Source: Terriglobia bacterium (lineage in GTDB: Bacteria; Acidobacteriota; Terriglobia; Bryobacterales; UBA6623). From it: DNA of 64,000 nt. The position numbers and the translations under genes were made by a program. The stretch is taken from NCBI GenBank assembly GCA_009841225.1, contig VXMF01000009.1:1-64000 (forward strand). The letters are read 5' to 3'. This document shows positions 1 to 64,000 of the stretch, in pieces. The notes under the pieces are model-generated. The model did not search any database, was not told the origin of the DNA, and saw nothing but the letters and a program-made list of their open reading frames with translations. Numbering within the stretch: the stretch's first letter is position 1; every line of letters begins with the position of its first letter.

Positions 1-40
1 TGTTTCTTGCCTTCTGCGTTGGTTTGTGGGTTGGGGCCTG

Positions 41-118
41 CCCCCCCCGCCCCCCCCGGCGGGGCTGGCGGGGCGGGGGGCGGGGGGGCCCCGCCCCCCC
101 CCCCCCCCCCCCCCCCGC
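41..118. repeat. Poly-C/poly-G low-complexity tract
   Basis: Nearly pure runs of C and G, including a C run of about 25 bases, directly upstream of dnaJ. Nothing else in the window resembles it. It could be a real homopolymer tract, but a contig-end or base-calling artefact is more likely. The 106 aa ORF reading through it is proline/glycine-rich and not credible. Confidence 0.7.
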
Positions 119-125
119 CACCGTC

Positions 126-131
126 TAGGCT
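126..131 (+). promoter_or_regulatory. Possible -10 box for leaderless dnaJ
   Basis: TAGGCT lies 8 nt before the ATG at 140, the same geometry as the TAGAAT boxes elsewhere in the window. It favours ATG 140 over ATG 134 as the start. The poly-C tract just upstream makes the local sequence less trustworthy. Confidence 0.35.
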
Positions 132-139
132 AGATGGGC

Positions 140-1270
140 ATGGCGGCCAACCGCAGCAAAGATTACTACGCGACGCTGGGAGTGCCCCGCAACGCGAAGG
201 CAGACGCGATCCGCACAGCCTACCGGCACCTGGCGCGCAAGCTGCACCCCGACGTCAACCCCGGCGACAAGGCCGCCGAGGAGCGCTTCAAGGATGTCCA
301 GGAGGCTTACGACATCCTCAGCGATGAGGAGAAGCGGGGCATCTACGACCGTTACGGATTCTATTCCGAGCAGGCCCGCCAGCAGGCCTCCGCCGGCCAA
401 GGCCACGGTTTCGGATTCGATGGCTTTGACTTCAGCGACCTAGGGCGCCAAGCCGCCGGGACGAATCTCGGCGACCTGTTCGAGGGAATGTTCGGCGGCC
501 GGGGACGCGGTCGCGGCCAGGCCACGCGCCGGCAGGGCGAGGATCTCGAGTACGAGATGGAGATCGGCTTTGACGGAGCGATTCGAGGCGCGACCGAACG
601 CCTCAAGATCAGCCGGCAGGTCCCGTGCGCGCCTTGCTCCGGATCGGGCAACGCAAAGGGAGAGCCGCCAAGCGTCTGCAAGGCCTGCGGCGGCAGCGGC
701 CAGTCACAGCGCATGGCCGGCAACATGCGCTTCAGCGTTCCCTGCGCGGAATGCGGACAGACCGGGCAGGCCCGTACGCCGTGCCCGCAGTGTGCTGGCG
801 AGGGGCGAGTGCTGGCCACCAACACCATCGACGTGCGGATCCCGCCGGGCACGCGAGAGAACGCTAGGCTCCGCCTGCAAGGCAAGGGCAACGCCGGGAT
901 CCTCGGCGGCCCGGCCGGCGACTTGTACATCCTCGTGCACGTGGGCAAGCACCCGTTCTTCGAGCGCGACAACTTCGACATTCGCATCGAGGTGCCGATC
1001 ACGCCGGCCGAGGCCGTGCTGGGCGCAAAGATCGAAGTGCCGACGATCGATGGCACCGCCTTGATGCGGATTCCGCCGGCGACAAGTTCGGGAAAGACTT
1101 TCCGCATGCGCGGGCGGGGCGTCACCGACCCGCGGAGCGACAAGCGCGGGGACCAGTTCGTTAGAATCTCGATTGTCGTGCCCAAGGTCCCGGACGAATC
1201 GACCAAGGATCTGATGCGGCGCTACGCGGAGCGCAATCCCGAGAACCCGCGCGACTCACTCGGCGTCTGA
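140..1270 (+). CDS. dnaJ: Chaperone protein DnaJ
   Basis: Hsp40 co-chaperone that stimulates the ATPase of DnaK and holds unfolded clients in the cytoplasm. The N-terminal J domain has the HPD motif near residues 36-38. A Gly/Phe-rich linker ([17 protein letters not shown]) follows. The zinc region at about residues 163-221 has four CxxCxGxG-type repeats, the third degenerate (CAECGQTG), then the C-terminal substrate-binding domains. Length (about 376 aa) is normal for a type I DnaJ. I use ATG 140 rather than ATG 134 because of the upstream TAGGCT box. It is followed after 2 nt by hspR, the usual heat-shock pairing; dnaK and grpE are not in the window. Confidence 0.95.
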
Positions 1271-1272
1271 CC

Positions 1273-1713
1273 ATGGCAAGACAGCACAAGACCAAGGGCA
1301 GCTACACGATCTCGGTGGTGGCGGAACGTTTCGACGTGCATCCGCAGACGCTGCGCATGTACGAGCGCGAGGGCCTCTTGCAGCCATCCCGGACCGACGG
1401 CAACACGCGCCTCTACACCGACGAGGATATCGACCGGCTCGATGTAATCCTGTCGCTGACGCGCGACCTCGGCGTCAATCTCGCGGGCGTGGAGATCATC
1501 TTGAACATGCGCAGCAAGATGGACGCCATGCAGCGGCAGATGCGCGAGTTCGTCAGCTACGTCAACCGGTCCATGGATCTTGCGGAAGACAGCGAGGACC
1601 CGATCTCCAACGCGCTGATCCCTATCAGGACCCGCATGCCGATGCGAGCTAGGCGCGAGGACGAGGAGGCCCCGGCCGCGGCACCTCCCGGGTCGAAGAT
1701 CGTCGACCTATAG
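1273..1713 (+). CDS. hspR: MerR-family heat-shock repressor HspR
   Basis: Small MerR-type regulator. The winged helix-turn-helix covers about residues 10-75 (FDVHPQTLRMYEREGLLQPSR, then NTRLYTDEDIDRL), followed by a helical dimerisation segment. The motif and its position right after dnaJ match HspR, which with DnaK as co-repressor shuts off dnaK-operon genes by binding HAIR inverted repeats in actinobacteria. The gene begins 2 nt after the dnaJ stop, so it is probably translated from the same message. I found no HAIR element in the window; its operator is probably upstream of the window edge. Confidence 0.88.
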   Translation: MARQHKTKGSYTISVVAERFDVHPQTLRMYEREGLLQPSRTDGNTRLYTDEDIDRLDVILSLTRDLGVNLAGVEIILNMRSKMDAMQRQMREFVSYVNRSMDLAEDSEDPISNALIPIRTRMPMRARREDEEAPAAAPPGSKIVDL

Positions 1714-1728
1714 CGCGCTCGCCCGCTT

Positions 1729-3078
1729 CTAGGCCAAGAGCCCGCCGATCCACCTAAGCGCGCCAATGGCGTGCAGGAAGACGATGAGGATGCAGACCGG
1801 CACGGGATACTTAAGAATCCACAGCCACGAGCCGTAGAACTTGGCCAAGGCGCTGCCGGACTCGAACTCCTTGCGCCTGAGGGCGCCGTCCATGCGCCAA
1901 GCGACGAACAAGGCGATGCCGAGGCCGCCGAGCGGCAAGGCCCAGTTCGACACGAAATGATCCACGGCGTTGAACCAACTGCCGCTCGTCGTGGCCGGCA
2001 CGCCGAAGAGCGCCACCAAGACCGTGCCGGACACGCATGCCTTGACTCGGGAGATTCCGTGGTTGTCTAGCAGATACGCCGCAATGACTTCGAGAATCGC
2101 AATGGCGCTGGTCAGAGCGGCGAAAACGAGCATCACGAAGAACACCACTGACAAGACCGCCCCGCCTGTCATCTGGGCGAGCGCCGTGGGCAGGGTCACG
2201 AAGAGCAATCCCGGCCCTGCTCCCGGCTCCATGCCGAACGTGAACACGATGGGGAAGATCACCAATGACGCGGCCAAGGCGACCAGCGTGTCTGCACCCG
2301 CAGTGGCGAGCGAGGCAGATGCGAGGTCATCCTGCGACCGCAAGTAGCTGCCGTAGGCGATCATGCTGCCCATGCCCAGGCTGAGCGTGAAGAACGAATG
2401 ACCAAGAGCCTCGAGCACGCCGGCAGCAGTCAGCTTCTCCCAGTTCATGCCAAACAGGAAGTCCATCGCCTCGCCCCAGCCGGACATCGTCATTGCCTTG
2501 CCCAGCAGAATCAGGATCATCACGAACAGCCCGGGCATCATGATCCGCGCCCAGCGCTCGATGCCGTGCGACACACCCGCCGCCACGACACACATGGTGA
2601 ATACCAAGAAGGCGAACTGCCAGCCGACGCCGATTAGCGGCGAGCCGGTCAATTGGCCGAAGAGGCCCTCCGCCTGACCGGCGTCAATGCCGGCGATGGC
2701 ATTGGTCAGCGAGAGGTAAGTGTAGTGCAGGGCCCAGCCCGCAACGGTGGAATAGTACGACAGCAGGAGGAAGGCGGCCACAACTGCCAGAATCCCGAAT
2801 ACCACCCACTTGGACTTCGGGTCCGACAGCGTGCGGTAGGCAGTGACCGACGACGACCGCGAGGCCCGTCCAAGCATGACCTCGGCCATCATCACGGGCA
2901 CGCCTACGACTAGGATGCAAGCCAAGTAGACCAAGACGAACGCCCCGCCGCCGTTCTCGCCCGTGATGTACGGGAACTTCCATATGTTGCCCAAGCCGAC
3001 GGCGGAGCCGGCGGCAGCGAGAATGAACCCGGTCCTCGAGTTCCACTGGGCTCTAGGAGAATCGGAATGATCCGGCAT
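1729..3078 (-). CDS. Sodium-dependent amino-acid transporter, NSS/SNF family (LeuT-like)
   Basis: Inner-membrane Na+ symporter of about 449 aa with 11-12 hydrophobic segments. The first helix carries the family hallmark AAAGSAVGLGNIWKFPY, the unwound sodium/substrate-binding stretch of LeuT-type carriers, followed by GENGGGAFVLVY. The substrate is probably an amino acid; which one cannot be told from sequence. The ORF is open to 3186, but the first 36 codons look like untranslated DNA. ATG 3078 (MPDHSDSPRAQW) is chosen because TACCAT sits 7 nt before it. A second amino-acid carrier lies 260 nt upstream on the same strand. Confidence 0.9.
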   Translation of the reverse strand: MPDHSDSPRAQWNSRTGFILAAAGSAVGLGNIWKFPYITGENGGGAFVLVYLACILVVGVPVMMAEVMLGRASRSSSVTAYRTLSDPKSKWVVFGILAVVAAFLLLSYYSTVAGWALHYTYLSLTNAIAGIDAGQAEGLFGQLTGSPLIGVGWQFAFLVFTMCVVAAGVSHGIERWARIMMPGLFVMILILLGKAMTMSGWGEAMDFLFGMNWEKLTAAGVLEALGHSFFTLSLGMGSMIAYGSYLRSQDDLASASLATAGADTLVALAASLVIFPIVFTFGMEPGAGPGLLFVTLPTALAQMTGGAVLSVVFFVMLVFAALTSAIAILEVIAAYLLDNHGISRVKACVSGTVLVALFGVPATTSGSWFNAVDHFVSNWALPLGGLGIALFVAWRMDGALRRKEFESGSALAKFYGSWLWILKYPVPVCILIVFLHAIGALRWIGGLLA

Positions 3079-3085
3079 GCCCTGC

Positions 3086-3091
3086 ATGGTA
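3086..3091 (-). promoter_or_regulatory. Possible leaderless -10 box for NSS transporter
   Basis: On the minus strand TACCAT is followed by 7 nt and the ATG at 3078. No Shine-Dalgarno sequence is visible. This is a weaker match (TANNNT) to the TAGAAT start class. Confidence 0.3.
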
Positions 3092-3340
3092 CCCGAACGA
3101 TGGCTAGGTGATTCAGGACGGACCGAGAAACAGCGCGCCCAATGTCTTCGGCAGCGCCAGTGCCCGGTCGATGAGGGGGGACGCATGCTTGTCCGGTCGC
3201 GCCGAGCTCGATCGAACTGAGCTCATCTGCAGGATCAACGCCAGCCCGGCACATCCCCGCTGGATGGGGCGCGTCACCACGCGGCCTACGCAATGCAGAA
3301 CGGCGAGCCGGAAAGAAATCCCAGCGCCAGGCTATGCAGC

Positions 3341-4600
3341 CTAGACGTCCTCGTCGATGCTCTCCTCGCCCTCTGACTTGGCGATGATCGCCGCGCCGCA
3401 AGAGTCGCTGAAGACATTGATGACGGTGCGGTACATGTCCAGCGGACGATCGACCGCTAGCATCGCGCCGACGATCAGCTCCACCTGTGGCCCGGTTAGG
3501 TTGACGGCCTCGAGCACGATGAAGATCACAACAAGTCCCGCTGACGGAACGGCCGCAGCGCCGATGGATGCCAGCAAGGCAGTGAATACCACCAAGAGCT
3601 GCTGCTCGAAGCCAAGCTGGACGCCTAGCACTTGTGCGATGAACATCACCCCAGCACACTCGTAAAGAGCCGTTCCGTCCATGTTGACGGTCGCCCCCAT
3701 CGGCAACACGAACGAAGTGACGCGGTTGGAGGCACCGACCTTGTTTTCCACAGCATCGATCGTGACCGGCAGGGTCGCGCCAGAAGAACTCGTGGAAAAG
3801 GCCATCACGATAGGCTGCATCATGTTGCGGAAGTGCGTAACCGGGTTGATGCGGCCCAAGAAGCGCAAGATCAGCGGCAGCGTCACCAGCAGGTGAACAG
3901 TCAGACCCGCGACCAGCATCAGGGCGTACAGGCCCAGCGCCTTGAACGCTCCGAGACCGGTCGTGCCCATCAGCTTGGCAATCAGGGCGAACACCCCGAT
4001 GGGCGCGACCAGGCGGATGATGCCGCCGGTCAGGCGCATCATCGTCTCGAACGCCGCTTCGAAGAAGCCCAGCAGCGGCTCGCGATGCGCCTTCTGCAGC
4101 GTGCTGATGGTGATGCCCAGAACGATAGAGAAGAAGATGATCGCCAGCATGTCCGCCCCTGCCGCCGCCGCGAAGACATTCTCCGGCACGATGTCGAGAA
4201 TCAGATCCACCGGTGATTGAATCACGGTCAGGTTCGGCAGCTCCTCGGTCTCGGCCGTGCCGAGATCGGCGCCTACGCCGGGCTGGATCAGGTTGACCAT
4301 CACCAGCCCCACGATGCACGCGCAGGCACTCGTGAGCATGTAGTAGCCCATCGTCTTGCCGAACAGACGTCCCAGCCCAGCTCCCGCGCCCACCGATGCA
4401 ACGCCGGTGACGATCGAGGTCAACACCAAGGGCACGATGATCATCTTGAGCATCTTGATGAACAGTGTCCCGAGCCAGCCGACTGCGTCGGCGAACGGTT
4501 CTCCTCCGATCAAGCCGGCGATCACGCCGAGCGCCATCGCAATGGCGATGCGCCAATGCAGCTGCTGGTGCCACTTGGCCCCTGGGATGGTTTCACTCAT
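3341..4600 (-). CDS. Dicarboxylate/acidic amino acid:cation symporter (DAACS, GltP/DctA-like)
   Basis: Inner-membrane Na+/H+-coupled carrier of about 419 aa. It has the serine-rich re-entrant loop (SSSGATLPVT), the NMDGTALY motif and the second hairpin (AAVPSAGLV). In the last helix, LDMYRTVIN keeps the Asp, Arg, Thr and Asn that bind acidic amino acids in GltPh. This points to glutamate, aspartate or C4-dicarboxylates rather than neutral substrates. ATG 4600 is chosen over the ORF start at 4651 because AAGGAA lies 5 nt upstream of it and the family N-terminus begins there. A perfect 10-bp hairpin lies about 50 nt upstream in the leader. Confidence 0.9.
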   Translation of the reverse strand: MSETIPGAKWHQQLHWRIAIAMALGVIAGLIGGEPFADAVGWLGTLFIKMLKMIIVPLVLTSIVTGVASVGAGAGLGRLFGKTMGYYMLTSACACIVGLVMVNLIQPGVGADLGTAETEELPNLTVIQSPVDLILDIVPENVFAAAAGADMLAIIFFSIVLGITISTLQKAHREPLLGFFEAAFETMMRLTGGIIRLVAPIGVFALIAKLMGTTGLGAFKALGLYALMLVAGLTVHLLVTLPLILRFLGRINPVTHFRNMMQPIVMAFSTSSSGATLPVTIDAVENKVGASNRVTSFVLPMGATVNMDGTALYECAGVMFIAQVLGVQLGFEQQLLVVFTALLASIGAAAVPSAGLVVIFIVLEAVNLTGPQVELIVGAMLAVDRPLDMYRTVINVFSDSCGAAIIAKSEGEESIDEDV

Positions 4601-5168
4601 TTCGTTCCTTCTTTTCGGCCCGCTTCCAGCCGTTCCTGATATTGTCATCAAACCCGCGGCTGCTCGTCAGCCGCGGGACTGCACCGAAGGTTAACAGAAT
4701 TGCCCAGCCATGGTGCGGCAGCGAAGAAGTCCGCATGCGAGGGGAGGCGGTGCGCGGACGCGTGCCTGCAAGCCATAGGATCGTGACCGGGCAGGCTCCT
4801 CAGCCCGTGTCCGCAGCCCGCTATGACCGAAACAGCGCCGGCTTCCACAGTGCCGGGGCAGTCGGAGGCCGCCGCCCGAGACCGTCCACATTCGGTGGCC
4901 ACATTCGGTGGCTGAGCGCGAAACCCACTACGTGCTACGCTAATTTGGTATATTTCTCACAGCTATTCTTCTAGAAATGCAGAAGTTTCGGAAGTGAGCC
5001 GACGTACAGTCCCCGCAAGTCGCCCAAGCACGTGATTAGGGCCGATGGCGGACAAGCGTCGCTTCGGGCGCAGCCGGGTGCGCTTGGACGTGGCGGCGAG
5101 AACGGTATCCCGGGAACGCCCGCTCTGGAGGCGGGCGAAAAGAACAGTCCTGGAATCAAGAGCGAGCT
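4601..5168. other. Gene-free divergent region
   Basis: 568 nt between the divergent starts of the symporter and the RG-tail gene. No credible ORF. It holds a perfect hairpin (4653-4677) and a short AT-rich patch at about 4935-4985 (TTGGTATATTTCTCAC, TTCTAGAA) that may carry a promoter. Nothing else recognised. Confidence 0.5.
4653..4677 (-). promoter_or_regulatory. GC-rich hairpin in the symporter leader
   Basis: CCCGCGGCTG - CTCGT - CAGCCGCGGG, a perfect 10-bp stem with a 5-nt loop, ending 53 nt before the symporter ATG. Read on the minus strand it is followed by TTTGATG, so it could be an attenuator or terminator-like element, or an operator. Function not known. Confidence 0.45.
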
Positions 5169-6614
5169 ATGCTACACCACGATAAACCAACCTACGACGA
5201 GAGCCGGACGAAAGTAGCGCCTCGGACGCGCGAGATCCTGCGCATCGCGGCTCATCTGGACAAGACCGACACCGCCCGTGAGATCACCTTGGAGTGGCTG
5301 GAGAGCGCGTCCAAGACCGAGCTGCCGGACGAGGCTTGGTCCGGCAATGCCTTCCACCATGAAGCTGAGAAGCGGGCATTCACGGCCGTCCGCGCGAAAG
5401 AGGACGATGTACAAACGTGGGCGCTACGCTTCGTTGAGCCCGAAGAGGGTGACATCCAGCGAGAGTGGACCACCGAGGTCGCGATCCGTGAGCGTCCCGG
5501 GGAGGACGCCGAGTTCTGCCTCCGCACGCTGGCGAAATCCACGGAAACGAAGATGCGGGTGCAGCCGAGGGTGCCAGGATTCCTCGAGCACGTCGTTAAG
5601 GAATGCACCATGGAACAAGGTGCCGCCAAGATCGAGAAGGAGCCGTGGGTCGTCGAGTCCGAGTACGACGCGGCGAACCTGGCGGAGTTCTTGGTCGATC
5701 CCGACCGGCGCACGCCAGCCTTCGTGCTGACGGTGCCGGAAGAATCGGAGGATCCCGTCCGCCCGCTGCTGGACCCGATGCCGCTTACGGCGGACACGCT
5801 GGGCATCGCCAAGGTGATCGTGCTGCCTGCCGAGTACACATGGAAGCTCACGAACCGCTTCGGGAAGCGTCTGTCGGTCTACCGCGGAGCCATGCGGGTG
5901 TACCTGTCTGGCTTCAACGACAGGGCCGATCCGGAAGGCGGCCACGACCTGTTCATGCCGCATCGCATGGATACCCCCGAGACGGCGGCCAAGCTGGGCT
6001 CGCTGCTGCGCTGGATGGCAGCGCGCGAAAGCATGCGGGGCTGGCGGCTGGGTCACGACGTGATCCCGTTCGTTTCGGCCATGCTTCCCAGCATTGATCT
6101 CGAGAGCGCAACTCTGGCCGAAAACGGCGCCAGCGCAGCCGATCAGCTGGCTGCTTCGGCGCGGCACGTGGCGATGCTGCGCGACGAGCTCAAACTGGCG
6201 CTAGAGATCCAGCAATCCCTCACCGAGGAGAACCAATCCATCGAGGGGCGCATGCGCGAGTCGGAGTCCAAGCTGCGCAAGACGCAAATGCGTCCGCGGC
6301 CAACATTCGACCGCGGCCCCCGCCCATCCTACGAGGATCGAGGCCGTCCACAGTTCGACCGAGGGTCGCGCCCGCCGTATGGCGACAGGGGTCGCCCGGC
6401 GTTCGACCGGCCTCCTCGGCAATACGAGGACCGCGGGCAGCGCCCGTTCGAAGGGCGCGGCCGTTCGTTCGAGGACAGGGGCCGTCCGGCGTTCGGCAAC
6501 CGCGGTCGCGGGCCGTACGACCGCGACCGGGACCGCAGCTTCGAACGGGATCGTCCCAGGCCCAGATACTCACAGTACGGCGATGAGGATGACGACAGTG
6601 GCTACGGAGAATAG
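5169..6614 (+). CDS. Unrecognised protein with coiled coil and RG-rich disordered tail
   Basis: 481 aa, no signal peptide or membrane segment, so probably cytoplasmic. Residues 1-315 look folded. They include VDPDRRTP, LGIAKVIVLP and a conserved-looking FGKRLSVYRGAMRVYLSGF, which I cannot assign to a named family. Residues about 330-375 are charged heptad-like helix (LRDELKLALEIQQSLTEENQSIEGRMRESESKLRK is the core, here only described as coiled-coil-like). The last ~105 residues are repeats such as YEDRGRPQFDRG and FEDRGRPAFGNRG, with an aromatic residue every 7-10 positions and an acidic end (DEDDDSGYGE). That composition resembles RNA-binding or condensate-forming tails. It stands alone between a divergent symporter and fabG. 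Function unknown. Confidence 0.8.
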   Translation: MLHHDKPTYDESRTKVAPRTREILRIAAHLDKTDTAREITLEWLESASKTELPDEAWSGNAFHHEAEKRAFTAVRAKEDDVQTWALRFVEPEEGDIQREWTTEVAIRERPGEDAEFCLRTLAKSTETKMRVQPRVPGFLEHVVKECTMEQGAAKIEKEPWVVESEYDAANLAEFLVDPDRRTPAFVLTVPEESEDPVRPLLDPMPLTADTLGIAKVIVLPAEYTWKLTNRFGKRLSVYRGAMRVYLSGFNDRADPEGGHDLFMPHRMDTPETAAKLGSLLRWMAARESMRGWRLGHDVIPFVSAMLPSIDLESATLAENGASAADQLAASARHVAMLRDELKLALEIQQSLTEENQSIEGRMRESESKLRKTQMRPRPTFDRGPRPSYEDRGRPQFDRGSRPPYGDRGRPAFDRPPRQYEDRGQRPFEGRGRSFEDRGRPAFGNRGRGPYDRDRDRSFERDRPRPRYSQYGDEDDDSGYGE

Positions 6615-6682
6615 GGGGTCGTAGACCACGCCTCTGGACATTCGAGGGCCGCGACTCGCACGGCTTGGCTGGGCCGATACGC

Positions 6683-7462
6683 ATGCAAGATTTGGGGGGC
6701 AAGACCGCTCTAGTTACCGGCGGGTCACGGGGGATCGGCCGTGCGATCTGCCTAGAGCTGGCCGCTCGCGGAGCCCGTGTGGCGGTGAATTACCGAAGCC
6801 GCGCGGCGGAGGCGGAGGCAACAGCAGCTGCGGTGCGCGACCTTGGGGTGTCCGCCTTGACGATCCAAGCCGATGTCTCTAGGCGCCCGGAAGTCAGCGC
6901 GATGGCGAAACAGGTAGAGGCCGAATTGGGCGCGCCCGACATCTTGGTCAATAACGCCGGGCTCCTGCATCGCGGAGAGCTGCTGGACTACAGCGAGGAC
7001 GAGTTCGACGGGATGTGGCGGACCAACGTCAAGGGAGTCATGTACTGCTCCGAGGCTGTGGCGCCCGAAATGATTCGGCGGGGCTGGGGTCGGATCGTGA
7101 ACCTGGCTTCCAACGCGGCCATTGGGACGGCGATGGCAGGCACCACGCTGTACGCGGTGACCAAGGGAGCGGTGCTCACGCTCACCAAGCGCATGGCCTT
7201 CGAGCTGTCTCCAAAGGGCATCACGGTGAACGCCGTGCTGCCGGGATTCACGAAGACCGACATGGTCATGTCCGGCAAGTCGCGGGACGAGCTAGACCGG
7301 CTGCTTCAAAGCGTCGCCGAGCGCTCTCTGGTCGGACGGACAGGAGAACCGGAGGACATCGCACACCTGACGGGATTTCTGTGCTCCCCGGCGAGCGGGT
7401 TCATCACCGGACAATTCATGATGGCCGATGGCGGCCGCCAAGACTACCTCACCAGGGTGTAG
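6683..7462 (+). CDS. SDR-family oxidoreductase, FabG-like 3-oxoacyl-ACP reductase
   Basis: NAD(P)-dependent short-chain dehydrogenase of about 259 aa. It has the cofactor loop TGGSRGIGRA near the N-terminus, NNAG in the central region, a serine in LASNAAIG and the catalytic YAVTK. The C-terminus (GFITGQFMMADGGR) is typical of FabG-type enzymes. The likely reaction is reduction of a 3-ketoacyl thioester or a related ketone, but many FabG paralogues have other substrates and this gene is not in a fatty-acid cluster. The track begins at a TTG (6665); ATG 6683 fits the family N-terminus better, though no strong SD is visible. Confidence 0.85.
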   Translation: MQDLGGKTALVTGGSRGIGRAICLELAARGARVAVNYRSRAAEAEATAAAVRDLGVSALTIQADVSRRPEVSAMAKQVEAELGAPDILVNNAGLLHRGELLDYSEDEFDGMWRTNVKGVMYCSEAVAPEMIRRGWGRIVNLASNAAIGTAMAGTTLYAVTKGAVLTLTKRMAFELSPKGITVNAVLPGFTKTDMVMSGKSRDELDRLLQSVAERSLVGRTGEPEDIAHLTGFLCSPASGFITGQFMMADGGRQDYLTRV

Positions 7463-7653
7463 CAGCATTCTGGCAAGCACGGTTCATCGCTAGAAAACCG
7501 GCGATCGATTGCCGGCGCAAGCCGCGTCCAGCGGGCGAGCTGGAGCATCGAACCTGCCGGCTGAATCGCTGCGTCAGGCTTCCCCCTGCAGTCCGAGCAA
7601 CCAAGGCGAGGGAATCCACCTCAGGCCTGTCCCGGCCCAGCGCGGACGCGCGG

Positions 7654-9051
7654 CTAGCCGAGTTCCACGCGATACGGGAAGCGGTCCCCAGCCTGCCGGA
7701 GATAGTCCAATATCTCGCCATCGAGCTCGCTCATCAGGCCAGCCCTAGAGGCGTCATCGGCCAGATTGCGCAGCTGGTAAGGGTCTTCTCGGTTGTCGTA
7801 CAGGCACCAGCGTCCGATCTCGCCGCACGCGTAGGTGTAGCGATTGGTGCGGATCCCGCGAAAGATCGGGGATGTATGGTTGACTCCGGCGCTGGCATGC
7901 GACTTGGAGATGTGCATCAGGAATTGGTGCTCCGGGCCGTCCACGGCCGCGCCGCGCGCCAGCGCTGACAAGTCCCGGCCGACGCAAGCGTCGGGCACGG
8001 AAATCCCTGCCATGCCGCACAGCGTCGGATATAGGTCGATCGCTCCAAGCAGCGCGCTGCTGCGATGGCCCTCCGACACGCCTGGGCCGCGCACCACGAA
8101 CGGCACCCGGCACGACTCCTCGTGCGGCAGTCGCTTGCCAGTGCGGTTGTGAGCGCCGAGCATCTCGCCGTGGTCCGAGGTGTAGACCACGATCGAACTG
8201 TCGGCCAGGCCGGTGCGGTCCAAGCATTCCATCAGCCGTCCGATTTCGATGTCCACGCCTTCCACGTGGGCGCAATAGCCGGCGGTGTCCCTTTGCACGT
8301 CGCGACCGCGTCCCCCGACGCCGCGGGTCACGGTGTCTACGGTGTTCGGGCGCAAACGCAGACCGCCGCCACTGTATTTCCGCATCAGCTCGGGCGGAGC
8401 GTCGTCGAAGGGCGGATGCGGGGGATTCAGCGAAAGCACTAGCATCCACGGGCGGTCTTTGTTGCGCTCGATAAAGCTGATGGCGTCGTCCGTCATCAGG
8501 GTCGCGTTATACCCGGCCGGCACCTGCTGCCGGCCGGTGGCCTGGTCATACGTGTGGGAGCGGTCGAAGTGCGGATTCGTGTTGTACCATGCTCGCCACT
8601 CCGCAAACCCGTGGCGCGCCTCCCCCTGCGGCTTGAGCGCGTGCCCTTCCGCACCACGCGCGTCCAAGTGCCACTTCCCGACATAGCCGGTGTGATAGCC
8701 GGCGTCGCGGAAGGCCTCGCCGAGGCTGTATTCGGACCTTCGCAGCGGATACGCGTTGTCGATGACGCCAGTCTGGTACGGCCAGCGGCCGGTCATGAGA
8801 ATGCCCCGGTAGGGCGAGCAGACAGGATAGTTCGAGACGCAATGGGTAAACGTCGTACCCTGCGATGCGAGGCGGGCGAGAGCGGGGGTCTCAGCATCGT
8901 TGTAAGGCTCGCCCGGCATCGTACAGGCCCTGTGCTGGTCGCTGAACACGAAGAGCACGTTGGGTTTGCGCGGCTGTTGCGCGCCGGCCGAGGACGCGCC
9001 TGCCACGGTCAATGCCCGGATGACGTCTCTGCGAGAGGGGTGCGCTACCAT
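7654..9051 (-). CDS. Tat-exported arylsulfatase-family sulfatase
   Basis: 465 aa. The N-terminus (SRRDVIRALTVAGASSAGAQ) has a twin-arginine pair, a short hydrophobic stretch and an Ala-x-Ala-like cleavage region, so export by Tat is likely. The formylglycine site reads CSPYRGILMTG. The usual CxPSR/CxPAR has Ser or Ala before the Arg, whereas this has Tyr. Further hallmarks are KWHLDA and TSDHGEMLGAH with metal and sulfate ligands. It would remove sulfate esters from a polysaccharide or small molecule outside the cytoplasm. TAGAAT lies 9 nt upstream of ATG 9051, suggesting a leaderless or near-leaderless message. Divergent from recO; convergent with the SDR gene. Confidence 0.88.
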   Translation of the reverse strand: MVAHPSRRDVIRALTVAGASSAGAQQPRKPNVLFVFSDQHRACTMPGEPYNDAETPALARLASQGTTFTHCVSNYPVCSPYRGILMTGRWPYQTGVIDNAYPLRRSEYSLGEAFRDAGYHTGYVGKWHLDARGAEGHALKPQGEARHGFAEWRAWYNTNPHFDRSHTYDQATGRQQVPAGYNATLMTDDAISFIERNKDRPWMLVLSLNPPHPPFDDAPPELMRKYSGGGLRLRPNTVDTVTRGVGGRGRDVQRDTAGYCAHVEGVDIEIGRLMECLDRTGLADSSIVVYTSDHGEMLGAHNRTGKRLPHEESCRVPFVVRGPGVSEGHRSSALLGAIDLYPTLCGMAGISVPDACVGRDLSALARGAAVDGPEHQFLMHISKSHASAGVNHTSPIFRGIRTNRYTYACGEIGRWCLYDNREDPYQLRNLADDASRAGLMSELDGEILDYLRQAGDRFPYRVELG

Positions 9052-9060
9052 GACGCTGGT

Positions 9061-9066
9061 ATTCTA
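9061..9066 (-). promoter_or_regulatory. TAGAAT -10 box, sulfatase
   Basis: Exact TAGAAT on the minus strand, 9 nt before ATG 9051, with no SD between. Confidence 0.5.
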
Positions 9067-9141
9067 GCAACGCACCCGGCTAGGCGATGCCGGGCAGCAC
9101 CAGCGCGTATCACCGTGTCTCGGCAGCAGATCTCTTAGTTC

Positions 9142-9948
9142 ATGCCATCCAGGGACAGCGAGGCATTGATACTGCGCAATTACCCGTACCGCGAAGCCGA
9201 CCTCATCGTGAGCTTCTTCACACGCGAGCGAGGCAAGCTTCGCGGCGTGGCGAGCGGAGTGCGCCGGCCCAAGAACAACAAGTTCGGCATCGGATTGGAG
9301 CGCTTGGCGCTCTCCCATGTCTACTACCTGCAGAAGGAGAACCGAGATCTCGTCACGGTCCAGCGCGCCGAACTGGCCGGCCCGTCGAACCTGTGGAAGG
9401 CGACTTACCCGACGAGCATCGTGTTAGACGTGATCGCCGAGACCACGGACCTGCTACTGCCAGAGCAACAGCCCAACGACGCCCACTTCCGCTTGCTGCG
9501 GCTGGTCGTCGAGGAATTCCGCCGGGGCATTGCGGAGGGGGACTCCAGCGATTCGGTCCAGCCCTGGGCGCACCGGGCCTTGGTGTACTACCTGCTGTGG
9601 TCGGCGCGGCTGGGCGGCTGGCTTCCGCCCCTGGGCCACTGTATCGAGTCGAATCAAGCCTTCGCCGAAGATGAACCGGCCTATTTCGGGGCCGATCGGG
9701 AAGGGCTGTTTCGCGCCGAGTTCAAGGATTCCAACTCCTGGGCGCTCCCGCGCGAGGCGCGCGCGCTGGCCGCGGCCATGCTCAAGCAGAGGCTGGACAA
9801 GTTGGATGTCTCCCTGTGGCAAGAGCGATCGGGCTTCGCGCTGCAGCGGTTCCTGCTACAGCGCACCCAAGCCCAGATCGAAGCGCAGCTCCGCGGAGTC
9901 CAAGCCCTGCGCGAACTCTGGCGTGACGCACCTGCCGGGCAGGCCTAG
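9142..9948 (+). CDS. recO: DNA repair protein RecO
   Basis: 268 aa cytoplasmic mediator that works with RecF/RecR to load RecA on SSB-coated DNA and anneals complementary strands. The N-terminal OB fold (EALILRNYPYREADLIVSFFTRERGKLRGVASGVRR) and the helical C-terminal domain (YYLLWSARLGGWLPPLGHC) are clear. Many RecO proteins have a four-cysteine zinc finger after this point; here only one cysteine remains, so the finger has been lost. The start at ATG 9142 matches the family N-terminus. The 3' end overlaps the convergent PDZ gene by 4 nt. Confidence 0.92.
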   Translation: MPSRDSEALILRNYPYREADLIVSFFTRERGKLRGVASGVRRPKNNKFGIGLERLALSHVYYLQKENRDLVTVQRAELAGPSNLWKATYPTSIVLDVIAETTDLLLPEQQPNDAHFRLLRLVVEEFRRGIAEGDSSDSVQPWAHRALVYYLLWSARLGGWLPPLGHCIESNQAFAEDEPAYFGADREGLFRAEFKDSNSWALPREARALAAAMLKQRLDKLDVSLWQERSGFALQRFLLQRTQAQIEAQLRGVQALRELWRDAPAGQA

Positions 9949-10826
9949 TTCGGATCCGAAACCGAATTAGCGGGATGCGGCGCCGCTTCCGACGCGACAT
10001 CGAAGCGAAGCGTTTTTCGATCCCGGTCGCGGACGATCTCCACATCTACCAGGCGATCATCTGAGGCCACCGCCAGCTTGCCTACTTCCACCGGACGGTC
10101 TACGGGCTCCCCGTCAACCGAGACGATCACGTCACCGGCCCGCAGGTCAGCCATCTCTGCAACGGACCCAGATCGCACATTGCGCACGAGCACACCGCGT
10201 TCAACCCCGAAGAACTCCGCAAGCTGTCCGTCCAAGCCCTCCAGTTCCGTGCCCAAACGCCGGTTCCTGGCGATCATTTGGACCTGCGGGACATCGAAGT
10301 CCCACGTGAACTCCGAACGCCAAGGAGGTCCGTCCGCCTCAAGACGCAGGCGGGCAGAGCCGATTCTATCCTTGACCGACTCCAGTTGCTGCTTGACCGC
10401 CTCGATCGTCTCTTTCGTGGCACTCAATGCCTCCCGCTCTCCGATCTCCACTGTCAGCGTAGTGCGCTGGCCGTCCCGTACGACGCCCAGTTCCACGGCG
10501 CGGCCGGCCGGAGTCTCGCGGACCAGCCGTGCGAAGTGCTGGTAGCCGTGCACACGCTCGCCGCGGTAGGTGAGGATAAAGTCGCCCTCGCGCAGGCCGG
10601 CACGCTCGGCGGGGCTGTCAGCGGTGACGCTGCTGATCTCGATCCCGTGTGCCTCGACCAGACCAATCTCGCGGGCAGTCTCGTCGTTGATATCCATCAC
10701 TCCAACGCCGATGTAGCTGGCCGGAGCGAACGCGAAGTGTCCGTGCACGCCCGGTGCCGCGCCGACAGGCGCTGCGCACGCGAGAGCGGCGCAGACGATC
10801 AGGGTCTTCTGGATTTGCGTATGCAC
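9945..10826 (-). CDS. Secreted double-PDZ-domain protein
   Basis: About 293 aa. A cleavable signal peptide (MHTQIQKTLIVCAALACAAPVGA) is followed by a first PDZ domain (IGVGVMDINDETAREIG ... GLREGDFILTYRG), a short helix and a second PDZ (LVRNVRSGSVAEMADLRAGDVIVSVDG). No protease domain is present, so it is more likely an adaptor or peptide-binding envelope protein than an HtrA enzyme. Start choice: AGGAGGA lies 6 nt before GTG 10826, whereas ATG 10832 and GTG 10844 overlap that SD. Last gene of the ECF sigma operon, 28 nt after the DUF4097 gene, so probably part of an envelope-stress response. Confidence 0.8.
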   Translation of the reverse strand: MHTQIQKTLIVCAALACAAPVGAAPGVHGHFAFAPASYIGVGVMDINDETAREIGLVEAHGIEISSVTADSPAERAGLREGDFILTYRGERVHGYQHFARLVRETPAGRAVELGVVRDGQRTTLTVEIGEREALSATKETIEAVKQQLESVKDRIGSARLRLEADGPPWRSEFTWDFDVPQVQMIARNRRLGTELEGLDGQLAEFFGVERGVLVRNVRSGSVAEMADLRAGDVIVSVDGEPVDRPVEVGKLAVASDDRLVDVEIVRDRDRKTLRFDVASEAAPHPANSVSDPN

Positions 10827-10854
10827 GATCATTCCTCCTGTCACACAGTGGCCT

Positions 10855-11997
10855 CTAGCGGCTCTTCCTGATTTCGATCCGTCCCAAGCCGTTGCGGATC
10901 CTCACCACCGATCCGCCGCCGTTGATCTCGCCGGCGGCCTGCTCGCTAACGGGTCCGAACAGGCGCGACGAACGCTGGACTTGGATGGAGGGGAAATCGC
11001 TGACGATCCCGTGCCGGCCCCGGGCCAGGTCGATGCTCGCCTCCAGCGTGAGTGCCAGCGATTCCGGCAGCGACAGCATGATCGTGCCTACCGACGTAGA
11101 GATCTCGGAGTGGCTTAGACTCGCACCCTCCTGCAGCGCGGCCACAATGTCGCCGGCTCCACTGGTCAATACCAGAGTCCCGCGCACCTTGCCGATGCGG
11201 ATGTCCCCGGCTCCCGCTTCAGCCCGCATGCCCTTTCGCACGTCAGCCGCGCGGATCACTCCGCCGCCCGTCCTAGCCTGAACTGTCCCATCCACGCGCC
11301 CGATCTCGATGCTGCCGGCGCCCGTCTCCGCTCTGAGGTCGCCCGCCACCGCGGCGGCTTGGATCATGCCGCCACGAGTGACGAGGCGCGCTTGCCCGCC
11401 GGCGCGGGCCAGCACGATGCTGCCCCCGGCAGTCTCGCAATTCACCGGGCCTCCGATGCTGCCCAACCGCACGCTGCCGCCCTCGGTGGTCGCGGTCACG
11501 CCGCCCTGCACCTGGTCGACTGCGATCGAGCCCCCAACGGTGTGGGCGGTGACCGAGCCGGCAATGCCTTGGACGACAATGCCGCCCGCTCGCGTCACCA
11601 AGTCGATCTCGGCAGTCGCCTTGGGGACTTCGATATCGAGCCGGAACCCAACCCTGCAATTGCCGCAGACCGGATCCCGGAGATTGATAGCCAGCGTGCG
11701 GTCTGCGCGATGCTCGAAGACTACCCCGGACTCCCGAAACACAACCGGCACCCATGTGCCGCCGCGCTCGGACCTCGCGCGGGTAGTCAGGGTGTAGCGC
11801 ACGTCGTCGCGGTCCGTGCCGCGCACCACGACCTGACCGCTGGCGCGCACTTCAATCCGCTCTGCCGCCGCCGCCTCACCGGTCCACTCCTGAGTCCAAT
11901 GCCGCCCGTCCCTCTGCGGCTGCGCCGCAAGGACGGCGGCCAAAGCCAGGGCCGCGCAAACGGCGCTGAAGACCGGCCTGCACCTTCGAATGGGCAT
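10855..11997 (-). CDS. DUF4097-type secreted beta-helix protein
   Basis: About 380 aa. Signal peptide MPIRRCRPVFSAVCAALALAAVLAAQ, then a short N-terminal domain. A long run of degenerate beta-strand repeats follows (TRAGGIVVQG, TVGGSIAVDQ, TEGGSVRLGS, TAGGSIVLAR and so on), typical of DUF4097 putative adhesins. The repeats end in a C-terminal strand-rich segment. DUF4097 proteins are commonly encoded beside sigma/anti-sigma pairs; their molecular role is not established. ATG 11997 is chosen over the ORF start (12219) because the signal peptide begins there. It starts 4 nt after the anti-sigma gene stop. Confidence 0.82.
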   Translation of the reverse strand: MPIRRCRPVFSAVCAALALAAVLAAQPQRDGRHWTQEWTGEAAAAERIEVRASGQVVVRGTDRDDVRYTLTTRARSERGGTWVPVVFRESGVVFEHRADRTLAINLRDPVCGNCRVGFRLDIEVPKATAEIDLVTRAGGIVVQGIAGSVTAHTVGGSIAVDQVQGGVTATTEGGSVRLGSIGGPVNCETAGGSIVLARAGGQARLVTRGGMIQAAAVAGDLRAETGAGSIEIGRVDGTVQARTGGGVIRAADVRKGMRAEAGAGDIRIGKVRGTLVLTSGAGDIVAALQEGASLSHSEISTSVGTIMLSLPESLALTLEASIDLARGRHGIVSDFPSIQVQRSSRLFGPVSEQAAGEINGGGSVVRIRNGLGRIEIRKSR

Positions 11998-12001
11998 GGC
12001 C

Positions 12002-12977
12002 TCAGAAACGCTCCATTGACGCGTCGAGCACGTCCAAGATGCGCTCGCTCTCGTGCAGCACGAAGGGGTTTTGCTCGCGCTCGACCAACTCCTGCAGCGC
12101 ACCTGCCAAGTCCCGGCCGGGACGCTGGCCGAGCAGCTGAATCGCATGGATCCGCATGCCGTCGAGCGGATCCGAGCGCAACGTCTCGACAAGAGCCGCC
12201 CGCACGTCCGGTTCCTCAACTTGCCCTCTGACCGCTTCCAGCGCCTGGAGCCTGATGCCGGGGTTCTGGTCCTCCAGCATCGAGCGCAGCAAGATGCGGC
12301 GCACTTCGCGGTCGGATGCGTGCCCCTGCAGGGCTTCGAGCGACGACAGGCGCGCTCCGGGGTGCGATTCCCGCACCGTGTCCATGAGCATCGCTCGGAT
12401 CAATGGATCGGACGACTCGCCGCTGACGACCCTGCGCTCTTCCAACACTATCTGCACTTGGCCCCTGACAGGGTCGAGCTGGACGGTCTCGATCCCTGTC
12501 AGGGTGCGGTTGGCGTCAAGGGAGAATGACTCGATCAGGCTGGCTCCGTCCACAGGCTCCGGAGCGAGAAATCTGGCCGGACGGACGTCGCGGCCGGCCA
12601 AGAAACCAACAAACAGCAGGGCAGCCGCCGCGGCAGGCTGCCAGACCAACGGGCGGGCAGCGAGTGCCGAGCTCACGTCGCGCATGCGCCGGCCCAGCCG
12701 GCGCCAGGGCGAAGCGGTCCGGCCCAAGCCTCCTTCGGCGGCAACCGCCAGCGCTAGATCTTGGCGGCAATCGTCCAATAGCGATTCGGCCTCGGCGTCG
12801 ACGTCGGAATCGCTGAGCGAGAGCAAGAACGCCTGTTCCTCCTCGAACAAGGCCCGGAATTCGGGCATCTCGTCGCGGAAGCGCTCGACCTCCTTGCGCT
12901 CGGCCAAGCCCAGCTCGCCGTAGAGGTACAGGCGGATGCGCTGCCGCAACAGCTCGCTCTCGAGGGCGGCGCGATCG

Positions 12978-12991
<14 letters not shown>
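12002..12991 (-). CDS. Membrane-anchored HEAT-repeat protein, putative anti-sigma factor
   Basis: 329 aa. The N-terminal ~95 residues are helical and charged (LRQRIRLYLYGELGLAERKEVERFRDEMPEF), resembling the sigma-binding region of anti-sigma factors but without the HxxxCxxC zinc motif. One membrane segment (LVWQPAAAAALLFVGFLAG) at about 115-133 follows. The C-terminal half has HEAT-like alpha repeats (DREVRRILLRSMLEDQNPGIRLQALEAV is an example of the pattern), so those repeats would face the periplasm. It overlaps the sigma gene by 14 nt, indicating coupled translation. Anti-sigma function is inferred from position and topology. Confidence 0.75.
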
Positions 12992-13628
<637 letters not shown>

Positions 13629-13681
13629 GGTTGGACGCACCGAACGGCCGAAGCGTTAGCCAACTGGGTCGACACTCCGTG

Positions 13682-14794
13682 TCACACGATCCAGCCGCCT
13701 CCCAATACGTAGTCATCGGCATAGAAGACCGCGGCCTGGCCGGGCGTGACTGCGCATTGCGGCTCATCAAAAACGACGTCGGCCTGATCTGGCATGCCAG
13801 CTACCGGTCGGACCTCGGCCCAAGCCAAGGGTGCGCGATAGCGGATCTTGGCTTGCGCCCGCACTGGCTCTCGCAGAGCATCGAAACGGATCCAATTGGG
13901 ATCGCGAATCCTACAGGCCTCGCGCAGCAGGGACTCCTTGGGCCCAACCACGACCTTGCGATCGGCGGCTCGGATTTCGGTCACGTAGACCGGCCGGCCG
14001 ACGGCGACGCCGAGTCCGCGGCGCTGGCCCACCGTGAAGTTGTGGACGCCCCCGTGCTCTCCCAGGACCGCGCCATCCTCGGACACTACCTCGCCAGGCT
14101 CGGCCGCGCCCAGTTCGGCGCTCTGCTCGCGGTACGCTTCGACGAAACTAGCGTAGTCGCCGTTAGGCACGAAGCAGATCTCGCGGCTCTCCGCCTTGCC
14201 GGCGACATCGAGGCCGAGGTCCCGGGCCAGCTCGCGCACCTCGGCCTTGCCCATGGATCCAAGCGGAAACATCGTGCGCGCGAGCTGCTGTTGTGTCAGG
14301 CCGAAGAGGAAATAGGACTGGTCGCGCGACTCGTCAACGCCGGCGAGCAGGAGATATCGTCCGGATTCGCGGTCAAACTCGATCCGCGCGTAGTGTCCCG
14401 TGGCTACCGTGCCTGCCCCGACCTGGCTGGCGGTCTCCAAGAAGCGGTCGAACTTCAGGAAGTTGTTGCACAGCGTGCAGGGAATCGGCGTCCGCCCGGC
14501 CAGGTAGTCCGCCACGAACGGCCGCACGACCTGCCTTTCGAAACTCTCCTCGAAATTGACGACGTAATAGGGAATCCCCAGCTGCTGCGCGACCCAGCGG
14601 GCGTCGTAGACGTCGTCCAGAGAGCAGCACCTGCCAGACGAGCCATCCTCGGGAACCAGCTGCGGCATGCGCTGCTGGTCCCACAGCTGCATGGTCATGC
14701 CCACGATGGGCTGACGCTTGCTGTGCAACAACGCGGCTACGGCGGAGGAATCCACCCCGCCGCTCATCGCCACCGCCACGAGAGAGTCCGGCAC
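13682..14794 (-). CDS. mnmA: tRNA-specific 2-thiouridylase MnmA
   Basis: 370 aa cytoplasmic enzyme that thiolates U34 of tRNA-Lys/Glu/Gln using sulfur relayed from IscS. The PP-loop SGGVDSS is at residues 11-17. The catalytic pair is Cys109 in [10 protein letters not shown] and Cys207 in REICFV. The first site is the CxxC variant found in many bacteria. The C-terminal tRNA-binding barrel ([14 protein letters not shown] onward) is complete. It starts with GTG 14794: TACGCT lies 7 nt upstream and AGGA abuts the GTG too closely for a normal SD, so a leaderless start is plausible. Confidence 0.95.
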
Positions 14795-14801
14795 TCCTCT
14801 C

Positions 14802-14807
14802 AGCGTA
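14802..14807 (-). promoter_or_regulatory. Possible leaderless -10 box, mnmA
   Basis: TACGCT on the minus strand, 7 nt before the GTG start at 14794. TANNNT match, weaker than TAGAAT. Confidence 0.3.
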
Positions 14808-14832
14808 GCGCCTCGCGCCGGGAGCCGGGCTC

Positions 14833-16638
14833 CTACCAGCCGATCTGCCTGCCCTCGTTCGCCTGCTCCAAGTAATCCACCAGCGGGGCGAAGTAATCCA
14901 GCATCGCCTTAGTGGAGACCTCGCTGCCAGTTTTCTCGAGCATCACTTCGCGCCAATCACGCGTCGCGCCAAGACTGAGCAGATCCCAGAGGAAGTCGCC
15001 GACCTCCTCGTTGCCGTAGTAGTTGCAGTTTCGCGGATCCTGCTTGAGGATGTTGTTGGCGATGTAGGTGTGCAGCTGGTACTTGATCACGAACGCCATT
15101 GCGTAGTCGTAGTACTGTGCCGGATCGTCGGTGATGTGGGTCTTGGTGCAAGCGTCGCAATACTCCTCGCCCCGCGAACCGGGTGGCTTGATCCCTTGGA
15201 ACCGCCCGGCGTGCTCCCACCAGCGCTGGTTGAACTCGCCGACCGGCAGATCTTCCTCGTAGAGATCGTGCTCGAAGAACGACATCGTCCCGGCAGCGAA
15301 GGGAATGAACACTACGGCCTGATCCAGCGCCTCGTCCAGCAGCCAAGCAATCTCGTCGATTTCCGCATCTTCCTCAAGCAGTCCGATCTCCTTCAGGTAC
15401 GCAGGCTGGCGGGCGGCGATCCCGATCAGGTCGCCGACCGCTTCGTGAAAGGCCCGGTTGGCACCTTCCCGCAGCGCCAAGGGCACGTCGCCGCTGCTAT
15501 ACGCCATGTAGTAGTAAACGTGCCCCAACTCGTGGTGCGAGGTCTCGAACCAGCGCCAGTTGTTCTCGACGCTCATCAGAGAGCGCACGTCTGTCTTCAG
15601 GTCCATGTGCCAAGCCGATGCGTGGGTGTTCTTCTTGCGCTCGGCCCCGTGCGGCAAGGGGTAGAGGTCTGACCGTTCGTAGAACGACTGCGGCAGCGAG
15701 GGCATCCCCAGCGATGTGTAGAACGCCTCAGCCTGGCGGACGATCCACTCCGGATCCTGCTCCTTGACCAGCTCGTTGAGATCAATGCCGCTGGCGAGCC
15801 CCGGCCAGGCCTGCGCCCAGCGATTGCCGATCCAATGGGCCGGAATCTTGTCCGGGACCGGCTGGCCGTAGCGTCCTGCCAGCTCGTGCTTGGCCCAGGT
15901 GTGGAGTTGCTCGTAGAGCGGCCTGAGGTCTTCGTTGAAACGCTCCATCATGGCCATCATTTCGTCCACGGTCATGCCGTAGTCGTCCACCTGCAGCGCA
16001 AAGAATGAGTCGTAGCCCATCTCTTGGGCGACATCGTTGCGAAGGTCGCGCAGCTTGCCGATGCCCTGCTTCAAGGCTGGCCCAGTCTGTTTCGCGACCT
16101 CCCATATCTTGCGCCGCTCGGCTTCGTTCTCGGAGGTGACCAGCACTTGGTCGATCTGATTCGGCGTCACGACCTCGATGCAGCGCTCGCCAGAGCGCTC
16201 GGCGCAGAATTCGAACGAGTCTAGGATCGCGCTCTGCTCGGCTTCTGCCGACACGCGCGCAGCGACGACCTCCGGTATCGTGCCAGGATACTCGGCGGCC
16301 GCCATCAGCACCTTGCGCAGCTGGCGTTTGGTCGCGTCGTCAAGCTGGTCCTCGCGCCCGAGCAACCGCTTGACCGTCTCGATCACCCACGGATTGCCAG
16401 TGATGGACGCCATGACCTGCTCCGCACCGATGCGCTCGCCCACGTGAAGGTCCGTCACGTCGGTGGACGACTTCCAAAACGACTCGGCCACGATGGGATA
16501 CATTCCTCCGAGGATCTGTTCGTAGGTAGCCAGGAACTTGTCGGCCTCCGATTGCGGACTCGGGGAGCAGGCCCCGACAAGCGCAAGGGCGAGGGCACCG
16601 ACGCAAGCCTGCCACGTTGTTCGAGAATGTGAGGTCAT
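14833..16638 (-). CDS. M2-family dipeptidyl carboxypeptidase (bacterial ACE-like), lipoprotein
   Basis: About 601 aa. The N-terminus ends in LVGAC, a lipobox, so the protein is probably membrane-anchored outside the cytoplasm. The zinc site is [14 protein letters not shown] near residue 366, with the third ligand Glu downstream in [10 protein letters not shown]. These are the hallmarks of angiotensin-converting-enzyme-type peptidases that remove C-terminal dipeptides. Length matches single-domain bacterial homologues. The open frame runs to 16797, but ATG 16638 begins the signal peptide and has TAGAAT 8 nt upstream. The physiological substrate in bacteria is unknown. Confidence 0.92.
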
Positions 16639-16646
16639 CACTTGCC

Positions 16647-16652
16647 ATTCTA
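16647..16652 (-). promoter_or_regulatory. TAGAAT -10 box, M2 peptidase
   Basis: Exact TAGAAT on the minus strand, 8 nt before ATG 16638; no SD. Confidence 0.5.
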
Positions 16653-16964
16653 AGCGCCAGCGGCGCTGGCCCACAGCCTGGGCAGGCCGCTTGCTTGAGC
16701 GGACGCACTGGGGTCTGCCGGAAGTCGCGGTCTCGGTCTCTGCCCGTGTGCCGCCGAGCCAAACAACACGCTCGGAATCGGCCAACCGAGCGGACATGCG
16801 TTGCGTCTAGCCGCTGCGGTTTCTTATGCTGAAAGAGGGGGTCTGTCGCTCAGCAGGCGTCTCCGAATGGCGCTGGCGCAACGTCTGATCATTGCGTGGC
16901 TAGCGCAATCATTCCAGGCTTGACTGCGTTCGCACGCCGGCGAGTCCAAGGAGCACCTAGGAAC

Positions 16965-18104
16965 ATGAAGAATCTGTGTCGCCAGGCACTGCTGCCGGTC
17001 GCAGTCTTGGCCGTGGCCGGCTGTAGCGGGCCGGAACCGCCCAGCGGGCCGATCATGCCGGTGGGCGAGAGCCAGGCGATCGAGCCGCCGCTGGGGCTGC
17101 CGGAAGTGGCCGTCCCGGCGGATAACCCGCCGACCGCCGAGACCGTCGCCCTCGGACGCCAGCTGTACTACGACAAGACCCTCTCGGTGGACAACTCGAT
17201 CGCGTGTGCGAGCTGTCACGACCCGGGGGCCGGATTCGCAGACCCGAACCAGTTCTCGGAGGGTGTCGGCGGCGAGCTCGGCGGACGGCAGGCGCCGCCG
17301 GTCATGAACGCCGCATACTTCACCGCGCAGTTTTGGGACGGCCGTGCAGCGAGCTTGGAAGAGCAGGCCGGCGGACCGGTCGAGAACCCCATCGAAATGG
17401 CGTTCACGCATGAGGGCGTCATCGAGCGCCTGTCCGAGGACCCGGTATACACGGAATTGTTCAAGGAAGCGTGGGGCGAAGGACCGATCGCCTTCGAAAT
17501 GGTGGCCAAGTCCATCGCCAGCTTCGAGCGCACCGTGCTGGTTGGCAATTCCCCGTTCGACCGCTACATGTTCGGCGACGACAAGGAGGCTATGAGCGAA
17601 GACGCCATTCGCGGCCTCGATGTCTTCACCGACCCGGAGAAGGGTAATTGCGAAGTCTGCCACGAGATCAACGAAGAGGAGGGCTATGCCCTGTTCACGG
17701 ACAACAAGTTCCACAATCTCGGCGTTGGGGCGGAACTCGACGGTTCGATGGCAGATATCGGGCGCTTCGAAGTTAGCCAAGTCGAGACTGACAAGGGCGC
17801 ATTCAAGACACCACACCTGCGCAACATCGCCGACAGCGCGCCGTACATGCACGACGGGCACCTGAAGACACTGAAGGAGGTGGTGGACTTCTATGTGGGC
17901 GCGGGGAACTCGAACGATTTTCGCGACGAGGAAATCCACGAACTGGACCATCTCAGCGCGCAAGAACGAGCCGACCTGATTGCATTCATGGAGGCCCTCA
18001 GCGGCGAATATCCCGAGGATGTCGGCCCGCCGCACGGTGAAACGGCGTACCGGGACGTGCCTGCGGAGTCGCTGGCGCGCGGTTGCTTCCGGGCCGATAT
18101 CTGA
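16965..18104 (+). CDS. Di-haem cytochrome c peroxidase family lipoprotein
   Basis: About 379 aa. Signal with lipobox LAVAGC, then two c-type haem sites, CASCH at about residues 81-85 and CEVCH at about 229-233. The surrounding sequence (LGRQLYYDKTLSVDNSIACASCHDP, then FKTPHLRNIADSAPYMHDGHLKTL) is characteristic of the bacterial peroxidase/MauG superfamily. It would act in the periplasm, reducing peroxide with electrons from a cytochrome or oxidising another protein. ATG 16965 is chosen because the signal peptide starts there. Transcribed divergently from the M2 peptidase and upstream of the TauE-like exporter. Confidence 0.9.
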   Translation: MKNLCRQALLPVAVLAVAGCSGPEPPSGPIMPVGESQAIEPPLGLPEVAVPADNPPTAETVALGRQLYYDKTLSVDNSIACASCHDPGAGFADPNQFSEGVGGELGGRQAPPVMNAAYFTAQFWDGRAASLEEQAGGPVENPIEMAFTHEGVIERLSEDPVYTELFKEAWGEGPIAFEMVAKSIASFERTVLVGNSPFDRYMFGDDKEAMSEDAIRGLDVFTDPEKGNCEVCHEINEEEGYALFTDNKFHNLGVGAELDGSMADIGRFEVSQVETDKGAFKTPHLRNIADSAPYMHDGHLKTLKEVVDFYVGAGNSNDFRDEEIHELDHLSAQERADLIAFMEALSGEYPEDVGPPHGETAYRDVPAESLARGCFRADI

Positions 18105-18237
18105 TCTGAGTTCGGGCAGGAGTGACAGCTAGGCCGTCAGCCCGCCGCTCCCGCGCACCCTTTGATACTGGGGGGCCACAGCGGCGATCAAGCGCGACCG
18201 CGGTCGTGCGACTTCAGCCGCCTGGATTGGTCGTCTT

Positions 18238-19059
18238 GTGAATCCCCGCTCGCTCATCCTAGCCTCGATGGTAGGCGTCGGAGCCGTGGGATTCTCCATG
18301 CACGGCCAGGGCGGCGGCGTGCTGTACACCCCGCTCCAGCTTGTTTTCGGCGTCCCGTTCCATGTAGCGGCCGTACAGAGTCTGTGGCTGACGATCCTCA
18401 CCGCTCTATCGGCGGTGCTGCTGTTCCGCAAGGAGCAGCAGGTGGACTGGAAGCTATCGGTGGTGCTGGAGTCTTCCAGCTTTCTCGGAGCATTCGGCAG
18501 CGGGTACTTCGCGCGGCTGTTCTCTTCGACAACGCTGTCCATAGGGCTTGCCGTTCTGCTAGTCGCATCGGGAATCGTCATGCTGGCGGACCTGAGCCCG
18601 CGGGCGGCCAGCTCCGGCCCCCGCTCGCGCCTTGAGTGGGTCCGGTTTCGCGCCGGGCAGACCTATCGCATCCATCTCGGCAAGGGGCTGCCCCTGTCGT
18701 TTCTGATCGGCATCATGTCGGGCCTTACCGGTGCGGCCGGCGGTTTCCTGAAGATCCCCATGCTGGTGCGCCTGTTCGGCGTTCCGATCAAGGTTGCCTT
18801 CGGCTCGTCGGCGTTCATGGTGAGCCTGACCGCGGCAGGCGGGCTGCTCGGCCACGTCGCGACGGGAGCTGTGCAGTGGCATCATCCGCTGCTGCTTGGA
18901 GCGTTCGTCCTAGCGGGCTCCCAGATCGGGCCTAGGATCGCGCTGCGTTCCAAGCCGGAGACGATGCGCAAGCGATTCTCGGCATACCTGTTCGCGATCG
19001 CATTGCTAGTCCTGGCCACGCTATGGTTTTCGACCGCCCCCACCGAACCTGTCAGCTGA
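18238..19059 (+). CDS. TauE/SafE-family sulfite/anion exporter
   Basis: 273 aa, about eight membrane helices in two related halves. The repeated glycine-rich motifs HGQGGGVLYTPLQLVFGVP and GLTGAAGGFLKIPMLVRLFGVP mark the inverted-repeat fold of the TauE/SafE (DUF81) family. Members export sulfite, sulfoacetate or other organic anions. The sulfatases elsewhere in the window make a link to sulfur release tempting but unproven. It begins with GTG 18238; no clear SD or TANNNT box was found. Confidence 0.85.
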   Translation: MNPRSLILASMVGVGAVGFSMHGQGGGVLYTPLQLVFGVPFHVAAVQSLWLTILTALSAVLLFRKEQQVDWKLSVVLESSSFLGAFGSGYFARLFSSTTLSIGLAVLLVASGIVMLADLSPRAASSGPRSRLEWVRFRAGQTYRIHLGKGLPLSFLIGIMSGLTGAAGGFLKIPMLVRLFGVPIKVAFGSSAFMVSLTAAGGLLGHVATGAVQWHHPLLLGAFVLAGSQIGPRIALRSKPETMRKRFSAYLFAIALLVLATLWFSTAPTEPVS

Positions 19060-19161
19060 GGCAGCCTCGCGCAGGCACGCCGCCCGCGCCAGATCTGGTC
19101 CGCGCAACCGACTCGGCCTCACCGAAACAGCCGTCGCCCGGCCCTCGGCAGAGGCGCGTGC

Positions 19162-20043
19162 CTACAAGACCACCAGGGGGTGGAAGCATCCCGGGGCGAT
19201 GGCCTCGCCTACGCAGAGAAGGTGGCCCTGTGGATCGACAGCCTTCACCAGCTGCGCTGTTGCGCACTCGCCAAACGCGCTCACGCTGAAGTCTTGGCCA
19301 TGCCTGATCCTGGCGGCGGTCACGGAGTCGACCCGCTCGACCGGAAGGCTCGGAACCAGAGCCGCAGGAGGCCGGACGGCCTCTGCGAGTCGATCGTCTG
19401 CCCAAAACTCTTCCAGACGCTGTAGAGAGTGCGCATCGTCTAGCTCGAATTCCCCCACCTTCGTGCGGTTCAGCCCGTAGACGTGCGCCCCGCAGCCCAA
19501 GACAGCGCCCAAGTCGTGGGCCAAGGATCGGATGTACGTCCCGGCGGAGCAAAGACACCGAACCGTGGCAAAAGGACCATCCACCTCCTGCAACTCGAGT
19601 GCGTGGATTTCGATCGCCGCCGGTTCTAACGCTACAGGCTGGTCCTGGCGTGCCAGCTTGTACGCCCGGACGCCATCGACCTTCTTGGCAGAGACCGGCG
19701 GCGGCACCTGCCTGACGCGGCCGCGAAACGCCTCGAACGCCGCCTCCAGCGCCGACTCGTCCAGCTCGACCTGCTGGGCTTCGCCGACTTGGACGCCTTC
19801 GGCGTCGTACGTGGACGTCGACCAGCCAAACCGGATGCGGGCCACATATTCACGACGGTGGCCCAGATAGAAGCGCGCCAGCCGCGTCGCACGGCCCACC
19901 ACGATGGGCAGGACGCCGGTGGCTGCAGGATCCAAGGTGCCCAGGTGGCCGACTTTCGCCCCGCCGACAAGCCGACGGATCTTGCGCACGGCCGCAAAGG
20001 AGGTCATCCCTGCGGGCTTGTCCAAGACGATGGCACCGTCCAT
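19162..20043 (-). CDS. truB: tRNA pseudouridine-55 synthase TruB
   Basis: 293 aa cytoplasmic enzyme making pseudouridine 55 in the T-loop of most tRNAs. The catalytic Asp38 sits in VGHLGTLDPAATGVLP. The conserved LDKPAGMTS at the N-terminus and GTYIRSLAHDLG in the second half are present, followed by a C-terminal PUA-like domain. It lies 90 nt downstream of waaF on the same strand. ATG 20043 is preceded by TAGAAT with a 7-nt spacer and no SD, so it appears to have its own leaderless promoter. Confidence 0.95.
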   Translation of the reverse strand: MDGAIVLDKPAGMTSFAAVRKIRRLVGGAKVGHLGTLDPAATGVLPIVVGRATRLARFYLGHRREYVARIRFGWSTSTYDAEGVQVGEAQQVELDESALEAAFEAFRGRVRQVPPPVSAKKVDGVRAYKLARQDQPVALEPAAIEIHALELQEVDGPFATVRCLCSAGTYIRSLAHDLGAVLGCGAHVYGLNRTKVGEFELDDAHSLQRLEEFWADDRLAEAVRPPAALVPSLPVERVDSVTAARIRHGQDFSVSAFGECATAQLVKAVDPQGHLLCVGEAIAPGCFHPLVVL

Positions 20044-20050
20044 CTAGCTC

Positions 20051-20056
20051 ATTCTA
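20051..20056 (-). promoter_or_regulatory. TAGAAT -10 box, truB
   Basis: Exact TAGAAT on the minus strand, 7 nt before ATG 20043; transcription would be expected to start at the ATG itself. Confidence 0.55.
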
Positions 20057-20133
20057 GATACGGCCCGGCACGAGCGGTCTTGCCAGAACAGGACACCCGG
20101 CCACGGACCGGCGACGGCTACGACGCGAACCCG

Positions 20134-21180
20134 CTACGCGGGGTCCCCCAAGCCGACCAGCAAAGACCGTGCCTCGGAGACGACCATGCTCGCCTCGACT
20201 CCGGCCATGCACGGATGCCCCTCGATGGGACACTCTCGCAGCAGGCACGGGGAACAATCGACGGGGTGCCGCACAATCCGTGCCCACGGCGAGGCGGGAC
20301 CAGTGGCATCAGCGTTGGTGGCACCGAAGACGGCCACGGTGGGAACACCCAGCGCGGCAGCCACGTGCATCGAACCCGAATCATTGGTCAGGAAGAGTTG
20401 GCATGTCGAGGCAAGCTCCAAGAACTCCGGCAGGCTTGTCTGGCCAGCCAAGCAGACGGATCGTTTCCCGGCCCTGGCGGCGACTTCTGCGGCCAGCGGC
20501 AGTTCAGCATCCGATCCGAACACGGCGATGCCTGTGCCAAGCTCCTCTGCTAGATCCGTAGCCGCGCTGGCGAAGCGCTCGGCTGGCCAGCGCTTGGCTG
20601 AGCCAAACGCGGCCCCGGGGCTGACTCCGATCCACGGCCCTGAAGACAGGCCGCGGCCCTCCCAGCGTGCCGCACCGTTGCGGCGCAACTCATCGATCCG
20701 GTCAAAGCAGGCGGCGGTGTCGGCCGGCACGCGCTCGATCAGCCGCGCCCTGCGCAGCAATTCCAAGTAGTAGAAGCGCTGGTGCTCTGGTATTTCCCCG
20801 AAAGAGGGCACTGGCACCCTGCCGGTTAGCAACAGCCCGCGACCGTCCCTGTCGTATCCGATCCGCTCGGGCACTCGCGCCCGCCAGGCCAGCCAAGCCG
20901 CGTCGAACGCGTTCTGCAGCAGAATGGCGCGGTCAAAGCGGCGGGATCGCAGCTCTTTCGCAAGCCTTTCCCTGCCCCAAAGCCCGCTGTGGTCCCCATC
21001 GCTCTGGTAGATCAAGACCTCGTCGCAGAACCCCTCACCCTCGTAGAGGCCCGCCACCCACGGCAGAGCCAGGATCGTGATCCGCCAGCCTGCGTGCGCG
21101 CGCCGGATCGCCCTCAGAGCTGGGATCGACATGATGGCATCGCCGATCCAGTTCGTGGCGCGTACAAGCAGACGTTGCAT
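20134..21180 (-). CDS. waaF: ADP-heptose:LPS heptosyltransferase (glycosyltransferase family 9, WaaF-like)
   Basis: About 348 aa, GT-B fold, inner face of the cytoplasmic membrane. It adds heptose to the lipopolysaccharide inner core. Conserved blocks are RATNWIGDAIMSIPALRAIRRA at the N-terminus, PGAAFGSAKRWPAERFA in the middle and FLTNDSGSMHVAAALGVPTVAVFGATN for ADP-heptose binding. ATG 21180 begins the family N-terminus and has AAAGGG upstream; the open frame extends 21 codons further. Presence of this gene argues for an LPS-bearing outer membrane. Confidence 0.88.
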   Translation of the reverse strand: MQRLLVRATNWIGDAIMSIPALRAIRRAHAGWRITILALPWVAGLYEGEGFCDEVLIYQSDGDHSGLWGRERLAKELRSRRFDRAILLQNAFDAAWLAWRARVPERIGYDRDGRGLLLTGRVPVPSFGEIPEHQRFYYLELLRRARLIERVPADTAACFDRIDELRRNGAARWEGRGLSSGPWIGVSPGAAFGSAKRWPAERFASAATDLAEELGTGIAVFGSDAELPLAAEVAARAGKRSVCLAGQTSLPEFLELASTCQLFLTNDSGSMHVAAALGVPTVAVFGATNADATGPASPWARIVRHPVDCSPCLLRECPIEGHPCMAGVEASMVVSEARSLLVGLGDPA

Positions 21181-21266
21181 GCCCGACCCTTTCTTAGCGT
21201 AGTGATAAAGCTCGCGTCCCGGTTCAGCGGTCCCGGCAAGCACGCGAACGCTTGCTGGCGAGACCT

Positions 21267-21272
21267 TAGAAT
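21267..21272 (+). promoter_or_regulatory. TAGAAT -10 box, amidohydrolase operon
   Basis: Exact TAGAAT, 6 nt before ATG 21279; no SD. It would drive the whole three-gene operon. Confidence 0.55.
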
Positions 21273-21278
21273 CTTCAT

Positions 21279-22583
21279 ATGCTTCGAAGCTTGCTTCTCA
21301 GCGCGCTGCTCGTGGCGGCAGCGGGCGCGCAGGAGACGCCACAGGCATTTGTTGGCGCGTCCCTGTACCCGATCACCGGGCCTCCCATCGAAAGCGGCAC
21401 GCTCGTCATCCATGACGGCAAGATCGTCGCCTTGGGTCCGGCGCCCGCAGTCCAGATTCCCGCCGATGCCGTGCAGCACGACGTTAGCGGCTCCGTGGTC
21501 TTGCCGGGTTTCGTGGACACGCACAGCCACGCCGGCAGCGTGGAAGGCGGAGACGGCAGCGGTCCCATGCACCCCGACGCGCGCGCTCTCGACTCGATCA
21601 ACGTGCGCGATGCACGGATTCAGAAGGCCCAAGCCGGAGGCATCACCACGGCCAACATCATGCCAGGCTCGGGGCACTTGCTGAGCGGACAGACGCTCTA
21701 TGTCAAGCACCGCGACAGCAAGGTCATCGACGACCTGCTGATCCGCCAAGCAGACGGGTCGCTCGCGTACGGAGTCAAGATGGCCAACGGAACCAACTCC
21801 CGCAAGGATCCGCCGTTCCCCGGCTCGCGAGCGAAGTCTGCCGCAATCGTCCGCGAGAGGTTCCTAGAGGCCATCGCGTATCGCGACAAGGTCACGCAGG
21901 CGGCGGGCGAGGCAGACGAGCTGCCGCCGCGCGACCTGGGCCTGGAGACCTTGGGAGAAATCCTGGCGGGCGAGCGCGTAGTGCATTTCCATACCCACAG
22001 GCACGATGACATTCTCACCGTCCTCCGACTCGCCGACGAGTTTGATTTCAAGGTCGTCTTGCAGCACGTGAGCGACGGCTGGGCGGTGGCGGACGAGATC
22101 GCCGCATCCCCGCAGGTGCTCGGCGCCTCGCTCATTCTGATCGACAGTCCCGGCGGAAAGCTCGAAGCCAAGGACAACCAACTCCCTACCGGGGCGATCT
22201 TGGAGCAAGCCGGCGTGGTGACGGGATTCCACACCGACGATCCGATCACGGATTCAAGGCTGTTCAACAGGATGGCAGCGCTGGCAGTGCGGGCCGGAAT
22301 GTCACGGGAGGGCGCGCTGTACGGCCTCACAATGGCCGGCGCCCGGATGCTCGGCCTAGAAGAACGCATCGGCTCCCTGCAGGTGGGCAAGGATGCAGAC
22401 CTCGTGGTGCTTTCCGGAGACCCGCTCAGTGTGTATACGCAGGTGCTGCAGACATGGGTGGACGGCACGAAAGTGTTCGACCGGAGCGATCCTCAAGACC
22501 GACTCTATGCAGAAGGCGGTTTCGGGGCTAGCCACGACCAAGGCCACATCCTTCACGGAATCGCCCAAGGAGAACACGAATGA
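21279..22583 (+). CDS. Secreted amidohydrolase, metal site intact
   Basis: 434 aa. A short signal peptide (MLRSLLLSALLVAAAGAQ) precedes a TIM-barrel amidohydrolase of the imidazolonepropionase-like group. Metal-binding residues are visible: VDTHSH (about 80-84), HFHTHRHDD (about 235), LQHVSDGW and FHTDDP (about 317). It would hydrolyse a cyclic amide or peptide-like bond outside the cytoplasm; substrate unknown. The stop overlaps the next start by 4 nt (ATGA), so the pair is translationally coupled, which suggests a shared complex. Confidence 0.88.
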   Translation: MLRSLLLSALLVAAAGAQETPQAFVGASLYPITGPPIESGTLVIHDGKIVALGPAPAVQIPADAVQHDVSGSVVLPGFVDTHSHAGSVEGGDGSGPMHPDARALDSINVRDARIQKAQAGGITTANIMPGSGHLLSGQTLYVKHRDSKVIDDLLIRQADGSLAYGVKMANGTNSRKDPPFPGSRAKSAAIVRERFLEAIAYRDKVTQAAGEADELPPRDLGLETLGEILAGERVVHFHTHRHDDILTVLRLADEFDFKVVLQHVSDGWAVADEIAASPQVLGASLILIDSPGGKLEAKDNQLPTGAILEQAGVVTGFHTDDPITDSRLFNRMAALAVRAGMSREGALYGLTMAGARMLGLEERIGSLQVGKDADLVVLSGDPLSVYTQVLQTWVDGTKVFDRSDPQDRLYAEGGFGASHDQGHILHGIAQGEHE

Positions 22584-23797
22584 CCCGCCGGCAGAGACTC
22601 GCGGCACTGGTCGCGGGCATCGCCTCGTCCGGTGCCGCGTTCGGCCAGATCGCCGTGACCGGCGCGACCGTTCACACGGCCGCGGGCGAGCCGCTCGAGA
22701 ACGCCGTGGTGGTTATCGAGGACGGCAAGATCAGCCAAGTGGGGCCGGCCAGCGAGATCGAGATTCCAGATGGCTTTCGTACCATGACTGCCGCCGTGGT
22801 GACGCCCGGGCTGATCGATGCTCGCTCGACGATCGGGCTCAGCGGGTACCTCAACCAAGAGCACGATCAAGACCAGATCGAGGCGTCCGCTCCGATGCAG
22901 CCCGAGCTGCGCGCCATCGACGCCTACAATCCGCGCGAAGCGTTGGTGGAGTGGGTACGCGGATACGGCGTGACGACCGTCCACACGGGCCATGCACCGC
23001 GCTCACTCGTGAGCGGCCAGACAGCAGTGATAAAGACGCGCGGGCTGACCGTCGAAGAGGCTGTCGTAAAGCCCTTGGCCATGATCGCGGCGACTGTCGG
23101 CGATGGGGCGCGAGAGCGTGGGAACAAGGCCCCGGGGACACGGGCGAAGATGGCCGCCATGCTGCGTGCGGAACTGATCAAGACGCGCGAATACCTTGAC
23201 CGGCGCTCGGCGGAAGACGAAGACGAGCACCCGGATCGCGACCTGCGGCTCGAAGCCCTCGGCGAAGTCTTAGAGGGCAACGTTCCGTTGCTCGTCACCG
23301 CGCAACGAACCCAAGACATCCTCACTGTGCTGCGCATTCGCGAAGAGTTCGACATCCCGGTCGTGCTCGACGGGGTCGCGGAAGCGTACGATGTCCTGGA
23401 CCAAATCCGTGATGCCGGTGTCTCGGTCATCGTGCACCCGACCATGATGCGGGCCCAAGGCGAGACGGAGAACCTGAGTTTCGAGACCGCCGCAAGGCTG
23501 CGCGACGCAGGGATTCCGATGGCGCTGCAGGGCGGCTACGAGTCGTACGTGCCGAAGAGCCGTTTGGTCCTGTTCGAGGCCGGCGTGGCTGCCGCCCACG
23601 GCCTTGGATTCGACGACGCGCTGCGCAGTATCACGATCAACGCCGCGCGCGTGCTCGGAGTCGACGATCGGATTGGGTCCATCGAAGTCGGCAAGGACGG
23701 AGACATCGCCCTGTACGACGGGGATCCGTTCGAGTATTCGACCCATTGCGTGGCCGTGATTATCGAAGGGGAAGTGGTCAGCGAGGAAGTCCGATGA
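22580..23797 (+). CDS. Secreted amidohydrolase homologue lacking metal ligands (probable pseudoenzyme)
   Basis: 405 aa. Signal peptide (MTRRQRLAALVAGIASSGAAFGQ) and full amidohydrolase architecture, clearly homologous to the preceding gene (VSGQT, EALGEVLEG, RTQDILTVLR, NAARVLGVDDRIGSIEVGKDGDIALYDGDP). Every metal-ligand position seen in the partner is replaced: DTHSH reads DARST, HTHR reads TAQR, QHV reads LDG, FHTDDP reads LQGGYES. It is therefore unlikely to be a metal-dependent hydrolase and may be a structural or regulatory partner of the upstream enzyme. It overlaps both neighbours by 4 nt. Confidence 0.85.
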   Translation: MTRRQRLAALVAGIASSGAAFGQIAVTGATVHTAAGEPLENAVVVIEDGKISQVGPASEIEIPDGFRTMTAAVVTPGLIDARSTIGLSGYLNQEHDQDQIEASAPMQPELRAIDAYNPREALVEWVRGYGVTTVHTGHAPRSLVSGQTAVIKTRGLTVEEAVVKPLAMIAATVGDGARERGNKAPGTRAKMAAMLRAELIKTREYLDRRSAEDEDEHPDRDLRLEALGEVLEGNVPLLVTAQRTQDILTVLRIREEFDIPVVLDGVAEAYDVLDQIRDAGVSVIVHPTMMRAQGETENLSFETAARLRDAGIPMALQGGYESYVPKSRLVLFEAGVAAAHGLGFDDALRSITINAARVLGVDDRIGSIEVGKDGDIALYDGDPFEYSTHCVAVIIEGEVVSEEVR

Positions 23798-24795
23798 AGC
23801 TGGTGCTCCATCCCGAGGTGGAGACTCCGCGGCTCGGGCGAATAGCGGCGGCCGCTGCACCCATGCGGGTCGTAAACTGCACGAGCGAGGCCGAGGCCAT
23901 TGCCGAGATCGCCGATGCCGACGGATTCTTCGGCAAGCTCACCCCTGCGATGCTAGCTGCGGCACGGCAGCTGAGGTGGGTGCAATCGCCGACCGCCAGT
24001 CTCGAACACTATATATTTCCGGCGCTGGCCGCGCATCCCCTGAAACTGACCAACATGCGTGGCCTGTTCCACGACAACATCGCAGACCACGTGTTCGGTT
24101 GCATGCTCTGCTTCGCACGCAACTTGCACATCTACATCCGTCAACAGCAGCGAAGGGAATGGAAGCCCTATGGCGGGAGCAAGCAGGGACAGTCGTTCCG
24201 CAGCGGCCCGGCAGTGACAACAGGCGTCGATCTCGCCCACACGACGCTGGCCGGGTCGACACTGGGAGTGGTAGGACTGGGATCGATCGGCGGCGAGATC
24301 GCTCGCAGAGGCGTGTGCTTCGGGATGCGAGTCGTGGCAGTCGACTCCGACCCCCGCGATGCGCCTGCTGGTGTCATCGGTCCTTGGGGCACGGACCGGT
24401 TGGACAACCTGCTGGCCGAGAGCGACTATGTCGTGATCGCCGCCCCTCACACTCCTGACACCGAGGGCTTGTTTCGCGGGGACAAGTTCGCCCTGATGAA
24501 GTCCAGCGGCGTGCTGATCAACATCGGGCGCGGCGTGATCGTCAATCTAGACGATCTGTGTAGCGCGTTGGACGGGGGCGAGATCGGGGGTGCGGCGCTC
24601 GACGTATACGAGGTTGAGCCGCTGCCACCCGAGCATCCCCTCTGGAACCAAGAGAACGTCATCCTCACGCCGCATATCGCAGGACACTCCCCAGCCATCG
24701 CCGAGAGGCACCTCGAAGTCTTGCTCGACAACGCGGGCAGGTTCGTCCGGGGAGAGCCGTTGCGCAACGTGGTTGACAAACAGCGGTGGTTCTAA
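23794..24795 (+). CDS. D-isomer-specific 2-hydroxyacid dehydrogenase family protein
   Basis: About 333 aa, no signal peptide, cytoplasmic. The NAD-binding motif GVVGLGSIGGEIARRG is near residue 161, and the catalytic region is present (NIGRG with Arg, DVYEVEPLPPEHPLW with Glu, TPHIAGHS with His). It would interconvert a 2-keto acid and a D-2-hydroxy acid. The track ORF starts at 23746, but ATG 23794 overlaps the previous stop by 4 nt (ATGA), the same coupling as in the first two genes. It might process a product made by the exported amidohydrolase, but that is speculation. Confidence 0.88.
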   Translation: MKLVLHPEVETPRLGRIAAAAAPMRVVNCTSEAEAIAEIADADGFFGKLTPAMLAAARQLRWVQSPTASLEHYIFPALAAHPLKLTNMRGLFHDNIADHVFGCMLCFARNLHIYIRQQQRREWKPYGGSKQGQSFRSGPAVTTGVDLAHTTLAGSTLGVVGLGSIGGEIARRGVCFGMRVVAVDSDPRDAPAGVIGPWGTDRLDNLLAESDYVVIAAPHTPDTEGLFRGDKFALMKSSGVLINIGRGVIVNLDDLCSALDGGEIGGAALDVYEVEPLPPEHPLWNQENVILTPHIAGHSPAIAERHLEVLLDNAGRFVRGEPLRNVVDKQRWF

Positions 24796-24941
24796 CGAGA
24801 CGGATGGAACGCCCGCCCTAGGCGCCGGACATCGCCGATCCGGGAACACGAGCACGTCGGGAATCGGCACACGGTCGCCGATCCTGACATCTGGAGACGA
24901 TCAGCTCTTGGCGCGCGAGCAAGTCTGTGCCGACGCGTCCG

Positions 24942-24965
24942 GCTTCGCCCCGGGCCGGGCGAAGC
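24942..24965 (+). terminator. Possible intrinsic terminator after amidohydrolase operon
   Basis: GCTTCGCCC - CGGGCC - GGGCGAAGC is a perfect 9-bp stem followed by TCTTTGT. It lies 147 nt downstream of the operon's last stop and upstream of the toxin-like pair. The T tract is short, so termination efficiency is uncertain. Confidence 0.45.
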
Positions 24966-24993
24966 TCTTTGTGCTCGCGGCGGAAGCACCGCG

Positions 24994-25020
24994 GATCCTC
25001 GTCTACATGGACGTAGGATC
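24994..25020 (+). promoter_or_regulatory. Palindromic operator upstream of nucleotidyltransferase pair
   Basis: GATCCTCGTC - TACATG - GACG(T)AGGATC, two 10-bp arms that pair perfectly except for one extra T in the right arm. It ends 11 nt before ATG 25032 and overlaps a possible -10 (TAGGAT, 25014-25019). This arrangement is typical of autoregulated toxin-antitoxin promoters. Confidence 0.5.
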
Positions 25021-25031
25021 ATAATGATGAT

Positions 25032-25442
25032 ATGCAAGCGCAGTTTAGCTTGGCGTCCTACAGTCGGACGATCGCGGCCGACTTGGACGACATGGACCGC
25101 TACTGCGCTCTGATGCACCAGCTCCCTCGGCAGTTCCATAAGCTAACAGCAGCCGATCAGGCCGCCGCGCTCTCGGATCGGCCGCCATTGACGGGAACCC
25201 GCTGGGATGCGCTGTTAGCCGCCGTCGTGGAACACATCGCGAGGCTGCACAGCCACAATGTGCCGGATTGGGTAAACGAGCCGGACCGCTTCCTGACCGT
25301 CCCGTGGGTGATCTCGACAAATCCGGTGATCGCGGCGGATTCCGTTCTCTACGCGCCGGCTTCGTTCATCCGACACAGCGTATTTCCTGATCCCCTCGAC
25401 CTCGACGCTAGGGGGGGCGAGAAACATGCCTGGGTCCCCTGA
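25032..25442 (+). CDS. Small partner protein of DUF6036-type nucleotidyltransferase
   Basis: 136 aa, soluble. The C-terminal half (TRWDALLAAVVEHIARLH, then WVNEPDRFLTVPWVI and a terminal SVFPDPLDLDARGGEKH) resembles short proteins that I recall encoded directly upstream of DUF6036-type nucleotidyltransferases, where an N-terminal HTH domain is sometimes fused. No HTH is obvious here. The 17-nt overlap with the next gene indicates a two-gene module. An antitoxin or regulator role is inferred from this arrangement and from the palindrome just upstream. Confidence 0.65.
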   Translation: MQAQFSLASYSRTIAADLDDMDRYCALMHQLPRQFHKLTAADQAAALSDRPPLTGTRWDALLAAVVEHIARLHSHNVPDWVNEPDRFLTVPWVISTNPVIAADSVLYAPASFIRHSVFPDPLDLDARGGEKHAWVP

Positions 25443-26040
25443 TCCGGGTCGCCCCCTCGATCACGAGGCACTGACACGCGCTTTCAAGGCCCTTGAAAAA
25501 CAGCTCGCGTCACAGGGCGTCAGGGCACACGTCTACATCGTTGGCAGCGCGGCTCTCATGATGGCGCACCGTCGCAGCCAGACCACTATGGATGTTGACG
25601 CGCTGTCGATCGACCACCGCGAAGTGGTGTTGGCGAGCGCGCGAGTTGTTGCCAGAGAGCACGGGCTGCCGGACGATTGGCTGAACGACGACGTACGATG
25701 GGTTCCGATCTTGCCGCCGCAGCCGGACCCACGGGCAGAGGTCCTGTTCGATTCCCCCAACCTCGTTGTCACCGGCGCGTCCGCCCGTCACATCCTTGCG
25801 ATGAAAGTGCGCGCTGCGCGAACGCGCGATCTGGAGGACATCAAGCTGCTGATGCGGCAGATCGGCATTGCCACGATGCAAGAGGTGCGCGACCTCCATC
25901 GCGCGGTGTACCCGCACGATGAAATTCCCTGGCGCAGCGAAGAGCGGATCAAAGCCTGTCTTCGCGAACTTGGCGAAGAACACGAGCGCGACGCCCGGCC
26001 GCCGGACAAGCCTGCCCGCGACGTCGGCGACGAGCGCTGA
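25426..26040 (+). CDS. DUF6036/AbiEii-like nucleotidyltransferase, putative toxin
   Basis: 204 aa. The nucleotidyltransferase signature VYIVGSAALMMAHRRSQTTMDVDAL has the Gly-Ser at 40-41 and the paired Asp at 56 and 58. LAMKVRAARTRDLEDIKLLMRQIG follows, as in minimal nucleotidyltransferases of AbiEii/DUF6036 type. Such enzymes act in toxin-antitoxin or phage-defence modules by transferring nucleotides to tRNA or protein. It overlaps the upstream gene by 17 nt. The C-terminal tail is rich in charged residues and Pro. Toxicity is inferred, not shown. Confidence 0.75.
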   Translation: MPGSPDPGRPLDHEALTRAFKALEKQLASQGVRAHVYIVGSAALMMAHRRSQTTMDVDALSIDHREVVLASARVVAREHGLPDDWLNDDVRWVPILPPQPDPRAEVLFDSPNLVVTGASARHILAMKVRAARTRDLEDIKLLMRQIGIATMQEVRDLHRAVYPHDEIPWRSEERIKACLRELGEEHERDARPPDKPARDVGDER

Positions 26041-26193
26041 TCCCGCCTCGGCCGGACCTGTTCCCAAAGGGGCCTGGAGAGGGATCGGTCGCAGGCGCAC
26101 CCCCACCGGTACGGCCGACGCGAGCGTGCCCGGATAGCTCATGGCATTGGCAGAGCGAGCGCCCCTCCATGAATCACCCGACAGCTCGGCGAA

Positions 26194-27585
26194 TCACCGC
26201 AGAGCACTCAACACGGATTCGGCATCCACCACAAAGCCGAGTTCGTTCTGACGGGGCAGATCGTCCGCCTGAGGAACGAAGAGCACGGGAATGATGTCGC
26301 AATCCCTCGTGCCCGGCAGGGCACCGTTGGTAAGCCCCGCCAGCAATCTTCCGACATTCTTGCAGCCCAACGAACGCTTCGCTTCGCCGACCAAGACCCG
26401 GCTTCCGTCAATGGAACGCGCGACGATGTCTCGCTCGGGGGCGCTTCCGTGCCAGAACCGCTGCGCAGGCTCGAAGGGGCCGAATCGAGCGAGAGGATGG
26501 TCAGATTCATGCAGCTTCGGCACGGCAGCGCTACACAGTTCCTGCCAAGCTACGGCTTCCAGGTCGCGCCTGTAACGATGCCAGTAGCGGAGGCGCGATT
26601 CGGGCGGGGAGGCGGTAAGCGCGGCGCGGTGCGGGGCGACCACGCGAAACCACATCCGCAAGAATGGATCATCAATGCGGTAGAGACTGCGCTTGCCCGA
26701 ATGCGGATCGCTGCCGAATGGGAGTTCTCGGCGAACGAAACCCATTTCCATGAGCGCGGCGATCGGCCTGGCGAGGCTCGTTGCCGGACGGCCGAGTCTC
26801 CCGGCGATCTCGCCGAGGCGGCGCGCGCCTGAGCCGACGACGTCGAGAAGCGGACGCAGAGAGGTCGCCGGGGGAGTCTCCTCGTAGAGCAGGTGCTCCG
26901 GTTCGTGATGGAGCGGGCCACAAGGATCGAGAACAAGAGAATCGACCGCTTCATCGAGATCCTCGCCGAAGGGGACTGCCAATTCCCAATAGCGCGGCAT
27001 CCCTCCCCAGAGAGCGTAGATTCCTACCAAGTCGCTAAACCGACGAAACTCGAAGGCGTCCGCAAGAGAGCCGGCTCTGAGGGGGCGCAAGGCGAAAGAT
27101 TCGACTGCCCGGCCGAGCGGCGGGGCACTGGCATCTACGACTACCCGATGCATCATGCTCTGGCTCCATCCGCTGACTGCGACGCACAGGTTCCTGCCCG
27201 GCTGGCCGAGCCAGTCTTGGAACCGGCCGGCAAAGAAAGGATCAGCAGCCATCAAGTGCTGCAGTTCGTCCACGATGAACGGCCCCCGCCACCCAGCCTG
27301 ATCGGCCTCCACCGAAAGCCGGGTCAACAGCGCCCGCCAGGTTGGGTACTCGATATCCGCAAAGCCGGGAAACCGCTCCGCGACAGCGGAAGCCAAGTAG
27401 CGACGTTGCACCTCAGGCGCAGAATTCTCCGCAACGGTATACAGTCCTTCGCAGTGCCTGCACCCCTCGATGAGGAGACGCGACTTTCCGACGCGCCGTC
27501 TGCCCCAGATCACGGAGAACGAGCCCGTTCGGGCCAATTCCCTGTTCAAGCGCCGGACCTCGCTGTCGCGGCCGAGGAATTCCAT
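26194..27585 (-). CDS. Archaeal-type AAA ATPase with DUF234/PD-(D/E)XK-like C-terminus
   Basis: 463 aa, cytoplasmic. Walker A GRRRVGKS is at residues 28-35 and Walker B FIVDELQ around Asp106-Glu107. A winged-helix region (ARRLGEIAGRLGRPATSLARPIAALMEMGFVRRELPF is its core, about 253-290) follows. The C-terminus has ERDIVARSIDGSRVLVGEAKRS, where Asp386, Glu401 and Lys403 fit the D-ExK nuclease motif. This matches the ATPase_2/DUF234 family, common in archaea and patchily spread in bacteria; its function is not established. The promoter region is strikingly AT-rich, unlike the gene, and ATG 27585 has no SD. Confidence 0.82.
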   Translation of the reverse strand: MEFLGRDSEVRRLNRELARTGSFSVIWGRRRVGKSRLLIEGCRHCEGLYTVAENSAPEVQRRYLASAVAERFPGFADIEYPTWRALLTRLSVEADQAGWRGPFIVDELQHLMAADPFFAGRFQDWLGQPGRNLCVAVSGWSQSMMHRVVVDASAPPLGRAVESFALRPLRAGSLADAFEFRRFSDLVGIYALWGGMPRYWELAVPFGEDLDEAVDSLVLDPCGPLHHEPEHLLYEETPPATSLRPLLDVVGSGARRLGEIAGRLGRPATSLARPIAALMEMGFVRRELPFGSDPHSGKRSLYRIDDPFLRMWFRVVAPHRAALTASPPESRLRYWHRYRRDLEAVAWQELCSAAVPKLHESDHPLARFGPFEPAQRFWHGSAPERDIVARSIDGSRVLVGEAKRSLGCKNVGRLLAGLTNGALPGTRDCDIIPVLFVPQADDLPRQNELGFVVDAESVLSALR

Positions 27586-27590
27586 GGCTT

Positions 27591-27635
27591 AATTATGCAT
27601 AATAACATTATTTAGTCAAAAATAATTATGGTCAA
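27591..27635 (-). promoter_or_regulatory. AT-rich promoter/operator of the ATPase gene
   Basis: On the minus strand two overlapping sigma70-like promoters can be read: TTGACC-N17-AATAAT and TTGACT-N17-ATAATT, the second ending 5 nt before ATG 27585. It contains a perfect 12-bp palindrome ATTATGCATAAT (27592-27603) and AATAA-CA-TTATT (27601-27612) across the -10 boxes, suggesting repression at the promoter. The second promoter would give a leaderless message. Confidence 0.6.
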
Positions 27636-27723
27636 GATAATCCTAGCCTCGACAAGCTGGCCTCCGCAACTTGCTCGCTTAGGCCCGAAGCTCTGAAGCT
27701 GCAAACGTCAGCGGCCCGCAATC

Positions 27724-28752
27724 TCACGCGGACGGCAGCTCGCCCCGTTGGGAGTGGTTCAGTTCGTGCAAGTTCTGGCACTCTCCCGAGCGCACCCGCG
27801 CAAACCACTGCGGGTTGTCGCGGAACCATTGCACCGTTTCCCGCAATCCAGAATCGAAGTCTATGCTAGGCTCCCAGCCCGTGTCGCTCTTGATCTTCAT
27901 TGAGTCGAGCGCGTAGCGACGGTCGTGGCCAGGGCGGTCCAGAACATATTCGACCAAGGACTCTGGCTTGCGGCAGCAGTCCAGCACGAGCCGAACAACC
28001 TCGATGTTCTGCATCGAGCACTCGCCACCGATGTTGTACGTCTCACCGGTGCGACCCGCGGCGAGGACCGCTTCGATCGCTCGGCAGTGGTCGTGGACGT
28101 GCAACCAGTCCCTCACCTGAAGCCCATCGCCATATACAGGCAGCGGCTTGTCGGCGAGGGCATTGGTGATCATCAGCGGTATGAGCTTTTCGGGAAATTG
28201 ATACGGGCCATAGTTGTTGGACGCTCGCGTGATGAGCACCGGAAGAGAATGCGTCTTCGCGTATGCCAACACCAACAGGTCGGCGCTGGCCTTGGACGCC
28301 GAGTAAGGATTCGACGGACTTAGCGGCCGTTCCTCATCGGCGGCATGCGGTGCTGGGATGCTCCCGTAGACCTCATCCGTGGAAACGTGAAGGAATCGCT
28401 CTACCGGCCACTCGCGCGCCGCCTCGAGGAGCACGCCAGTGCCCGTTACGTTCGTCGAGACAAACTCCGCCGGGGAGTGAATGCTGCGATCCACGTGGGA
28501 CTCGGCCGCGAAATGCACGACCGCCTCGGGACGAAAGCTCCTGAAGGCGTCGCGAACGGCCGCCGCATCGCGGATGTCGACCCGGCTGAACCCAAAGGTC
28601 GGCAGGTCAGCAACCGCTGCCAGGTTTTCCAGGTTGCCAGCATAAGTGAGCAGATCCAAGACGAGAATCTCCACCTGCCGGCCGCGTTGCAAGGCCTGGC
28701 GGACAAAGTTCGAGCCGATGAAGCCGGCGCCGCCGGTGACCAGCAACTTCAC
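27724..28752 (-). CDS. rfbB: dTDP-glucose 4,6-dehydratase
   Basis: 342 aa extended SDR enzyme; second step of dTDP-L-rhamnose synthesis, cytoplasmic. It has the NAD motif TGGAGFIGS at the N-terminus, STDEVYG (Thr125, Asp126, Glu127 of the dehydration site) and the catalytic YSASK (Tyr150, Lys154). SNNYGPYQFPEKLIPLMI is the usual substrate loop. It overlaps rfbC by 4 nt and is last in an aroF-rfbC-rfbB run. The thymidylyltransferase (rfbA) and reductase (rfbD) are not in the window. Confidence 0.95.
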   Translation of the reverse strand: MKLLVTGGAGFIGSNFVRQALQRGRQVEILVLDLLTYAGNLENLAAVADLPTFGFSRVDIRDAAAVRDAFRSFRPEAVVHFAAESHVDRSIHSPAEFVSTNVTGTGVLLEAAREWPVERFLHVSTDEVYGSIPAPHAADEERPLSPSNPYSASKASADLLVLAYAKTHSLPVLITRASNNYGPYQFPEKLIPLMITNALADKPLPVYGDGLQVRDWLHVHDHCRAIEAVLAAGRTGETYNIGGECSMQNIEVVRLVLDCCRKPESLVEYVLDRPGHDRRYALDSMKIKSDTGWEPSIDFDSGLRETVQWFRDNPQWFARVRSGECQNLHELNHSQRGELPSA

Positions 28753-29321
28753 TTGCGCTGAGTCTCCCAGTCGTACGCGATCTCCGGGCTGTCGTGGGGC
28801 AAGCGGCCCTCGTCGGACGGGTCGTACTGCCGGTCGGTGAGGTACACCAGCACAGCCTCCGAGTCGCCGATCACCTTGTACCCGTGTGCAACTCCCGGGG
28901 GAATCAGCAGCTGCCAGGGACGGAGTTGCCCGACATAGAGCGTGTTGCGCGCCCCCTGCGTCGGAGAGCCTTCACGCAAGTCACAGAGGGCGACCTGCAG
29001 CATGCCACGGCACGGTACCCACAGGTCGCTTTGCCGGGTGTGATAGTGAAACGCCTTGACGGTGCCCGGATAGCTGAGCGCCGCCGACACTTGCGTGGTG
29101 TCGCCGGGAAACCCAGCGGGCAGTCCCTGCCCTAACCGCGCTACCTCAAGGAAATACCCCCGGTCGTCCGGCCAGAGCGGAAATTCCGCGACCCGGACGC
29201 CGTCGATCAGCTCAGGCGCATCCGGGCGAGTGATCACGTCGCCCAGCCCGGGCTGGCACTGAGGCAGAGTCAGCTTGATTGAGCCGACCTTGCCGACGGT
29301 TCGGCCGCTCTCGCCCGGCAC
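28749..29321 (-). CDS. rfbC: dTDP-4-dehydrorhamnose 3,5-epimerase-like protein (RmlC family)
   Basis: 190 aa cupin-fold sugar epimerase. Recognisable blocks are [37 protein letters not shown] with the catalytic-site histidines (92, 94), [24 protein letters not shown] and [14 protein letters not shown]. It is more divergent than typical RmlC (AFHYHTRQ in place of GLHxQ), so the sugar substrate may differ. GTG 29321 is used, 13 nt after the aroF stop; AAGGA lies 10 nt upstream. Coupled by overlap to rfbB, so dTDP-sugar synthesis is the likely role. Confidence 0.85.
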
Positions 29322-29334
29322 GGAACCGGCGTCC

Positions 29335-30378
29335 TTACGCGGGTACGCAAGCCGGCTGCAGCCGCGTAGCCTTCCAAAGCTCCACGTACGGCTCGATTTC
29401 CCGCATCATCTCGCTGAACGAGCTGAACGTCATCGACTGCGCCCCGTCGCTCCAAGCCCGCTCCGGATCAGGATGGATCTCAACCATGGCACCATCGGCG
29501 CCGACCGCTACGGAGGCACGCATCAGCGGCGGAATCAGGGCGCGCTTGCCCGTTGCGTGCGCCGGATCGAGGATCACCGGCAGGTGCGTGAGCTGGTTCA
29601 GCACCGGCACCGCGTTGATATCTAGGGTGTTGCGGGTGGCCGACTCGAAGGTGCGAATGCCGCGCTCGCAGAGAAAGACATTCGGGTTGCCGTTCGTGAC
29701 GATGTATTCGGCCGAGAGCAGGAATTCCTCGATGGTTGCGCTTTGCCCCCGCTTGAGCATGACCGGACAGCTGGTCGTGGCCCCAATTTCCTTGAGAAGG
29801 GGGAAGTTCTGCACGTTGCGAGCGCCGATCTGGAGCACGTCGGCATAGTCGGCTACGAGCTGGACGTTCGTCACGGTCATGACTTCCGTGACCACCTTCA
29901 GCCCGTGACTGTCGCCCGCCTTGCGCAGCAGACGGAGCCCCTCTTCCTCCAAGCCTTGGAAACTGTACGGGCTGGTGCGTGGCTTGTAAGCGCCTCCTCG
30001 CAGGAAGCGTCCTCCGGCAGAGGCAACGGCTTCTGCGCAAGCCATGATCTGCCCTTCGGTTTCGACCGAGCAGGGACCGGCGATGATGGCGAACTCGCCG
30101 CCGCCGATCGAAGCCTCGCCGACTTGCACCACTGTGCGATCGCTCTTGACCTGCTTGCTCACGAGTTTGTAGGGCGCACTGATCGGCACACCGTTTTCGA
30201 CACCTTCGACGGATCGCAGTACCTCGATCGCGTGGGTTACGTCCCCCAAGCCCACCGCTGCGATCACGACGCGTTCGTCGCCTTGGATGGAACGGACCGC
30301 GAAGTCCATCTCCTGGATTCGGCTGCAGACGCGGTCAACCTGCTCGCGCGTCGCGCCCGGCTTCATCGAAATGATCAT
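29335..30378 (-). CDS. aroF: 3-deoxy-7-phosphoheptulonate (DAHP) synthase, AroF-type with N-terminal ACT-like domain
   Basis: 347 aa. First committed step of the shikimate pathway: condensation of phosphoenolpyruvate with erythrose 4-phosphate, cytoplasmic. An N-terminal ferredoxin-like regulatory domain (about 1-75) precedes the type I beta barrel, with [26 protein letters not shown] and [10 protein letters not shown]. This matches the Thermotoga/Bacillus-like group rather than E. coli AroG. The start is supported by GGAAGG 3-4 nt before ATG 30378. Heads a same-strand run with rfbC and rfbB, an unusual pairing with sugar genes. Confidence 0.93.
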
Positions 30379-30867
30379 GAACCTTCCCTTGGATAGAAAA
30401 TCCTAACAGAACCGCATCACGAAGAGCGTGACTATACGGAATACGCTGGTCGATCACGGAAGGCTTCTGCCGGACACGCTGCGGATTGGAGTGCGGTTGT
30501 CCAACAACTGCGCAGAACCCGGCTGATGGCCGGGATCAAAGCTTAGCCGTAGCTTCAAGTTAACACGCCTTGACCGGTTCGTCCAACAGTGGAGAACCTC
30601 AGCCCTCGAACTTGCCGGAAAACTCCCCGGGCCCCGCTCGGAATGACGCCGTCGAGCGCCCGGAATCGCACCGCCCTGCGGCGCGAAGCCGGAGAACGGC
30701 GGCCGACGGACGCACTCGAGCGACGTCGATGTCGGGATTGACGGGCGATCCCGCCCTACCATGAAGGAAGCCCGGCAATATTCGCCCGGCCGCGAGGGTC
30801 CCGACCAAGTTCAGGATGGGGCCGGCGAGTCCGGCGCGGGTGCCGCGCGGGATGGCGGGACGGTCCA
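30379..30867. other. Gene-free divergent region between aroF and copA
   Basis: 489 nt with no credible ORF. It holds small hairpins, for example CCCGGC-TGATG-GCCGGG at 30518-30534, and a possible -10 (TAGGAT) for aroF near 30395. No metal-responsive operator for copA was recognised. Confidence 0.5.
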
Positions 30868-33375
30868 TTGAGCCACGCAGGTGTCGAGACGACGACAGTA
30901 GGGCTTGCAGGCATGACGTGCGACCATTGCGTCGCAACTGTCGAGAAGGCCCTGTTGGGCGTTGAGGGGGTGCGTGCCGCGCGTGCGGCGTTGGCTACCC
31001 AGACAGCCGAGGTCGCATTCGACCCCCTCTTGACCGATCTTCCGGCGATCCGGCAAGCCGTCAAAGAAGTGGGGTACCTGCCGGGCCCGCCCGATGAGCT
31101 CCTGTCCATTGCCGCCTCACCGGCCGCCGCGGCAACGGCTACGCCGGTGGCTCCGCAGCAGCCAGAAGTCCGCGAATCGAGGTCAATCTGGCTGAGCATC
31201 GAGGGCATGACGTGCGCGAGCTGCGTACAGTCGGTTGAGCAGGCTGTCCTGAAGACTCCGGGAGTTGAGACATGCGAGGTCAGCCTTGCCGAAGCGAGCG
31301 CGCACGTGACCCTCGATCCAGCACTTGCCAGCACCGCGGACCTGCTGCGAAGCGTCGAAAGCGCGGGCTACGGAGCAGCTGTCGACCGGGACGACTCTGA
31401 CAGGCTCCGCGGCGAGCGGCCAGAGCGTGGGTTGCGGCGTAGACTGGTCGTTTCGGCGATCTTCACTATTCCGCTGCTCGTGCTCGCCATGTCCCATGGA
31501 AGGCTCGGCGGCGACTCGGCCTGGGTACAGCTTGCACTGGCGCTGCCCGTTGTCGCCTACGGCGGCGCGCCATTCTATTCGGCTGCTTGGACCGCCGCAA
31601 GGCACCTTCGCAGCGACATGAACACCCTGATCGCGGTAGGAACGGGCACTGCCTTCGCGTACAGCCTGGTGGCGACTGTCATGCCCGGGTGGGTCGCGCG
31701 ACACAGCTCGGCCCCGGTGTACTTCGAGACAGCCGCCGCGATTCTGACGTTGGTCTTGCTGGGGAGGATGCTCGAAGCGCGAGCGCGGCGCAAGACATCG
31801 AACGCTATCCGAAGTCTGATGGAGCTGCGACCGGAAACAGTTCGAGTCTTGCGCGGAGGAGACGAAACTGAGATACCCACAGACGAACTTGCGCTCGGCG
31901 ATGCCGTAATCGTACGCGCAGGCGAACGAGTGCCGGTTGATGGCGAGGTGATCGAAGGCGCAGGCGCTATAGACGAATCGCCGCTTACCGGGGAGAGCCT
32001 GCCGACCGACAAGTCTCCCGGCAGCGCGGTGCTCAGCGGCTCTCTGGCCAAGGAAGGATTCCTGGTGGTCCGGGCTGAGAGCGTCGGAAGCGAGACGTCG
32101 TTGTCCAGGATGATCGCATTCGTGCGCCGCGCGCAGAACTCGAAGTCGCCGGCCGCGCGCCTGGCCGACCGGATCGCCGCTGTATTCGTGCCGGCGATCC
32201 TAGTCCTGGCGGTATTGACGTTTGTGGCGTGGCTCCTGCTCGCACCGTCTGAGGACCGTTTGCGCCTAGCTGCGAACAGTGCTGTAAGCGTGTTGATCAT
32301 CGCATGCCCGTGCGCGTTAGGCCTAGCCACGCCCGCAGCTCTGGCGGTAGGAATCGGCAGGGCCGCCGAGCACGGCATCTTGGTGCGTGATGGAGAGGCT
32401 CTGGAAGCCGCGCGAGATCTCGATACCGTCGTTTTCGACAAGACCGGGACCCTGACGCTCGGAAACTTCGAGGTAACGGACATCGAGACCTACGGAAGCG
32501 TCGACAAGGGCGACTTGCTGCGGGCGGCCTGCGCGATCGAGCGTCGCAGCGAGCACCCCATCGCGCAGGCCATCGCGGCCCTCGATCCGAGTGCTGACGA
32601 AGCCGTCAGCAACTTCAAGACCCTGCCCGGGGCGGGCGCCAGTGCTGAGTCTGCCGGCCAAGAGTGGCTCATCGGCAAGCCGGAGCTGCTGGCAGACAGG
32701 GGAATCGCCATCACGGAGGCCCGGGCGAAGCTGGATCGTCTTTCCGAAGAGGGCAAGACTACCGTCCTGGTGGCGCGAGGCCAAGCCCTAGCGGGCGCGT
32801 TCGCATTGCGCGACACGCTTCACCACGATGCCGTGGACGCGACGTCAGCTCTGCGGAGGCGTGGGGTCAAGACCCTGATGATCAGCGGCGACAGTGCCAG
32901 AGTTGCGCGGGCCACGGCGACGCTGGCAGGCATCGACCGCGTGCTGGCACCCGTGCTGCCGGTGGACAAGGCCTCCGCAATCGAGCGGCTTCAATCCGAC
33001 GGAGAAAGAGTCGCAATGGTGGGAGACGGTATCAACGACGCTCCGGCCCTGGCGCAGGCCGATCTGGGCATCGCGATAGGCGCTGGCAGCGACGTCGCGG
33101 TGGAGTCGGCGGACATCATCCTCGTCCGCAACAACCCGGCAGACGTGGACCGAGCGATTGATCTGGCTAGGCGCACGCAGCGCGCAATCGCTCAAAATTA
33201 CGTTTGGGCTTTCGGCTATAACTTGCTGGGAGTTCCTATCGCAGCCGGCGTCCTGTACCCGTGGACAGGCCTGCTGCTGTCACCGGTACTCGCTTCAGCA
33301 GCCATGGCCCTTTCAAGCCTATCCGTGCTAGCAAACAGTCTTCGCCTTGGCAGGGCGCTAGCAACGGCCCGCTGA
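30868..33375 (+). CDS. copA: Copper-translocating P1B-type ATPase
   Basis: 835 aa inner-membrane pump exporting Cu+ from the cytoplasm. Two N-terminal metal-binding domains have GMTCDHC (about 16-21) and GMTCASC (about 115). The membrane CPC motif is in ACPCALGLATP near residue 480. The phosphorylation site is DKTGTLT at Asp524, and the hinge is GDGINDAPALAQAD. No in-frame ATG precedes the first metal site, so the TTG at 30868 is the likely start; GGCGGGA lies upstream as a poor SD. No copper-responsive regulator gene is adjacent. Confidence 0.95.
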   Translation: MSHAGVETTTVGLAGMTCDHCVATVEKALLGVEGVRAARAALATQTAEVAFDPLLTDLPAIRQAVKEVGYLPGPPDELLSIAASPAAAATATPVAPQQPEVRESRSIWLSIEGMTCASCVQSVEQAVLKTPGVETCEVSLAEASAHVTLDPALASTADLLRSVESAGYGAAVDRDDSDRLRGERPERGLRRRLVVSAIFTIPLLVLAMSHGRLGGDSAWVQLALALPVVAYGGAPFYSAAWTAARHLRSDMNTLIAVGTGTAFAYSLVATVMPGWVARHSSAPVYFETAAAILTLVLLGRMLEARARRKTSNAIRSLMELRPETVRVLRGGDETEIPTDELALGDAVIVRAGERVPVDGEVIEGAGAIDESPLTGESLPTDKSPGSAVLSGSLAKEGFLVVRAESVGSETSLSRMIAFVRRAQNSKSPAARLADRIAAVFVPAILVLAVLTFVAWLLLAPSEDRLRLAANSAVSVLIIACPCALGLATPAALAVGIGRAAEHGILVRDGEALEAARDLDTVVFDKTGTLTLGNFEVTDIETYGSVDKGDLLRAACAIERRSEHPIAQAIAALDPSADEAVSNFKTLPGAGASAESAGQEWLIGKPELLADRGIAITEARAKLDRLSEEGKTTVLVARGQALAGAFALRDTLHHDAVDATSALRRRGVKTLMISGDSARVARATATLAGIDRVLAPVLPVDKASAIERLQSDGERVAMVGDGINDAPALAQADLGIAIGAGSDVAVESADIILVRNNPADVDRAIDLARRTQRAIAQNYVWAFGYNLLGVPIAAGVLYPWTGLLLSPVLASAAMALSSLSVLANSLRLGRALATAR

Positions 33376-33610
33376 ACGGCGGCGGCCGCTCGCTGGCCGA
33401 TGCGGTATGCGGCCTGACTGAGCTAAGCCGCGGCGGCCAGCTTTGGCACCCGGCGGTGAACTGCTGGCAGCAGAACAAGATTCACAGAAACCGGGCACGC
33501 AGGTGTGCTCGCGGCTGTCGATTCCAACGAACTGCTGAGCACTGCTGACCATTCCGATCGCCTCGCATCGGTGTGTAGTCACGCCCCGCAGCCGCTAAGC
33601 CTATGCAAGC

Positions 33611-33616
33611 TAGAAT
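33611..33616 (+). promoter_or_regulatory. TAGAAT -10 box, guaB
   Basis: Exact TAGAAT, 5 nt before ATG 33622; no SD upstream of the start. Confidence 0.5.
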
Positions 33617-33621
33617 AATGC

Positions 33622-35079
33622 ATGGTCTTGGAATCGCCGCCGCTAGCCCTTACCTTCGACGACGTACTCCTGCTCCCTGCCTACAGCGAGATCCTGCCGT
33701 CGGAGGTATCAACGGTTACGCGCGTCACGCGCGCCATTTCGATCAATATCCCAATCCTCAGCGCCGCGATGGACACGGTGACTGAGTCTAGGCTGGCAAT
33801 CGCGCTCGCCCGCCAAGGGGGCATGGGCATTATCCACCGCAACATGTCCATCGAGCGGCAGGCCGAGGAAGTGGATCGGGTCAAGCGCAGCGAATCCGGC
33901 ATGATCGTCGATCCGATCACGATCTCTCCCGACGACCGGATCCGTGACGCCCTAGAGCTGATGTCGAGCTACCGGATCTCGGGCGTGCCGGTGACGCAGG
34001 ACTCGAAGCTGGTCGGCATACTCACCAACCGAGATCTGCGCTTCGAGAAACGCCTCGACTTGCAGGTCAGGGAAGTGATGACCAAGGACGAACTCGTCAC
34101 CGTCCCTGTCGGTACGACACTGGACGACGCCGAGCGTCTGCTGCACAAGCATCGGATCGAGAAACTGCTCGTAGTCGATGAAGAAGGCGTCCTCAAGGGG
34201 CTAATCACCGTCAAGGACATTCAGAAGAAGCGGAAGTTCCCCAACGCAACGAAAGACGACCAAGGGCGTCTGCGCGTCGGGGCAGCGGTGGGCGCAAAGG
34301 GAGACTATCTTGAGCGTGCGCAGCAGCTCTTCGCCAAGAAGGTCGACGTAATCGTCGTCGACACGGCCCACGGACATACCAAGAGCGTCGCCGATGCGGT
34401 GAAGAACCTGCGTCGCACCCTACCAGACGTCCAACTGGTTGCGGGCAACGTCGCCACCGGCGAAGCGACTCGCGACCTGGTCAAGCTGGACGTCGATGGT
34501 GTCAAGGTCGGCATCGGACCCGGTTCCATTTGCACCACGCGCATCGTGTCAGGGGCGGGCGTCCCGCAGATCACGGCCGTCGCAGAGTGCGTCGCCGCTG
34601 CGAGCGCTAGCGGGGTCCCGATTATCTCCGATGGAGGGATCAAGTATTCCGGCGATATTTCGAAGGCCATCGCCGCCGGTGCGCACAGCGTAATGCTGGG
34701 CAGCCTTTTGGCGGGCACGGAAGAGAGCCCCGGCCAAACCGTGCTGTATCAGGGCCGCACGTACAAGACCTACCGGGGAATGGGGTCTTTGGGCGCGATG
34801 AACCAGGGTAGCGACCGGTACGATCAAGCCTCCAGCGATGGCAAGTTGGTGCCGGAGGGCGTAGAAGGCCGGGTTCCGCACAAAGGGATGCTGGGAGATC
34901 TCGTCCATCAGCTCGTCGGCGGCCTGCAGGCAGGCATGGGCTACTGCGGATGCCCCACGATCGAGGCCATGCGCAGCCAGACGCGGTTCGTGCGCATATC
35001 GCCAGCCGGGCTCCGCGAGGCGCATGTGCACGATGTGCTGATCACGACCGAGGCCCCTAACTACCAAGTCGAGACCTGA
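33622..35079 (+). CDS. guaB: Inosine-5'-monophosphate dehydrogenase
   Basis: 485 aa. Oxidises IMP to XMP with NAD+, the branch point to guanine nucleotides; GuaA, which completes the pathway, is at 54461-56254 in this window. The catalytic barrel is interrupted by two CBS domains at about residues 93-205 that usually bind ATP/GTP for allosteric control. The catalytic Cys304 is in [12 protein letters not shown], and the mobile flap and [10 protein letters not shown] follow. The start has TAGAAT 5 nt upstream rather than an SD. The gene is 134 nt upstream of the M16 peptidase gene. Confidence 0.96.
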
Positions 35080-35213
35080 CGCTGGCATTGGCACGTGTCC
35101 GCCAACGCGGGCGCAACGTCCGTGCTTGTCGCCGGCTAGCCGGGATCCTAGGGGCTCAGCACGGACGCTTTACCGGGCGCTATGTTGAACTAAGTACGAT
35201 CCGAGGTACCGCA

Positions 35214-37967
35214 ATGGAATTCGCACTTCAATGCAAACTCCCAATGCTCCAGATCCTGGGGCTTGCCTGCTTGGCGGGCGCGCTGGCCATGCCGATCAAG
35301 GCCAACGTCGATATCCCTTATACGAAGTATGTCTTGGACAACGGGCTGACGCTGCTAGTCCATGAGGACCGCAAGGCGCCGATCGTCTCGGTCAACGTCT
35401 GGTACCACGTGGGATCGAAGAACGAGAAGCCGGGCAAGACGGGCTTCGCCCACCTGTTCGAGCACTTGATGTTCAACGGTTCGGAGAACTTCAACGACGA
35501 CTACTTCCAGGCCATGGAGCGCGTCGGCGCGACCAATCTTAACGGCACGACCAACGAAGACCGCACCAACTACTTCCAAGACGTGCCGCAGCCGGCGCTG
35601 GAAGTGGCCCTGTGGATGGAATCCGACCGCATGGGGCACATGCTCGGCGCGGTGGACCAAGCCAAGCTGGACGAACAGCGCGGCGTGGTCCAGAACGAGA
35701 AGCGCCAAGGCGAGAACCAGCCCTACGCTGTCTCCTACGAACTGATCACCAAGAACACATTCCCGCAGGGGCATCCGTACTCGTGGACCGTGATCGGAGA
35801 GATGGAAGACCTCGATGCCGCTTCGCTAGAGGATGTCCACGAGTGGTTCCGAACCTACTACGGCGCGGCCAACGCGGTGATCTCGATCGCCGGCGACATC
35901 GCGCCGGAAGAGGCGCGCGAATTGGTGGAGCGGTACTTCGGCAGCATCCCCAGCGGGCCGCCCGTCGCCAGGCAGCAGTCCTGGATCGCCCGCCGTACCG
36001 GCGAGCACAGGCAGAAGGTGGAAGACCGCGTGCCGCAGGCACGTGTCATGAAGGTCTGGAACGTGCCGGAGTGGGGCACTCGCGAAGCCGTGCTGCTCGA
36101 TCTGGCCACGGACGTGCTGGCCGCTGGCAAGAGCTCGCGGCTGTACAAGCGCTTGGTCTACGAGGACCAGATCGCCACCAGCGCCACAGCCTATATCCAA
36201 GCCCAAGAAATCGCCGGACAGGTCGTCCTCCAAGCCACCGCTCATCGTGACGGCAACCTTGCCGAGGTCGAGGCCACCCTAGACGAGGAACTCCGGGGAT
36301 TCCTGCAGTCCGGGCCCACCGACGCCGAGTTGGCACGGGCCAAGATGGACCACAAGGCGCGCTTCATTCGCGGCGCCGAGCGGATCGGCGGATTCGGCGG
36401 CAAGTCCGACATCCTCGCACGGAACGAGGTGTACACGGGCGATCCGTCCCACTACAAGAAGATGCTGGCCTGGGCCGAGGATGCCACCGCCAAGGACATT
36501 CGCGAGACCGCTGCGGAATACCTATCCGACGGTGTCTACGTGCTGGAGATTCACCCGGCCCCCGAACGTCGCATTTCCGAGAGCAAGGTGGATCGCTCCA
36601 AGCTGCCGTCGGCCTCCGGTTTTCCGGAATTCGCGTTTCCCGACACAAACGAGACCGAGCTTTCTAACGGATTGAAGGTAGTGCACGCCACCGTGCGCTC
36701 TATTCCCACGGTCGAGATGGCGCTCGTCTTCGACGCTGGATTTGCGGCCGACCGGCTCAGCAAGCTAGGTCTTGCCAGGATGACCGCGGAGATGCTGGAT
36801 GAGGGCACTGACGGTATGTCATCGCTGGAAATCAGCGATGAGGCGACCCGCATCGGTGCGAGAATTTCCTCGTCCGCTTCATTGGACACGGCGAGCGTTT
36901 CCCTCTCCGCGTTGTCGGAGCGCTTGGAGGAATCGCTCGATCTGTTGGCCGAGGTTGTGCTGCGCCCGTCGTTTCCGCAGCAAGAGCTCGATCGGTTGAA
37001 GCGACTGCGGGTAGCTGGCATCCAGCAAGAACTCGCGCAGCCGTTCACGGTCGGCCTGCGTCTCTTGCCCGGCTTGATCTTCGGCGACGATCACGCCTAC
37101 GCGGCCCCAATGACCGGCAGCGGCACTGTCGAATCCGTCACCTCCTTGACCCGCGACGATGTGGTCTCGTTTCACCGCACGTGGTATCGCCCCAGCAACG
37201 CCACTCTCGTCGTAGTGGGCGATGTACCGCTGGCGACGCTGCAGCCAATGCTGGAGGAACGCTTCGGCGGCTGGACGGGTGACGGAGAGCTGCCGAAGTT
37301 GGAGATAGCGAAGGTGGCGGCCGCCGACGGGCGGAGCGTGTACCTGGTCGACAAGCCTGGCGCGCTGCAGTCGGTGATCCTAGCTGGCCTGCCGGCGCCG
37401 CCGACCAACAATCCTGACGAGATCTCCATCGAGGCAATGAATTCGATTCTCGGAGGGAGCTTCACCTCTCGGATCAATATGAACCTCCGCGAGGACAAGC
37501 ACTGGGCCTACGGCGCCAGGAGCACTCTGATCGACGCTGTCGGACCGAGGCTGTTCATGGCGTACGCTCCAGTTCAGACCGACAAGACCAAGGAATCGAT
37601 GGTCGAAATGGACCGGGAGCTGCGGGACATCTTAGGACCGCGCCCTCCCGAATCCGAAGAGCTGGAAAAGGCGCAGAGAAACCGGACGCTGCGGCTGCCC
37701 GGACAGTACGAGACGAAGCGCGCGGTGTTGGGCGCGTTAGTCAAGATCCTCAAGCATGACCTGCCTGAAGACTACTTCGAGACTTATGCCGATCGCATGC
37801 GCGCGCTGAGCTTGAAGGATGTCGAGACCGCCGCCAAGCAGATCGTACAACCCGATAGCGTTGTCTGGGTAGTAGTCGGAGACCTGGCCGAGATCGAAGC
37901 CGGCGTGCGCGAGCTGGGTTTCGCCGACATCCGCAGGCTCAGCCCAGAGGGGACGCTATTGGATTGA
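35214..37967 (+). CDS. M16-family zinc metallopeptidase, two-domain, secreted
   Basis: About 917 aa. The signal peptide (LQILGLACLAGALAMPIKA) indicates export. The first M16 domain has the inverted zinc motif HLFEHLMF (HxxEH, about residues 80-84), with GTTNEDRTNYFQ and downstream glutamates. The second M16 domain (GLKVVHATVRSIPTVEMALVFDAG, then GLARMTAEMLDEG) has lost HxxEH, as usual for the non-catalytic half of pitrilysin/PqqL-type proteins. Likely a periplasmic peptide-degrading enzyme. ATG 35214 is chosen for the signal peptide; GAGG is upstream. Ends 3 nt from the convergent DUF4252 gene. Confidence 0.92.
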   Translation: MEFALQCKLPMLQILGLACLAGALAMPIKANVDIPYTKYVLDNGLTLLVHEDRKAPIVSVNVWYHVGSKNEKPGKTGFAHLFEHLMFNGSENFNDDYFQAMERVGATNLNGTTNEDRTNYFQDVPQPALEVALWMESDRMGHMLGAVDQAKLDEQRGVVQNEKRQGENQPYAVSYELITKNTFPQGHPYSWTVIGEMEDLDAASLEDVHEWFRTYYGAANAVISIAGDIAPEEARELVERYFGSIPSGPPVARQQSWIARRTGEHRQKVEDRVPQARVMKVWNVPEWGTREAVLLDLATDVLAAGKSSRLYKRLVYEDQIATSATAYIQAQEIAGQVVLQATAHRDGNLAEVEATLDEELRGFLQSGPTDAELARAKMDHKARFIRGAERIGGFGGKSDILARNEVYTGDPSHYKKMLAWAEDATAKDIRETAAEYLSDGVYVLEIHPAPERRISESKVDRSKLPSASGFPEFAFPDTNETELSNGLKVVHATVRSIPTVEMALVFDAGFAADRLSKLGLARMTAEMLDEGTDGMSSLEISDEATRIGARISSSASLDTASVSLSALSERLEESLDLLAEVVLRPSFPQQELDRLKRLRVAGIQQELAQPFTVGLRLLPGLIFGDDHAYAAPMTGSGTVESVTSLTRDDVVSFHRTWYRPSNATLVVVGDVPLATLQPMLEERFGGWTGDGELPKLEIAKVAAADGRSVYLVDKPGALQSVILAGLPAPPTNNPDEISIEAMNSILGGSFTSRINMNLREDKHWAYGARSTLIDAVGPRLFMAYAPVQTDKTKESMVEMDRELRDILGPRPPESEELEKAQRNRTLRLPGQYETKRAVLGALVKILKHDLPEDYFETYADRMRALSLKDVETAAKQIVQPDSVVWVVVGDLAEIEAGVRELGFADIRRLSPEGTLLD

Positions 37968-37970
37968 GAG

Positions 37971-38564
37971 TCACCTGCCGGTGGTTTGGCTCGACAGCTC
38001 TTGGATTTCAGTCGTAGCCACGTTCATCACGGGCAGGCCGAGGCCGCTGCCGATTTCCGAGAGGGCCTCGAAGTCTACCGGTCCGATGATTTTCAGGACC
38101 GTTACTTCGTCAGAATCGGTTGAGACCACGGTCATGCCCGCAACTTGGTCATTGTCGTAGTACGAGTAGACGGACAGCGATTGCGGCTTGTCGCGGTCAG
38201 CGGCCTCGATCAAGGGCACCCAGCCGTCTTCGGCTAGTTGCTGGTGCACGGGCCTAACGTCGTCCTCGCTGGCGCCGCCCTTGCGAAATCGGTACGTTCG
38301 CCGGTACACGGCAGTCAGGCCGCTCATGAAGCTGCGCACTGATGCGGTGACGTTCTTGCGCAATCCGAGCAGCTTCTTGGCTTGCTCGAGCGGGCGTCCC
38401 CAAAGATTCACCTTGACGACTTCGTCAGCCTTCGCCTCTAGGTCGGAAAATTCCAACGCGGCGTCATCGGACTGGCCCTGCGCCTGCAGCGAGGCTGGGG
38501 CAGCGAGCGCCAACAGCGTGACAACGATGCCCACGACGACTTGGAGTGGATAAGTCTTAGTCAT
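37971..38564 (-). CDS. DUF4252-family secreted protein
   Basis: 197 aa. Signal peptide (VVVGIVVTLLALAAPASLQAQG), then a mixed alpha/beta domain with DEVVKVNLWGRPLEQAKKLLG and SLSVYSYYDNDQVAGMTVVSTDSDEVTVLKIIGPVDFEAL, the pattern of DUF4252. The function of this family is not established. It overlaps the upstream small membrane protein by 8 nt and so belongs to the three-gene ECF sigma operon. The same sigma/membrane/DUF4252 order suggests an envelope-sensing role. Confidence 0.78.
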   Translation of the reverse strand: MTKTYPLQVVVGIVVTLLALAAPASLQAQGQSDDAALEFSDLEAKADEVVKVNLWGRPLEQAKKLLGLRKNVTASVRSFMSGLTAVYRRTYRFRKGGASEDDVRPVHQQLAEDGWVPLIEAADRDKPQSLSVYSYYDNDQVAGMTVVSTDSDEVTVLKIIGPVDFEALSEIGSGLGLPVMNVATTEIQELSSQTTGR

Positions 38565-38940
38565 GTTTCTTTTCCTGTTCGATCGGAAACGCCAGCTCTT
38601 GCGCCCGGTTCCACTGGCTGCCCGCCAGTTGCAAGACCTCTACGAGTTCTCGTTCGACCTCTGCCATCTCCGCCGCATGGGCCTGCAATCCCTCTTCTTC
38701 TCTAGGCCAAGCGTAGATGGTCACTAGCAAGGCGACGCAGGCGCACGCGGCCAGCGCCCATCCGCCACGGAACCAGGGCTTGCCGGAAGAGGGCGCCTGT
38801 AGCGGGTCCGCCGCTGGCCGACGGACCTCGTCGCGAATCCGCGCCATCACGCGGAGGCCAAGCCCGGACGGCGCTTGCGAGCGCGCCATCACGCGACGGA
38901 GCTCTTCCTCGAGATGACGGCTATCGTCCCACAGGGACAT
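38557..38940 (-). CDS. Small single-pass membrane protein, putative anti-sigma factor
   Basis: About 127 aa. The N-terminal ~65 residues are cytoplasmic-type and charged (DDSRHLEEELRRVMARSQAPSG ... VMARIRDEVRRP), one membrane helix follows (WALAACACVALLVTIYAW), then a short acidic helical tail (VERELVEVLQLAG). It sits directly after an ECF sigma gene (20-nt overlap), the standard place for an anti-sigma factor. No zinc-finger motif. ATG 38940 is used because the upstream part of the ORF is the sigma gene in another frame. Confidence 0.75.
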   Translation of the reverse strand: MSLWDDSRHLEEELRRVMARSQAPSGLGLRVMARIRDEVRRPAADPLQAPSSGKPWFRGGWALAACACVALLVTIYAWPREEEGLQAHAAEMAEVERELVEVLQLAGSQWNRAQELAFPIEQEKKHD

Positions 38941-39475
38941 AGGAAACCTCCTGTCGTAGGTGGGCGACCTTGGGCCTGAGCCGAATAAGCGCTCGTCGCA
39001 GCAGGGTCTTGACGGTGTTAACCGGGATGTCCAACGCCTCCGCGATCTCGTGGAGCTTGAGGTCTTCCTGAAAGCGCAGCACAATCACCATCCGCATCTT
39101 CGTGGGAAGGTCGGCTACCTTGCGGCCAAGCTCGGCGGACAGGCGTGGGTCAGGCTCGACCGGGTCGACCGAGCGTTCCGGAATGGAATCCAGACTCGCG
39201 TGCGGGGCATGCTTCTTGCGCCGCGAGTAGTCGATGCACTTGCGCGCCGTGGTCTGCCGCAGCCAGTTGACGAGATGCATGTCCGATTGCAGCTTGCCGA
39301 GGTTACGGAACAGCTCCAAGTACGCTTCTTGCGCCAAGTCTTCTGCGATGGCACGGTTGGAGAAGAACCCGAAGGCCACCCCGTACACCATCGCCTGCGT
39401 GTGGTCGACGATGCGTGCGAACGCTTCCGAATCAGCGAGCGCAGCATCGAGCAATTTGCGCGGGGCAATGTCCAT
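38921..39475 (-). CDS. ECF RNA polymerase sigma factor
   Basis: 184 aa. Region 2 includes AIAEDLAQEAYLELFRNLGKLQSDMHLVNWLRQTTARKCIDYSRR. Region 4 includes VADLPTKMRMVIVLRFQEDLKLHEIAEALDIPVNTVKTLLRRALIRLR, with the helix-turn-helix for -35 recognition. First gene of a sigma / small membrane protein / DUF4252 operon with overlapping reading frames. A TGAACC-N17-CGTA sequence upstream looks like an ECF-type promoter and suggests positive autoregulation. Confidence 0.9.
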   Translation of the reverse strand: MDIAPRKLLDAALADSEAFARIVDHTQAMVYGVAFGFFSNRAIAEDLAQEAYLELFRNLGKLQSDMHLVNWLRQTTARKCIDYSRRKKHAPHASLDSIPERSVDPVEPDPRLSAELGRKVADLPTKMRMVIVLRFQEDLKLHEIAEALDIPVNTVKTLLRRALIRLRPKVAHLRQEVSYVPVGR

Positions 39476-39908
39476 CCGTGCAGCAGGCGAAGAGATGTAA
39501 CCGACCGAGCGGTCGCCCTCCCTGTAGTCGTTTACGCCTGCCTAAGTGTAAAGGGTTCAATGCATGGGACTGGTGTGCCCTTACGAGTTGGCCGCTGTTA
39601 GGAATCCCAACTCGGCTTAGCAGGGGCTACGGCATGTCCGTCGGACAGCATCACTGCTTCAGAGCTGACGGGCGGCCAGCACCCGTCGCACGCTTCGGCC
39701 AGCCCTTCCCGCGGGCTTGAACTGCGGCCCTGAGCACTCCGTGCACACGTCTTGCGAGTTGAGCCCCATAGGACGGATCAATCACTGGATGGCGCTACCC
39801 CATGAATCCTCGGCGAATGCACCAATGCCCTTCGCCTCGGCCAGAGCCCGAGCATGTCCTCCAGCACCTAATGCGCGGGCGCGCCGCCAAGCTCAGCTGG
39901 CACTCAGC
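39476..39908. other. Gene-free region between ECF operon and NHL gene
   Basis: 433 nt with no credible ORF on either strand. It contains the possible ECF promoter at 39533-39559; nothing else recognised. The NHL gene ends here and the sigma gene starts here, both on the minus strand. Confidence 0.45.
39533..39559 (-). promoter_or_regulatory. Possible autoregulated ECF promoter
   Basis: On the minus strand TGAACC-N17-CGTA, close to the TGAAAC/CGTA pattern of some ECF (SigW-like) promoters, about 58 nt before the sigma gene ATG. Similar sequences can occur by chance. Confidence 0.35.
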
Positions 39909-41141
39909 TCAGTCGGTTGGCCAGACCACACCCTGTTGCTTCTTCGTGACCGGGGCCAGCCCTTTGTACAAGAACCTCTGAACGCGCTGCCCGCGGTAGG
40001 TCTCGGTGGTGTAGAGGTTGCCCATCGAGTCGGTCGCCACGCTGTGGACGGCGTAGAACTGGCCGGGCTGCCGCCCGCCATCGCCGAAGCTCGTCAGCGT
40101 TTCCAGGGACTCGCGGTCGAGGATGTGGATGCGCTGGTTCGCGCCGTCGGCGACGTACAGGTACTTCTGCTCTGGGTCGCGCGAGAGTGCGACATCGAAA
40201 GTCGATCCGTCGCCGAGCGTGTCGGGTTCGATCCACGTCTCTTTCACGAACTCTCCGTCTGCTGTAAACGCTTGGATGCGGTCATTGGTGCGGTCGCACA
40301 CGTAGACCATGCCGTCGTCCGCAAGCGCGATCCCATGCACGGGGGTACGGAACTGATCCGGCTTGTCGCCGGGCTTGTAGGCCGGCAGCTGCGTGTCGTC
40401 CGGCTCATTGCCGTAGGCACCCCAGTGCCGCTTGTACTCGCCGGTGTCCGCGTCAAGCACGATCACCCGCCGGTTGCCGTAGCCATCGGCAATGTATAGC
40501 TCGTTCGTATTCGGGTCAACCAGTGTCTTGGCGGGCAGTTTGAAGTTCTTCAGGTCGTGGCTGCCCTCGCCCATGAACGGCTTGCCGATCTGCATCAGGA
40601 ACTCACCCGTGCGCGTGAATTTCAGCACCATGCTGTCGTGGACGCGTCCCTTGCCCATCGCGTCTTCGTGGTGCGGCAGAGCCGCGGCCTCCTTGGATGG
40701 GCCGCGGCCGTTGCCACCGATCCAGACGTTGCCCTTGTGGTCGACGTCAACGCCGTGATTGGAGGTCGGCCAGTCATAGCCGTCGCCGGGGCCGCCCCAG
40801 TGCTCGATCAGCTCCCCCGCCTGGTTGAAAGCGAGCACCGGCGGCGCGGCGAAGCAGCAGTACGACGCCGGCGGATCCCAAGTCGCGTAGAGTTCCTTGC
40901 GTTCCAGCGAACTGCCGCGATGGACGATCCAGACATTGTCTTGGTCGTCGACGTCCACCCCGATGACGGTTCCAAGCAACCAGTGGTTGGGGAGCGGCTT
41001 GGGCCACAGAGGATCGACCTCAAAGACGGGAGCCATTGGGCCGTCCGCGGCAGCCATCGGCTCTTCGGATGGAGTGGTGCAGGCTACCAGCAGGGCGAGA
41101 AGGGCCACTGCGGCAAGTGCCGAGCGAAGTGCAGTTGTCAT
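39909..41141 (-). CDS. NHL-repeat six-bladed beta-propeller lipoprotein
   Basis: 410 aa. Signal peptide with lipobox LLALLVAC, then NHL-type propeller blades such as GVDVDDQDNVWIVHRG, GVDVDHKGNVWIGGNG, GIALADDGMVYVCDRTNDRIQAFTADG, YVADGANQRIHILDRES and SVATDSMGNLYTTETYRGQRVQRF. It is outer-membrane or periplasm associated. Related propellers range from peptidylamidoglycolate lyase-like enzymes to non-enzymatic binding proteins; no catalytic residues can be assigned here. Divergent from the HupE-like gene 71 nt away. A TATGAT box lies upstream with a roughly 30-nt leader. Confidence 0.82.
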   Translation of the reverse strand: MTTALRSALAAVALLALLVACTTPSEEPMAAADGPMAPVFEVDPLWPKPLPNHWLLGTVIGVDVDDQDNVWIVHRGSSLERKELYATWDPPASYCCFAAPPVLAFNQAGELIEHWGGPGDGYDWPTSNHGVDVDHKGNVWIGGNGRGPSKEAAALPHHEDAMGKGRVHDSMVLKFTRTGEFLMQIGKPFMGEGSHDLKNFKLPAKTLVDPNTNELYIADGYGNRRVIVLDADTGEYKRHWGAYGNEPDDTQLPAYKPGDKPDQFRTPVHGIALADDGMVYVCDRTNDRIQAFTADGEFVKETWIEPDTLGDGSTFDVALSRDPEQKYLYVADGANQRIHILDRESLETLTSFGDGGRQPGQFYAVHSVATDSMGNLYTTETYRGQRVQRFLYKGLAPVTKKQQGVVWPTD

Positions 41142-41212
41142 TGGTCTTGTCCGGCCCGTTTCGGCCTAGGCCATCATACTTGCTTAAGTAGAGGTAGGGC
41201 AAGCAGAACTCC

Positions 41213-42520
41213 ATGATTCGCGCGAAATTTGTCCTCTGCAGTCTTGGCCTGCTGCTCGCCAGTCCTGTCGCGGCCCACGAAATCCCCAGCGAAGTGGTCG
41301 CGCGGACGCTGGTCAGGGCGGATGGCGACAGCTTCCAACTCGTGATGCGCTTGCCGCTGAACTCGATGCGGGATGTGGAAGTGCCGGAGTTCGGGCCTGG
41401 CTACCTAGACATCGCTGCGCTAGAGCCGCGTTTGGCCGATCTGGCCGCACAGTGGATCGTGCCGTTCGTGGAAGTCCACGAAAACGGCGAGCGGCTGCCG
41501 CCGCCCGTCGTGTCGGGAACCCAGATTTCCCTGCCGTCCGACCAGTCTTTCACACACATCGACCGCGCGCTCGCGCACGTTGCCCAAGCCAAGCCCGCCA
41601 ACACCGAAATGCTGGTCTGGGATCAGGTGATGTTCGATGTGCATCTGGACTTTCCCATCCAGTCCGAGGAGTCGGAATTCTCGCTTCGGGCCGGACTGGG
41701 CCACCTCGCGGAGCGGGTCTTGCTCACCCTGCAGTTCTATCTGGCCGATGGCACGACCCGGGCCTATCAGTTTTCGGAAGACCCCGGCCGAGTGGTCCTA
41801 GATCCTAGTTGGTTCCAAGCTGCCTGGCACTTCGTCCAGCTGGGCTTTGTCCACATCCTAGACGGCCCAGATCACCTGCTGTTCCTGTTCTGCTTGGTCA
41901 TTCCGCTGCGCCGCTTCAAGCCCTTGGTCCTGATCGTGACTGCCTTCACCGTCGCGCACTCGATCACTCTGATCGGCAGCGCGCTGGACTTCGCGCCCGA
42001 CGCGCTGTGGTTCCCGCCTATGGTCGAAGCCCTGATCGCCGTCTCGATTGTCTACATGGCCTTGGAGAACATCGTCGGCACCGCGCGACATCGCTGGCTG
42101 GTCGCGCTCGGGTTCGGCCTGATCCACGGTTTCGGCTTCTCCTTTGCTCTGCGAGAGACCCTGCAATTCGCCGGAGGGCACTTGATCACGTCCCTGGTCT
42201 CGTTCAACGTCGGGGTTGAATTGGGGCAGTTGTTCGCACTGGCTCTGCTGGTGCCCGCGTTGGCGCTGCTCTTCCGGTACGTGGTCGCCGAGAGGCTCGG
42301 CACGATCATCCTGTCAGCGTTCGCGGCGCACGAGGCATGGCACTGGACGATGGAGAGAGGGGACGTCCTGGGGCAGTACGACGTTGGCTGGGCGGAGTGG
42401 CTGCCCGCAGTGCTAGCGTGGGCCGGGCTGATCGTGGCCGGGCTGGCTGGTGCCCGTCTCTATCGAGGTCGGCGGGCCATGCAGGCAGCGGACGAATCAG
42501 TGAAATCGGACTCTGACTGA
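41213..42520 (+). CDS. HupE/UreJ_2-family membrane protein
   Basis: 435 aa. The signal peptide (FVLCSLGLLLASPVAAHE) is followed by a ~180 aa extracytoplasmic domain and a C-terminal membrane domain of about seven helices. The membrane domain has the family motifs GFVHILDGPDHLLFLFCL, FTVAHSITLIGSAL and GLIHGFGFSFALRE, rich in histidines. HupE/UreJ proteins are linked to nickel or cobalt uptake for hydrogenase and urease in some bacteria. Neither enzyme is encoded nearby, so the metal role is only suggested. The start overlaps no SD. The astacin-like gene follows after 46 nt. Confidence 0.82.
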   Translation: MIRAKFVLCSLGLLLASPVAAHEIPSEVVARTLVRADGDSFQLVMRLPLNSMRDVEVPEFGPGYLDIAALEPRLADLAAQWIVPFVEVHENGERLPPPVVSGTQISLPSDQSFTHIDRALAHVAQAKPANTEMLVWDQVMFDVHLDFPIQSEESEFSLRAGLGHLAERVLLTLQFYLADGTTRAYQFSEDPGRVVLDPSWFQAAWHFVQLGFVHILDGPDHLLFLFCLVIPLRRFKPLVLIVTAFTVAHSITLIGSALDFAPDALWFPPMVEALIAVSIVYMALENIVGTARHRWLVALGFGLIHGFGFSFALRETLQFAGGHLITSLVSFNVGVELGQLFALALLVPALALLFRYVVAERLGTIILSAFAAHEAWHWTMERGDVLGQYDVGWAEWLPAVLAWAGLIVAGLAGARLYRGRRAMQAADESVKSDSD

Positions 42521-42555
42521 ATCGCCGAGGGCCAGCAGTGTGCCAACAGCTCCCA

Positions 42556-42561
42556 TATTAT
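42556..42561 (+). promoter_or_regulatory. Leaderless -10 box, astacin-like gene
   Basis: TATTAT, 5 nt before the TTG start at 42567. It supports a TTG leaderless start for this gene, since no ATG fits the signal peptide. Confidence 0.4.
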
Positions 42562-42566
42562 GAGCT

Positions 42567-45209
42567 TTGGCCCGGGCTTGCCTTAGCGGTGCATTCATCC
42601 GATCTGTCGGCCTGATCGCCGCCTCGTGCTTGGTTGCAGGGGCGCAACCGCGCGAGGGCACTTCAAAGCTGCCCGGCCCGGTTCGATCACAAGCGGTTCC
42701 CTTCGCTGCTCCGGATAACCCAGTGTCGGAAGTGTCCGGGATCGCGAATTTCCGAGGGATGGCGCTTCCCTACACGGTGATCGACGGCATGGCCGTCCAT
42801 GCTGGTGACATTGTGCTCGGCAGAGTCAACGAGTTGGGGCCGAGAGCAGTCACTCAGAGATCGGATAAGAGCCGCGAGCTGCCGGGTCTGCGGCGGCGCG
42901 ATCTCTCCGCAAGAAGCTCGAGATACCTTTGGCCCGGTGGTGTCGTTCCGTATGTGATCGACGAGCTTGTCTCCGACGAGCAGCGCCAAGACATCCTTGA
43001 AGCGATTGGGGAATGGAACGACAAGACGGCGGTTTCGTTGACCGCGCGGACGACGGAAGAAGACTATGTGCAGTTCTCGAGCGTTTCGTCAGGGAACTGC
43101 CGGTCGAAGGTTGGGATGGTCGGCGGGGAACAACGAATTTCTATACCGCCACACGGCTGCGACGCTGATACCGTTGCACATGAGATTGGCCATGCCGTCG
43201 GACTGTGGCACGAGCACCAACGCGAGGATCGTGACGCATACGTGACAGTGTTATATGAAAACCTCGACAAGCGTGGCCGAGCCGCGTATCCAGCAGTGCA
43301 TCCGGCCTCCGGACCCTACAACTACTCCTCGGTGATGCACTACGGACTTGGCGGCTACTCTTCGAACGGCGGTCGCGTGCTGGAGACCCTGCCGCCCGGG
43401 ATGAACATTCCCTCGGCGGGACTTTCCCCGGGGGATATCGATGGCGTAGCAAGACTGTACGGGCAACCGCCGACTACGACAGTGATCTCGACGAATCCGC
43501 CCGGCTTGGAAATTGTCGTTGATGGCTTGCGCGTGACCACACCGGCGAGCTTCAACTGGACGGACGGAAGCAACCATTCTGTCGAGGCTCCGGTGTCCCA
43601 AACAAACGGAGAAAGCCGGTACCTGTTCGGACGTTGGAGCGATGGGAGTGCCCGCTCGCGCAGCGTGACCGCTAAAGCCGACCGGACGTGGCTGGAGGCG
43701 AACTTCATCGTGCAGCACCGGGTCGGGACAGCGGTCAATCCAGCGAATCGAGGGAGTGTCGAGCTGCGCCCTCACTCACCGGATGGCTACTACACGGAGC
43801 GTACGGAGGTCCAAGCCCTAGCAGTTCCCGGAACGGACCTCAGCTATCAGTTCTTGTATTGGCGCGGTGTGCTGTGGGGTCACTACGGAGTGTCCTCAAA
43901 CCCGGCGACGTGGACTGTTGACCGGCCAGGGAAGGTGTTCGATGCCTACTTCACGAATCGTCCGATCTTCCGGATCGGTGCAAACTTCGAGCCGTTCTTC
44001 GTCAGCATCCATGGCTACTACGACTCGAATCCCGAGTACTGGACCTATGGTCCGGCGGCGATCCTGGCCGATGCAAGGAACAATCTGATCAGACTCGCCA
44101 CAGATGAAGTCCGGTCCGTTCCACACGGGGGGCAGCGGCGCTACCGGTTCGAGAGCTGGAGCAACGGCAAGGCACGCACTCACAACCTAGCCCTGCCGCG
44201 ATGGGGCGGCCGGATCGTCGCCAATTTCGTGTCTGAGCATCCCCTGTCAACCGGTGTCGCAAGATCCGAGGGCGGCTCGATTAACATCCAGCCTTCATCA
44301 GGCGACGGGTACTACAGCGAAGGGGCGTCCGTCCGCCTGACGGCGGTTCCCAAGCCGGATTGGGAGTTTGTGCGCTGGTCGGGCGACATCGAGAGCCGGG
44401 AGTCGGATCTAACGATCGCGATGGAGCAACCGACCCACGCCGCAGCACTCTTCTCGCAAGCCCAGCGGATTCAGGCTGGCGAACCTGTCGCGGTAGATCT
44501 CGCTGAGAACAATTACAGGCTGTATGTCCATGACGAAGAGGAGTCGTTTCGCTTCGACCCTCCATCTGGCGCCGGTGAAGTGCGGTTCAGTTTCGAGGCG
44601 TCTACGCCAGCTGTGGAAGTCGACCTATTGGTCCATGCTGACCGGGATCGCGTTCACTGGGAGTATGGCGCAGACGGCCAGCCTGCTAGGTTCTATGCCG
44701 AATTCCGATCGAATAGTGAGGGCAGCACCAAGACGGTCGTCATCAACCGCGACTCGAATCCGCCGCTGGACCCATCCAGCACCTATTTCGTCAGCCTTGT
44801 CGGCTATTCGCCCCGGACCAGGATCCAAGGCACACTGACTGCCGAAGTCGAGACAGAGGCGTCCCCCCGCTTGTCAGCCGCCGCGAGCCCGCAGGCGCTC
44901 ACGTTCGTGGCGCCGCCCGGTTCGGACCCCGCAGCCCAAGTCGTTCGAGTCACGAATTCCGGGAACAGCACTGCATCCTTCGCTTTCGTCGGGGACAGGG
45001 TCTGGCTCTTCACGAATCCGCCGCAGCGGAGTATTGCGAGCGGGGCCACGGCCGAGATCAGGGTCAGCGCTCTCGGCGCAGGCATGGACCCTGACACCCA
45101 CAACGGCCACCTGAAGGTCCTATACTCCGCGACCAATGATCTGACTCATGACACGCTTGCCTCCATCCCGGTCACATTTGTAGTCGTGCCAGCAAGCGAG
45201 AGCGAATAA
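42567..45209 (+). CDS. Secreted astacin-like (M12A) metalloprotease with InlB-type repeats
   Basis: 880 aa. Signal peptide (FIRSVGLIAASCLVAGA). The zinc motif is HEIGHAVGLWHEHQRED (HExxHxxGxxH, about residues 205-215), and the Met-turn is SVMHYGLGGYS. After the protease come divergent InlB B-type repeats, the clearest being YYSEGASVRLTAVPKPDWEFVRWSG. A PPC-like domain follows (NYRLYVHDEEESFRFDPPSG), then a C-terminal Ig-like domain (LTFVAPPGSDPAAQVVRVTNSGN). The modular tail suggests surface or substrate binding. TTG 42567 is the likely start. Codon use is more AT-rich than the neighbours. Confidence 0.87.
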   Translation: MARACLSGAFIRSVGLIAASCLVAGAQPREGTSKLPGPVRSQAVPFAAPDNPVSEVSGIANFRGMALPYTVIDGMAVHAGDIVLGRVNELGPRAVTQRSDKSRELPGLRRRDLSARSSRYLWPGGVVPYVIDELVSDEQRQDILEAIGEWNDKTAVSLTARTTEEDYVQFSSVSSGNCRSKVGMVGGEQRISIPPHGCDADTVAHEIGHAVGLWHEHQREDRDAYVTVLYENLDKRGRAAYPAVHPASGPYNYSSVMHYGLGGYSSNGGRVLETLPPGMNIPSAGLSPGDIDGVARLYGQPPTTTVISTNPPGLEIVVDGLRVTTPASFNWTDGSNHSVEAPVSQTNGESRYLFGRWSDGSARSRSVTAKADRTWLEANFIVQHRVGTAVNPANRGSVELRPHSPDGYYTERTEVQALAVPGTDLSYQFLYWRGVLWGHYGVSSNPATWTVDRPGKVFDAYFTNRPIFRIGANFEPFFVSIHGYYDSNPEYWTYGPAAILADARNNLIRLATDEVRSVPHGGQRRYRFESWSNGKARTHNLALPRWGGRIVANFVSEHPLSTGVARSEGGSINIQPSSGDGYYSEGASVRLTAVPKPDWEFVRWSGDIESRESDLTIAMEQPTHAAALFSQAQRIQAGEPVAVDLAENNYRLYVHDEEESFRFDPPSGAGEVRFSFEASTPAVEVDLLVHADRDRVHWEYGADGQPARFYAEFRSNSEGSTKTVVINRDSNPPLDPSSTYFVSLVGYSPRTRIQGTLTAEVETEASPRLSAAASPQALTFVAPPGSDPAAQVVRVTNSGNSTASFAFVGDRVWLFTNPPQRSIASGATAEIRVSALGAGMDPDTHNGHLKVLYSATNDLTHDTLASIPVTFVVVPASESE

Positions 45210-45443
45210 TCGCTCGCCGCGTGTTGCTCAGCAACGGCGTGGCGCGAGTCGGCGGTCGTCTGTTCATAATGGACTTCTGATAGCGACGACGTCAGATCGG
45301 AGCACCCACTGGCCGCATCGCCGGGCCGCGCCGGCCTGCACGGCAACGCCGTAGCACACCCACTAACGCCTCCGCGCGACTGCCTGCGATCCACAGCTCC
45401 GCTACGCCGGTTGCACTCAGAGCGGTATCCGACGGAAATCCAG

Positions 45444-46241
45444 ATGATTGAAGCAGCGCCAGATCCGCCGCTCCTCGAGTTCCGCAACATTACCGTCTAC
45501 CGCGGCGAGACATTGGCCCTAGACGGCGTGTCGCTCTCGATCCCGTGCGGCCAGCATCTGGCCATCATCGGCCCGAACGGCTCGGGCAAGTCCACCCTGA
45601 TTCGCACGATGATGCGCTACGACCATCCTGTCCGGCGCTACGGTCCGGTGATGAAGGTGTTCGGCCGCTCCGACTGGCATGTCCACGACATGCGCAAACT
45701 GATCGCGGTCGTGTCCAACGAGATGGTCCAGGCGTGTTCCAAGAGCGCCACCGGCCGCAGCGTAGTCTTGTCCGGCTACTATTCCAGCTTCGAGCTATGG
45801 CCCCAGCATCCCGTCACCGACGCCATGGAAGCCCGCGGAGAGGAAGTGCTGCGGCTGATGCATGCCGAGCATTTAAAGGACAAGCCGGTCAACGCCATGT
45901 CCACGGGCGAGGCCAAGCGCGTGGTGATTGGCCGTGCGCTCGTCAACGAGCCGCGCGCCCTGCTGCTCGACGAACCCTCCAACGGTCTGGACCTCCGTGC
46001 TGCCATCGAGCTGCGCGATACGTTGCGTCACATTGCAGCCCTGGGCACCAGCCTCATCTATGTGACCCACCACCTTCCCGACATCATTCCGGAGGTGTCG
46101 CGAGTCGTTCTGTTGAAGAACGGGCGTCTCCACGCCGATGGCCCGAAAGAGCGATTGCTGGCCAACGATGTCCTGTCGGAGGTATACGGCACTGCGATCG
46201 AAGTCGAAACCAAGGACGGCTACTACAATTGCTGGGCCTGA
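45444..46241 (+). CDS. ABC transporter ATP-binding protein, no adjacent permease
   Basis: About 265 aa. Walker A GPNGSGKST is at about 43-51, the signature is the variant NAMSTGEAKRVVIGRALV, Walker B ALLLDEPSNGLD, and the H-loop YVTHHLPD. Such ATPases resemble the FepC/ModF-like group that works with iron-siderophore or vitamin importers, but no permease or binding protein is encoded nearby. The partner must be elsewhere, or it is a soluble ABC protein. ATG 45444 (MIEAAPDPPLLEF) fits better than the upstream TTG. The 3' end overlaps the convergent uvrC by 19 nt. Confidence 0.85.
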   Translation: MIEAAPDPPLLEFRNITVYRGETLALDGVSLSIPCGQHLAIIGPNGSGKSTLIRTMMRYDHPVRRYGPVMKVFGRSDWHVHDMRKLIAVVSNEMVQACSKSATGRSVVLSGYYSSFELWPQHPVTDAMEARGEEVLRLMHAEHLKDKPVNAMSTGEAKRVVIGRALVNEPRALLLDEPSNGLDLRAAIELRDTLRHIAALGTSLIYVTHHLPDIIPEVSRVVLLKNGRLHADGPKERLLANDVLSEVYGTAIEVETKDGYYNCWA

Positions 46242-48079
46242 CCCTCGGCCGCTCCGGCGAAGTGAGCGCGGATGGCGGCGGCGCGCTGGCGGCCGACGGC
46301 AGCCGATAGATCTTCGAAACCGCTCTCGCGGATTCCGGCGACGCTGCCGAACTGCGTCAGCAGCTTGCGGGCGGTGGTTTCGCCGACACCAGGAATGTCG
46401 AGGAGCTCGGAGTGCAGCGCCCGCTTGGAGCGGCGCTGCCGATGGAACGTGATCGCGAAGCGATGGGCTTCGTCGCGGATCTGTTGGACGGCGTGCAGTA
46501 TCGGGCTGAAGCGGTCGAGGATTAGCGGTTCGTCTTCCTGCCCGAACACGTAGAGAACCTCCTCCCGCTTGGCGATCGCAGCGAGCGGCAGCGCCGCGGC
46601 ACCGAGTTCTTCGAGCGCCTCAGCCGCCGCGTGTAGCTGGCCGATGCCGCCATCGACCAGTACGAACAGCGGAAATCCCTTCCCCTCCGCCTGGAGTCGG
46701 GAGTAGCGCCGGCGGACAACCTCCCTCATCGCGGCGAAGTCATCGTTGGCTTGCCGGCCGACGATGAACTTCCGATAGGCGCTCTTCTTCATGCGCCCGT
46801 TTTCCCACACAACCATCGAGGCGACCACTTCGGTGCCTTGCGTGTGCGAAATGTCGAAGCATTCGATGCGGTTGTTGGACTTCTCGCCCTCCTCGGCGGG
46901 CGGCAAGTTCAGGGCGTCGCGCCATGCCTCTGCCATCTGGACGGCGGTCGGCTTGCGCACCCTGAAGCGTTGCTCGAAACAGCTGCGGGCATTGGTAACG
47001 ACAAGATCCAATAGTGCGCGGTTAGAGCCCCGCAGGGGCACGGCAATCTCCACCTTGGCCCCGCGGTTCTCCGCCAGAAGCTCCGCCAAGGCCGCCATCC
47101 CCTCGAATTCCCGCTGCACCCTGACCAAGGCGGGCACATGCCGCTGCCCTAGATAGACCTGTGGAAGCAGACTCGCGAGGAACTCGGCCTCGTCGTAATC
47201 GGCCGCGTCCTCCCAATAGAACTCGCGGCGATCGACTACCCGGCCGTTACGGACATGGAAGATGTTGGCAGCGACCAGCGGCGGCTCCGCGTGGACCCCG
47301 AATATGTCGATGTCTCGCCCTTCGGCGGCCGCCATGCGCTGGCGCTCGGTGATCTCTTCCACGGTGGTGATCAGGTTGCGCAGGCTGGCAGCCTTCTCGA
47401 ACTCCAGATCCTCGGACGCCCGAAGCATCCTCTCTCTCAGGTCGCGCACCAACTGGTGCCGCCGCCCGCCCAAGAACGCCCTCACGTCCTCGGCGGCCCG
47501 CTGGTAGGTATCGTCCGACACCAGGCCTTTCACGCACGGCCCCCAGCAGCGGTGAATGTGGTACTCGAGGCAGGGCCGCGGGTGGGCTCGCGTCAGGTCG
47601 ATGCTGCACGACGGCAGCTTGAAATGGCGGTGGATAAAGTGCACAAGACGGTGGGCGAGATTGCCGGGGAAGTACGGCCCGAAATAGGTCGAGCCATCCT
47701 TCCTTAGCCGGCGCGTGACGTAAACGCGCGGATACTTCTCCTTGGTCAGCTTGATGTAGGGATAGGTCTTGTCGTCGCGCAGCAGGATGTTGTACTTCGG
47801 CTTGTGCTGCTTGATCAAGTTGTTCTCTAGGGCAAGCGCCTCCTTCTCGTTGCTGACGAGAATGTTGCTGATGGAGCGGGACTCGGACAGCAGACCGCCG
47901 CGCTTGGCATCGGCCAGGGCTTCGTTCGAGAAATAATTGCGGACCCGGTCGCGCAGGCTCTTGGCCTTGCCGATATACAGGACCTTGCCGTCCCGGCCGA
48001 CGAACTGGTAGATGCCGGGCGCGGCAGGCAACTCCCAGGCTGCCGCCTTGAGTTCATCCCAATGTGGCGGGAGAGGCAT
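46223..48079 (-). CDS. uvrC: UvrABC system protein C
   Basis: 618 aa nucleotide-excision-repair endonuclease; makes the 3' and 5' incisions around lesions marked by UvrA/UvrB. The GIY-YIG nuclease is at the N-terminus (GIYQFVGRDGKVLYIGKAKSLRDRVRNYF). The four-Cys cluster region (CLEYHIHRCWGPC) and UVR motif (LRERMLRASEDLEFEKAASLRNLI) follow. Then come the RNase H-like nuclease (ECFDISHTQGTEVVASMVVWENG ... FVLVDGGIGQL) and the C-terminal helix-hairpin-helix region (LLDIPGVGETTARKLLTQFGS). ATG 48079 matches the family start. Confidence 0.96.
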   Translation of the reverse strand: MPLPPHWDELKAAAWELPAAPGIYQFVGRDGKVLYIGKAKSLRDRVRNYFSNEALADAKRGGLLSESRSISNILVSNEKEALALENNLIKQHKPKYNILLRDDKTYPYIKLTKEKYPRVYVTRRLRKDGSTYFGPYFPGNLAHRLVHFIHRHFKLPSCSIDLTRAHPRPCLEYHIHRCWGPCVKGLVSDDTYQRAAEDVRAFLGGRRHQLVRDLRERMLRASEDLEFEKAASLRNLITTVEEITERQRMAAAEGRDIDIFGVHAEPPLVAANIFHVRNGRVVDRREFYWEDAADYDEAEFLASLLPQVYLGQRHVPALVRVQREFEGMAALAELLAENRGAKVEIAVPLRGSNRALLDLVVTNARSCFEQRFRVRKPTAVQMAEAWRDALNLPPAEEGEKSNNRIECFDISHTQGTEVVASMVVWENGRMKKSAYRKFIVGRQANDDFAAMREVVRRRYSRLQAEGKGFPLFVLVDGGIGQLHAAAEALEELGAAALPLAAIAKREEVLYVFGQEDEPLILDRFSPILHAVQQIRDEAHRFAITFHRQRRSKRALHSELLDIPGVGETTARKLLTQFGSVAGIRESGFEDLSAAVGRQRAAAIRAHFAGAAEGQAQQL

Positions 48080-48326
48080 GGCGCGTTCGCGACGGAGCCT
48101 GGCCGCGTACCGTCAAGTATAAGAATCCTCTGTCGCATGAGCGACTCCTCGGCCCGCAGTCTCGTCCGCTACGTCGGCCGGCACTACCCTGTTAAGGGCG
48201 CGGCCGCGCCGCTGCCAGCGGCTAGCCTCCGCTGCCACCAAGGTGTCGAGCGAGCCGATCCATTCCCGCCACCGGACAGAGAACTCGGCCGCCCAGGCGC
48301 AACCGTTCGCGCCGCGAACAGGCACC

Positions 48327-48758
48327 TCATTGGGCATTCACGAAGGGATTCCGCACCATGACACTTCCGTATAGCCGTCCGTGAGCGAAGTCCTCGGAGA
48401 TTATCTCAGTCAAGCCGAAGACCTCCGCGTAGGCCCACAAATGCGCGTCAAACCACGACAGGCCGTAGGCCGCGAAGCCCCGCAGAGCGGTTCGTAACAC
48501 GGCCTCGTTCGGATAAATGATCGGAAACTGGGCCAGAATGTCATCCGCCTCGCGCAGGGCCTCTTGAGCGCTGAGCATCCGGGTGCCCGGTGTTCCCCGC
48601 GTCGTCGCCGCCACGAATTCGACGACGACCTGATGCGGCACCCTAGCGTCACCTGCGTCGATCGCCGAGCGGAGAATGTCGTTGGCTATCTCTTGCTTCC
48701 GGCGGAAGCGAGCGTCGTAGCGGTAAACGAAGACATTGGTATCAATCAGTACTGCCAC
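48327..48758 (-). CDS. PIN-domain ribonuclease toxin (VapC-type)
   Basis: 143 aa. PIN fold with the first acidic residue in LIDTNVFVYRYD, a central Glu in QVVVEFVAA and the C-terminal Asp residues in LSWFDAHLWAYAEVFGLTEIISEDF. VapC toxins are Mg2+-dependent RNases that cut tRNA or rRNA. The ORF is open to 48851, but GTG 48758 gives the canonical start (VAVLIDTN) and a 17-nt overlap with the AbrB-type antitoxin gene upstream, the usual antitoxin-first layout. Confidence 0.85.
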   Translation of the reverse strand: MAVLIDTNVFVYRYDARFRRKQEIANDILRSAIDAGDARVPHQVVVEFVAATTRGTPGTRMLSAQEALREADDILAQFPIIYPNEAVLRTALRGFAAYGLSWFDAHLWAYAEVFGLTEIISEDFAHGRLYGSVMVRNPFVNAQ

Positions 48759-49029
48759 GCTGGTACAGCTCCTCGCGCGTCCATCCTCGCCTCTTGGCTG
48801 CTGGTCGCTTTGCGCGGGACTCGCGGGCGCGCTGCCGTTCCGTTCCCGCATCGAACAACGCTAGGCGCTTGAGGCGGCCAAGCTGGGGACGAGTGACCGC
48901 ATTCGGAGGCAGCACTCGGATGATGTCGCCAGCCGCTTCGAACGAAATCGAATCTCCCGGCTGGATCGAGTATTGCAGAGCAAGCGATTTTGGGATCGTG
49001 ACCTGCAGTTTGCTCGTGACCTTCGACAT
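48742..49029 (-). CDS. AbrB/SpoVT-type antitoxin (VapB-like)
   Basis: 95 aa. The N-terminal swapped-hairpin DNA-binding domain reads SKVTSKLQVTIPKSLALQYSIQPGDSISFEAAGDIIRVLP, typical of AbrB-fold antitoxins. The basic C-terminal tail (about 50 aa, many Arg/Lys) would bind and inhibit the PIN toxin encoded by the overlapping next gene. ATG 49029 has TAGAAT 6 nt upstream with AAGGAT between, and three AAGGAT/ATCCTT half-sites cover the promoter, indicating autorepression. Confidence 0.85.
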   Translation of the reverse strand: MSKVTSKLQVTIPKSLALQYSIQPGDSISFEAAGDIIRVLPPNAVTRPQLGRLKRLALFDAGTERQRARESRAKRPAAKRRGWTREELYQRGSTD

Positions 49030-49059
49030 ATCCTTATTCTAGCAAGGATAAGATCCTTG
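49029..49059 (-). promoter_or_regulatory. Operator/promoter of the AbrB-PIN toxin-antitoxin module
   Basis: Three half-sites: ATCCTT (49030-49035), AAGGAT (49044-49049) and ATCCTT (49053-49058). The last two form the perfect palindrome CAAGGAT-AAG-ATCCTTG. The -10 TAGAAT (49036-49041) lies between the first two half-sites, so repressor binding would block the promoter. Confidence 0.6.
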
Positions 49060-49257
49060 TATTGCCCTCGCCGGTCAGTGCACGAGGCGGTACGACACCC
49101 GTAGATCGGTGCCCGGATAGCGCGTTCGGAAAGCGTTGCAATGACGACAATTGGGGTCGCCCTAGGCGTCGGTCTGGCCCAGCCACGCGCCAGACCGCGG
49201 TCAAAGGGGTTTAGGCTCATTGGCTCAGTCTCCGAATGAATGGGGTATCGAGAGCTT

Positions 49258-49263
49258 TAGAAT
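49258..49263 (+). promoter_or_regulatory. TAGAAT -10 box, mntA-like gene
   Basis: Exact TAGAAT, 14 nt before ATG 49278, giving a leader of only a few nucleotides. Confidence 0.4.
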
Positions 49264-49277
49264 CGTGGGATACAGGG

Positions 49278-49721
49278 ATGCCGCGAATTAAGAAAGCAAC
49301 CGAGCCGCCTCCGAATCCCGCGAGCGAAGCTTCAGGAGTGGATCAGAATGACGGCCGCTCCCAAGAGGGTGGTCCCGTTCAACAGCAACGCGACGCCGGC
49401 ACTCCAGCCATAAGCTCGAATGTCCACATCCCGCCTGACGAGCTCGCTGCTTTTTGCAGACGTTGGAGTGTCAGGGAAATGGCACTGTTCGGTTCGGTGC
49501 TCAGAGATGACTTCGGGCCGGAGAGCGACGTGGATGTGCTTGTGCAGTTCGAGGACGAGGCCCAGCACACGCTATTCGAACTCGACGAAATGGAACTCGA
49601 ACTACGAGAGATCTTCAGGCGCGAGGTCGATCTGGTCAGTCGCCGCGGGGTCGAGGCGAGCCACAACTATCTGCGCAGGAACAGCATCCTTGCGTCCGCT
49701 CAGGTGATCTATGGATCGTGA
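49278..49721 (+). CDS. MntA-type nucleotidyltransferase antitoxin
   Basis: About 147 aa. Minimal nucleotidyltransferase signature ALFGSVLRDDFGPESDVDVLVQF (GSx10DxD), then RREVDLVSRRG. In type VII toxin-antitoxin systems MntA adenylylates and inactivates the HEPN toxin HepT, encoded by the overlapping next gene. An N-terminal extension of about 50 residues (EPPPNPASEASGVDQNDG and similar) is low-complexity and unusual for this family. No better in-frame start exists before the folded domain. ATG 49278 follows a TAGAAT box; the ORF start at 49236 is upstream of it. Confidence 0.85.
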   Translation: MPRIKKATEPPPNPASEASGVDQNDGRSQEGGPVQQQRDAGTPAISSNVHIPPDELAAFCRRWSVREMALFGSVLRDDFGPESDVDVLVQFEDEAQHTLFELDEMELELREIFRREVDLVSRRGVEASHNYLRRNSILASAQVIYGS

Positions 49722-50031
49722 CGTACCGCACCTCGTGGACATCGTGAGATCCGCACGAATAGTTCAGAGCTACCTAGACGGGGTCGCGAAAAGCGCATTC
49801 ATTCGGAACGTGCAATTGCAGGATTCGGTCATCAGGCGATTGGAGATCATCGGCGAAGCGGCGGGTCGGGTCTCGTCATCCTTCCGCAGGACGCATCCGG
49901 CGATTCCATGGAGCCGGATGATCGGCATGCGCAATCGCGTGATCCATGTCTACGGCGCAGTCGATTTGGACATCGTCTGGTTGACTGTCCAACAGAGAAT
50001 CCCGGAACTGGAGTTGCCGTCGGATCGCTAG
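49711..50031 (+). CDS. HepT-type HEPN toxin
   Basis: 106 aa, all-helical HEPN fold. The RNase motif RNRVIHVY fits Rx4HxY: Arg and His are catalytic, and the Tyr is the residue adenylylated by MntA in characterised systems. Typical helices (DSVIRRLEIIGEAAGRVSS, then IPWSRMIGMRNRVIHVYGAVD) are complete, so the toxin looks functional. It overlaps the MntA gene by 11 nt. Confidence 0.87.
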   Translation: MDRDVPHLVDIVRSARIVQSYLDGVAKSAFIRNVQLQDSVIRRLEIIGEAAGRVSSSFRRTHPAIPWSRMIGMRNRVIHVYGAVDLDIVWLTVQQRIPELELPSDR

Positions 50032-50118
50032 GAACGGCCAGCGTAAAGTTCAGCGCCCACCGCAGTTTGGCGCCGATCTTCAAGTCGGATTAGGCCCGAC
50101 ACATGTAACTGAACTTGG

Positions 50119-50141
50119 TCATGTTCATGTCAGGAACATGA
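50119..50141 (+). promoter_or_regulatory. Palindromic operator upstream of Phd-type antitoxin
   Basis: TCATGTTC-ATGTCAG-GAACATGA, perfect 8-bp arms with a 7-nt spacer, ending 14 nt before ATG 50156. A CATTAT box follows at 50144-50149. It is consistent with antitoxin autoregulation. Confidence 0.55.
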
Positions 50142-50155
50142 TCCATTATTGGCGT

Positions 50156-50404
50156 ATGACGAAGGTCAACATTACCGAGGCGAAGGCCCAGCTTTCGTCT
50201 CTACTGGACCGAGCGCAGAGCGGCGAGACAGTTGTGATCTGCAGGCGCAACATTCCAGTCGCCGAACTGCGGCCTGTTCCCTTGGAACGGACGTCCCCGC
50301 GCCGGATCGGAATCGATCGTGGAATGAAGATTCCCGACAGCTTGTTCGAACCACTGCCCATCGAACTGATTGAGGCTTTCGAGGGTGGTGCCGCACCGGA
50401 ATGA
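50156..50404 (+). CDS. Phd/YefM-type antitoxin
   Basis: About 82 aa. The N-terminal DNA-binding part (KVNITEAKAQLSSLLDRAQSGETVVICRRNIPVAELRPV) is the standard Phd/YefM fold, and the C-terminal part (KIPDSLFEPLPIELIEAF) would cover the toxin. ATG 50156 is favoured over ATG 50138, as the family begins MTKVNITEAK. The next reading frame (50401) starts 4 nt inside its end but encodes only a broken PIN protein, so this is probably an orphaned antitoxin. Confidence 0.82.
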   Translation: MTKVNITEAKAQLSSLLDRAQSGETVVICRRNIPVAELRPVPLERTSPRRIGIDRGMKIPDSLFEPLPIELIEAFEGGAAPE

Positions 50405-50553
50405 GACTATTGCTGGACACCTGCATCTTCCATTGGCTGGTGACGGATGACTTCAAACTGTCGACCGCGGAGCGAGGGGCCTGCGCCGACCCGGCCAACA
50501 CGGTCTATCTCAGCGCGCGCTCTGGCGGAATCCGTTCCTCGCGCGGCACGTAG
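50401..50553 (+). pseudogene. Truncated PIN-domain (VapC) toxin remnant
   Basis: 50 codons beginning MRLLLDTCIFHWLVTDD and running to ADPANTVYLSAR, the first third of a PIN toxin. The sequence then changes to SGGIRSSRGT and stops. The usual ASxWEIAIK region and the later acidic residues are missing in all frames downstream. It was probably cut by a deletion or recombination event. Start overlaps the antitoxin gene by 4 nt (ATGA). Confidence 0.78.
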
Positions 50554-50683
50554 CTTGCCTTGATACCCTGCGCGCGCTAGCGGGAGAACCGCGTATTCGC
50601 AAAGACTCTGGGCGTGAATTCCCCAGTGTCAAGCGGGCGCGCCGCGATCCGCTGTCGAGGCAGCACCCGCTTGTGCCAGTGAC

Positions 50684-52372
<1,689 letters not shown>

Positions 52373-52663
52373 CTAGCCCTCGACCACGCCGAGGACATCG
52401 TCTTCGGTCAGGATCAAGTACTCCGTACCATCAACGCTGACCTCGTTGCCCGCATACTTGCCGATCATGACCGTGTCGCCGGCCTTCACGTCGAGCGGCA
52501 CGATGCTCCCGTCATCCTTCTTGGTGCCCGGCCCGGCAGCGATGACCTTGGCAGTCTGACCCTTCTCCTTGGCAGAGTCGGGAATGATGATTCCGCCGAC
52601 GACCTGCTCTTCCGCTGAAATGCGCTCAGCAACGAGGCGGTTGCCTAGGGGTTGGATTGTCAC
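52373..52663 (-). CDS. groES: 10 kDa co-chaperonin GroES
   Basis: 96 aa lid of the GroEL chamber. Sequence blocks TIQPLGNRLVAERISAEEQVVGGIIIPDSAKEKGQ and KAGDTVMIGKYAGNEVSVDGTEYLILTEDDVLGVV are canonical. The track ORF runs to 53032, but GTG 52663 is the only sensible start, with GGAGGA 11 nt upstream. First gene of the groES-groEL operon. The leader is about 165 nt long and carries an inverted repeat at the presumed transcription start. Confidence 0.95.
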   Translation of the reverse strand: MTIQPLGNRLVAERISAEEQVVGGIIIPDSAKEKGQTAKVIAAGPGTKKDDGSIVPLDVKAGDTVMIGKYAGNEVSVDGTEYLILTEDDVLGVVEG

Positions 52664-52804
52664 GGTGTTATGGTTCCTCCGTCTTTCGTAGGTGGCGCGA
52701 TCCGGTGTCTGCGCACAGATCCCGCCCAGTAAGCGATGCGATTCCCTGTTCGTGTGAAAAGGGGGTAGCGCCAGCGGAGCCATGCGCTCGGCCGACGCGA
52801 CCAA

Positions 52805-52865
52805 GGCACATCGGAGCATGTGCCCCGATGGCCCTATGATAACGGAATCGGCACCAGCCGTGCAA
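52805..52865 (-). promoter_or_regulatory. groES-groEL promoter with inverted-repeat operator
   Basis: On the minus strand: TTGCAC (52860-52865), 18-nt spacer, TATCAT (52836-52841). The perfect repeat GGCACAT-N6-ATGTGCC (52805-52824) then falls about +5 to +24 of the message. It is neither CIRCE (TTAGCACTC-N9-GAGTGCTAA) nor HAIR, so another regulator may control this operon. Confidence 0.5.
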
Positions 52866-52907
52866 CGCCTGAGCCCGGCACGCGGGCTGCACGGAAGGCC
52901 GGTCAAC

Positions 52908-54356
52908 ATGCTGCGCGCCCGCCGAGGAGCCCCCAAGCACTGGCCAGCGATCGCAGTGCTCGTCGGCTGCGCGCTGCCGCCGGCCGCGGCAGCCGGCGCT
53001 GCCGGTTCCCCAGTTGCCCCCGCACCGCTCAACGTAGTGCTGGTGTTGGTCGACGATCTAGGCTGGCGAGACCTTGGCTGCCAAGGGTCCGACCTCTATG
53101 AGACGCCTCGAATCGACGCGCTGGCGGCTGAAGCCGTGCGCTTCACGCAGGCGTATTCGAACTGCCCGGTCTGCTCTCCCAGCCGAGCCGCGCTGCTGAC
53201 CGGCCAATACCCCGGACGCGTCGGCTTCACCGGGCATATCACCGCGATCGGACGCCATCGCCATCCCGCCGATAGCGCCATTTTGCCGCCTGCGGATTTC
53301 ATGTACCTCAGACACGAGCTCGTCACTATCGCCGAAGCGCTCGGAACTGCCGGATACGTATCGGCTAGCATCGGCAAGTGGCACCTAGGCGCCGAGTCTC
53401 ATTGGCCGCTCTCGCACGGCTTCGACTTGAACGTCGCCGGGCACACCCATGGCAGCCCGGCCAGCTACTTCTTCCCGTACCGGAGGCCCAGCCAGACGTG
53501 GAATCCTGACATGCCGAACCTCGATCTGTCGGCTAGCAGCGAGGGCGAATACCTGACCAGCCGGCTTACCGACGAAGCGTTGCAGTTCGTCGACAGGAAT
53601 CGCGACCGGCCCTTCTTCCTGTACCTCTCCCACTACGCGGTCCACACCCCCCTGCAAGCACCGGACGACTTGGTGCGCAAGTACCGCAGGAAGATCGCCG
53701 CGTCCGCATCCGGCGGAAGTCCCGTGTACGCTGCCATGGTCGAGTCGGTCGATACAAGTGTCGGTCGGATCCTCGACGGGCTCGAGGCGGCAGGCGTCGC
53801 GAACCGCACGGTAATCATCTTGGCGTCCGACAACGGCGGCCTCGCTTCCGTCACCTCGAATGCACCCTTGCGCGCAGGCAAGGGGCATCTGTACGAGGGC
53901 GGGATTCGCGTGCCGCTGATCGTGCGCTGGCCCGGGCACGGAAGTCCGGGCAGTGCAGTGCGCACCCCTGTCACCAACGCGGATATCTTCCCGTTCATAG
54001 CGGAAGTTGCCGGGCTCGCTCCGAGCAGCTTCGGCCATCTTGACGGCCGCAGCCTCGGCCCTCTGGTTGACGGCGGCCCGTGGGCTGCGCGCGAGTTGGT
54101 CTGGTATTACCCGCACTACAGCCCGCAGGCGCAAGCGCCCGGCGCGGCGATTCTCTCAGGAGCCTACAAGTTGCTCGAGTTCTATGACCCACCCCGCGTG
54201 GAGCTCTACAGACTCGAGGACGACCTTGGCGAGAGCGAAGACATAGCGGGCCGAGAGGCCGCGACTGCAGAGAGCCTGCGCGTCAAGCTGAACGCTTGGA
54301 TCGAAGCCAACGTGCCGCTCCGGCATCGCCCCAACCCCACCGGCAAGCATCGCTGA
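52908..54356 (+). CDS. Secreted arylsulfatase-family sulfatase
   Basis: About 482 aa. Signal peptide (HWPAIAVLVGCALPPAAAAG). The metal site is VDDLGWRDLG and the formylglycine motif CSPSRAALLTGQYPGR is canonical (CxPSR). Further family blocks are GKWHLGAESHWPLSHGF and LASDNGGLASV. It belongs to the group of sulfatases acting on sulfated glycans or aryl sulfates outside the cytoplasm. ATG 52908 is chosen for the signal peptide, with GGAAGG 9 nt upstream; earlier codons overlap the groES promoter region. Divergent from groES. Confidence 0.9.
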   Translation: MLRARRGAPKHWPAIAVLVGCALPPAAAAGAAGSPVAPAPLNVVLVLVDDLGWRDLGCQGSDLYETPRIDALAAEAVRFTQAYSNCPVCSPSRAALLTGQYPGRVGFTGHITAIGRHRHPADSAILPPADFMYLRHELVTIAEALGTAGYVSASIGKWHLGAESHWPLSHGFDLNVAGHTHGSPASYFFPYRRPSQTWNPDMPNLDLSASSEGEYLTSRLTDEALQFVDRNRDRPFFLYLSHYAVHTPLQAPDDLVRKYRRKIAASASGGSPVYAAMVESVDTSVGRILDGLEAAGVANRTVIILASDNGGLASVTSNAPLRAGKGHLYEGGIRVPLIVRWPGHGSPGSAVRTPVTNADIFPFIAEVAGLAPSSFGHLDGRSLGPLVDGGPWAARELVWYYPHYSPQAQAPGAAILSGAYKLLEFYDPPRVELYRLEDDLGESEDIAGREAATAESLRVKLNAWIEANVPLRHRPNPTGKHR

Positions 54357-54460
54357 CGGCGATGGCCGCGACGGGCGTCGCAGCCAGGGGTGCAACAATG
54401 GACTCTTGGGGTCGACCCGTCCCGGGAAGTGACACTAGCGGGCCGGTGACGCTACGGAAG

Positions 54461-56254
54461 ATGGGGCGAATTGCAGTCCTTGACTCGGGCGGGCAGTACT
54501 GCCACCTAATCGCGCGCAAGGTGCGGGAGCTTGGCGTCTATGCCGAGATCTTCCCAGTAGGCGTAGATCCCGATTTGTTGGGCGACCACGCCGGGATCAT
54601 TCTCTCTGGCGGCCCATCCAGCGTGTTTGACGAGGCCAGCCCGCAGCCCCAGGCAGGGTTGTTCGCGCTGGGCAAGCCGATGCTCGGCATCTGCTATGGC
54701 CATCAACTGATCGCCCGCTATCTCGGCGGCACGGTCGAGCGCGGCGATACGCACGAATTCGGCAGCGCGACGCTGCAACTCCGGGTCGATGGCTCGCTGT
54801 TCGAGGGGATGCGCCCTGAGCAGCAGGTGTGGATGAGCCATGGCGACCACGTCGCCCGTCCACCGGACGGCTTCGCCATCTTGGCCGCCACCGACGAATG
54901 CGAGGTCGCTGCGATGGGACATGAAGCGCTTCGCGTCTTTGGGTTGCAGTTCCATCCCGAAGTCGTCCACACACACAACGGCTCCGCGATGCTCCGCAAC
55001 TTCTTGCGCAACGCCTGCGATTGCGCGTTGGACTGGCAGCCTCAGAACCGCGTGCAAGCGCTGCTGGAGAAGATCAAGGAAACGGCCGGGGACCGACGGG
55101 TCCTGCTATTTCTCAGCGGCGGGGTGGACTCCACGGTCGCCTACGCCCTCGTCGTTCGGTCCTTGGGCCCTGAGCGAGTCGAAGCGGTGTACGTCGACAC
55201 CGGCTTCATGCGCGACCGCGAGACAGACGAGATCGAGGGTGCCTTCCGGGATCTGGAGCTAGGAGAGCTGCGGGTGTTTCGTGCCGGGGACCTGTTCATG
55301 GGGCGACTTCAGGGCGTCACCGACCCCGAGACCAAGCGGGCGATCATTGGACAGGCATTCGTGGATGTCCAGGACCAGATCCTCAGAGACGACCGCTATG
55401 CCAGCCAAGACTGGATGCTCGGGCAAGGCACCATTTATCCCGACACCATCGAGTCCGGGGGCACGCAGGCCGCCGACGTGATCAAGACGCATCACAACCG
55501 CGTGGAGCGCATTCAAGAGCTGCTCCTGCAAGGGCGCGTGCTCGAGCCGTTGAGCGAATTCTACAAGGACGAAGTTCGGGAGATCGGACGCGCCCTAGGC
55601 CTGCCGAACAGGCTGCTCGACCGGCACCCCTTCCCGGGCCCCGGCTTGGCGATCCGCTGCCTATGCGCTTCCGCCGCGGGGGGAGCAATGCCCGATACGG
55701 GCATCGCAGCGGTTGCAGAGCAAGCGGGCTACTCGGCCTTCCTACTTCCGATTCGGAGCGTGGGAGTCCAAGGCGACAGCCGGAGCTACGCACAGCTCAC
55801 CGTCCTGCACGGAGGCGAGATTGACTTCGCGCGGCTGCTGCCGCTGTCCACCGCCATCACGAACGAGTTTCGCCACACCAACCGTGTCGTAGCCTGCTTG
55901 GCGCCGCGCGAGATCGAGCCCTCGCAGTGGGGCATTCGGCCGGCGACGTTGACGCGCGAGCGGGTCAGGCTGCTGCAGGCCGCGGATCGCGCCGTCACGG
56001 ATTACCTGCGTAGCGATAGTCTCTACGACCAGGTCTGGCAGTGCCCGGTCGTACTCTTGCCTTGGGGTCAAGGCGACGGGGAGACGGTGGTCGTGCGACC
56101 AGTCGTGTCGGTCGACGGCATGACCGCGTCGGTCGCCGAACTTCCTATCGGCGGCCTGTTGGCCCTGGCCGACCGCCTAGCGTCGATCGACGGAATCCAC
56201 GCCGTCGTGTACGACGTGTCGCACAAGCCGCCGTCGACGATCGAGTGGGAATGA
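54461..56254 (+). CDS. guaA: GMP synthase (glutamine-hydrolysing), long form
   Basis: About 597 aa. Converts XMP to GMP using glutamine and ATP. The glutamine amidotransferase has GICYGHQ (Cys78) and LQFHPEV. The ATP-pyrophosphatase PP-loop SGGVDST is near residue 219, and HPFPGPGLAIR follows. The dimerisation region is about 75 residues longer than in E. coli, with two similar subdomains (LLPIRSVGVQGDSRSY and LLPWGQGDGETVVVRP), as in the eukaryotic-type enzyme. ATG 54461 fits the family start. It pairs functionally with guaB at 33.6 kb. Confidence 0.92.
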   Translation: MGRIAVLDSGGQYCHLIARKVRELGVYAEIFPVGVDPDLLGDHAGIILSGGPSSVFDEASPQPQAGLFALGKPMLGICYGHQLIARYLGGTVERGDTHEFGSATLQLRVDGSLFEGMRPEQQVWMSHGDHVARPPDGFAILAATDECEVAAMGHEALRVFGLQFHPEVVHTHNGSAMLRNFLRNACDCALDWQPQNRVQALLEKIKETAGDRRVLLFLSGGVDSTVAYALVVRSLGPERVEAVYVDTGFMRDRETDEIEGAFRDLELGELRVFRAGDLFMGRLQGVTDPETKRAIIGQAFVDVQDQILRDDRYASQDWMLGQGTIYPDTIESGGTQAADVIKTHHNRVERIQELLLQGRVLEPLSEFYKDEVREIGRALGLPNRLLDRHPFPGPGLAIRCLCASAAGGAMPDTGIAAVAEQAGYSAFLLPIRSVGVQGDSRSYAQLTVLHGGEIDFARLLPLSTAITNEFRHTNRVVACLAPREIEPSQWGIRPATLTRERVRLLQAADRAVTDYLRSDSLYDQVWQCPVVLLPWGQGDGETVVVRPVVSVDGMTASVAELPIGGLLALADRLASIDGIHAVVYDVSHKPPSTIEWE

Positions 56255-56269
56255 ACTGCCGAGCCGCAT

Positions 56270-58345
56270 TCAGCCAGCCAGCGAACTGAGCCAATCCCCG
56301 ACCAAAGAGCGCACTTCCGTGCGGCCGAGGCCGGATTCAATGCGCAGCGATTCGATCGACTCTAGCGCGTCGTACATATCGGTCACCCAAGCGTACTCGG
56401 CCTGCGCCTGCCCGCGCGCGATCGTTCGACGGCGCGGATCCTGAGGATTCACGAGCAGCAGCGGGCGTGGCGCGACCGCGGCATAGACATCGCGCACCTC
56501 GTACTGTCCCAATACCCCCGGCAGCAGGCTGCTTACCGGCAGGGTCGACTCGGGGTCGTCCAGCATGGACCGATACGAGATCGGCGCCTGAACGCTGACC
56601 ACGCCCGAGATGCGCGGGTCAAGAACCGCAGCGTGCGCTGCGACAAGGCCTCCGATTCCGACCCCGACGACGATCCACTCGCGCCGCTTGGTCAGCCTCG
56701 GCGCGGTAGCCAGCAGGTCTTTCAGGCGCTGCCCGAACAGCGGACGGCCCAGTTCCAAGCTCCGGTAGGCGAGGAAGTCGTCCCATTCGAAGCCTACTTC
56801 CAATTCCGGCATGACTGGCTTGGTGGCGCCCCAGCCACGCAAGTCTAAGCCGTACAGGCTGTGGTCTGCGGCTACCACGGCATCGACCAGGTACCGTTGC
56901 ACGATCGGGTGGTCCTTGCCCTGCTCCGCGACCAGAAACACCGCTCCCTTGGCATAAACGCCGGCGTCAAGGAACCGCGTCGGCACTTCGATCCCGAACT
57001 CGGCCTTGAACGAGCCCACCCGGGTCACATCCTTGATGCGATTGGCGATGAGGCTCTGGTAGACGGCGAACTCGCTCTCGCTGCGCGGCAGTTCGAAACT
57101 TGGCTCGATCGCCTTCGCCTTGGCTGCGCAGAGATCGGCCACGCTCTTCGACTGCAGGGAGACCGCGACCTGCCCCGATGCCGTGCAGGCCAATTCGCCC
57201 GGCTGCCGAGGCCGGGCGTCTCCCTCGGAGACGGCCCGATCCTCTCCCGCCAAGCTTCGGAGGAAGAACGAGGCGGCCGCTTCGCGCAACTCGCGGTTCA
57301 TTCCATGCGTGTCATCGGTCTCCACCAAGTGCAGGCGCTCCGGAGCAGCGAGCTTTTCGTACACGCTCGTCAACTCGGCATGCGTGCGCCGCGCGCCCTC
57401 GATGGGCACGTAGTCCCGCTTGGCGGCCCCGATCATCAGCGGTCTCGGAGCGAACGCCGCCAGCAGCTCGGGATGGTCAATGCCGGCCCGCAGGGTCCCG
57501 TACAGCACCTGTTCGGGATCCGCAATCAACAAGGCCTCGCTCTTGGCTCTGAAGCTCGCGACCGCGCAACTGACGAACGCCGCCTTGAGGCGGTCGTCGT
57601 AACCGGCAAATTGCAGGGTCACCATCCCCCCGCCGGACTGGCCGGCGATGCCAATGCGCCGTGGATCGATCTCTTGGCGCGACTCAAGATAGTCCAACGC
57701 ACGGATGCAGTCCCACGCCCTGTACTGCATCAGATTCTCGCCGACCAAGTAGCAGCGGTCTCCCAAGATCCGGTGCTCCCCGCTGCCCGGGCGGAAGCGT
57801 GTCCGGCCAGTGCCGGCGTCCACGTACTGGTGGCGCTCTCCCTGGCCGAGCGGATCCCAAGTGAGCACAGCGATGCCATTCCGCGCCATCAGAGCAGAAA
57901 AGAGCTGGTACGTCTCGGACGCCTTGCCGGCGCTGCCATGACCGCACGGAAAGACGATCGCGGGCGTCTTCACGTCCCGCCCTTGCGGGAGGTACAGGTT
58001 CGCCGTCACGTGAAAGCCCGGACGGCTCTCGAAGACAATTCGTTCGATTAGGTGGTCGTCGGCATCGATGGTTCCGATCTGCTTGGCGTTCAGAGGTGTG
58101 CGAGCGGGAAACGGCCCCCACATCCGTCCCAGCTCAGTGCGCACCTTGCCGCGCAGCGCGGCGAATTCTTCCGCAGATTCCAAGCGGGCCAGTTGGTCCG
58201 ACCGGCGCTCGTCTAGCAGCCGCAGGTACTCCCTGACAAACTCCCACAGCATCCAACCGAACTGCGATTGGCCCGCTGCCGGGACGAGCCAGCCGGAGGC
58301 CGCCAATGCAGCCAGTTCGCGTCGGCTTAGAAGGCTTGCTGGCAC
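56270..58345 (-). CDS. Tat-exported tandem alpha/beta-hydrolase (acetyl-xylan-esterase-like), second domain degenerate
   Basis: 691 aa. The N-terminus SRRELAALAASGWLVPAAGQ has a twin-arginine signal. The first alpha/beta-hydrolase domain (about 90-365) has GQSGGG (Ser237), RDYVP (Asp311) and DDTHGMN (His347), close to acetyl-xylan-esterase/AXE1 or DUF1486-type esterases. The second, related domain (about 410-690) has GVGIGG at 561-566, so the nucleophile Ser is replaced by Gly. Probably an extracytoplasmic polysaccharide deacetylase or esterase. GTG 58345 has TAGAAT 8 nt upstream. Convergent with guaA 15 nt away. Confidence 0.83.
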   Translation of the reverse strand: MPASLLSRRELAALAASGWLVPAAGQSQFGWMLWEFVREYLRLLDERRSDQLARLESAEEFAALRGKVRTELGRMWGPFPARTPLNAKQIGTIDADDHLIERIVFESRPGFHVTANLYLPQGRDVKTPAIVFPCGHGSAGKASETYQLFSALMARNGIAVLTWDPLGQGERHQYVDAGTGRTRFRPGSGEHRILGDRCYLVGENLMQYRAWDCIRALDYLESRQEIDPRRIGIAGQSGGGMVTLQFAGYDDRLKAAFVSCAVASFRAKSEALLIADPEQVLYGTLRAGIDHPELLAAFAPRPLMIGAAKRDYVPIEGARRTHAELTSVYEKLAAPERLHLVETDDTHGMNRELREAAASFFLRSLAGEDRAVSEGDARPRQPGELACTASGQVAVSLQSKSVADLCAAKAKAIEPSFELPRSESEFAVYQSLIANRIKDVTRVGSFKAEFGIEVPTRFLDAGVYAKGAVFLVAEQGKDHPIVQRYLVDAVVAADHSLYGLDLRGWGATKPVMPELEVGFEWDDFLAYRSLELGRPLFGQRLKDLLATAPRLTKRREWIVVGVGIGGLVAAHAAVLDPRISGVVSVQAPISYRSMLDDPESTLPVSSLLPGVLGQYEVRDVYAAVAPRPLLLVNPQDPRRRTIARGQAQAEYAWVTDMYDALESIESLRIESGLGRTEVRSLVGDWLSSLAG

Positions 58346-58353
58346 GATTCGAG

Positions 58354-58359
58354 ATTCTA
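58354..58359 (-). promoter_or_regulatory. TAGAAT -10 box, tandem hydrolase
   Basis: Exact TAGAAT on the minus strand, 8 nt before GTG 58345; no SD. It identifies GTG as the start. Confidence 0.55.
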
Positions 58360-58390
58360 GCGCCCGCCGGCCGGCGGGTCGCCAATGTCA

Positions 58391-59188
58391 TTATTCCGCG
58401 TGCACGAGGCCCGCGACCGCGGCGACGGCCGCCGCAGGATCGGCATACTGCCAGATCTGTCGCCCGAATATGACACCTGACGCACCCGCTTCCATGACTT
58501 CGGAGACCGTTTCCAGAGTGCCGTCCAACCCCGGCCCGCGGCGAGGCCCGCCAGCCACCAGCACGGGCACACCGCAAGCGTCAATGCTCTTGCGGAAGCC
58601 GCTGACGCTGCCCGAGTAGCGCGTCTTGATCACGTCCGAGCCGAGCTCCGCTCCGATGCGGCATGCCAGCGTGACGTCGTCGTCGATGTCGGGGGGCAGA
58701 ACGTCGCCGCCCCGGCCGGACATGTCCATGTGGTTGGCCATCATGCCTTGGCTGAGCATCTCCGCAACCAAGGGCATGCCCCAGCAACGACTCTCGCTGG
58801 CGATCGTACCGACCTTTTCGAGCTCATCGCTCTCAAAGTCCGCCCCAAGCGTGGCATTCACCACCACAGCATCGGCCCCGAGCGAAACGGCTTGCTCGAC
58901 ATCCACGTAGAGGAGCATCGGCCCGCCGCCTAGCGAGCTCACGCAGCCATCGATGCGCAGCAGGATGGCCAGGTCGCCGACATGTTCGCAGACCTGCTCC
59001 AGCACGCCCGGCGTCACCAAGATGGCGTCCGCTCCGGCAGACGCAAGCTGCCCCACAAGCTCGGCCGGCCGTTCGAGGCCACGTACGGCACCCGCAGCGT
59101 TGCCGTGGTCCATCGCGACAACGACGGCGCGCCCGCGCCGTAGGATGCGCCTCAGGCGCAGGCTCTTTCCGATAGATCTTGTGGGCAT
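58391..59188 (-). CDS. Class I aldolase, DhnA/FbaB family
   Basis: 265 aa TIM-barrel lyase. The Schiff-base Lys188 is in SDVIKTRYSGS, and the family motifs AMDHGNAAG and VPVLVAGGPRRGPGLDG are present. Close relatives are archaeal-type fructose-bisphosphate aldolase, LsrF and the enzyme making the 7-deazapurine/aromatic precursor ADH; the exact substrate cannot be told from sequence. It lies 70 nt downstream of homoserine dehydrogenase and 45 nt upstream of the hydrolase start, all on the minus strand, so co-transcription is plausible. Confidence 0.85.
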   Translation of the reverse strand: MPTRSIGKSLRLRRILRRGRAVVVAMDHGNAAGAVRGLERPAELVGQLASAGADAILVTPGVLEQVCEHVGDLAILLRIDGCVSSLGGGPMLLYVDVEQAVSLGADAVVVNATLGADFESDELEKVGTIASESRCWGMPLVAEMLSQGMMANHMDMSGRGGDVLPPDIDDDVTLACRIGAELGSDVIKTRYSGSVSGFRKSIDACGVPVLVAGGPRRGPGLDGTLETVSEVMEAGASGVIFGRQIWQYADPAAAVAAVAGLVHAE

Positions 59189-59258
59189 GATTCCTCGTCT
59201 CCCGCCTTCGAGCGGTTCAGGCGGCGATGGGCGCAGTCATGAATGGACGAAAGCCCGT

Positions 59259-60581
59259 TCAGGCCGCCGCCAAGGTTGGCTCCAGAGGCAGCGCGAGTGG
59301 CTCGTCCACCAAGAAATCCAATCCCTTGATTGTCTCGACCGCCTTCTCGACTGCCGCCCGCCTCGCCGGTTCCAAGGTCGCAACGAAGGGGAGGTCTTGC
59401 TTGTCAAAGTAGGGTTCCTGTAACACTGCCTCGATGCCGACGCCTTGCTCGGCCAGCTTGGATGCCAGCGCTGCGAGGATTCCGGGCCGGTCGCGAACGC
59501 GGAAGCGCAGGTAGAACTGGCGCTCCTCCGTGCCGCTCGAGACAGGGCGATGGGGTGACAGCCTAGTGCGCCCGAATGGCTGAACGCGCTGGACCGAGCC
59601 TCCCGCCTGGCGCAGATCCCGAGCGGCCGCCATCAAATCGCTTACCACGGCCACGCCGGTCGGATCGGGTCCCGCGCCCTTGCCGTAGTAGAACGTGTCG
59701 CCGCCCCGACCGTGCACCCACAGGGCGTTGTAGGAGCCAGTGACGCCCGCCAGAACGGTGTTTCGCTCGACCAGCGCGGGACGTACCGCCAGGCGCAATC
59801 CGCTTGGTTCCCGGCGGGCGGTTGCCAGCAAGCGGATCGTGTGCCCGAGCCGCCCTGCATAGGCGAAGTCGATGGTGCGGATACGCCGGATCCCTTGTAG
59901 CGGGATATCGCTTGGGGACACCTGCTCGCCGAACGCCAATGCTGCCAAGATTGCCAGCTTGGACCGCGCGTCATAGCCGTCAATGTCGGCGCTGGGGTCG
60001 GCTTCGGCGTAGCCGAGGGCCTGGGCCTCCTTGAGCACCTTGTCGAAGGCGGCGCCGGTCCGCTCGATCTCGGTGAGGATGAAATTCGACGTGCCGTTCA
60101 AGATTCCGATCAGGGAGTCGATGCCGTCGCCGGCAATACCTTCTCGCAACACGTTCAAGACGGGAATTCCGCCCGCCACTGCAGCTTCCATGCCGAGCGT
60201 AGCGCCGTTGCCGGCCGAGCGCCGCCAAATCTCCGGACCCTCCTCCGCCAGCAGCTCCTTGTTCGCCGTGACCACGGGCTTGCCACCTGCTAGGGCGGTC
60301 TCGACGATTTGCTTGGCAACTTCCGTGCCACCAATCAACTCGGCGACGACATCGACTTGAGGACTCTCCACGACCTCCCTCCAGTCGGGAGTCCGCAGCG
60401 CCTGCGGATGCAGACTGACAGCTTCACTCGGACTCGTCAGCACGCTGCGGGAGCACACCGCCGAGACTTCCAATGCAAAGCCGAGCTTGTCCTCGATCTC
60501 CGAGGCATTGTTGCGCAGCAGACGCAGGGTACCGCCGCCCACGTTACCCAGCCCTATGATTCCCACGCGGACGGCTGACAC
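59259..60581 (-). CDS. hom: Homoserine dehydrogenase
   Basis: About 440 aa. NAD(P)-dependent reduction of aspartate semialdehyde to homoserine, for threonine and methionine. Motifs are GIIGLGNVGGGTLRLL (cofactor), VTANKELLA, GGIPVLNVLREGIAGDGIDSLIGILNGTSNFIL, and GYAEADPSADIDGYDARSKLAILA with the catalytic Lys region. A C-terminal ACT domain (FYLRFRVRDRPGILAALASKLAEQGVGIEAV) gives feedback control. The ORF extends to 60650, but GTG 60581 starts the conserved N-terminus and has TAGAAT 8 nt upstream. Confidence 0.93.
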   Translation of the reverse strand: MSAVRVGIIGLGNVGGGTLRLLRNNASEIEDKLGFALEVSAVCSRSVLTSPSEAVSLHPQALRTPDWREVVESPQVDVVAELIGGTEVAKQIVETALAGGKPVVTANKELLAEEGPEIWRRSAGNGATLGMEAAVAGGIPVLNVLREGIAGDGIDSLIGILNGTSNFILTEIERTGAAFDKVLKEAQALGYAEADPSADIDGYDARSKLAILAALAFGEQVSPSDIPLQGIRRIRTIDFAYAGRLGHTIRLLATARREPSGLRLAVRPALVERNTVLAGVTGSYNALWVHGRGGDTFYYGKGAGPDPTGVAVVSDLMAAARDLRQAGGSVQRVQPFGRTRLSPHRPVSSGTEERQFYLRFRVRDRPGILAALASKLAEQGVGIEAVLQEPYFDKQDLPFVATLEPARRAAVEKAVETIKGLDFLVDEPLALPLEPTLAAA

Positions 60582-60589
60582 AGAATTCC

Positions 60590-60595
60590 ATTCTA
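60590..60595 (-). promoter_or_regulatory. TAGAAT -10 box, homoserine dehydrogenase
   Basis: Exact TAGAAT on the minus strand, 8 nt before GTG 60581. It selects GTG as start over the upstream ATG at 60650. Confidence 0.55.
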
Positions 60596-60912
60596 CTTGG
60601 GCATCGTGCTGGTCAGATTTGGTGCTTGCCCCAATGGGCAACTGAGACATCGTCTTGGCTATTGGAGCGCCAGATCCGTCTGGCGGATCCCGCCACGCGC
60701 TGTGCGGAAGAGATTTGTGGGTACAAGTGTGCTAATGTGATCCCGCACCAGTCGCGCAGGTACTCGATACGTCGGGTCTCCTGCCGAATACAACAGCCAG
60801 TCATCGGTACGGAGTAGCTTCCCGCGCCTTGGCGAATAAGCAGGACGGCCACGCTCTCTTGCGCGACTGGTGCAGGGCCCGGCACCCCTTGTGCCGACAA
60901 AGGGGGAAATCA

Positions 60913-61884
60913 ATGCACAAACAGATCGTCGTGCTCACTTCTCTAGCGATGACGGTGGCCCTGCATGCTCAAACGCAGAAGGCCGTAGTCGCTATCGACG
61001 AGATACAGACAGCAGCGCAGAACATATCATGTCAAGGATGGGACAGGCATGCAGGATTCAACTGCAATGCCGACCTCTCCGAGGGATTTCGCGTCATGGT
61101 CGAAACGGCCATTGTGAAGTCGGGCAAGATAACCGTACTGGAACGCGACCAGTGGGACGCAATTATGAGGGAGCGTCTCTTGGGAGAGGCTGGTATCACC
61201 ACAAGCGGGGGGACCATCGAGGGTCTCACCGGAGTAGATTATGTGATCTACGGAACGATCACTAAATTCGGTGCTCGCGCTGGGGGATTCGGGCTGAATC
61301 TCCTGTCTCGGAATCAATCCCGCAACAGTCAATCTGCACATTCCAAGCTCACCGTGCAGATGGCGGTCGATCTCAAGATCACCGCTGTGGAAGATGCTCG
61401 AATCGTCTTTGCCGATACCGTGGAGGGAGAGGTCGTTCAGGGCAAGTCATTCTCATTCGGATCCATCGAAAGCAGCAACAAGACAGCAGATCCCTTCGCG
61501 GATGTGCTACGCGTGGTTGCGAACAAGATCTCGGAAGTAATCGCAACAGACCATATCCCCATCAAGATCATTCAGGCCCAGAGTGACGGCACGCTGATCC
61601 TGAACTATGGCAATGTGTTCTTCCAGCCGGGCGACGAGCTGGTTCTGATGGAGTTGGGTGAGCCGTTCAAAGATCCAGATACTGGCGAAGTGCTTGGCTC
61701 CGAGGAGCGCGAGATCGGACGCATTGAAGTGACCGATGCCACAAGCCGATTCTCCAAGGCGCGGTTCCTCAGCGAGCCGGTCCGCTTCGAGCGCGGAACC
61801 GTACTCAAGAGGCCACATGTGCCCGCAGAGTCCAAGAAGACCCAAAATCAGCGCAAACGGTCTGGAGCGAAGCTAGGCCGATAG
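60913..61884 (+). CDS. Secreted CsgG-like protein
   Basis: 323 aa. Signal peptide (MHKQIVVLTSLAMTVALHAQ) without a lipobox. The central domain (NADLSEGFRVMVETAIVKSGKITVLERDQWDAIMRERLLGEAG, then GTIEGLTGVDYVIYGTITKFG) matches the CsgG/LpoB-like fold of curli secretion and envelope assembly proteins. A glycine/serine-rich stretch (GGFGLNLLSRNQSRNS) and a basic C-terminus (KKTQNQRKRSGAKLGR) are unusual. ATG 60913 has a strong AGGGGG 6 nt upstream. No curli genes are adjacent, so its role is unknown. Base composition is lower in GC than the core genes. Confidence 0.8.
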   Translation: MHKQIVVLTSLAMTVALHAQTQKAVVAIDEIQTAAQNISCQGWDRHAGFNCNADLSEGFRVMVETAIVKSGKITVLERDQWDAIMRERLLGEAGITTSGGTIEGLTGVDYVIYGTITKFGARAGGFGLNLLSRNQSRNSQSAHSKLTVQMAVDLKITAVEDARIVFADTVEGEVVQGKSFSFGSIESSNKTADPFADVLRVVANKISEVIATDHIPIKIIQAQSDGTLILNYGNVFFQPGDELVLMELGEPFKDPDTGEVLGSEEREIGRIEVTDATSRFSKARFLSEPVRFERGTVLKRPHVPAESKKTQNQRKRSGAKLGR

Positions 61885-62107
61885 CTGGAGAATAGCTTCG
61901 TTCGGTACGAACAGCAGTTTCGACTGTCCAGAACCGCATAGGTCGCTGAGGAACCTGAGCGCTTTCAGGAACTGGGCTTGATATTGCGTTTCGAGCCGAC
62001 TCCATTCCCTAGGATCCCCGTTGGGCTCCGAACTCGGGCTCGCTGCCTTGGCGCTTGCGTGAGTTTCGGCAATAATCGCACAGCAGCAATACCAGAGGAG
62101 GGTACCC

Positions 62108-63217
62108 GTGCCCTTAACGCAACCAACTACTCGCAGACCAAACGGACTGGCATTCAAAGCGACCTACAACGATGGCGGTGCCCTCGGCGGCTTGATCGGC
62201 TACCGGGGCGTCTGCTCGGACCGCATCATCGTCCAGAACGTGGAAGTCGACAGAAGAGCATGGTGCAGCGATCCAGACAACAAATGTCTTCAATATTGCG
62301 ACCGAGGCCGGAACGGTCCGCGACCGAAGGTGCCACCCCCGGATGGACAGGTCTATGACGGTGTGTGCTACGAGAGCCAGCTACTCGCAAGGAGGCCGTT
62401 CAAGTTCTGGGCAGGCACTTATCAGTCGGGCCCGCACAGGGGTGAACCGATCCCCATAGATTTTGGGAAAGTCGTGGCGGGAGACATCGTGCTGCTGACG
62501 ACGTTGGCTCCGCAGCGCATGGAGCGAGACCGCATTGTCTTCGCGTGCTACAGAGTGGGAAACGTCGGCAAGGACAAATGGGGCAACTACATCGAATCGG
62601 ACGGCACCATGGACTTGGTGCTGCCGGAGAGAATCGCGATGTCCTGTCGGTATTGGGATTACCAATCTCCGAACAAGGACGGTTCAGTCTTCTGGGGCAG
62701 CGGCTTGTTTCGGTATCTAGACACGGACAATACGAAACGCTTTGTCGATGAATTGGTGTTTCGGCTTGGAGACACCTCGGAGAGAGACATGCTGGTACGC
62801 ACGCTGGGAAATGCCATCGAGATCAAACCCCCGCAAGGTGGACGCGGGAGACCGAGTGGCACTAGCGAGGGTGACGAGCACCGGCTGCTCAAGGAATTGG
62901 TCGCTGCGAAGCCGGAATTGATCGGGCTGCCCGCAGGATCAGAGCCCGAGATCGAGCACAGCTTCTTGAGTGGAGATAGGGTAGACGTGAAGTTCGACCT
63001 GCCGAACGGCGACGCAGCAGTTGTGGAGGTGGAGACGATTGTCCCTGAGCCTGGAGCACATCAGGCGATAAAGTACCGGGCGCTGTTGGAGGTTCAAAGG
63101 TCGGAGGCCCTAGGTTCAGGTCACGTTGAAGCAATCTTGGTCGCGCACGAATTCGATGGCGAAACTCGGAAGCTAGCGGAGAAATACCAGATCAGGCTCG
63201 TGAAGTTGAGAGCTTGA
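62108..63217 (+). CDS. Cys-rich protein with PD-(D/E)XK-like C-terminal domain
   Basis: 369 aa, soluble, no signal peptide. Residues 30-90 hold five cysteines (36, 53, 60, 64, 87), possibly a metal site. Residues about 95-235 form a compact domain (RPFKFWAGTYQSG, GDIVLLTTLAP, RIVFACYRVGNVGKDKWGNYIESDG, GSGLFRYLD) faintly like an EVE/PUA-type fold. Residues about 255-369 resemble NucS-like restriction-endonuclease folds: SGDRVDVKFDL (Asp293), VVEVET (Glu307, Glu309) and QAIKYRAL (Gln319, Tyr323). The usual ExK lysine is replaced by Glu. GTG 62108 has GAGGAGGG 5 nt upstream. Function not recognised; a defence role is possible. Confidence 0.75.
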   Translation: MPLTQPTTRRPNGLAFKATYNDGGALGGLIGYRGVCSDRIIVQNVEVDRRAWCSDPDNKCLQYCDRGRNGPRPKVPPPDGQVYDGVCYESQLLARRPFKFWAGTYQSGPHRGEPIPIDFGKVVAGDIVLLTTLAPQRMERDRIVFACYRVGNVGKDKWGNYIESDGTMDLVLPERIAMSCRYWDYQSPNKDGSVFWGSGLFRYLDTDNTKRFVDELVFRLGDTSERDMLVRTLGNAIEIKPPQGGRGRPSGTSEGDEHRLLKELVAAKPELIGLPAGSEPEIEHSFLSGDRVDVKFDLPNGDAAVVEVETIVPEPGAHQAIKYRALLEVQRSEALGSGHVEAILVAHEFDGETRKLAEKYQIRLVKLRA

Positions 63218-63580
63218 GCGCCCGTTGTCCGGCAGGGGCGGAGCTGTTCATGCAGTTCCACCGCGCCCCACCCTAAGGGAAGCGGCCTCGCCGCTTGCCT
63301 GGGACCTGCGCGGAGACGCTGACGCACCGGACAATCTGCATTCGGCTGATGCCCTCAACGCTGGCCAGGATCATCTCGCCACGCAGCCGAAGCTGTGTGG
63401 CAACGTGGTCGACTCCGCTACGTCCATGGATCGCGCGCGGCCTCCTCGTTGAGCGCGAGCGGAGCTTGTTGGGGTCCTTGTGACACCGCTGCTCCCACCC
63501 GGGTGAATGGAGCCATTACCTTCCACGCATCTATGACTCGCTGAACTAGGAGAGGACTGTAGTTTCGCTTTCCGGAGAGC
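63218..63580. other. Gene-free convergent region with small hairpin
   Basis: 363 nt with no credible ORF. A perfect hairpin AAGCGGC-CTC-GCCGCTT lies at 63280-63296, 63 nt after the nuclease-like gene stop; it has no T tract. Nothing else recognised. Confidence 0.45.
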
Positions 63581-64000
63581 CTACAAGCTAGCCCGTCGAA
63601 GCTTCGATTCATCCATGTCGCTTCCGAGGCCGATCATTGCAGGGATCATCTCAATATCCAGCCCTTCATTCCGCACTCGAATGTCAAAATACAACAAGGT
63701 GATCGCAACATCCACGACTGGAGCCAACAGTGAATGTATGAAGGTGGCTGTCAGAAACGTAACGCCCTCTTCTAAATCGATTATCTGGAAGCGATCTGCA
63801 AGAAGTTCGAACCCGAGAAGGACGATTAAGGGAAGAGTAAGCCCTACCCAACGCCAGAAGTTGTAGCTCATCAATTCCGTGCTGCGTCGCAAGGCGTCTC
63901 TGTAGACCCTTCGTTCGAGCACGACAACATGGACAGAAAGTGCCCATCTGACTGTATAGATCAGACCGGGGACGACCAGAGCCAAGTACAGGAAAATGAG
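63581..64000 (-). CDS. Membrane protein, C-terminal fragment (window edge)
   Basis: The reading frame is open to the last base (LIFLYLALVVPGLIYTVRWALS), so the gene starts outside the window. About four hydrophobic segments are present. VVPGLIYTVRWALSVHVVVLERRVYRDALRRSTELM and TLLYFDIRVRNEGLDIEMI match the glycerophosphodiesterase-membrane-domain/DUF7847-like pattern of multi-pass proteins of unknown function. No catalytic domain is visible in this part. Confidence 0.75.
   Translation of the reverse strand, partial: LIFLYLALVVPGLIYTVRWALSVHVVVLERRVYRDALRRSTELMSYNFWRWVGLTLPLIVLLGFELLADRFQIIDLEEGVTFLTATFIHSLLAPVVDVAITLLYFDIRVRNEGLDIEMIPAMIGLGSDMDESKLRRASL

Follow-up and report, generated by a model that had tools for sequence, protein, structure and literature searches.

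A horizontally acquired gene for a putative sensor-nuclease with a predicted NucS-like E-x-E active site in a Terriglobia bacterium

Nucleases of the PD-(D/E)XK superfamily do not all keep the catalytic lysine, which in some enzymes is replaced by E, Q or N. BamHI carries Glu in place of this residue, and type II enzymes tolerate Glu there (PMC4081073). In NucS, the catalytic set comprises E127, D160, E174, K176, Q187 and Y191 (PMC7343888). Fusion of a sensor to a nuclease is the usual layout of modification-dependent enzymes (PMC7641849, PMC7897488), and PD-(D/E)XK nucleases are among the known fusion partners of YTH/EVE-like domains (PMC7641849). Here we describe a gene in a 64,000-nucleotide stretch of Terriglobia DNA (the whole stretch analysed, hereafter the window) whose product has the layout of type IV restriction, with a putative sensor and a nuclease in one chain and no adjacent methylase.

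The gene and the insertion that carries it

The open reading frame at 62108-63217 is a genuine gene, and its product can be divided as follows.

62108-63217, plus strand: sensor-nuclease gene, 369 aa, GTG start; five full-length homologues
62094-62102, plus strand: strong Shine-Dalgarno sequence, AGAGGAGGG, just 5' of the GTG
62144-62377, plus strand: cysteine module, residues 13-90; C36, C53, C60 and C87 invariant, probable zinc site
62378-62815, plus strand: middle domain (putative sensor), residues 91-236, possibly PUA-like; R142, W183 and Y203 invariant
62822-62866, plus strand: linker of low confidence (pLDDT <50), residues 239-253
62867-63214, plus strand: NucS-like PD-(D/E)XK nuclease domain, residues 254-369, starting at the invariant E254
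62984-62986, plus strand: D293, equivalent to NucS D160
63026-63034, plus strand: E307-V308-E309, equivalent to NucS E174-x-K176 with Lys changed to Glu
63062-63076, plus strand: Q319-x-x-K322-Y323, with the equivalents of NucS Q187 and Y191

Inspection of the translation confirmed the positions that the original prediction had assigned to Asp293, Glu307-Val-Glu309, Gln319 and Tyr323, as well as its five-cysteine N-terminal region: cysteines 36, 53, 60, 64 and 87 fall within the first 90 residues, and two more lie at 147 and 180. The surrounding DNA is AT-richer, as had been described, at ~54-60% GC between 60.8 and 63.2 kb compared with 61-67% in the remaining window. The gene lies on an insertion with two further genes.

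60626-64000, no strand assigned: window part of a ~4-kb insertion that runs on to ~64602 of the contig and is absent from close congeners
60829-61884, plus strand: CsgG-family gene on the insertion, with no demonstrated part in the finding
63581-64000, minus strand: membrane protein gene on the insertion, its 5' end at contig position 64378, past the window; likewise with no demonstrated part in the finding

The insertion is flanked by a homoserine dehydrogenase gene and a Gfo/Idh-like oxidoreductase gene, which stand ~125-210 bp apart in four congeners. Since the ~4-kb segment is absent from close congeners, the window gene was acquired horizontally and recently, at a variable site; the interval between the two flanking genes has the character of an insertion hotspot. 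None of the ten other genomes of the genus has the CsgG-like gene or the membrane protein gene. A fifth congener carries a different insert of ~6 kb at the same site (L091, 4535-10615), with two long open reading frames (936 and 461 aa). Placed between the CsgG-family gene and the membrane protein gene, the window gene indeed has no adjacent methylase or helicase, and no recognisable defence gene lies beside it. ZacA, ZacB and ZacC are likewise missing from its surroundings, and we accordingly do not place it in the ZacABC system.

A NucS-like fold with Glu at the lysine position

In the AlphaFold model of the full-length protein (pLDDT 84.6), the nuclease domain shows the helix-strand order of the restriction-endonuclease-like fold. 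Foldseek matches this domain to NucS/EndoMS (2vld, E 4.4e-7; 5gke, E 1.2e-6) and further to Card1, SfsA and Can2 (all E <= 5e-4), so that the PD-(D/E)XK fold originally proposed for the C-terminus, rather than a non-nuclease fold, is borne out. Among homologues, L053 reaches E 0.0012 against Pfam NucS_C, which is below the model cut-off, and the NCBIfam NucS model matches one member of the aligned set (5.6e-8).

The NucS catalytic set maps onto E254, D293, E307, E309, Q319 and Y323 of the window protein; of the superfamily features, the acidic metal-binding residues D293 and E307 are present and the catalytic Lys is absent, its position being taken by Glu309. Across 15 C-terminal homologues, E254, D293, E307, Q319, K322 and Y323 are invariant, and D293, E307 and E309 are all kept in every full-length homologue, as the original prediction would have it. 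At the catalytic-lysine position, the six full-length proteins all have Glu and the other nine C-terminal homologues all have Lys; the six E-x-E proteins form one clade (support 0.986). Because Glu is fixed throughout this clade and Lys is found in the nine sisters, the E-x-E appears to be an inherited, BamHI-like variant and not a product of decay; the Glu variant being known in BamHI, Glu309 does not bar membership of the PD-(D/E)XK superfamily. The substitution had earlier been taken as a hint of a dead site, a suggestion that loses its force given the fixation of Glu in the whole full-length clade and the same swap in BamHI, and a dead active site in the window protein seems unlikely on this pattern of residues.

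Strict coupling of E-x-E with the sensor was considered and rejected, as a seventh E-x-E protein, L123 (G548:C5), carries DUF4268 in place of the sensor. DUF4268 is also the partner of the nuclease in L124, which has E-x-K, and another N-terminal region is found in L125 (E-x-K); these fusions indicate that the nuclease is a module shuffled among several partner domains.

The N-terminal domains and the company of their relatives

The window protein matches no model in Pfam, NCBIfam or PADLOC, and scanning genome and viral contigs with this one sequence returned no relatives; a pattern test with a family-like sequence as alignment row and query also gave no match, and nothing here is built on it. 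By tblastn, the protein matches an unannotated 'Bacteriophage sp.' record with identity at 62 of 195 positions, and from this match a two-sequence alignment led on to further relatives. Public genomes yielded sixty relatives of residues 13-217; most are from Clostridia, a few are from Proteobacteria, and a single Thaumarchaeota assembly is also represented. In a sample of 396 genomes across the phylum, the sensor occurs in the window genome only.

Alignment of 43 relatives shows that C36, C53, C60 and C87 are invariant and that C64 is not conserved; a nearly invariant C18 of the relatives is Ala in the window protein. The simplest reading of the four invariant cysteines would be a single zinc site. 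Together, the conserved residues of the cysteine module and the C-terminal domain make up a pattern that is more than chance. In the middle domain of the aligned relatives, W183 and Y203 are invariant and position 185 (Y185 here) is always Tyr or Phe; these three residues could line a base pocket, which is predicted to lie close to R142 as well. We infer that the N-terminal part of the protein is a sensor.

The original prediction ascribed an EVE/PUA-like flavour to the middle domain, a suggestion that is weakly supported. The AlphaFold model of this domain (pLDDT 89, pTM 0.87) gives no significant Foldseek match in the PDB (best E 0.21, to YTHDF1), and the resulting list of non-significant hits is rich in PUA-like structures, namely YTHDF1, ZmASCH, Rpa0253 (2gbs) and Lon N-terminal domains. 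Rpa0253 (2gbs) we take to be an EVE-type protein. Membership of the EVE family was rejected: the Pfam EVE profile finds no match in the window protein, and a profile comparison of the middle domain with EVE proteins from related genomes produced no alignment. Sequence profiles of both domains likewise yielded no real match in the PDB. Judged by sequence, the putative sensor is a previously unnamed family, distinct from EVE.

The full layout of the window protein recurs in five relatives of proteobacterial lineages (L010, L023, L040, L053 and L059). Most Bacillota relatives consist of an N-terminal extension, the cysteine module and the middle domain, without a nuclease; in 13 members, the PcrA/UvrD tudor model matches the extension. 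Homologues on Priestia plasmids (L007, 6962-7816; L008, 7632-8486) combine Tudor and sensor without the cysteine module, and their annotation as 'malate synthase' looks wrong. A zinc-ribbon-like Cys-rich protein occurs near McrBC genes at two loci: in L065 (7345-9021) it forms a fusion with the sensor, and in L019 (10701-11375) it is the product of the neighbouring gene.

The neighbourhoods of homologues, which the original prediction had pointed to as a place to look for defence genes, contain them beside many relatives: in 18 of 60 loci, a relative of a known defence gene lies no more than three genes away from the sensor gene. The defence queries match 29 of the 283 genes near the sensor and 4 of the 272 far ones, a comparison that is biased towards near genes, from which the queries were taken, and is supportive only. 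ZacA/B/C adjoin nuclease-less relatives at L003 (the phage-record locus), L029, L043 and L046; GmrSD adjoins L049-L051 and L057, AIPR L026 and L053, McrBC L019 and L065, and type I RM genes L059 and L063. Two of the relatives with defence neighbours are nuclease-fused, L053 (AIPR) and L059 (type I RM genes upstream); the neighbours of L040 on its two sides are a NERD protein and an Lhr helicase.

Gene order at the Zac loci suggests that the Tudor-sensor gene may be an unlisted fourth ZacABC gene. In L043 (3231-8661) and L046 (3412-11878), it comes straight after ZacC, with an ADP-ribosylglycohydrolase-like gene 12 bp on. In L003 (MT835621.1, from human faeces; 4026-20396), HsdM- and HsdR-like genes lie upstream, followed by ZacA, ZacB, ZacC and the Tudor-sensor gene; this scaffold looks more like a defence island from a bacterium or prophage than like ordinary phage DNA.

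Proposed function and comparison with known systems

We hold with moderate confidence that the window protein is a stand-alone, type IV-like, single-chain sensor-nuclease directed against foreign nucleic acid, probably as a phage defence. The beta-rich middle domain and the cysteine module, the latter holding one zinc, would together recognise a chemical feature of that nucleic acid, for which a modified base is the likeliest candidate; recognition would position the NucS-like nuclease for cutting, with metal ions held by E254, D293 and E307, and with E309 occupying the place of the NucS lysine, as in BamHI. This reading draws on the nuclease fold with its NucS-type catalytic residues, the fixed E-x-E, the four invariant cysteines, the 18 defence loci among 60, the insertion, the sensor-nuclease layout usual in modification-dependent enzymes, and the dominance of PUA-like readers among the weak structural matches of the middle domain. 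Against it stand the want of a defence gene beside the window copy, the non-significance of the PUA-like matches, the negative sequence comparison with EVE, the absence of the catalytic Lys, the bias of the near/far gene comparison, and the fact that NucS reads mismatches, not modifications. A broader proposal, which we put forward tentatively, is that the cysteine and middle domains form a nucleic-acid modification sensor common to several defence systems, which would act as the fourth ZacABC gene and accompany GmrSD, McrBC and AIPR in Bacillota, and which Proteobacteria would have fused to an E-x-E NucS-like nuclease as a one-gene restriction enzyme.

Abortive infection, in which the sensor would respond to altered RNA or to a signal of infection, whereupon the nuclease would cut host or phage nucleic acid indiscriminately, killing or arresting the cell, seems unlikely. 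It would accord with YTH, the best though weak match of the middle domain, which reads m6A in RNA (PMC7641849), with the presence of the signal-activated effectors Card1 and Can2 among the nuclease matches, and with AIPR, an abortive-infection family, beside two loci; however, the presence of GmrSD, McrBC and type I RM genes beside relatives speaks for DNA restriction, and the cyclic-nucleotide-binding part of Card1 and Can2 is absent from the window protein. Still more doubtful is a catalytically dead nuclease in a protein that serves as a binding or adaptor factor for modified nucleic acid. The Lys-to-Glu change and the existence of Bacillota relatives with a sensor and no nuclease at all fit such a role, but divergent proteins all retain E254, D293, E307, Q319, K322 and Y323, which is what a working site would lead one to expect, and BamHI is active with Glu at the same position (PMC4081073). 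Least probable is a DNA-repair enzyme that cuts mismatches or branched structures like NucS/EndoMS, its closest fold and family, with the new N-terminal domains standing in for the DNA-binding domain of NucS, since a very patchy distribution (1 of 396 phylum genomes), carriage on an insertion and defence-gene company are all unlike housekeeping repair.

The sensor family has no model in Pfam, NCBIfam or PADLOC, yet its relatives often adjoin diverse anti-phage systems. The compact one-gene fusion offers a simple handle on the ligand of the sensor, and the answer would inform all sensor-linked systems; the E-x-E clade, for its part, is a testable case of a Lys-to-Glu swap in a NucS-like active site.

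Among described proteins, NucS/EndoMS shares the PD-(D/E)XK fold of the C-terminal domain. Its E127, D160, E174, Q187 and Y191 correspond to E254, D293, E307, Q319 and Y323 of the window protein, with equal spacing from D to E (14 residues) and from Q to Y (4 residues), whereas NucS Lys176 faces Glu309 and the NucS N-terminal DNA-binding domain gives way to an unrelated cysteine module and sensor domain. The archaeal clamp-binding motif QLxxLF is absent from the window protein sequence, and with an unrelated N-terminus and no match of the NucS model, we do not assign the protein to NucS/EndoMS proper. The Bacillota Tudor-sensor proteins, including P0003 of the phage record, have the middle domain in common with it and, except for the Priestia copies, the cysteine module; unlike it, they begin with a PcrA/UvrD Tudor-like region, lack the nuclease domain and often adjoin multi-gene defence systems. 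EVE-HNH (VcaM4I) and the YTH- and EVE-PD-(D/E)XK proteins join sensor and nuclease in one chain, as here, but the window sensor, with its four-cysteine module, belongs to an unnamed family in which no sequence similarity to EVE is detectable, and the nuclease is NucS-like with E-x-E. BamHI, finally, shares the E-x-E active site in which Glu replaces the catalytic Lys (PMC4081073), and differs in family and architecture, being a type II enzyme that cuts at a specific sequence and is paired with a methylase.
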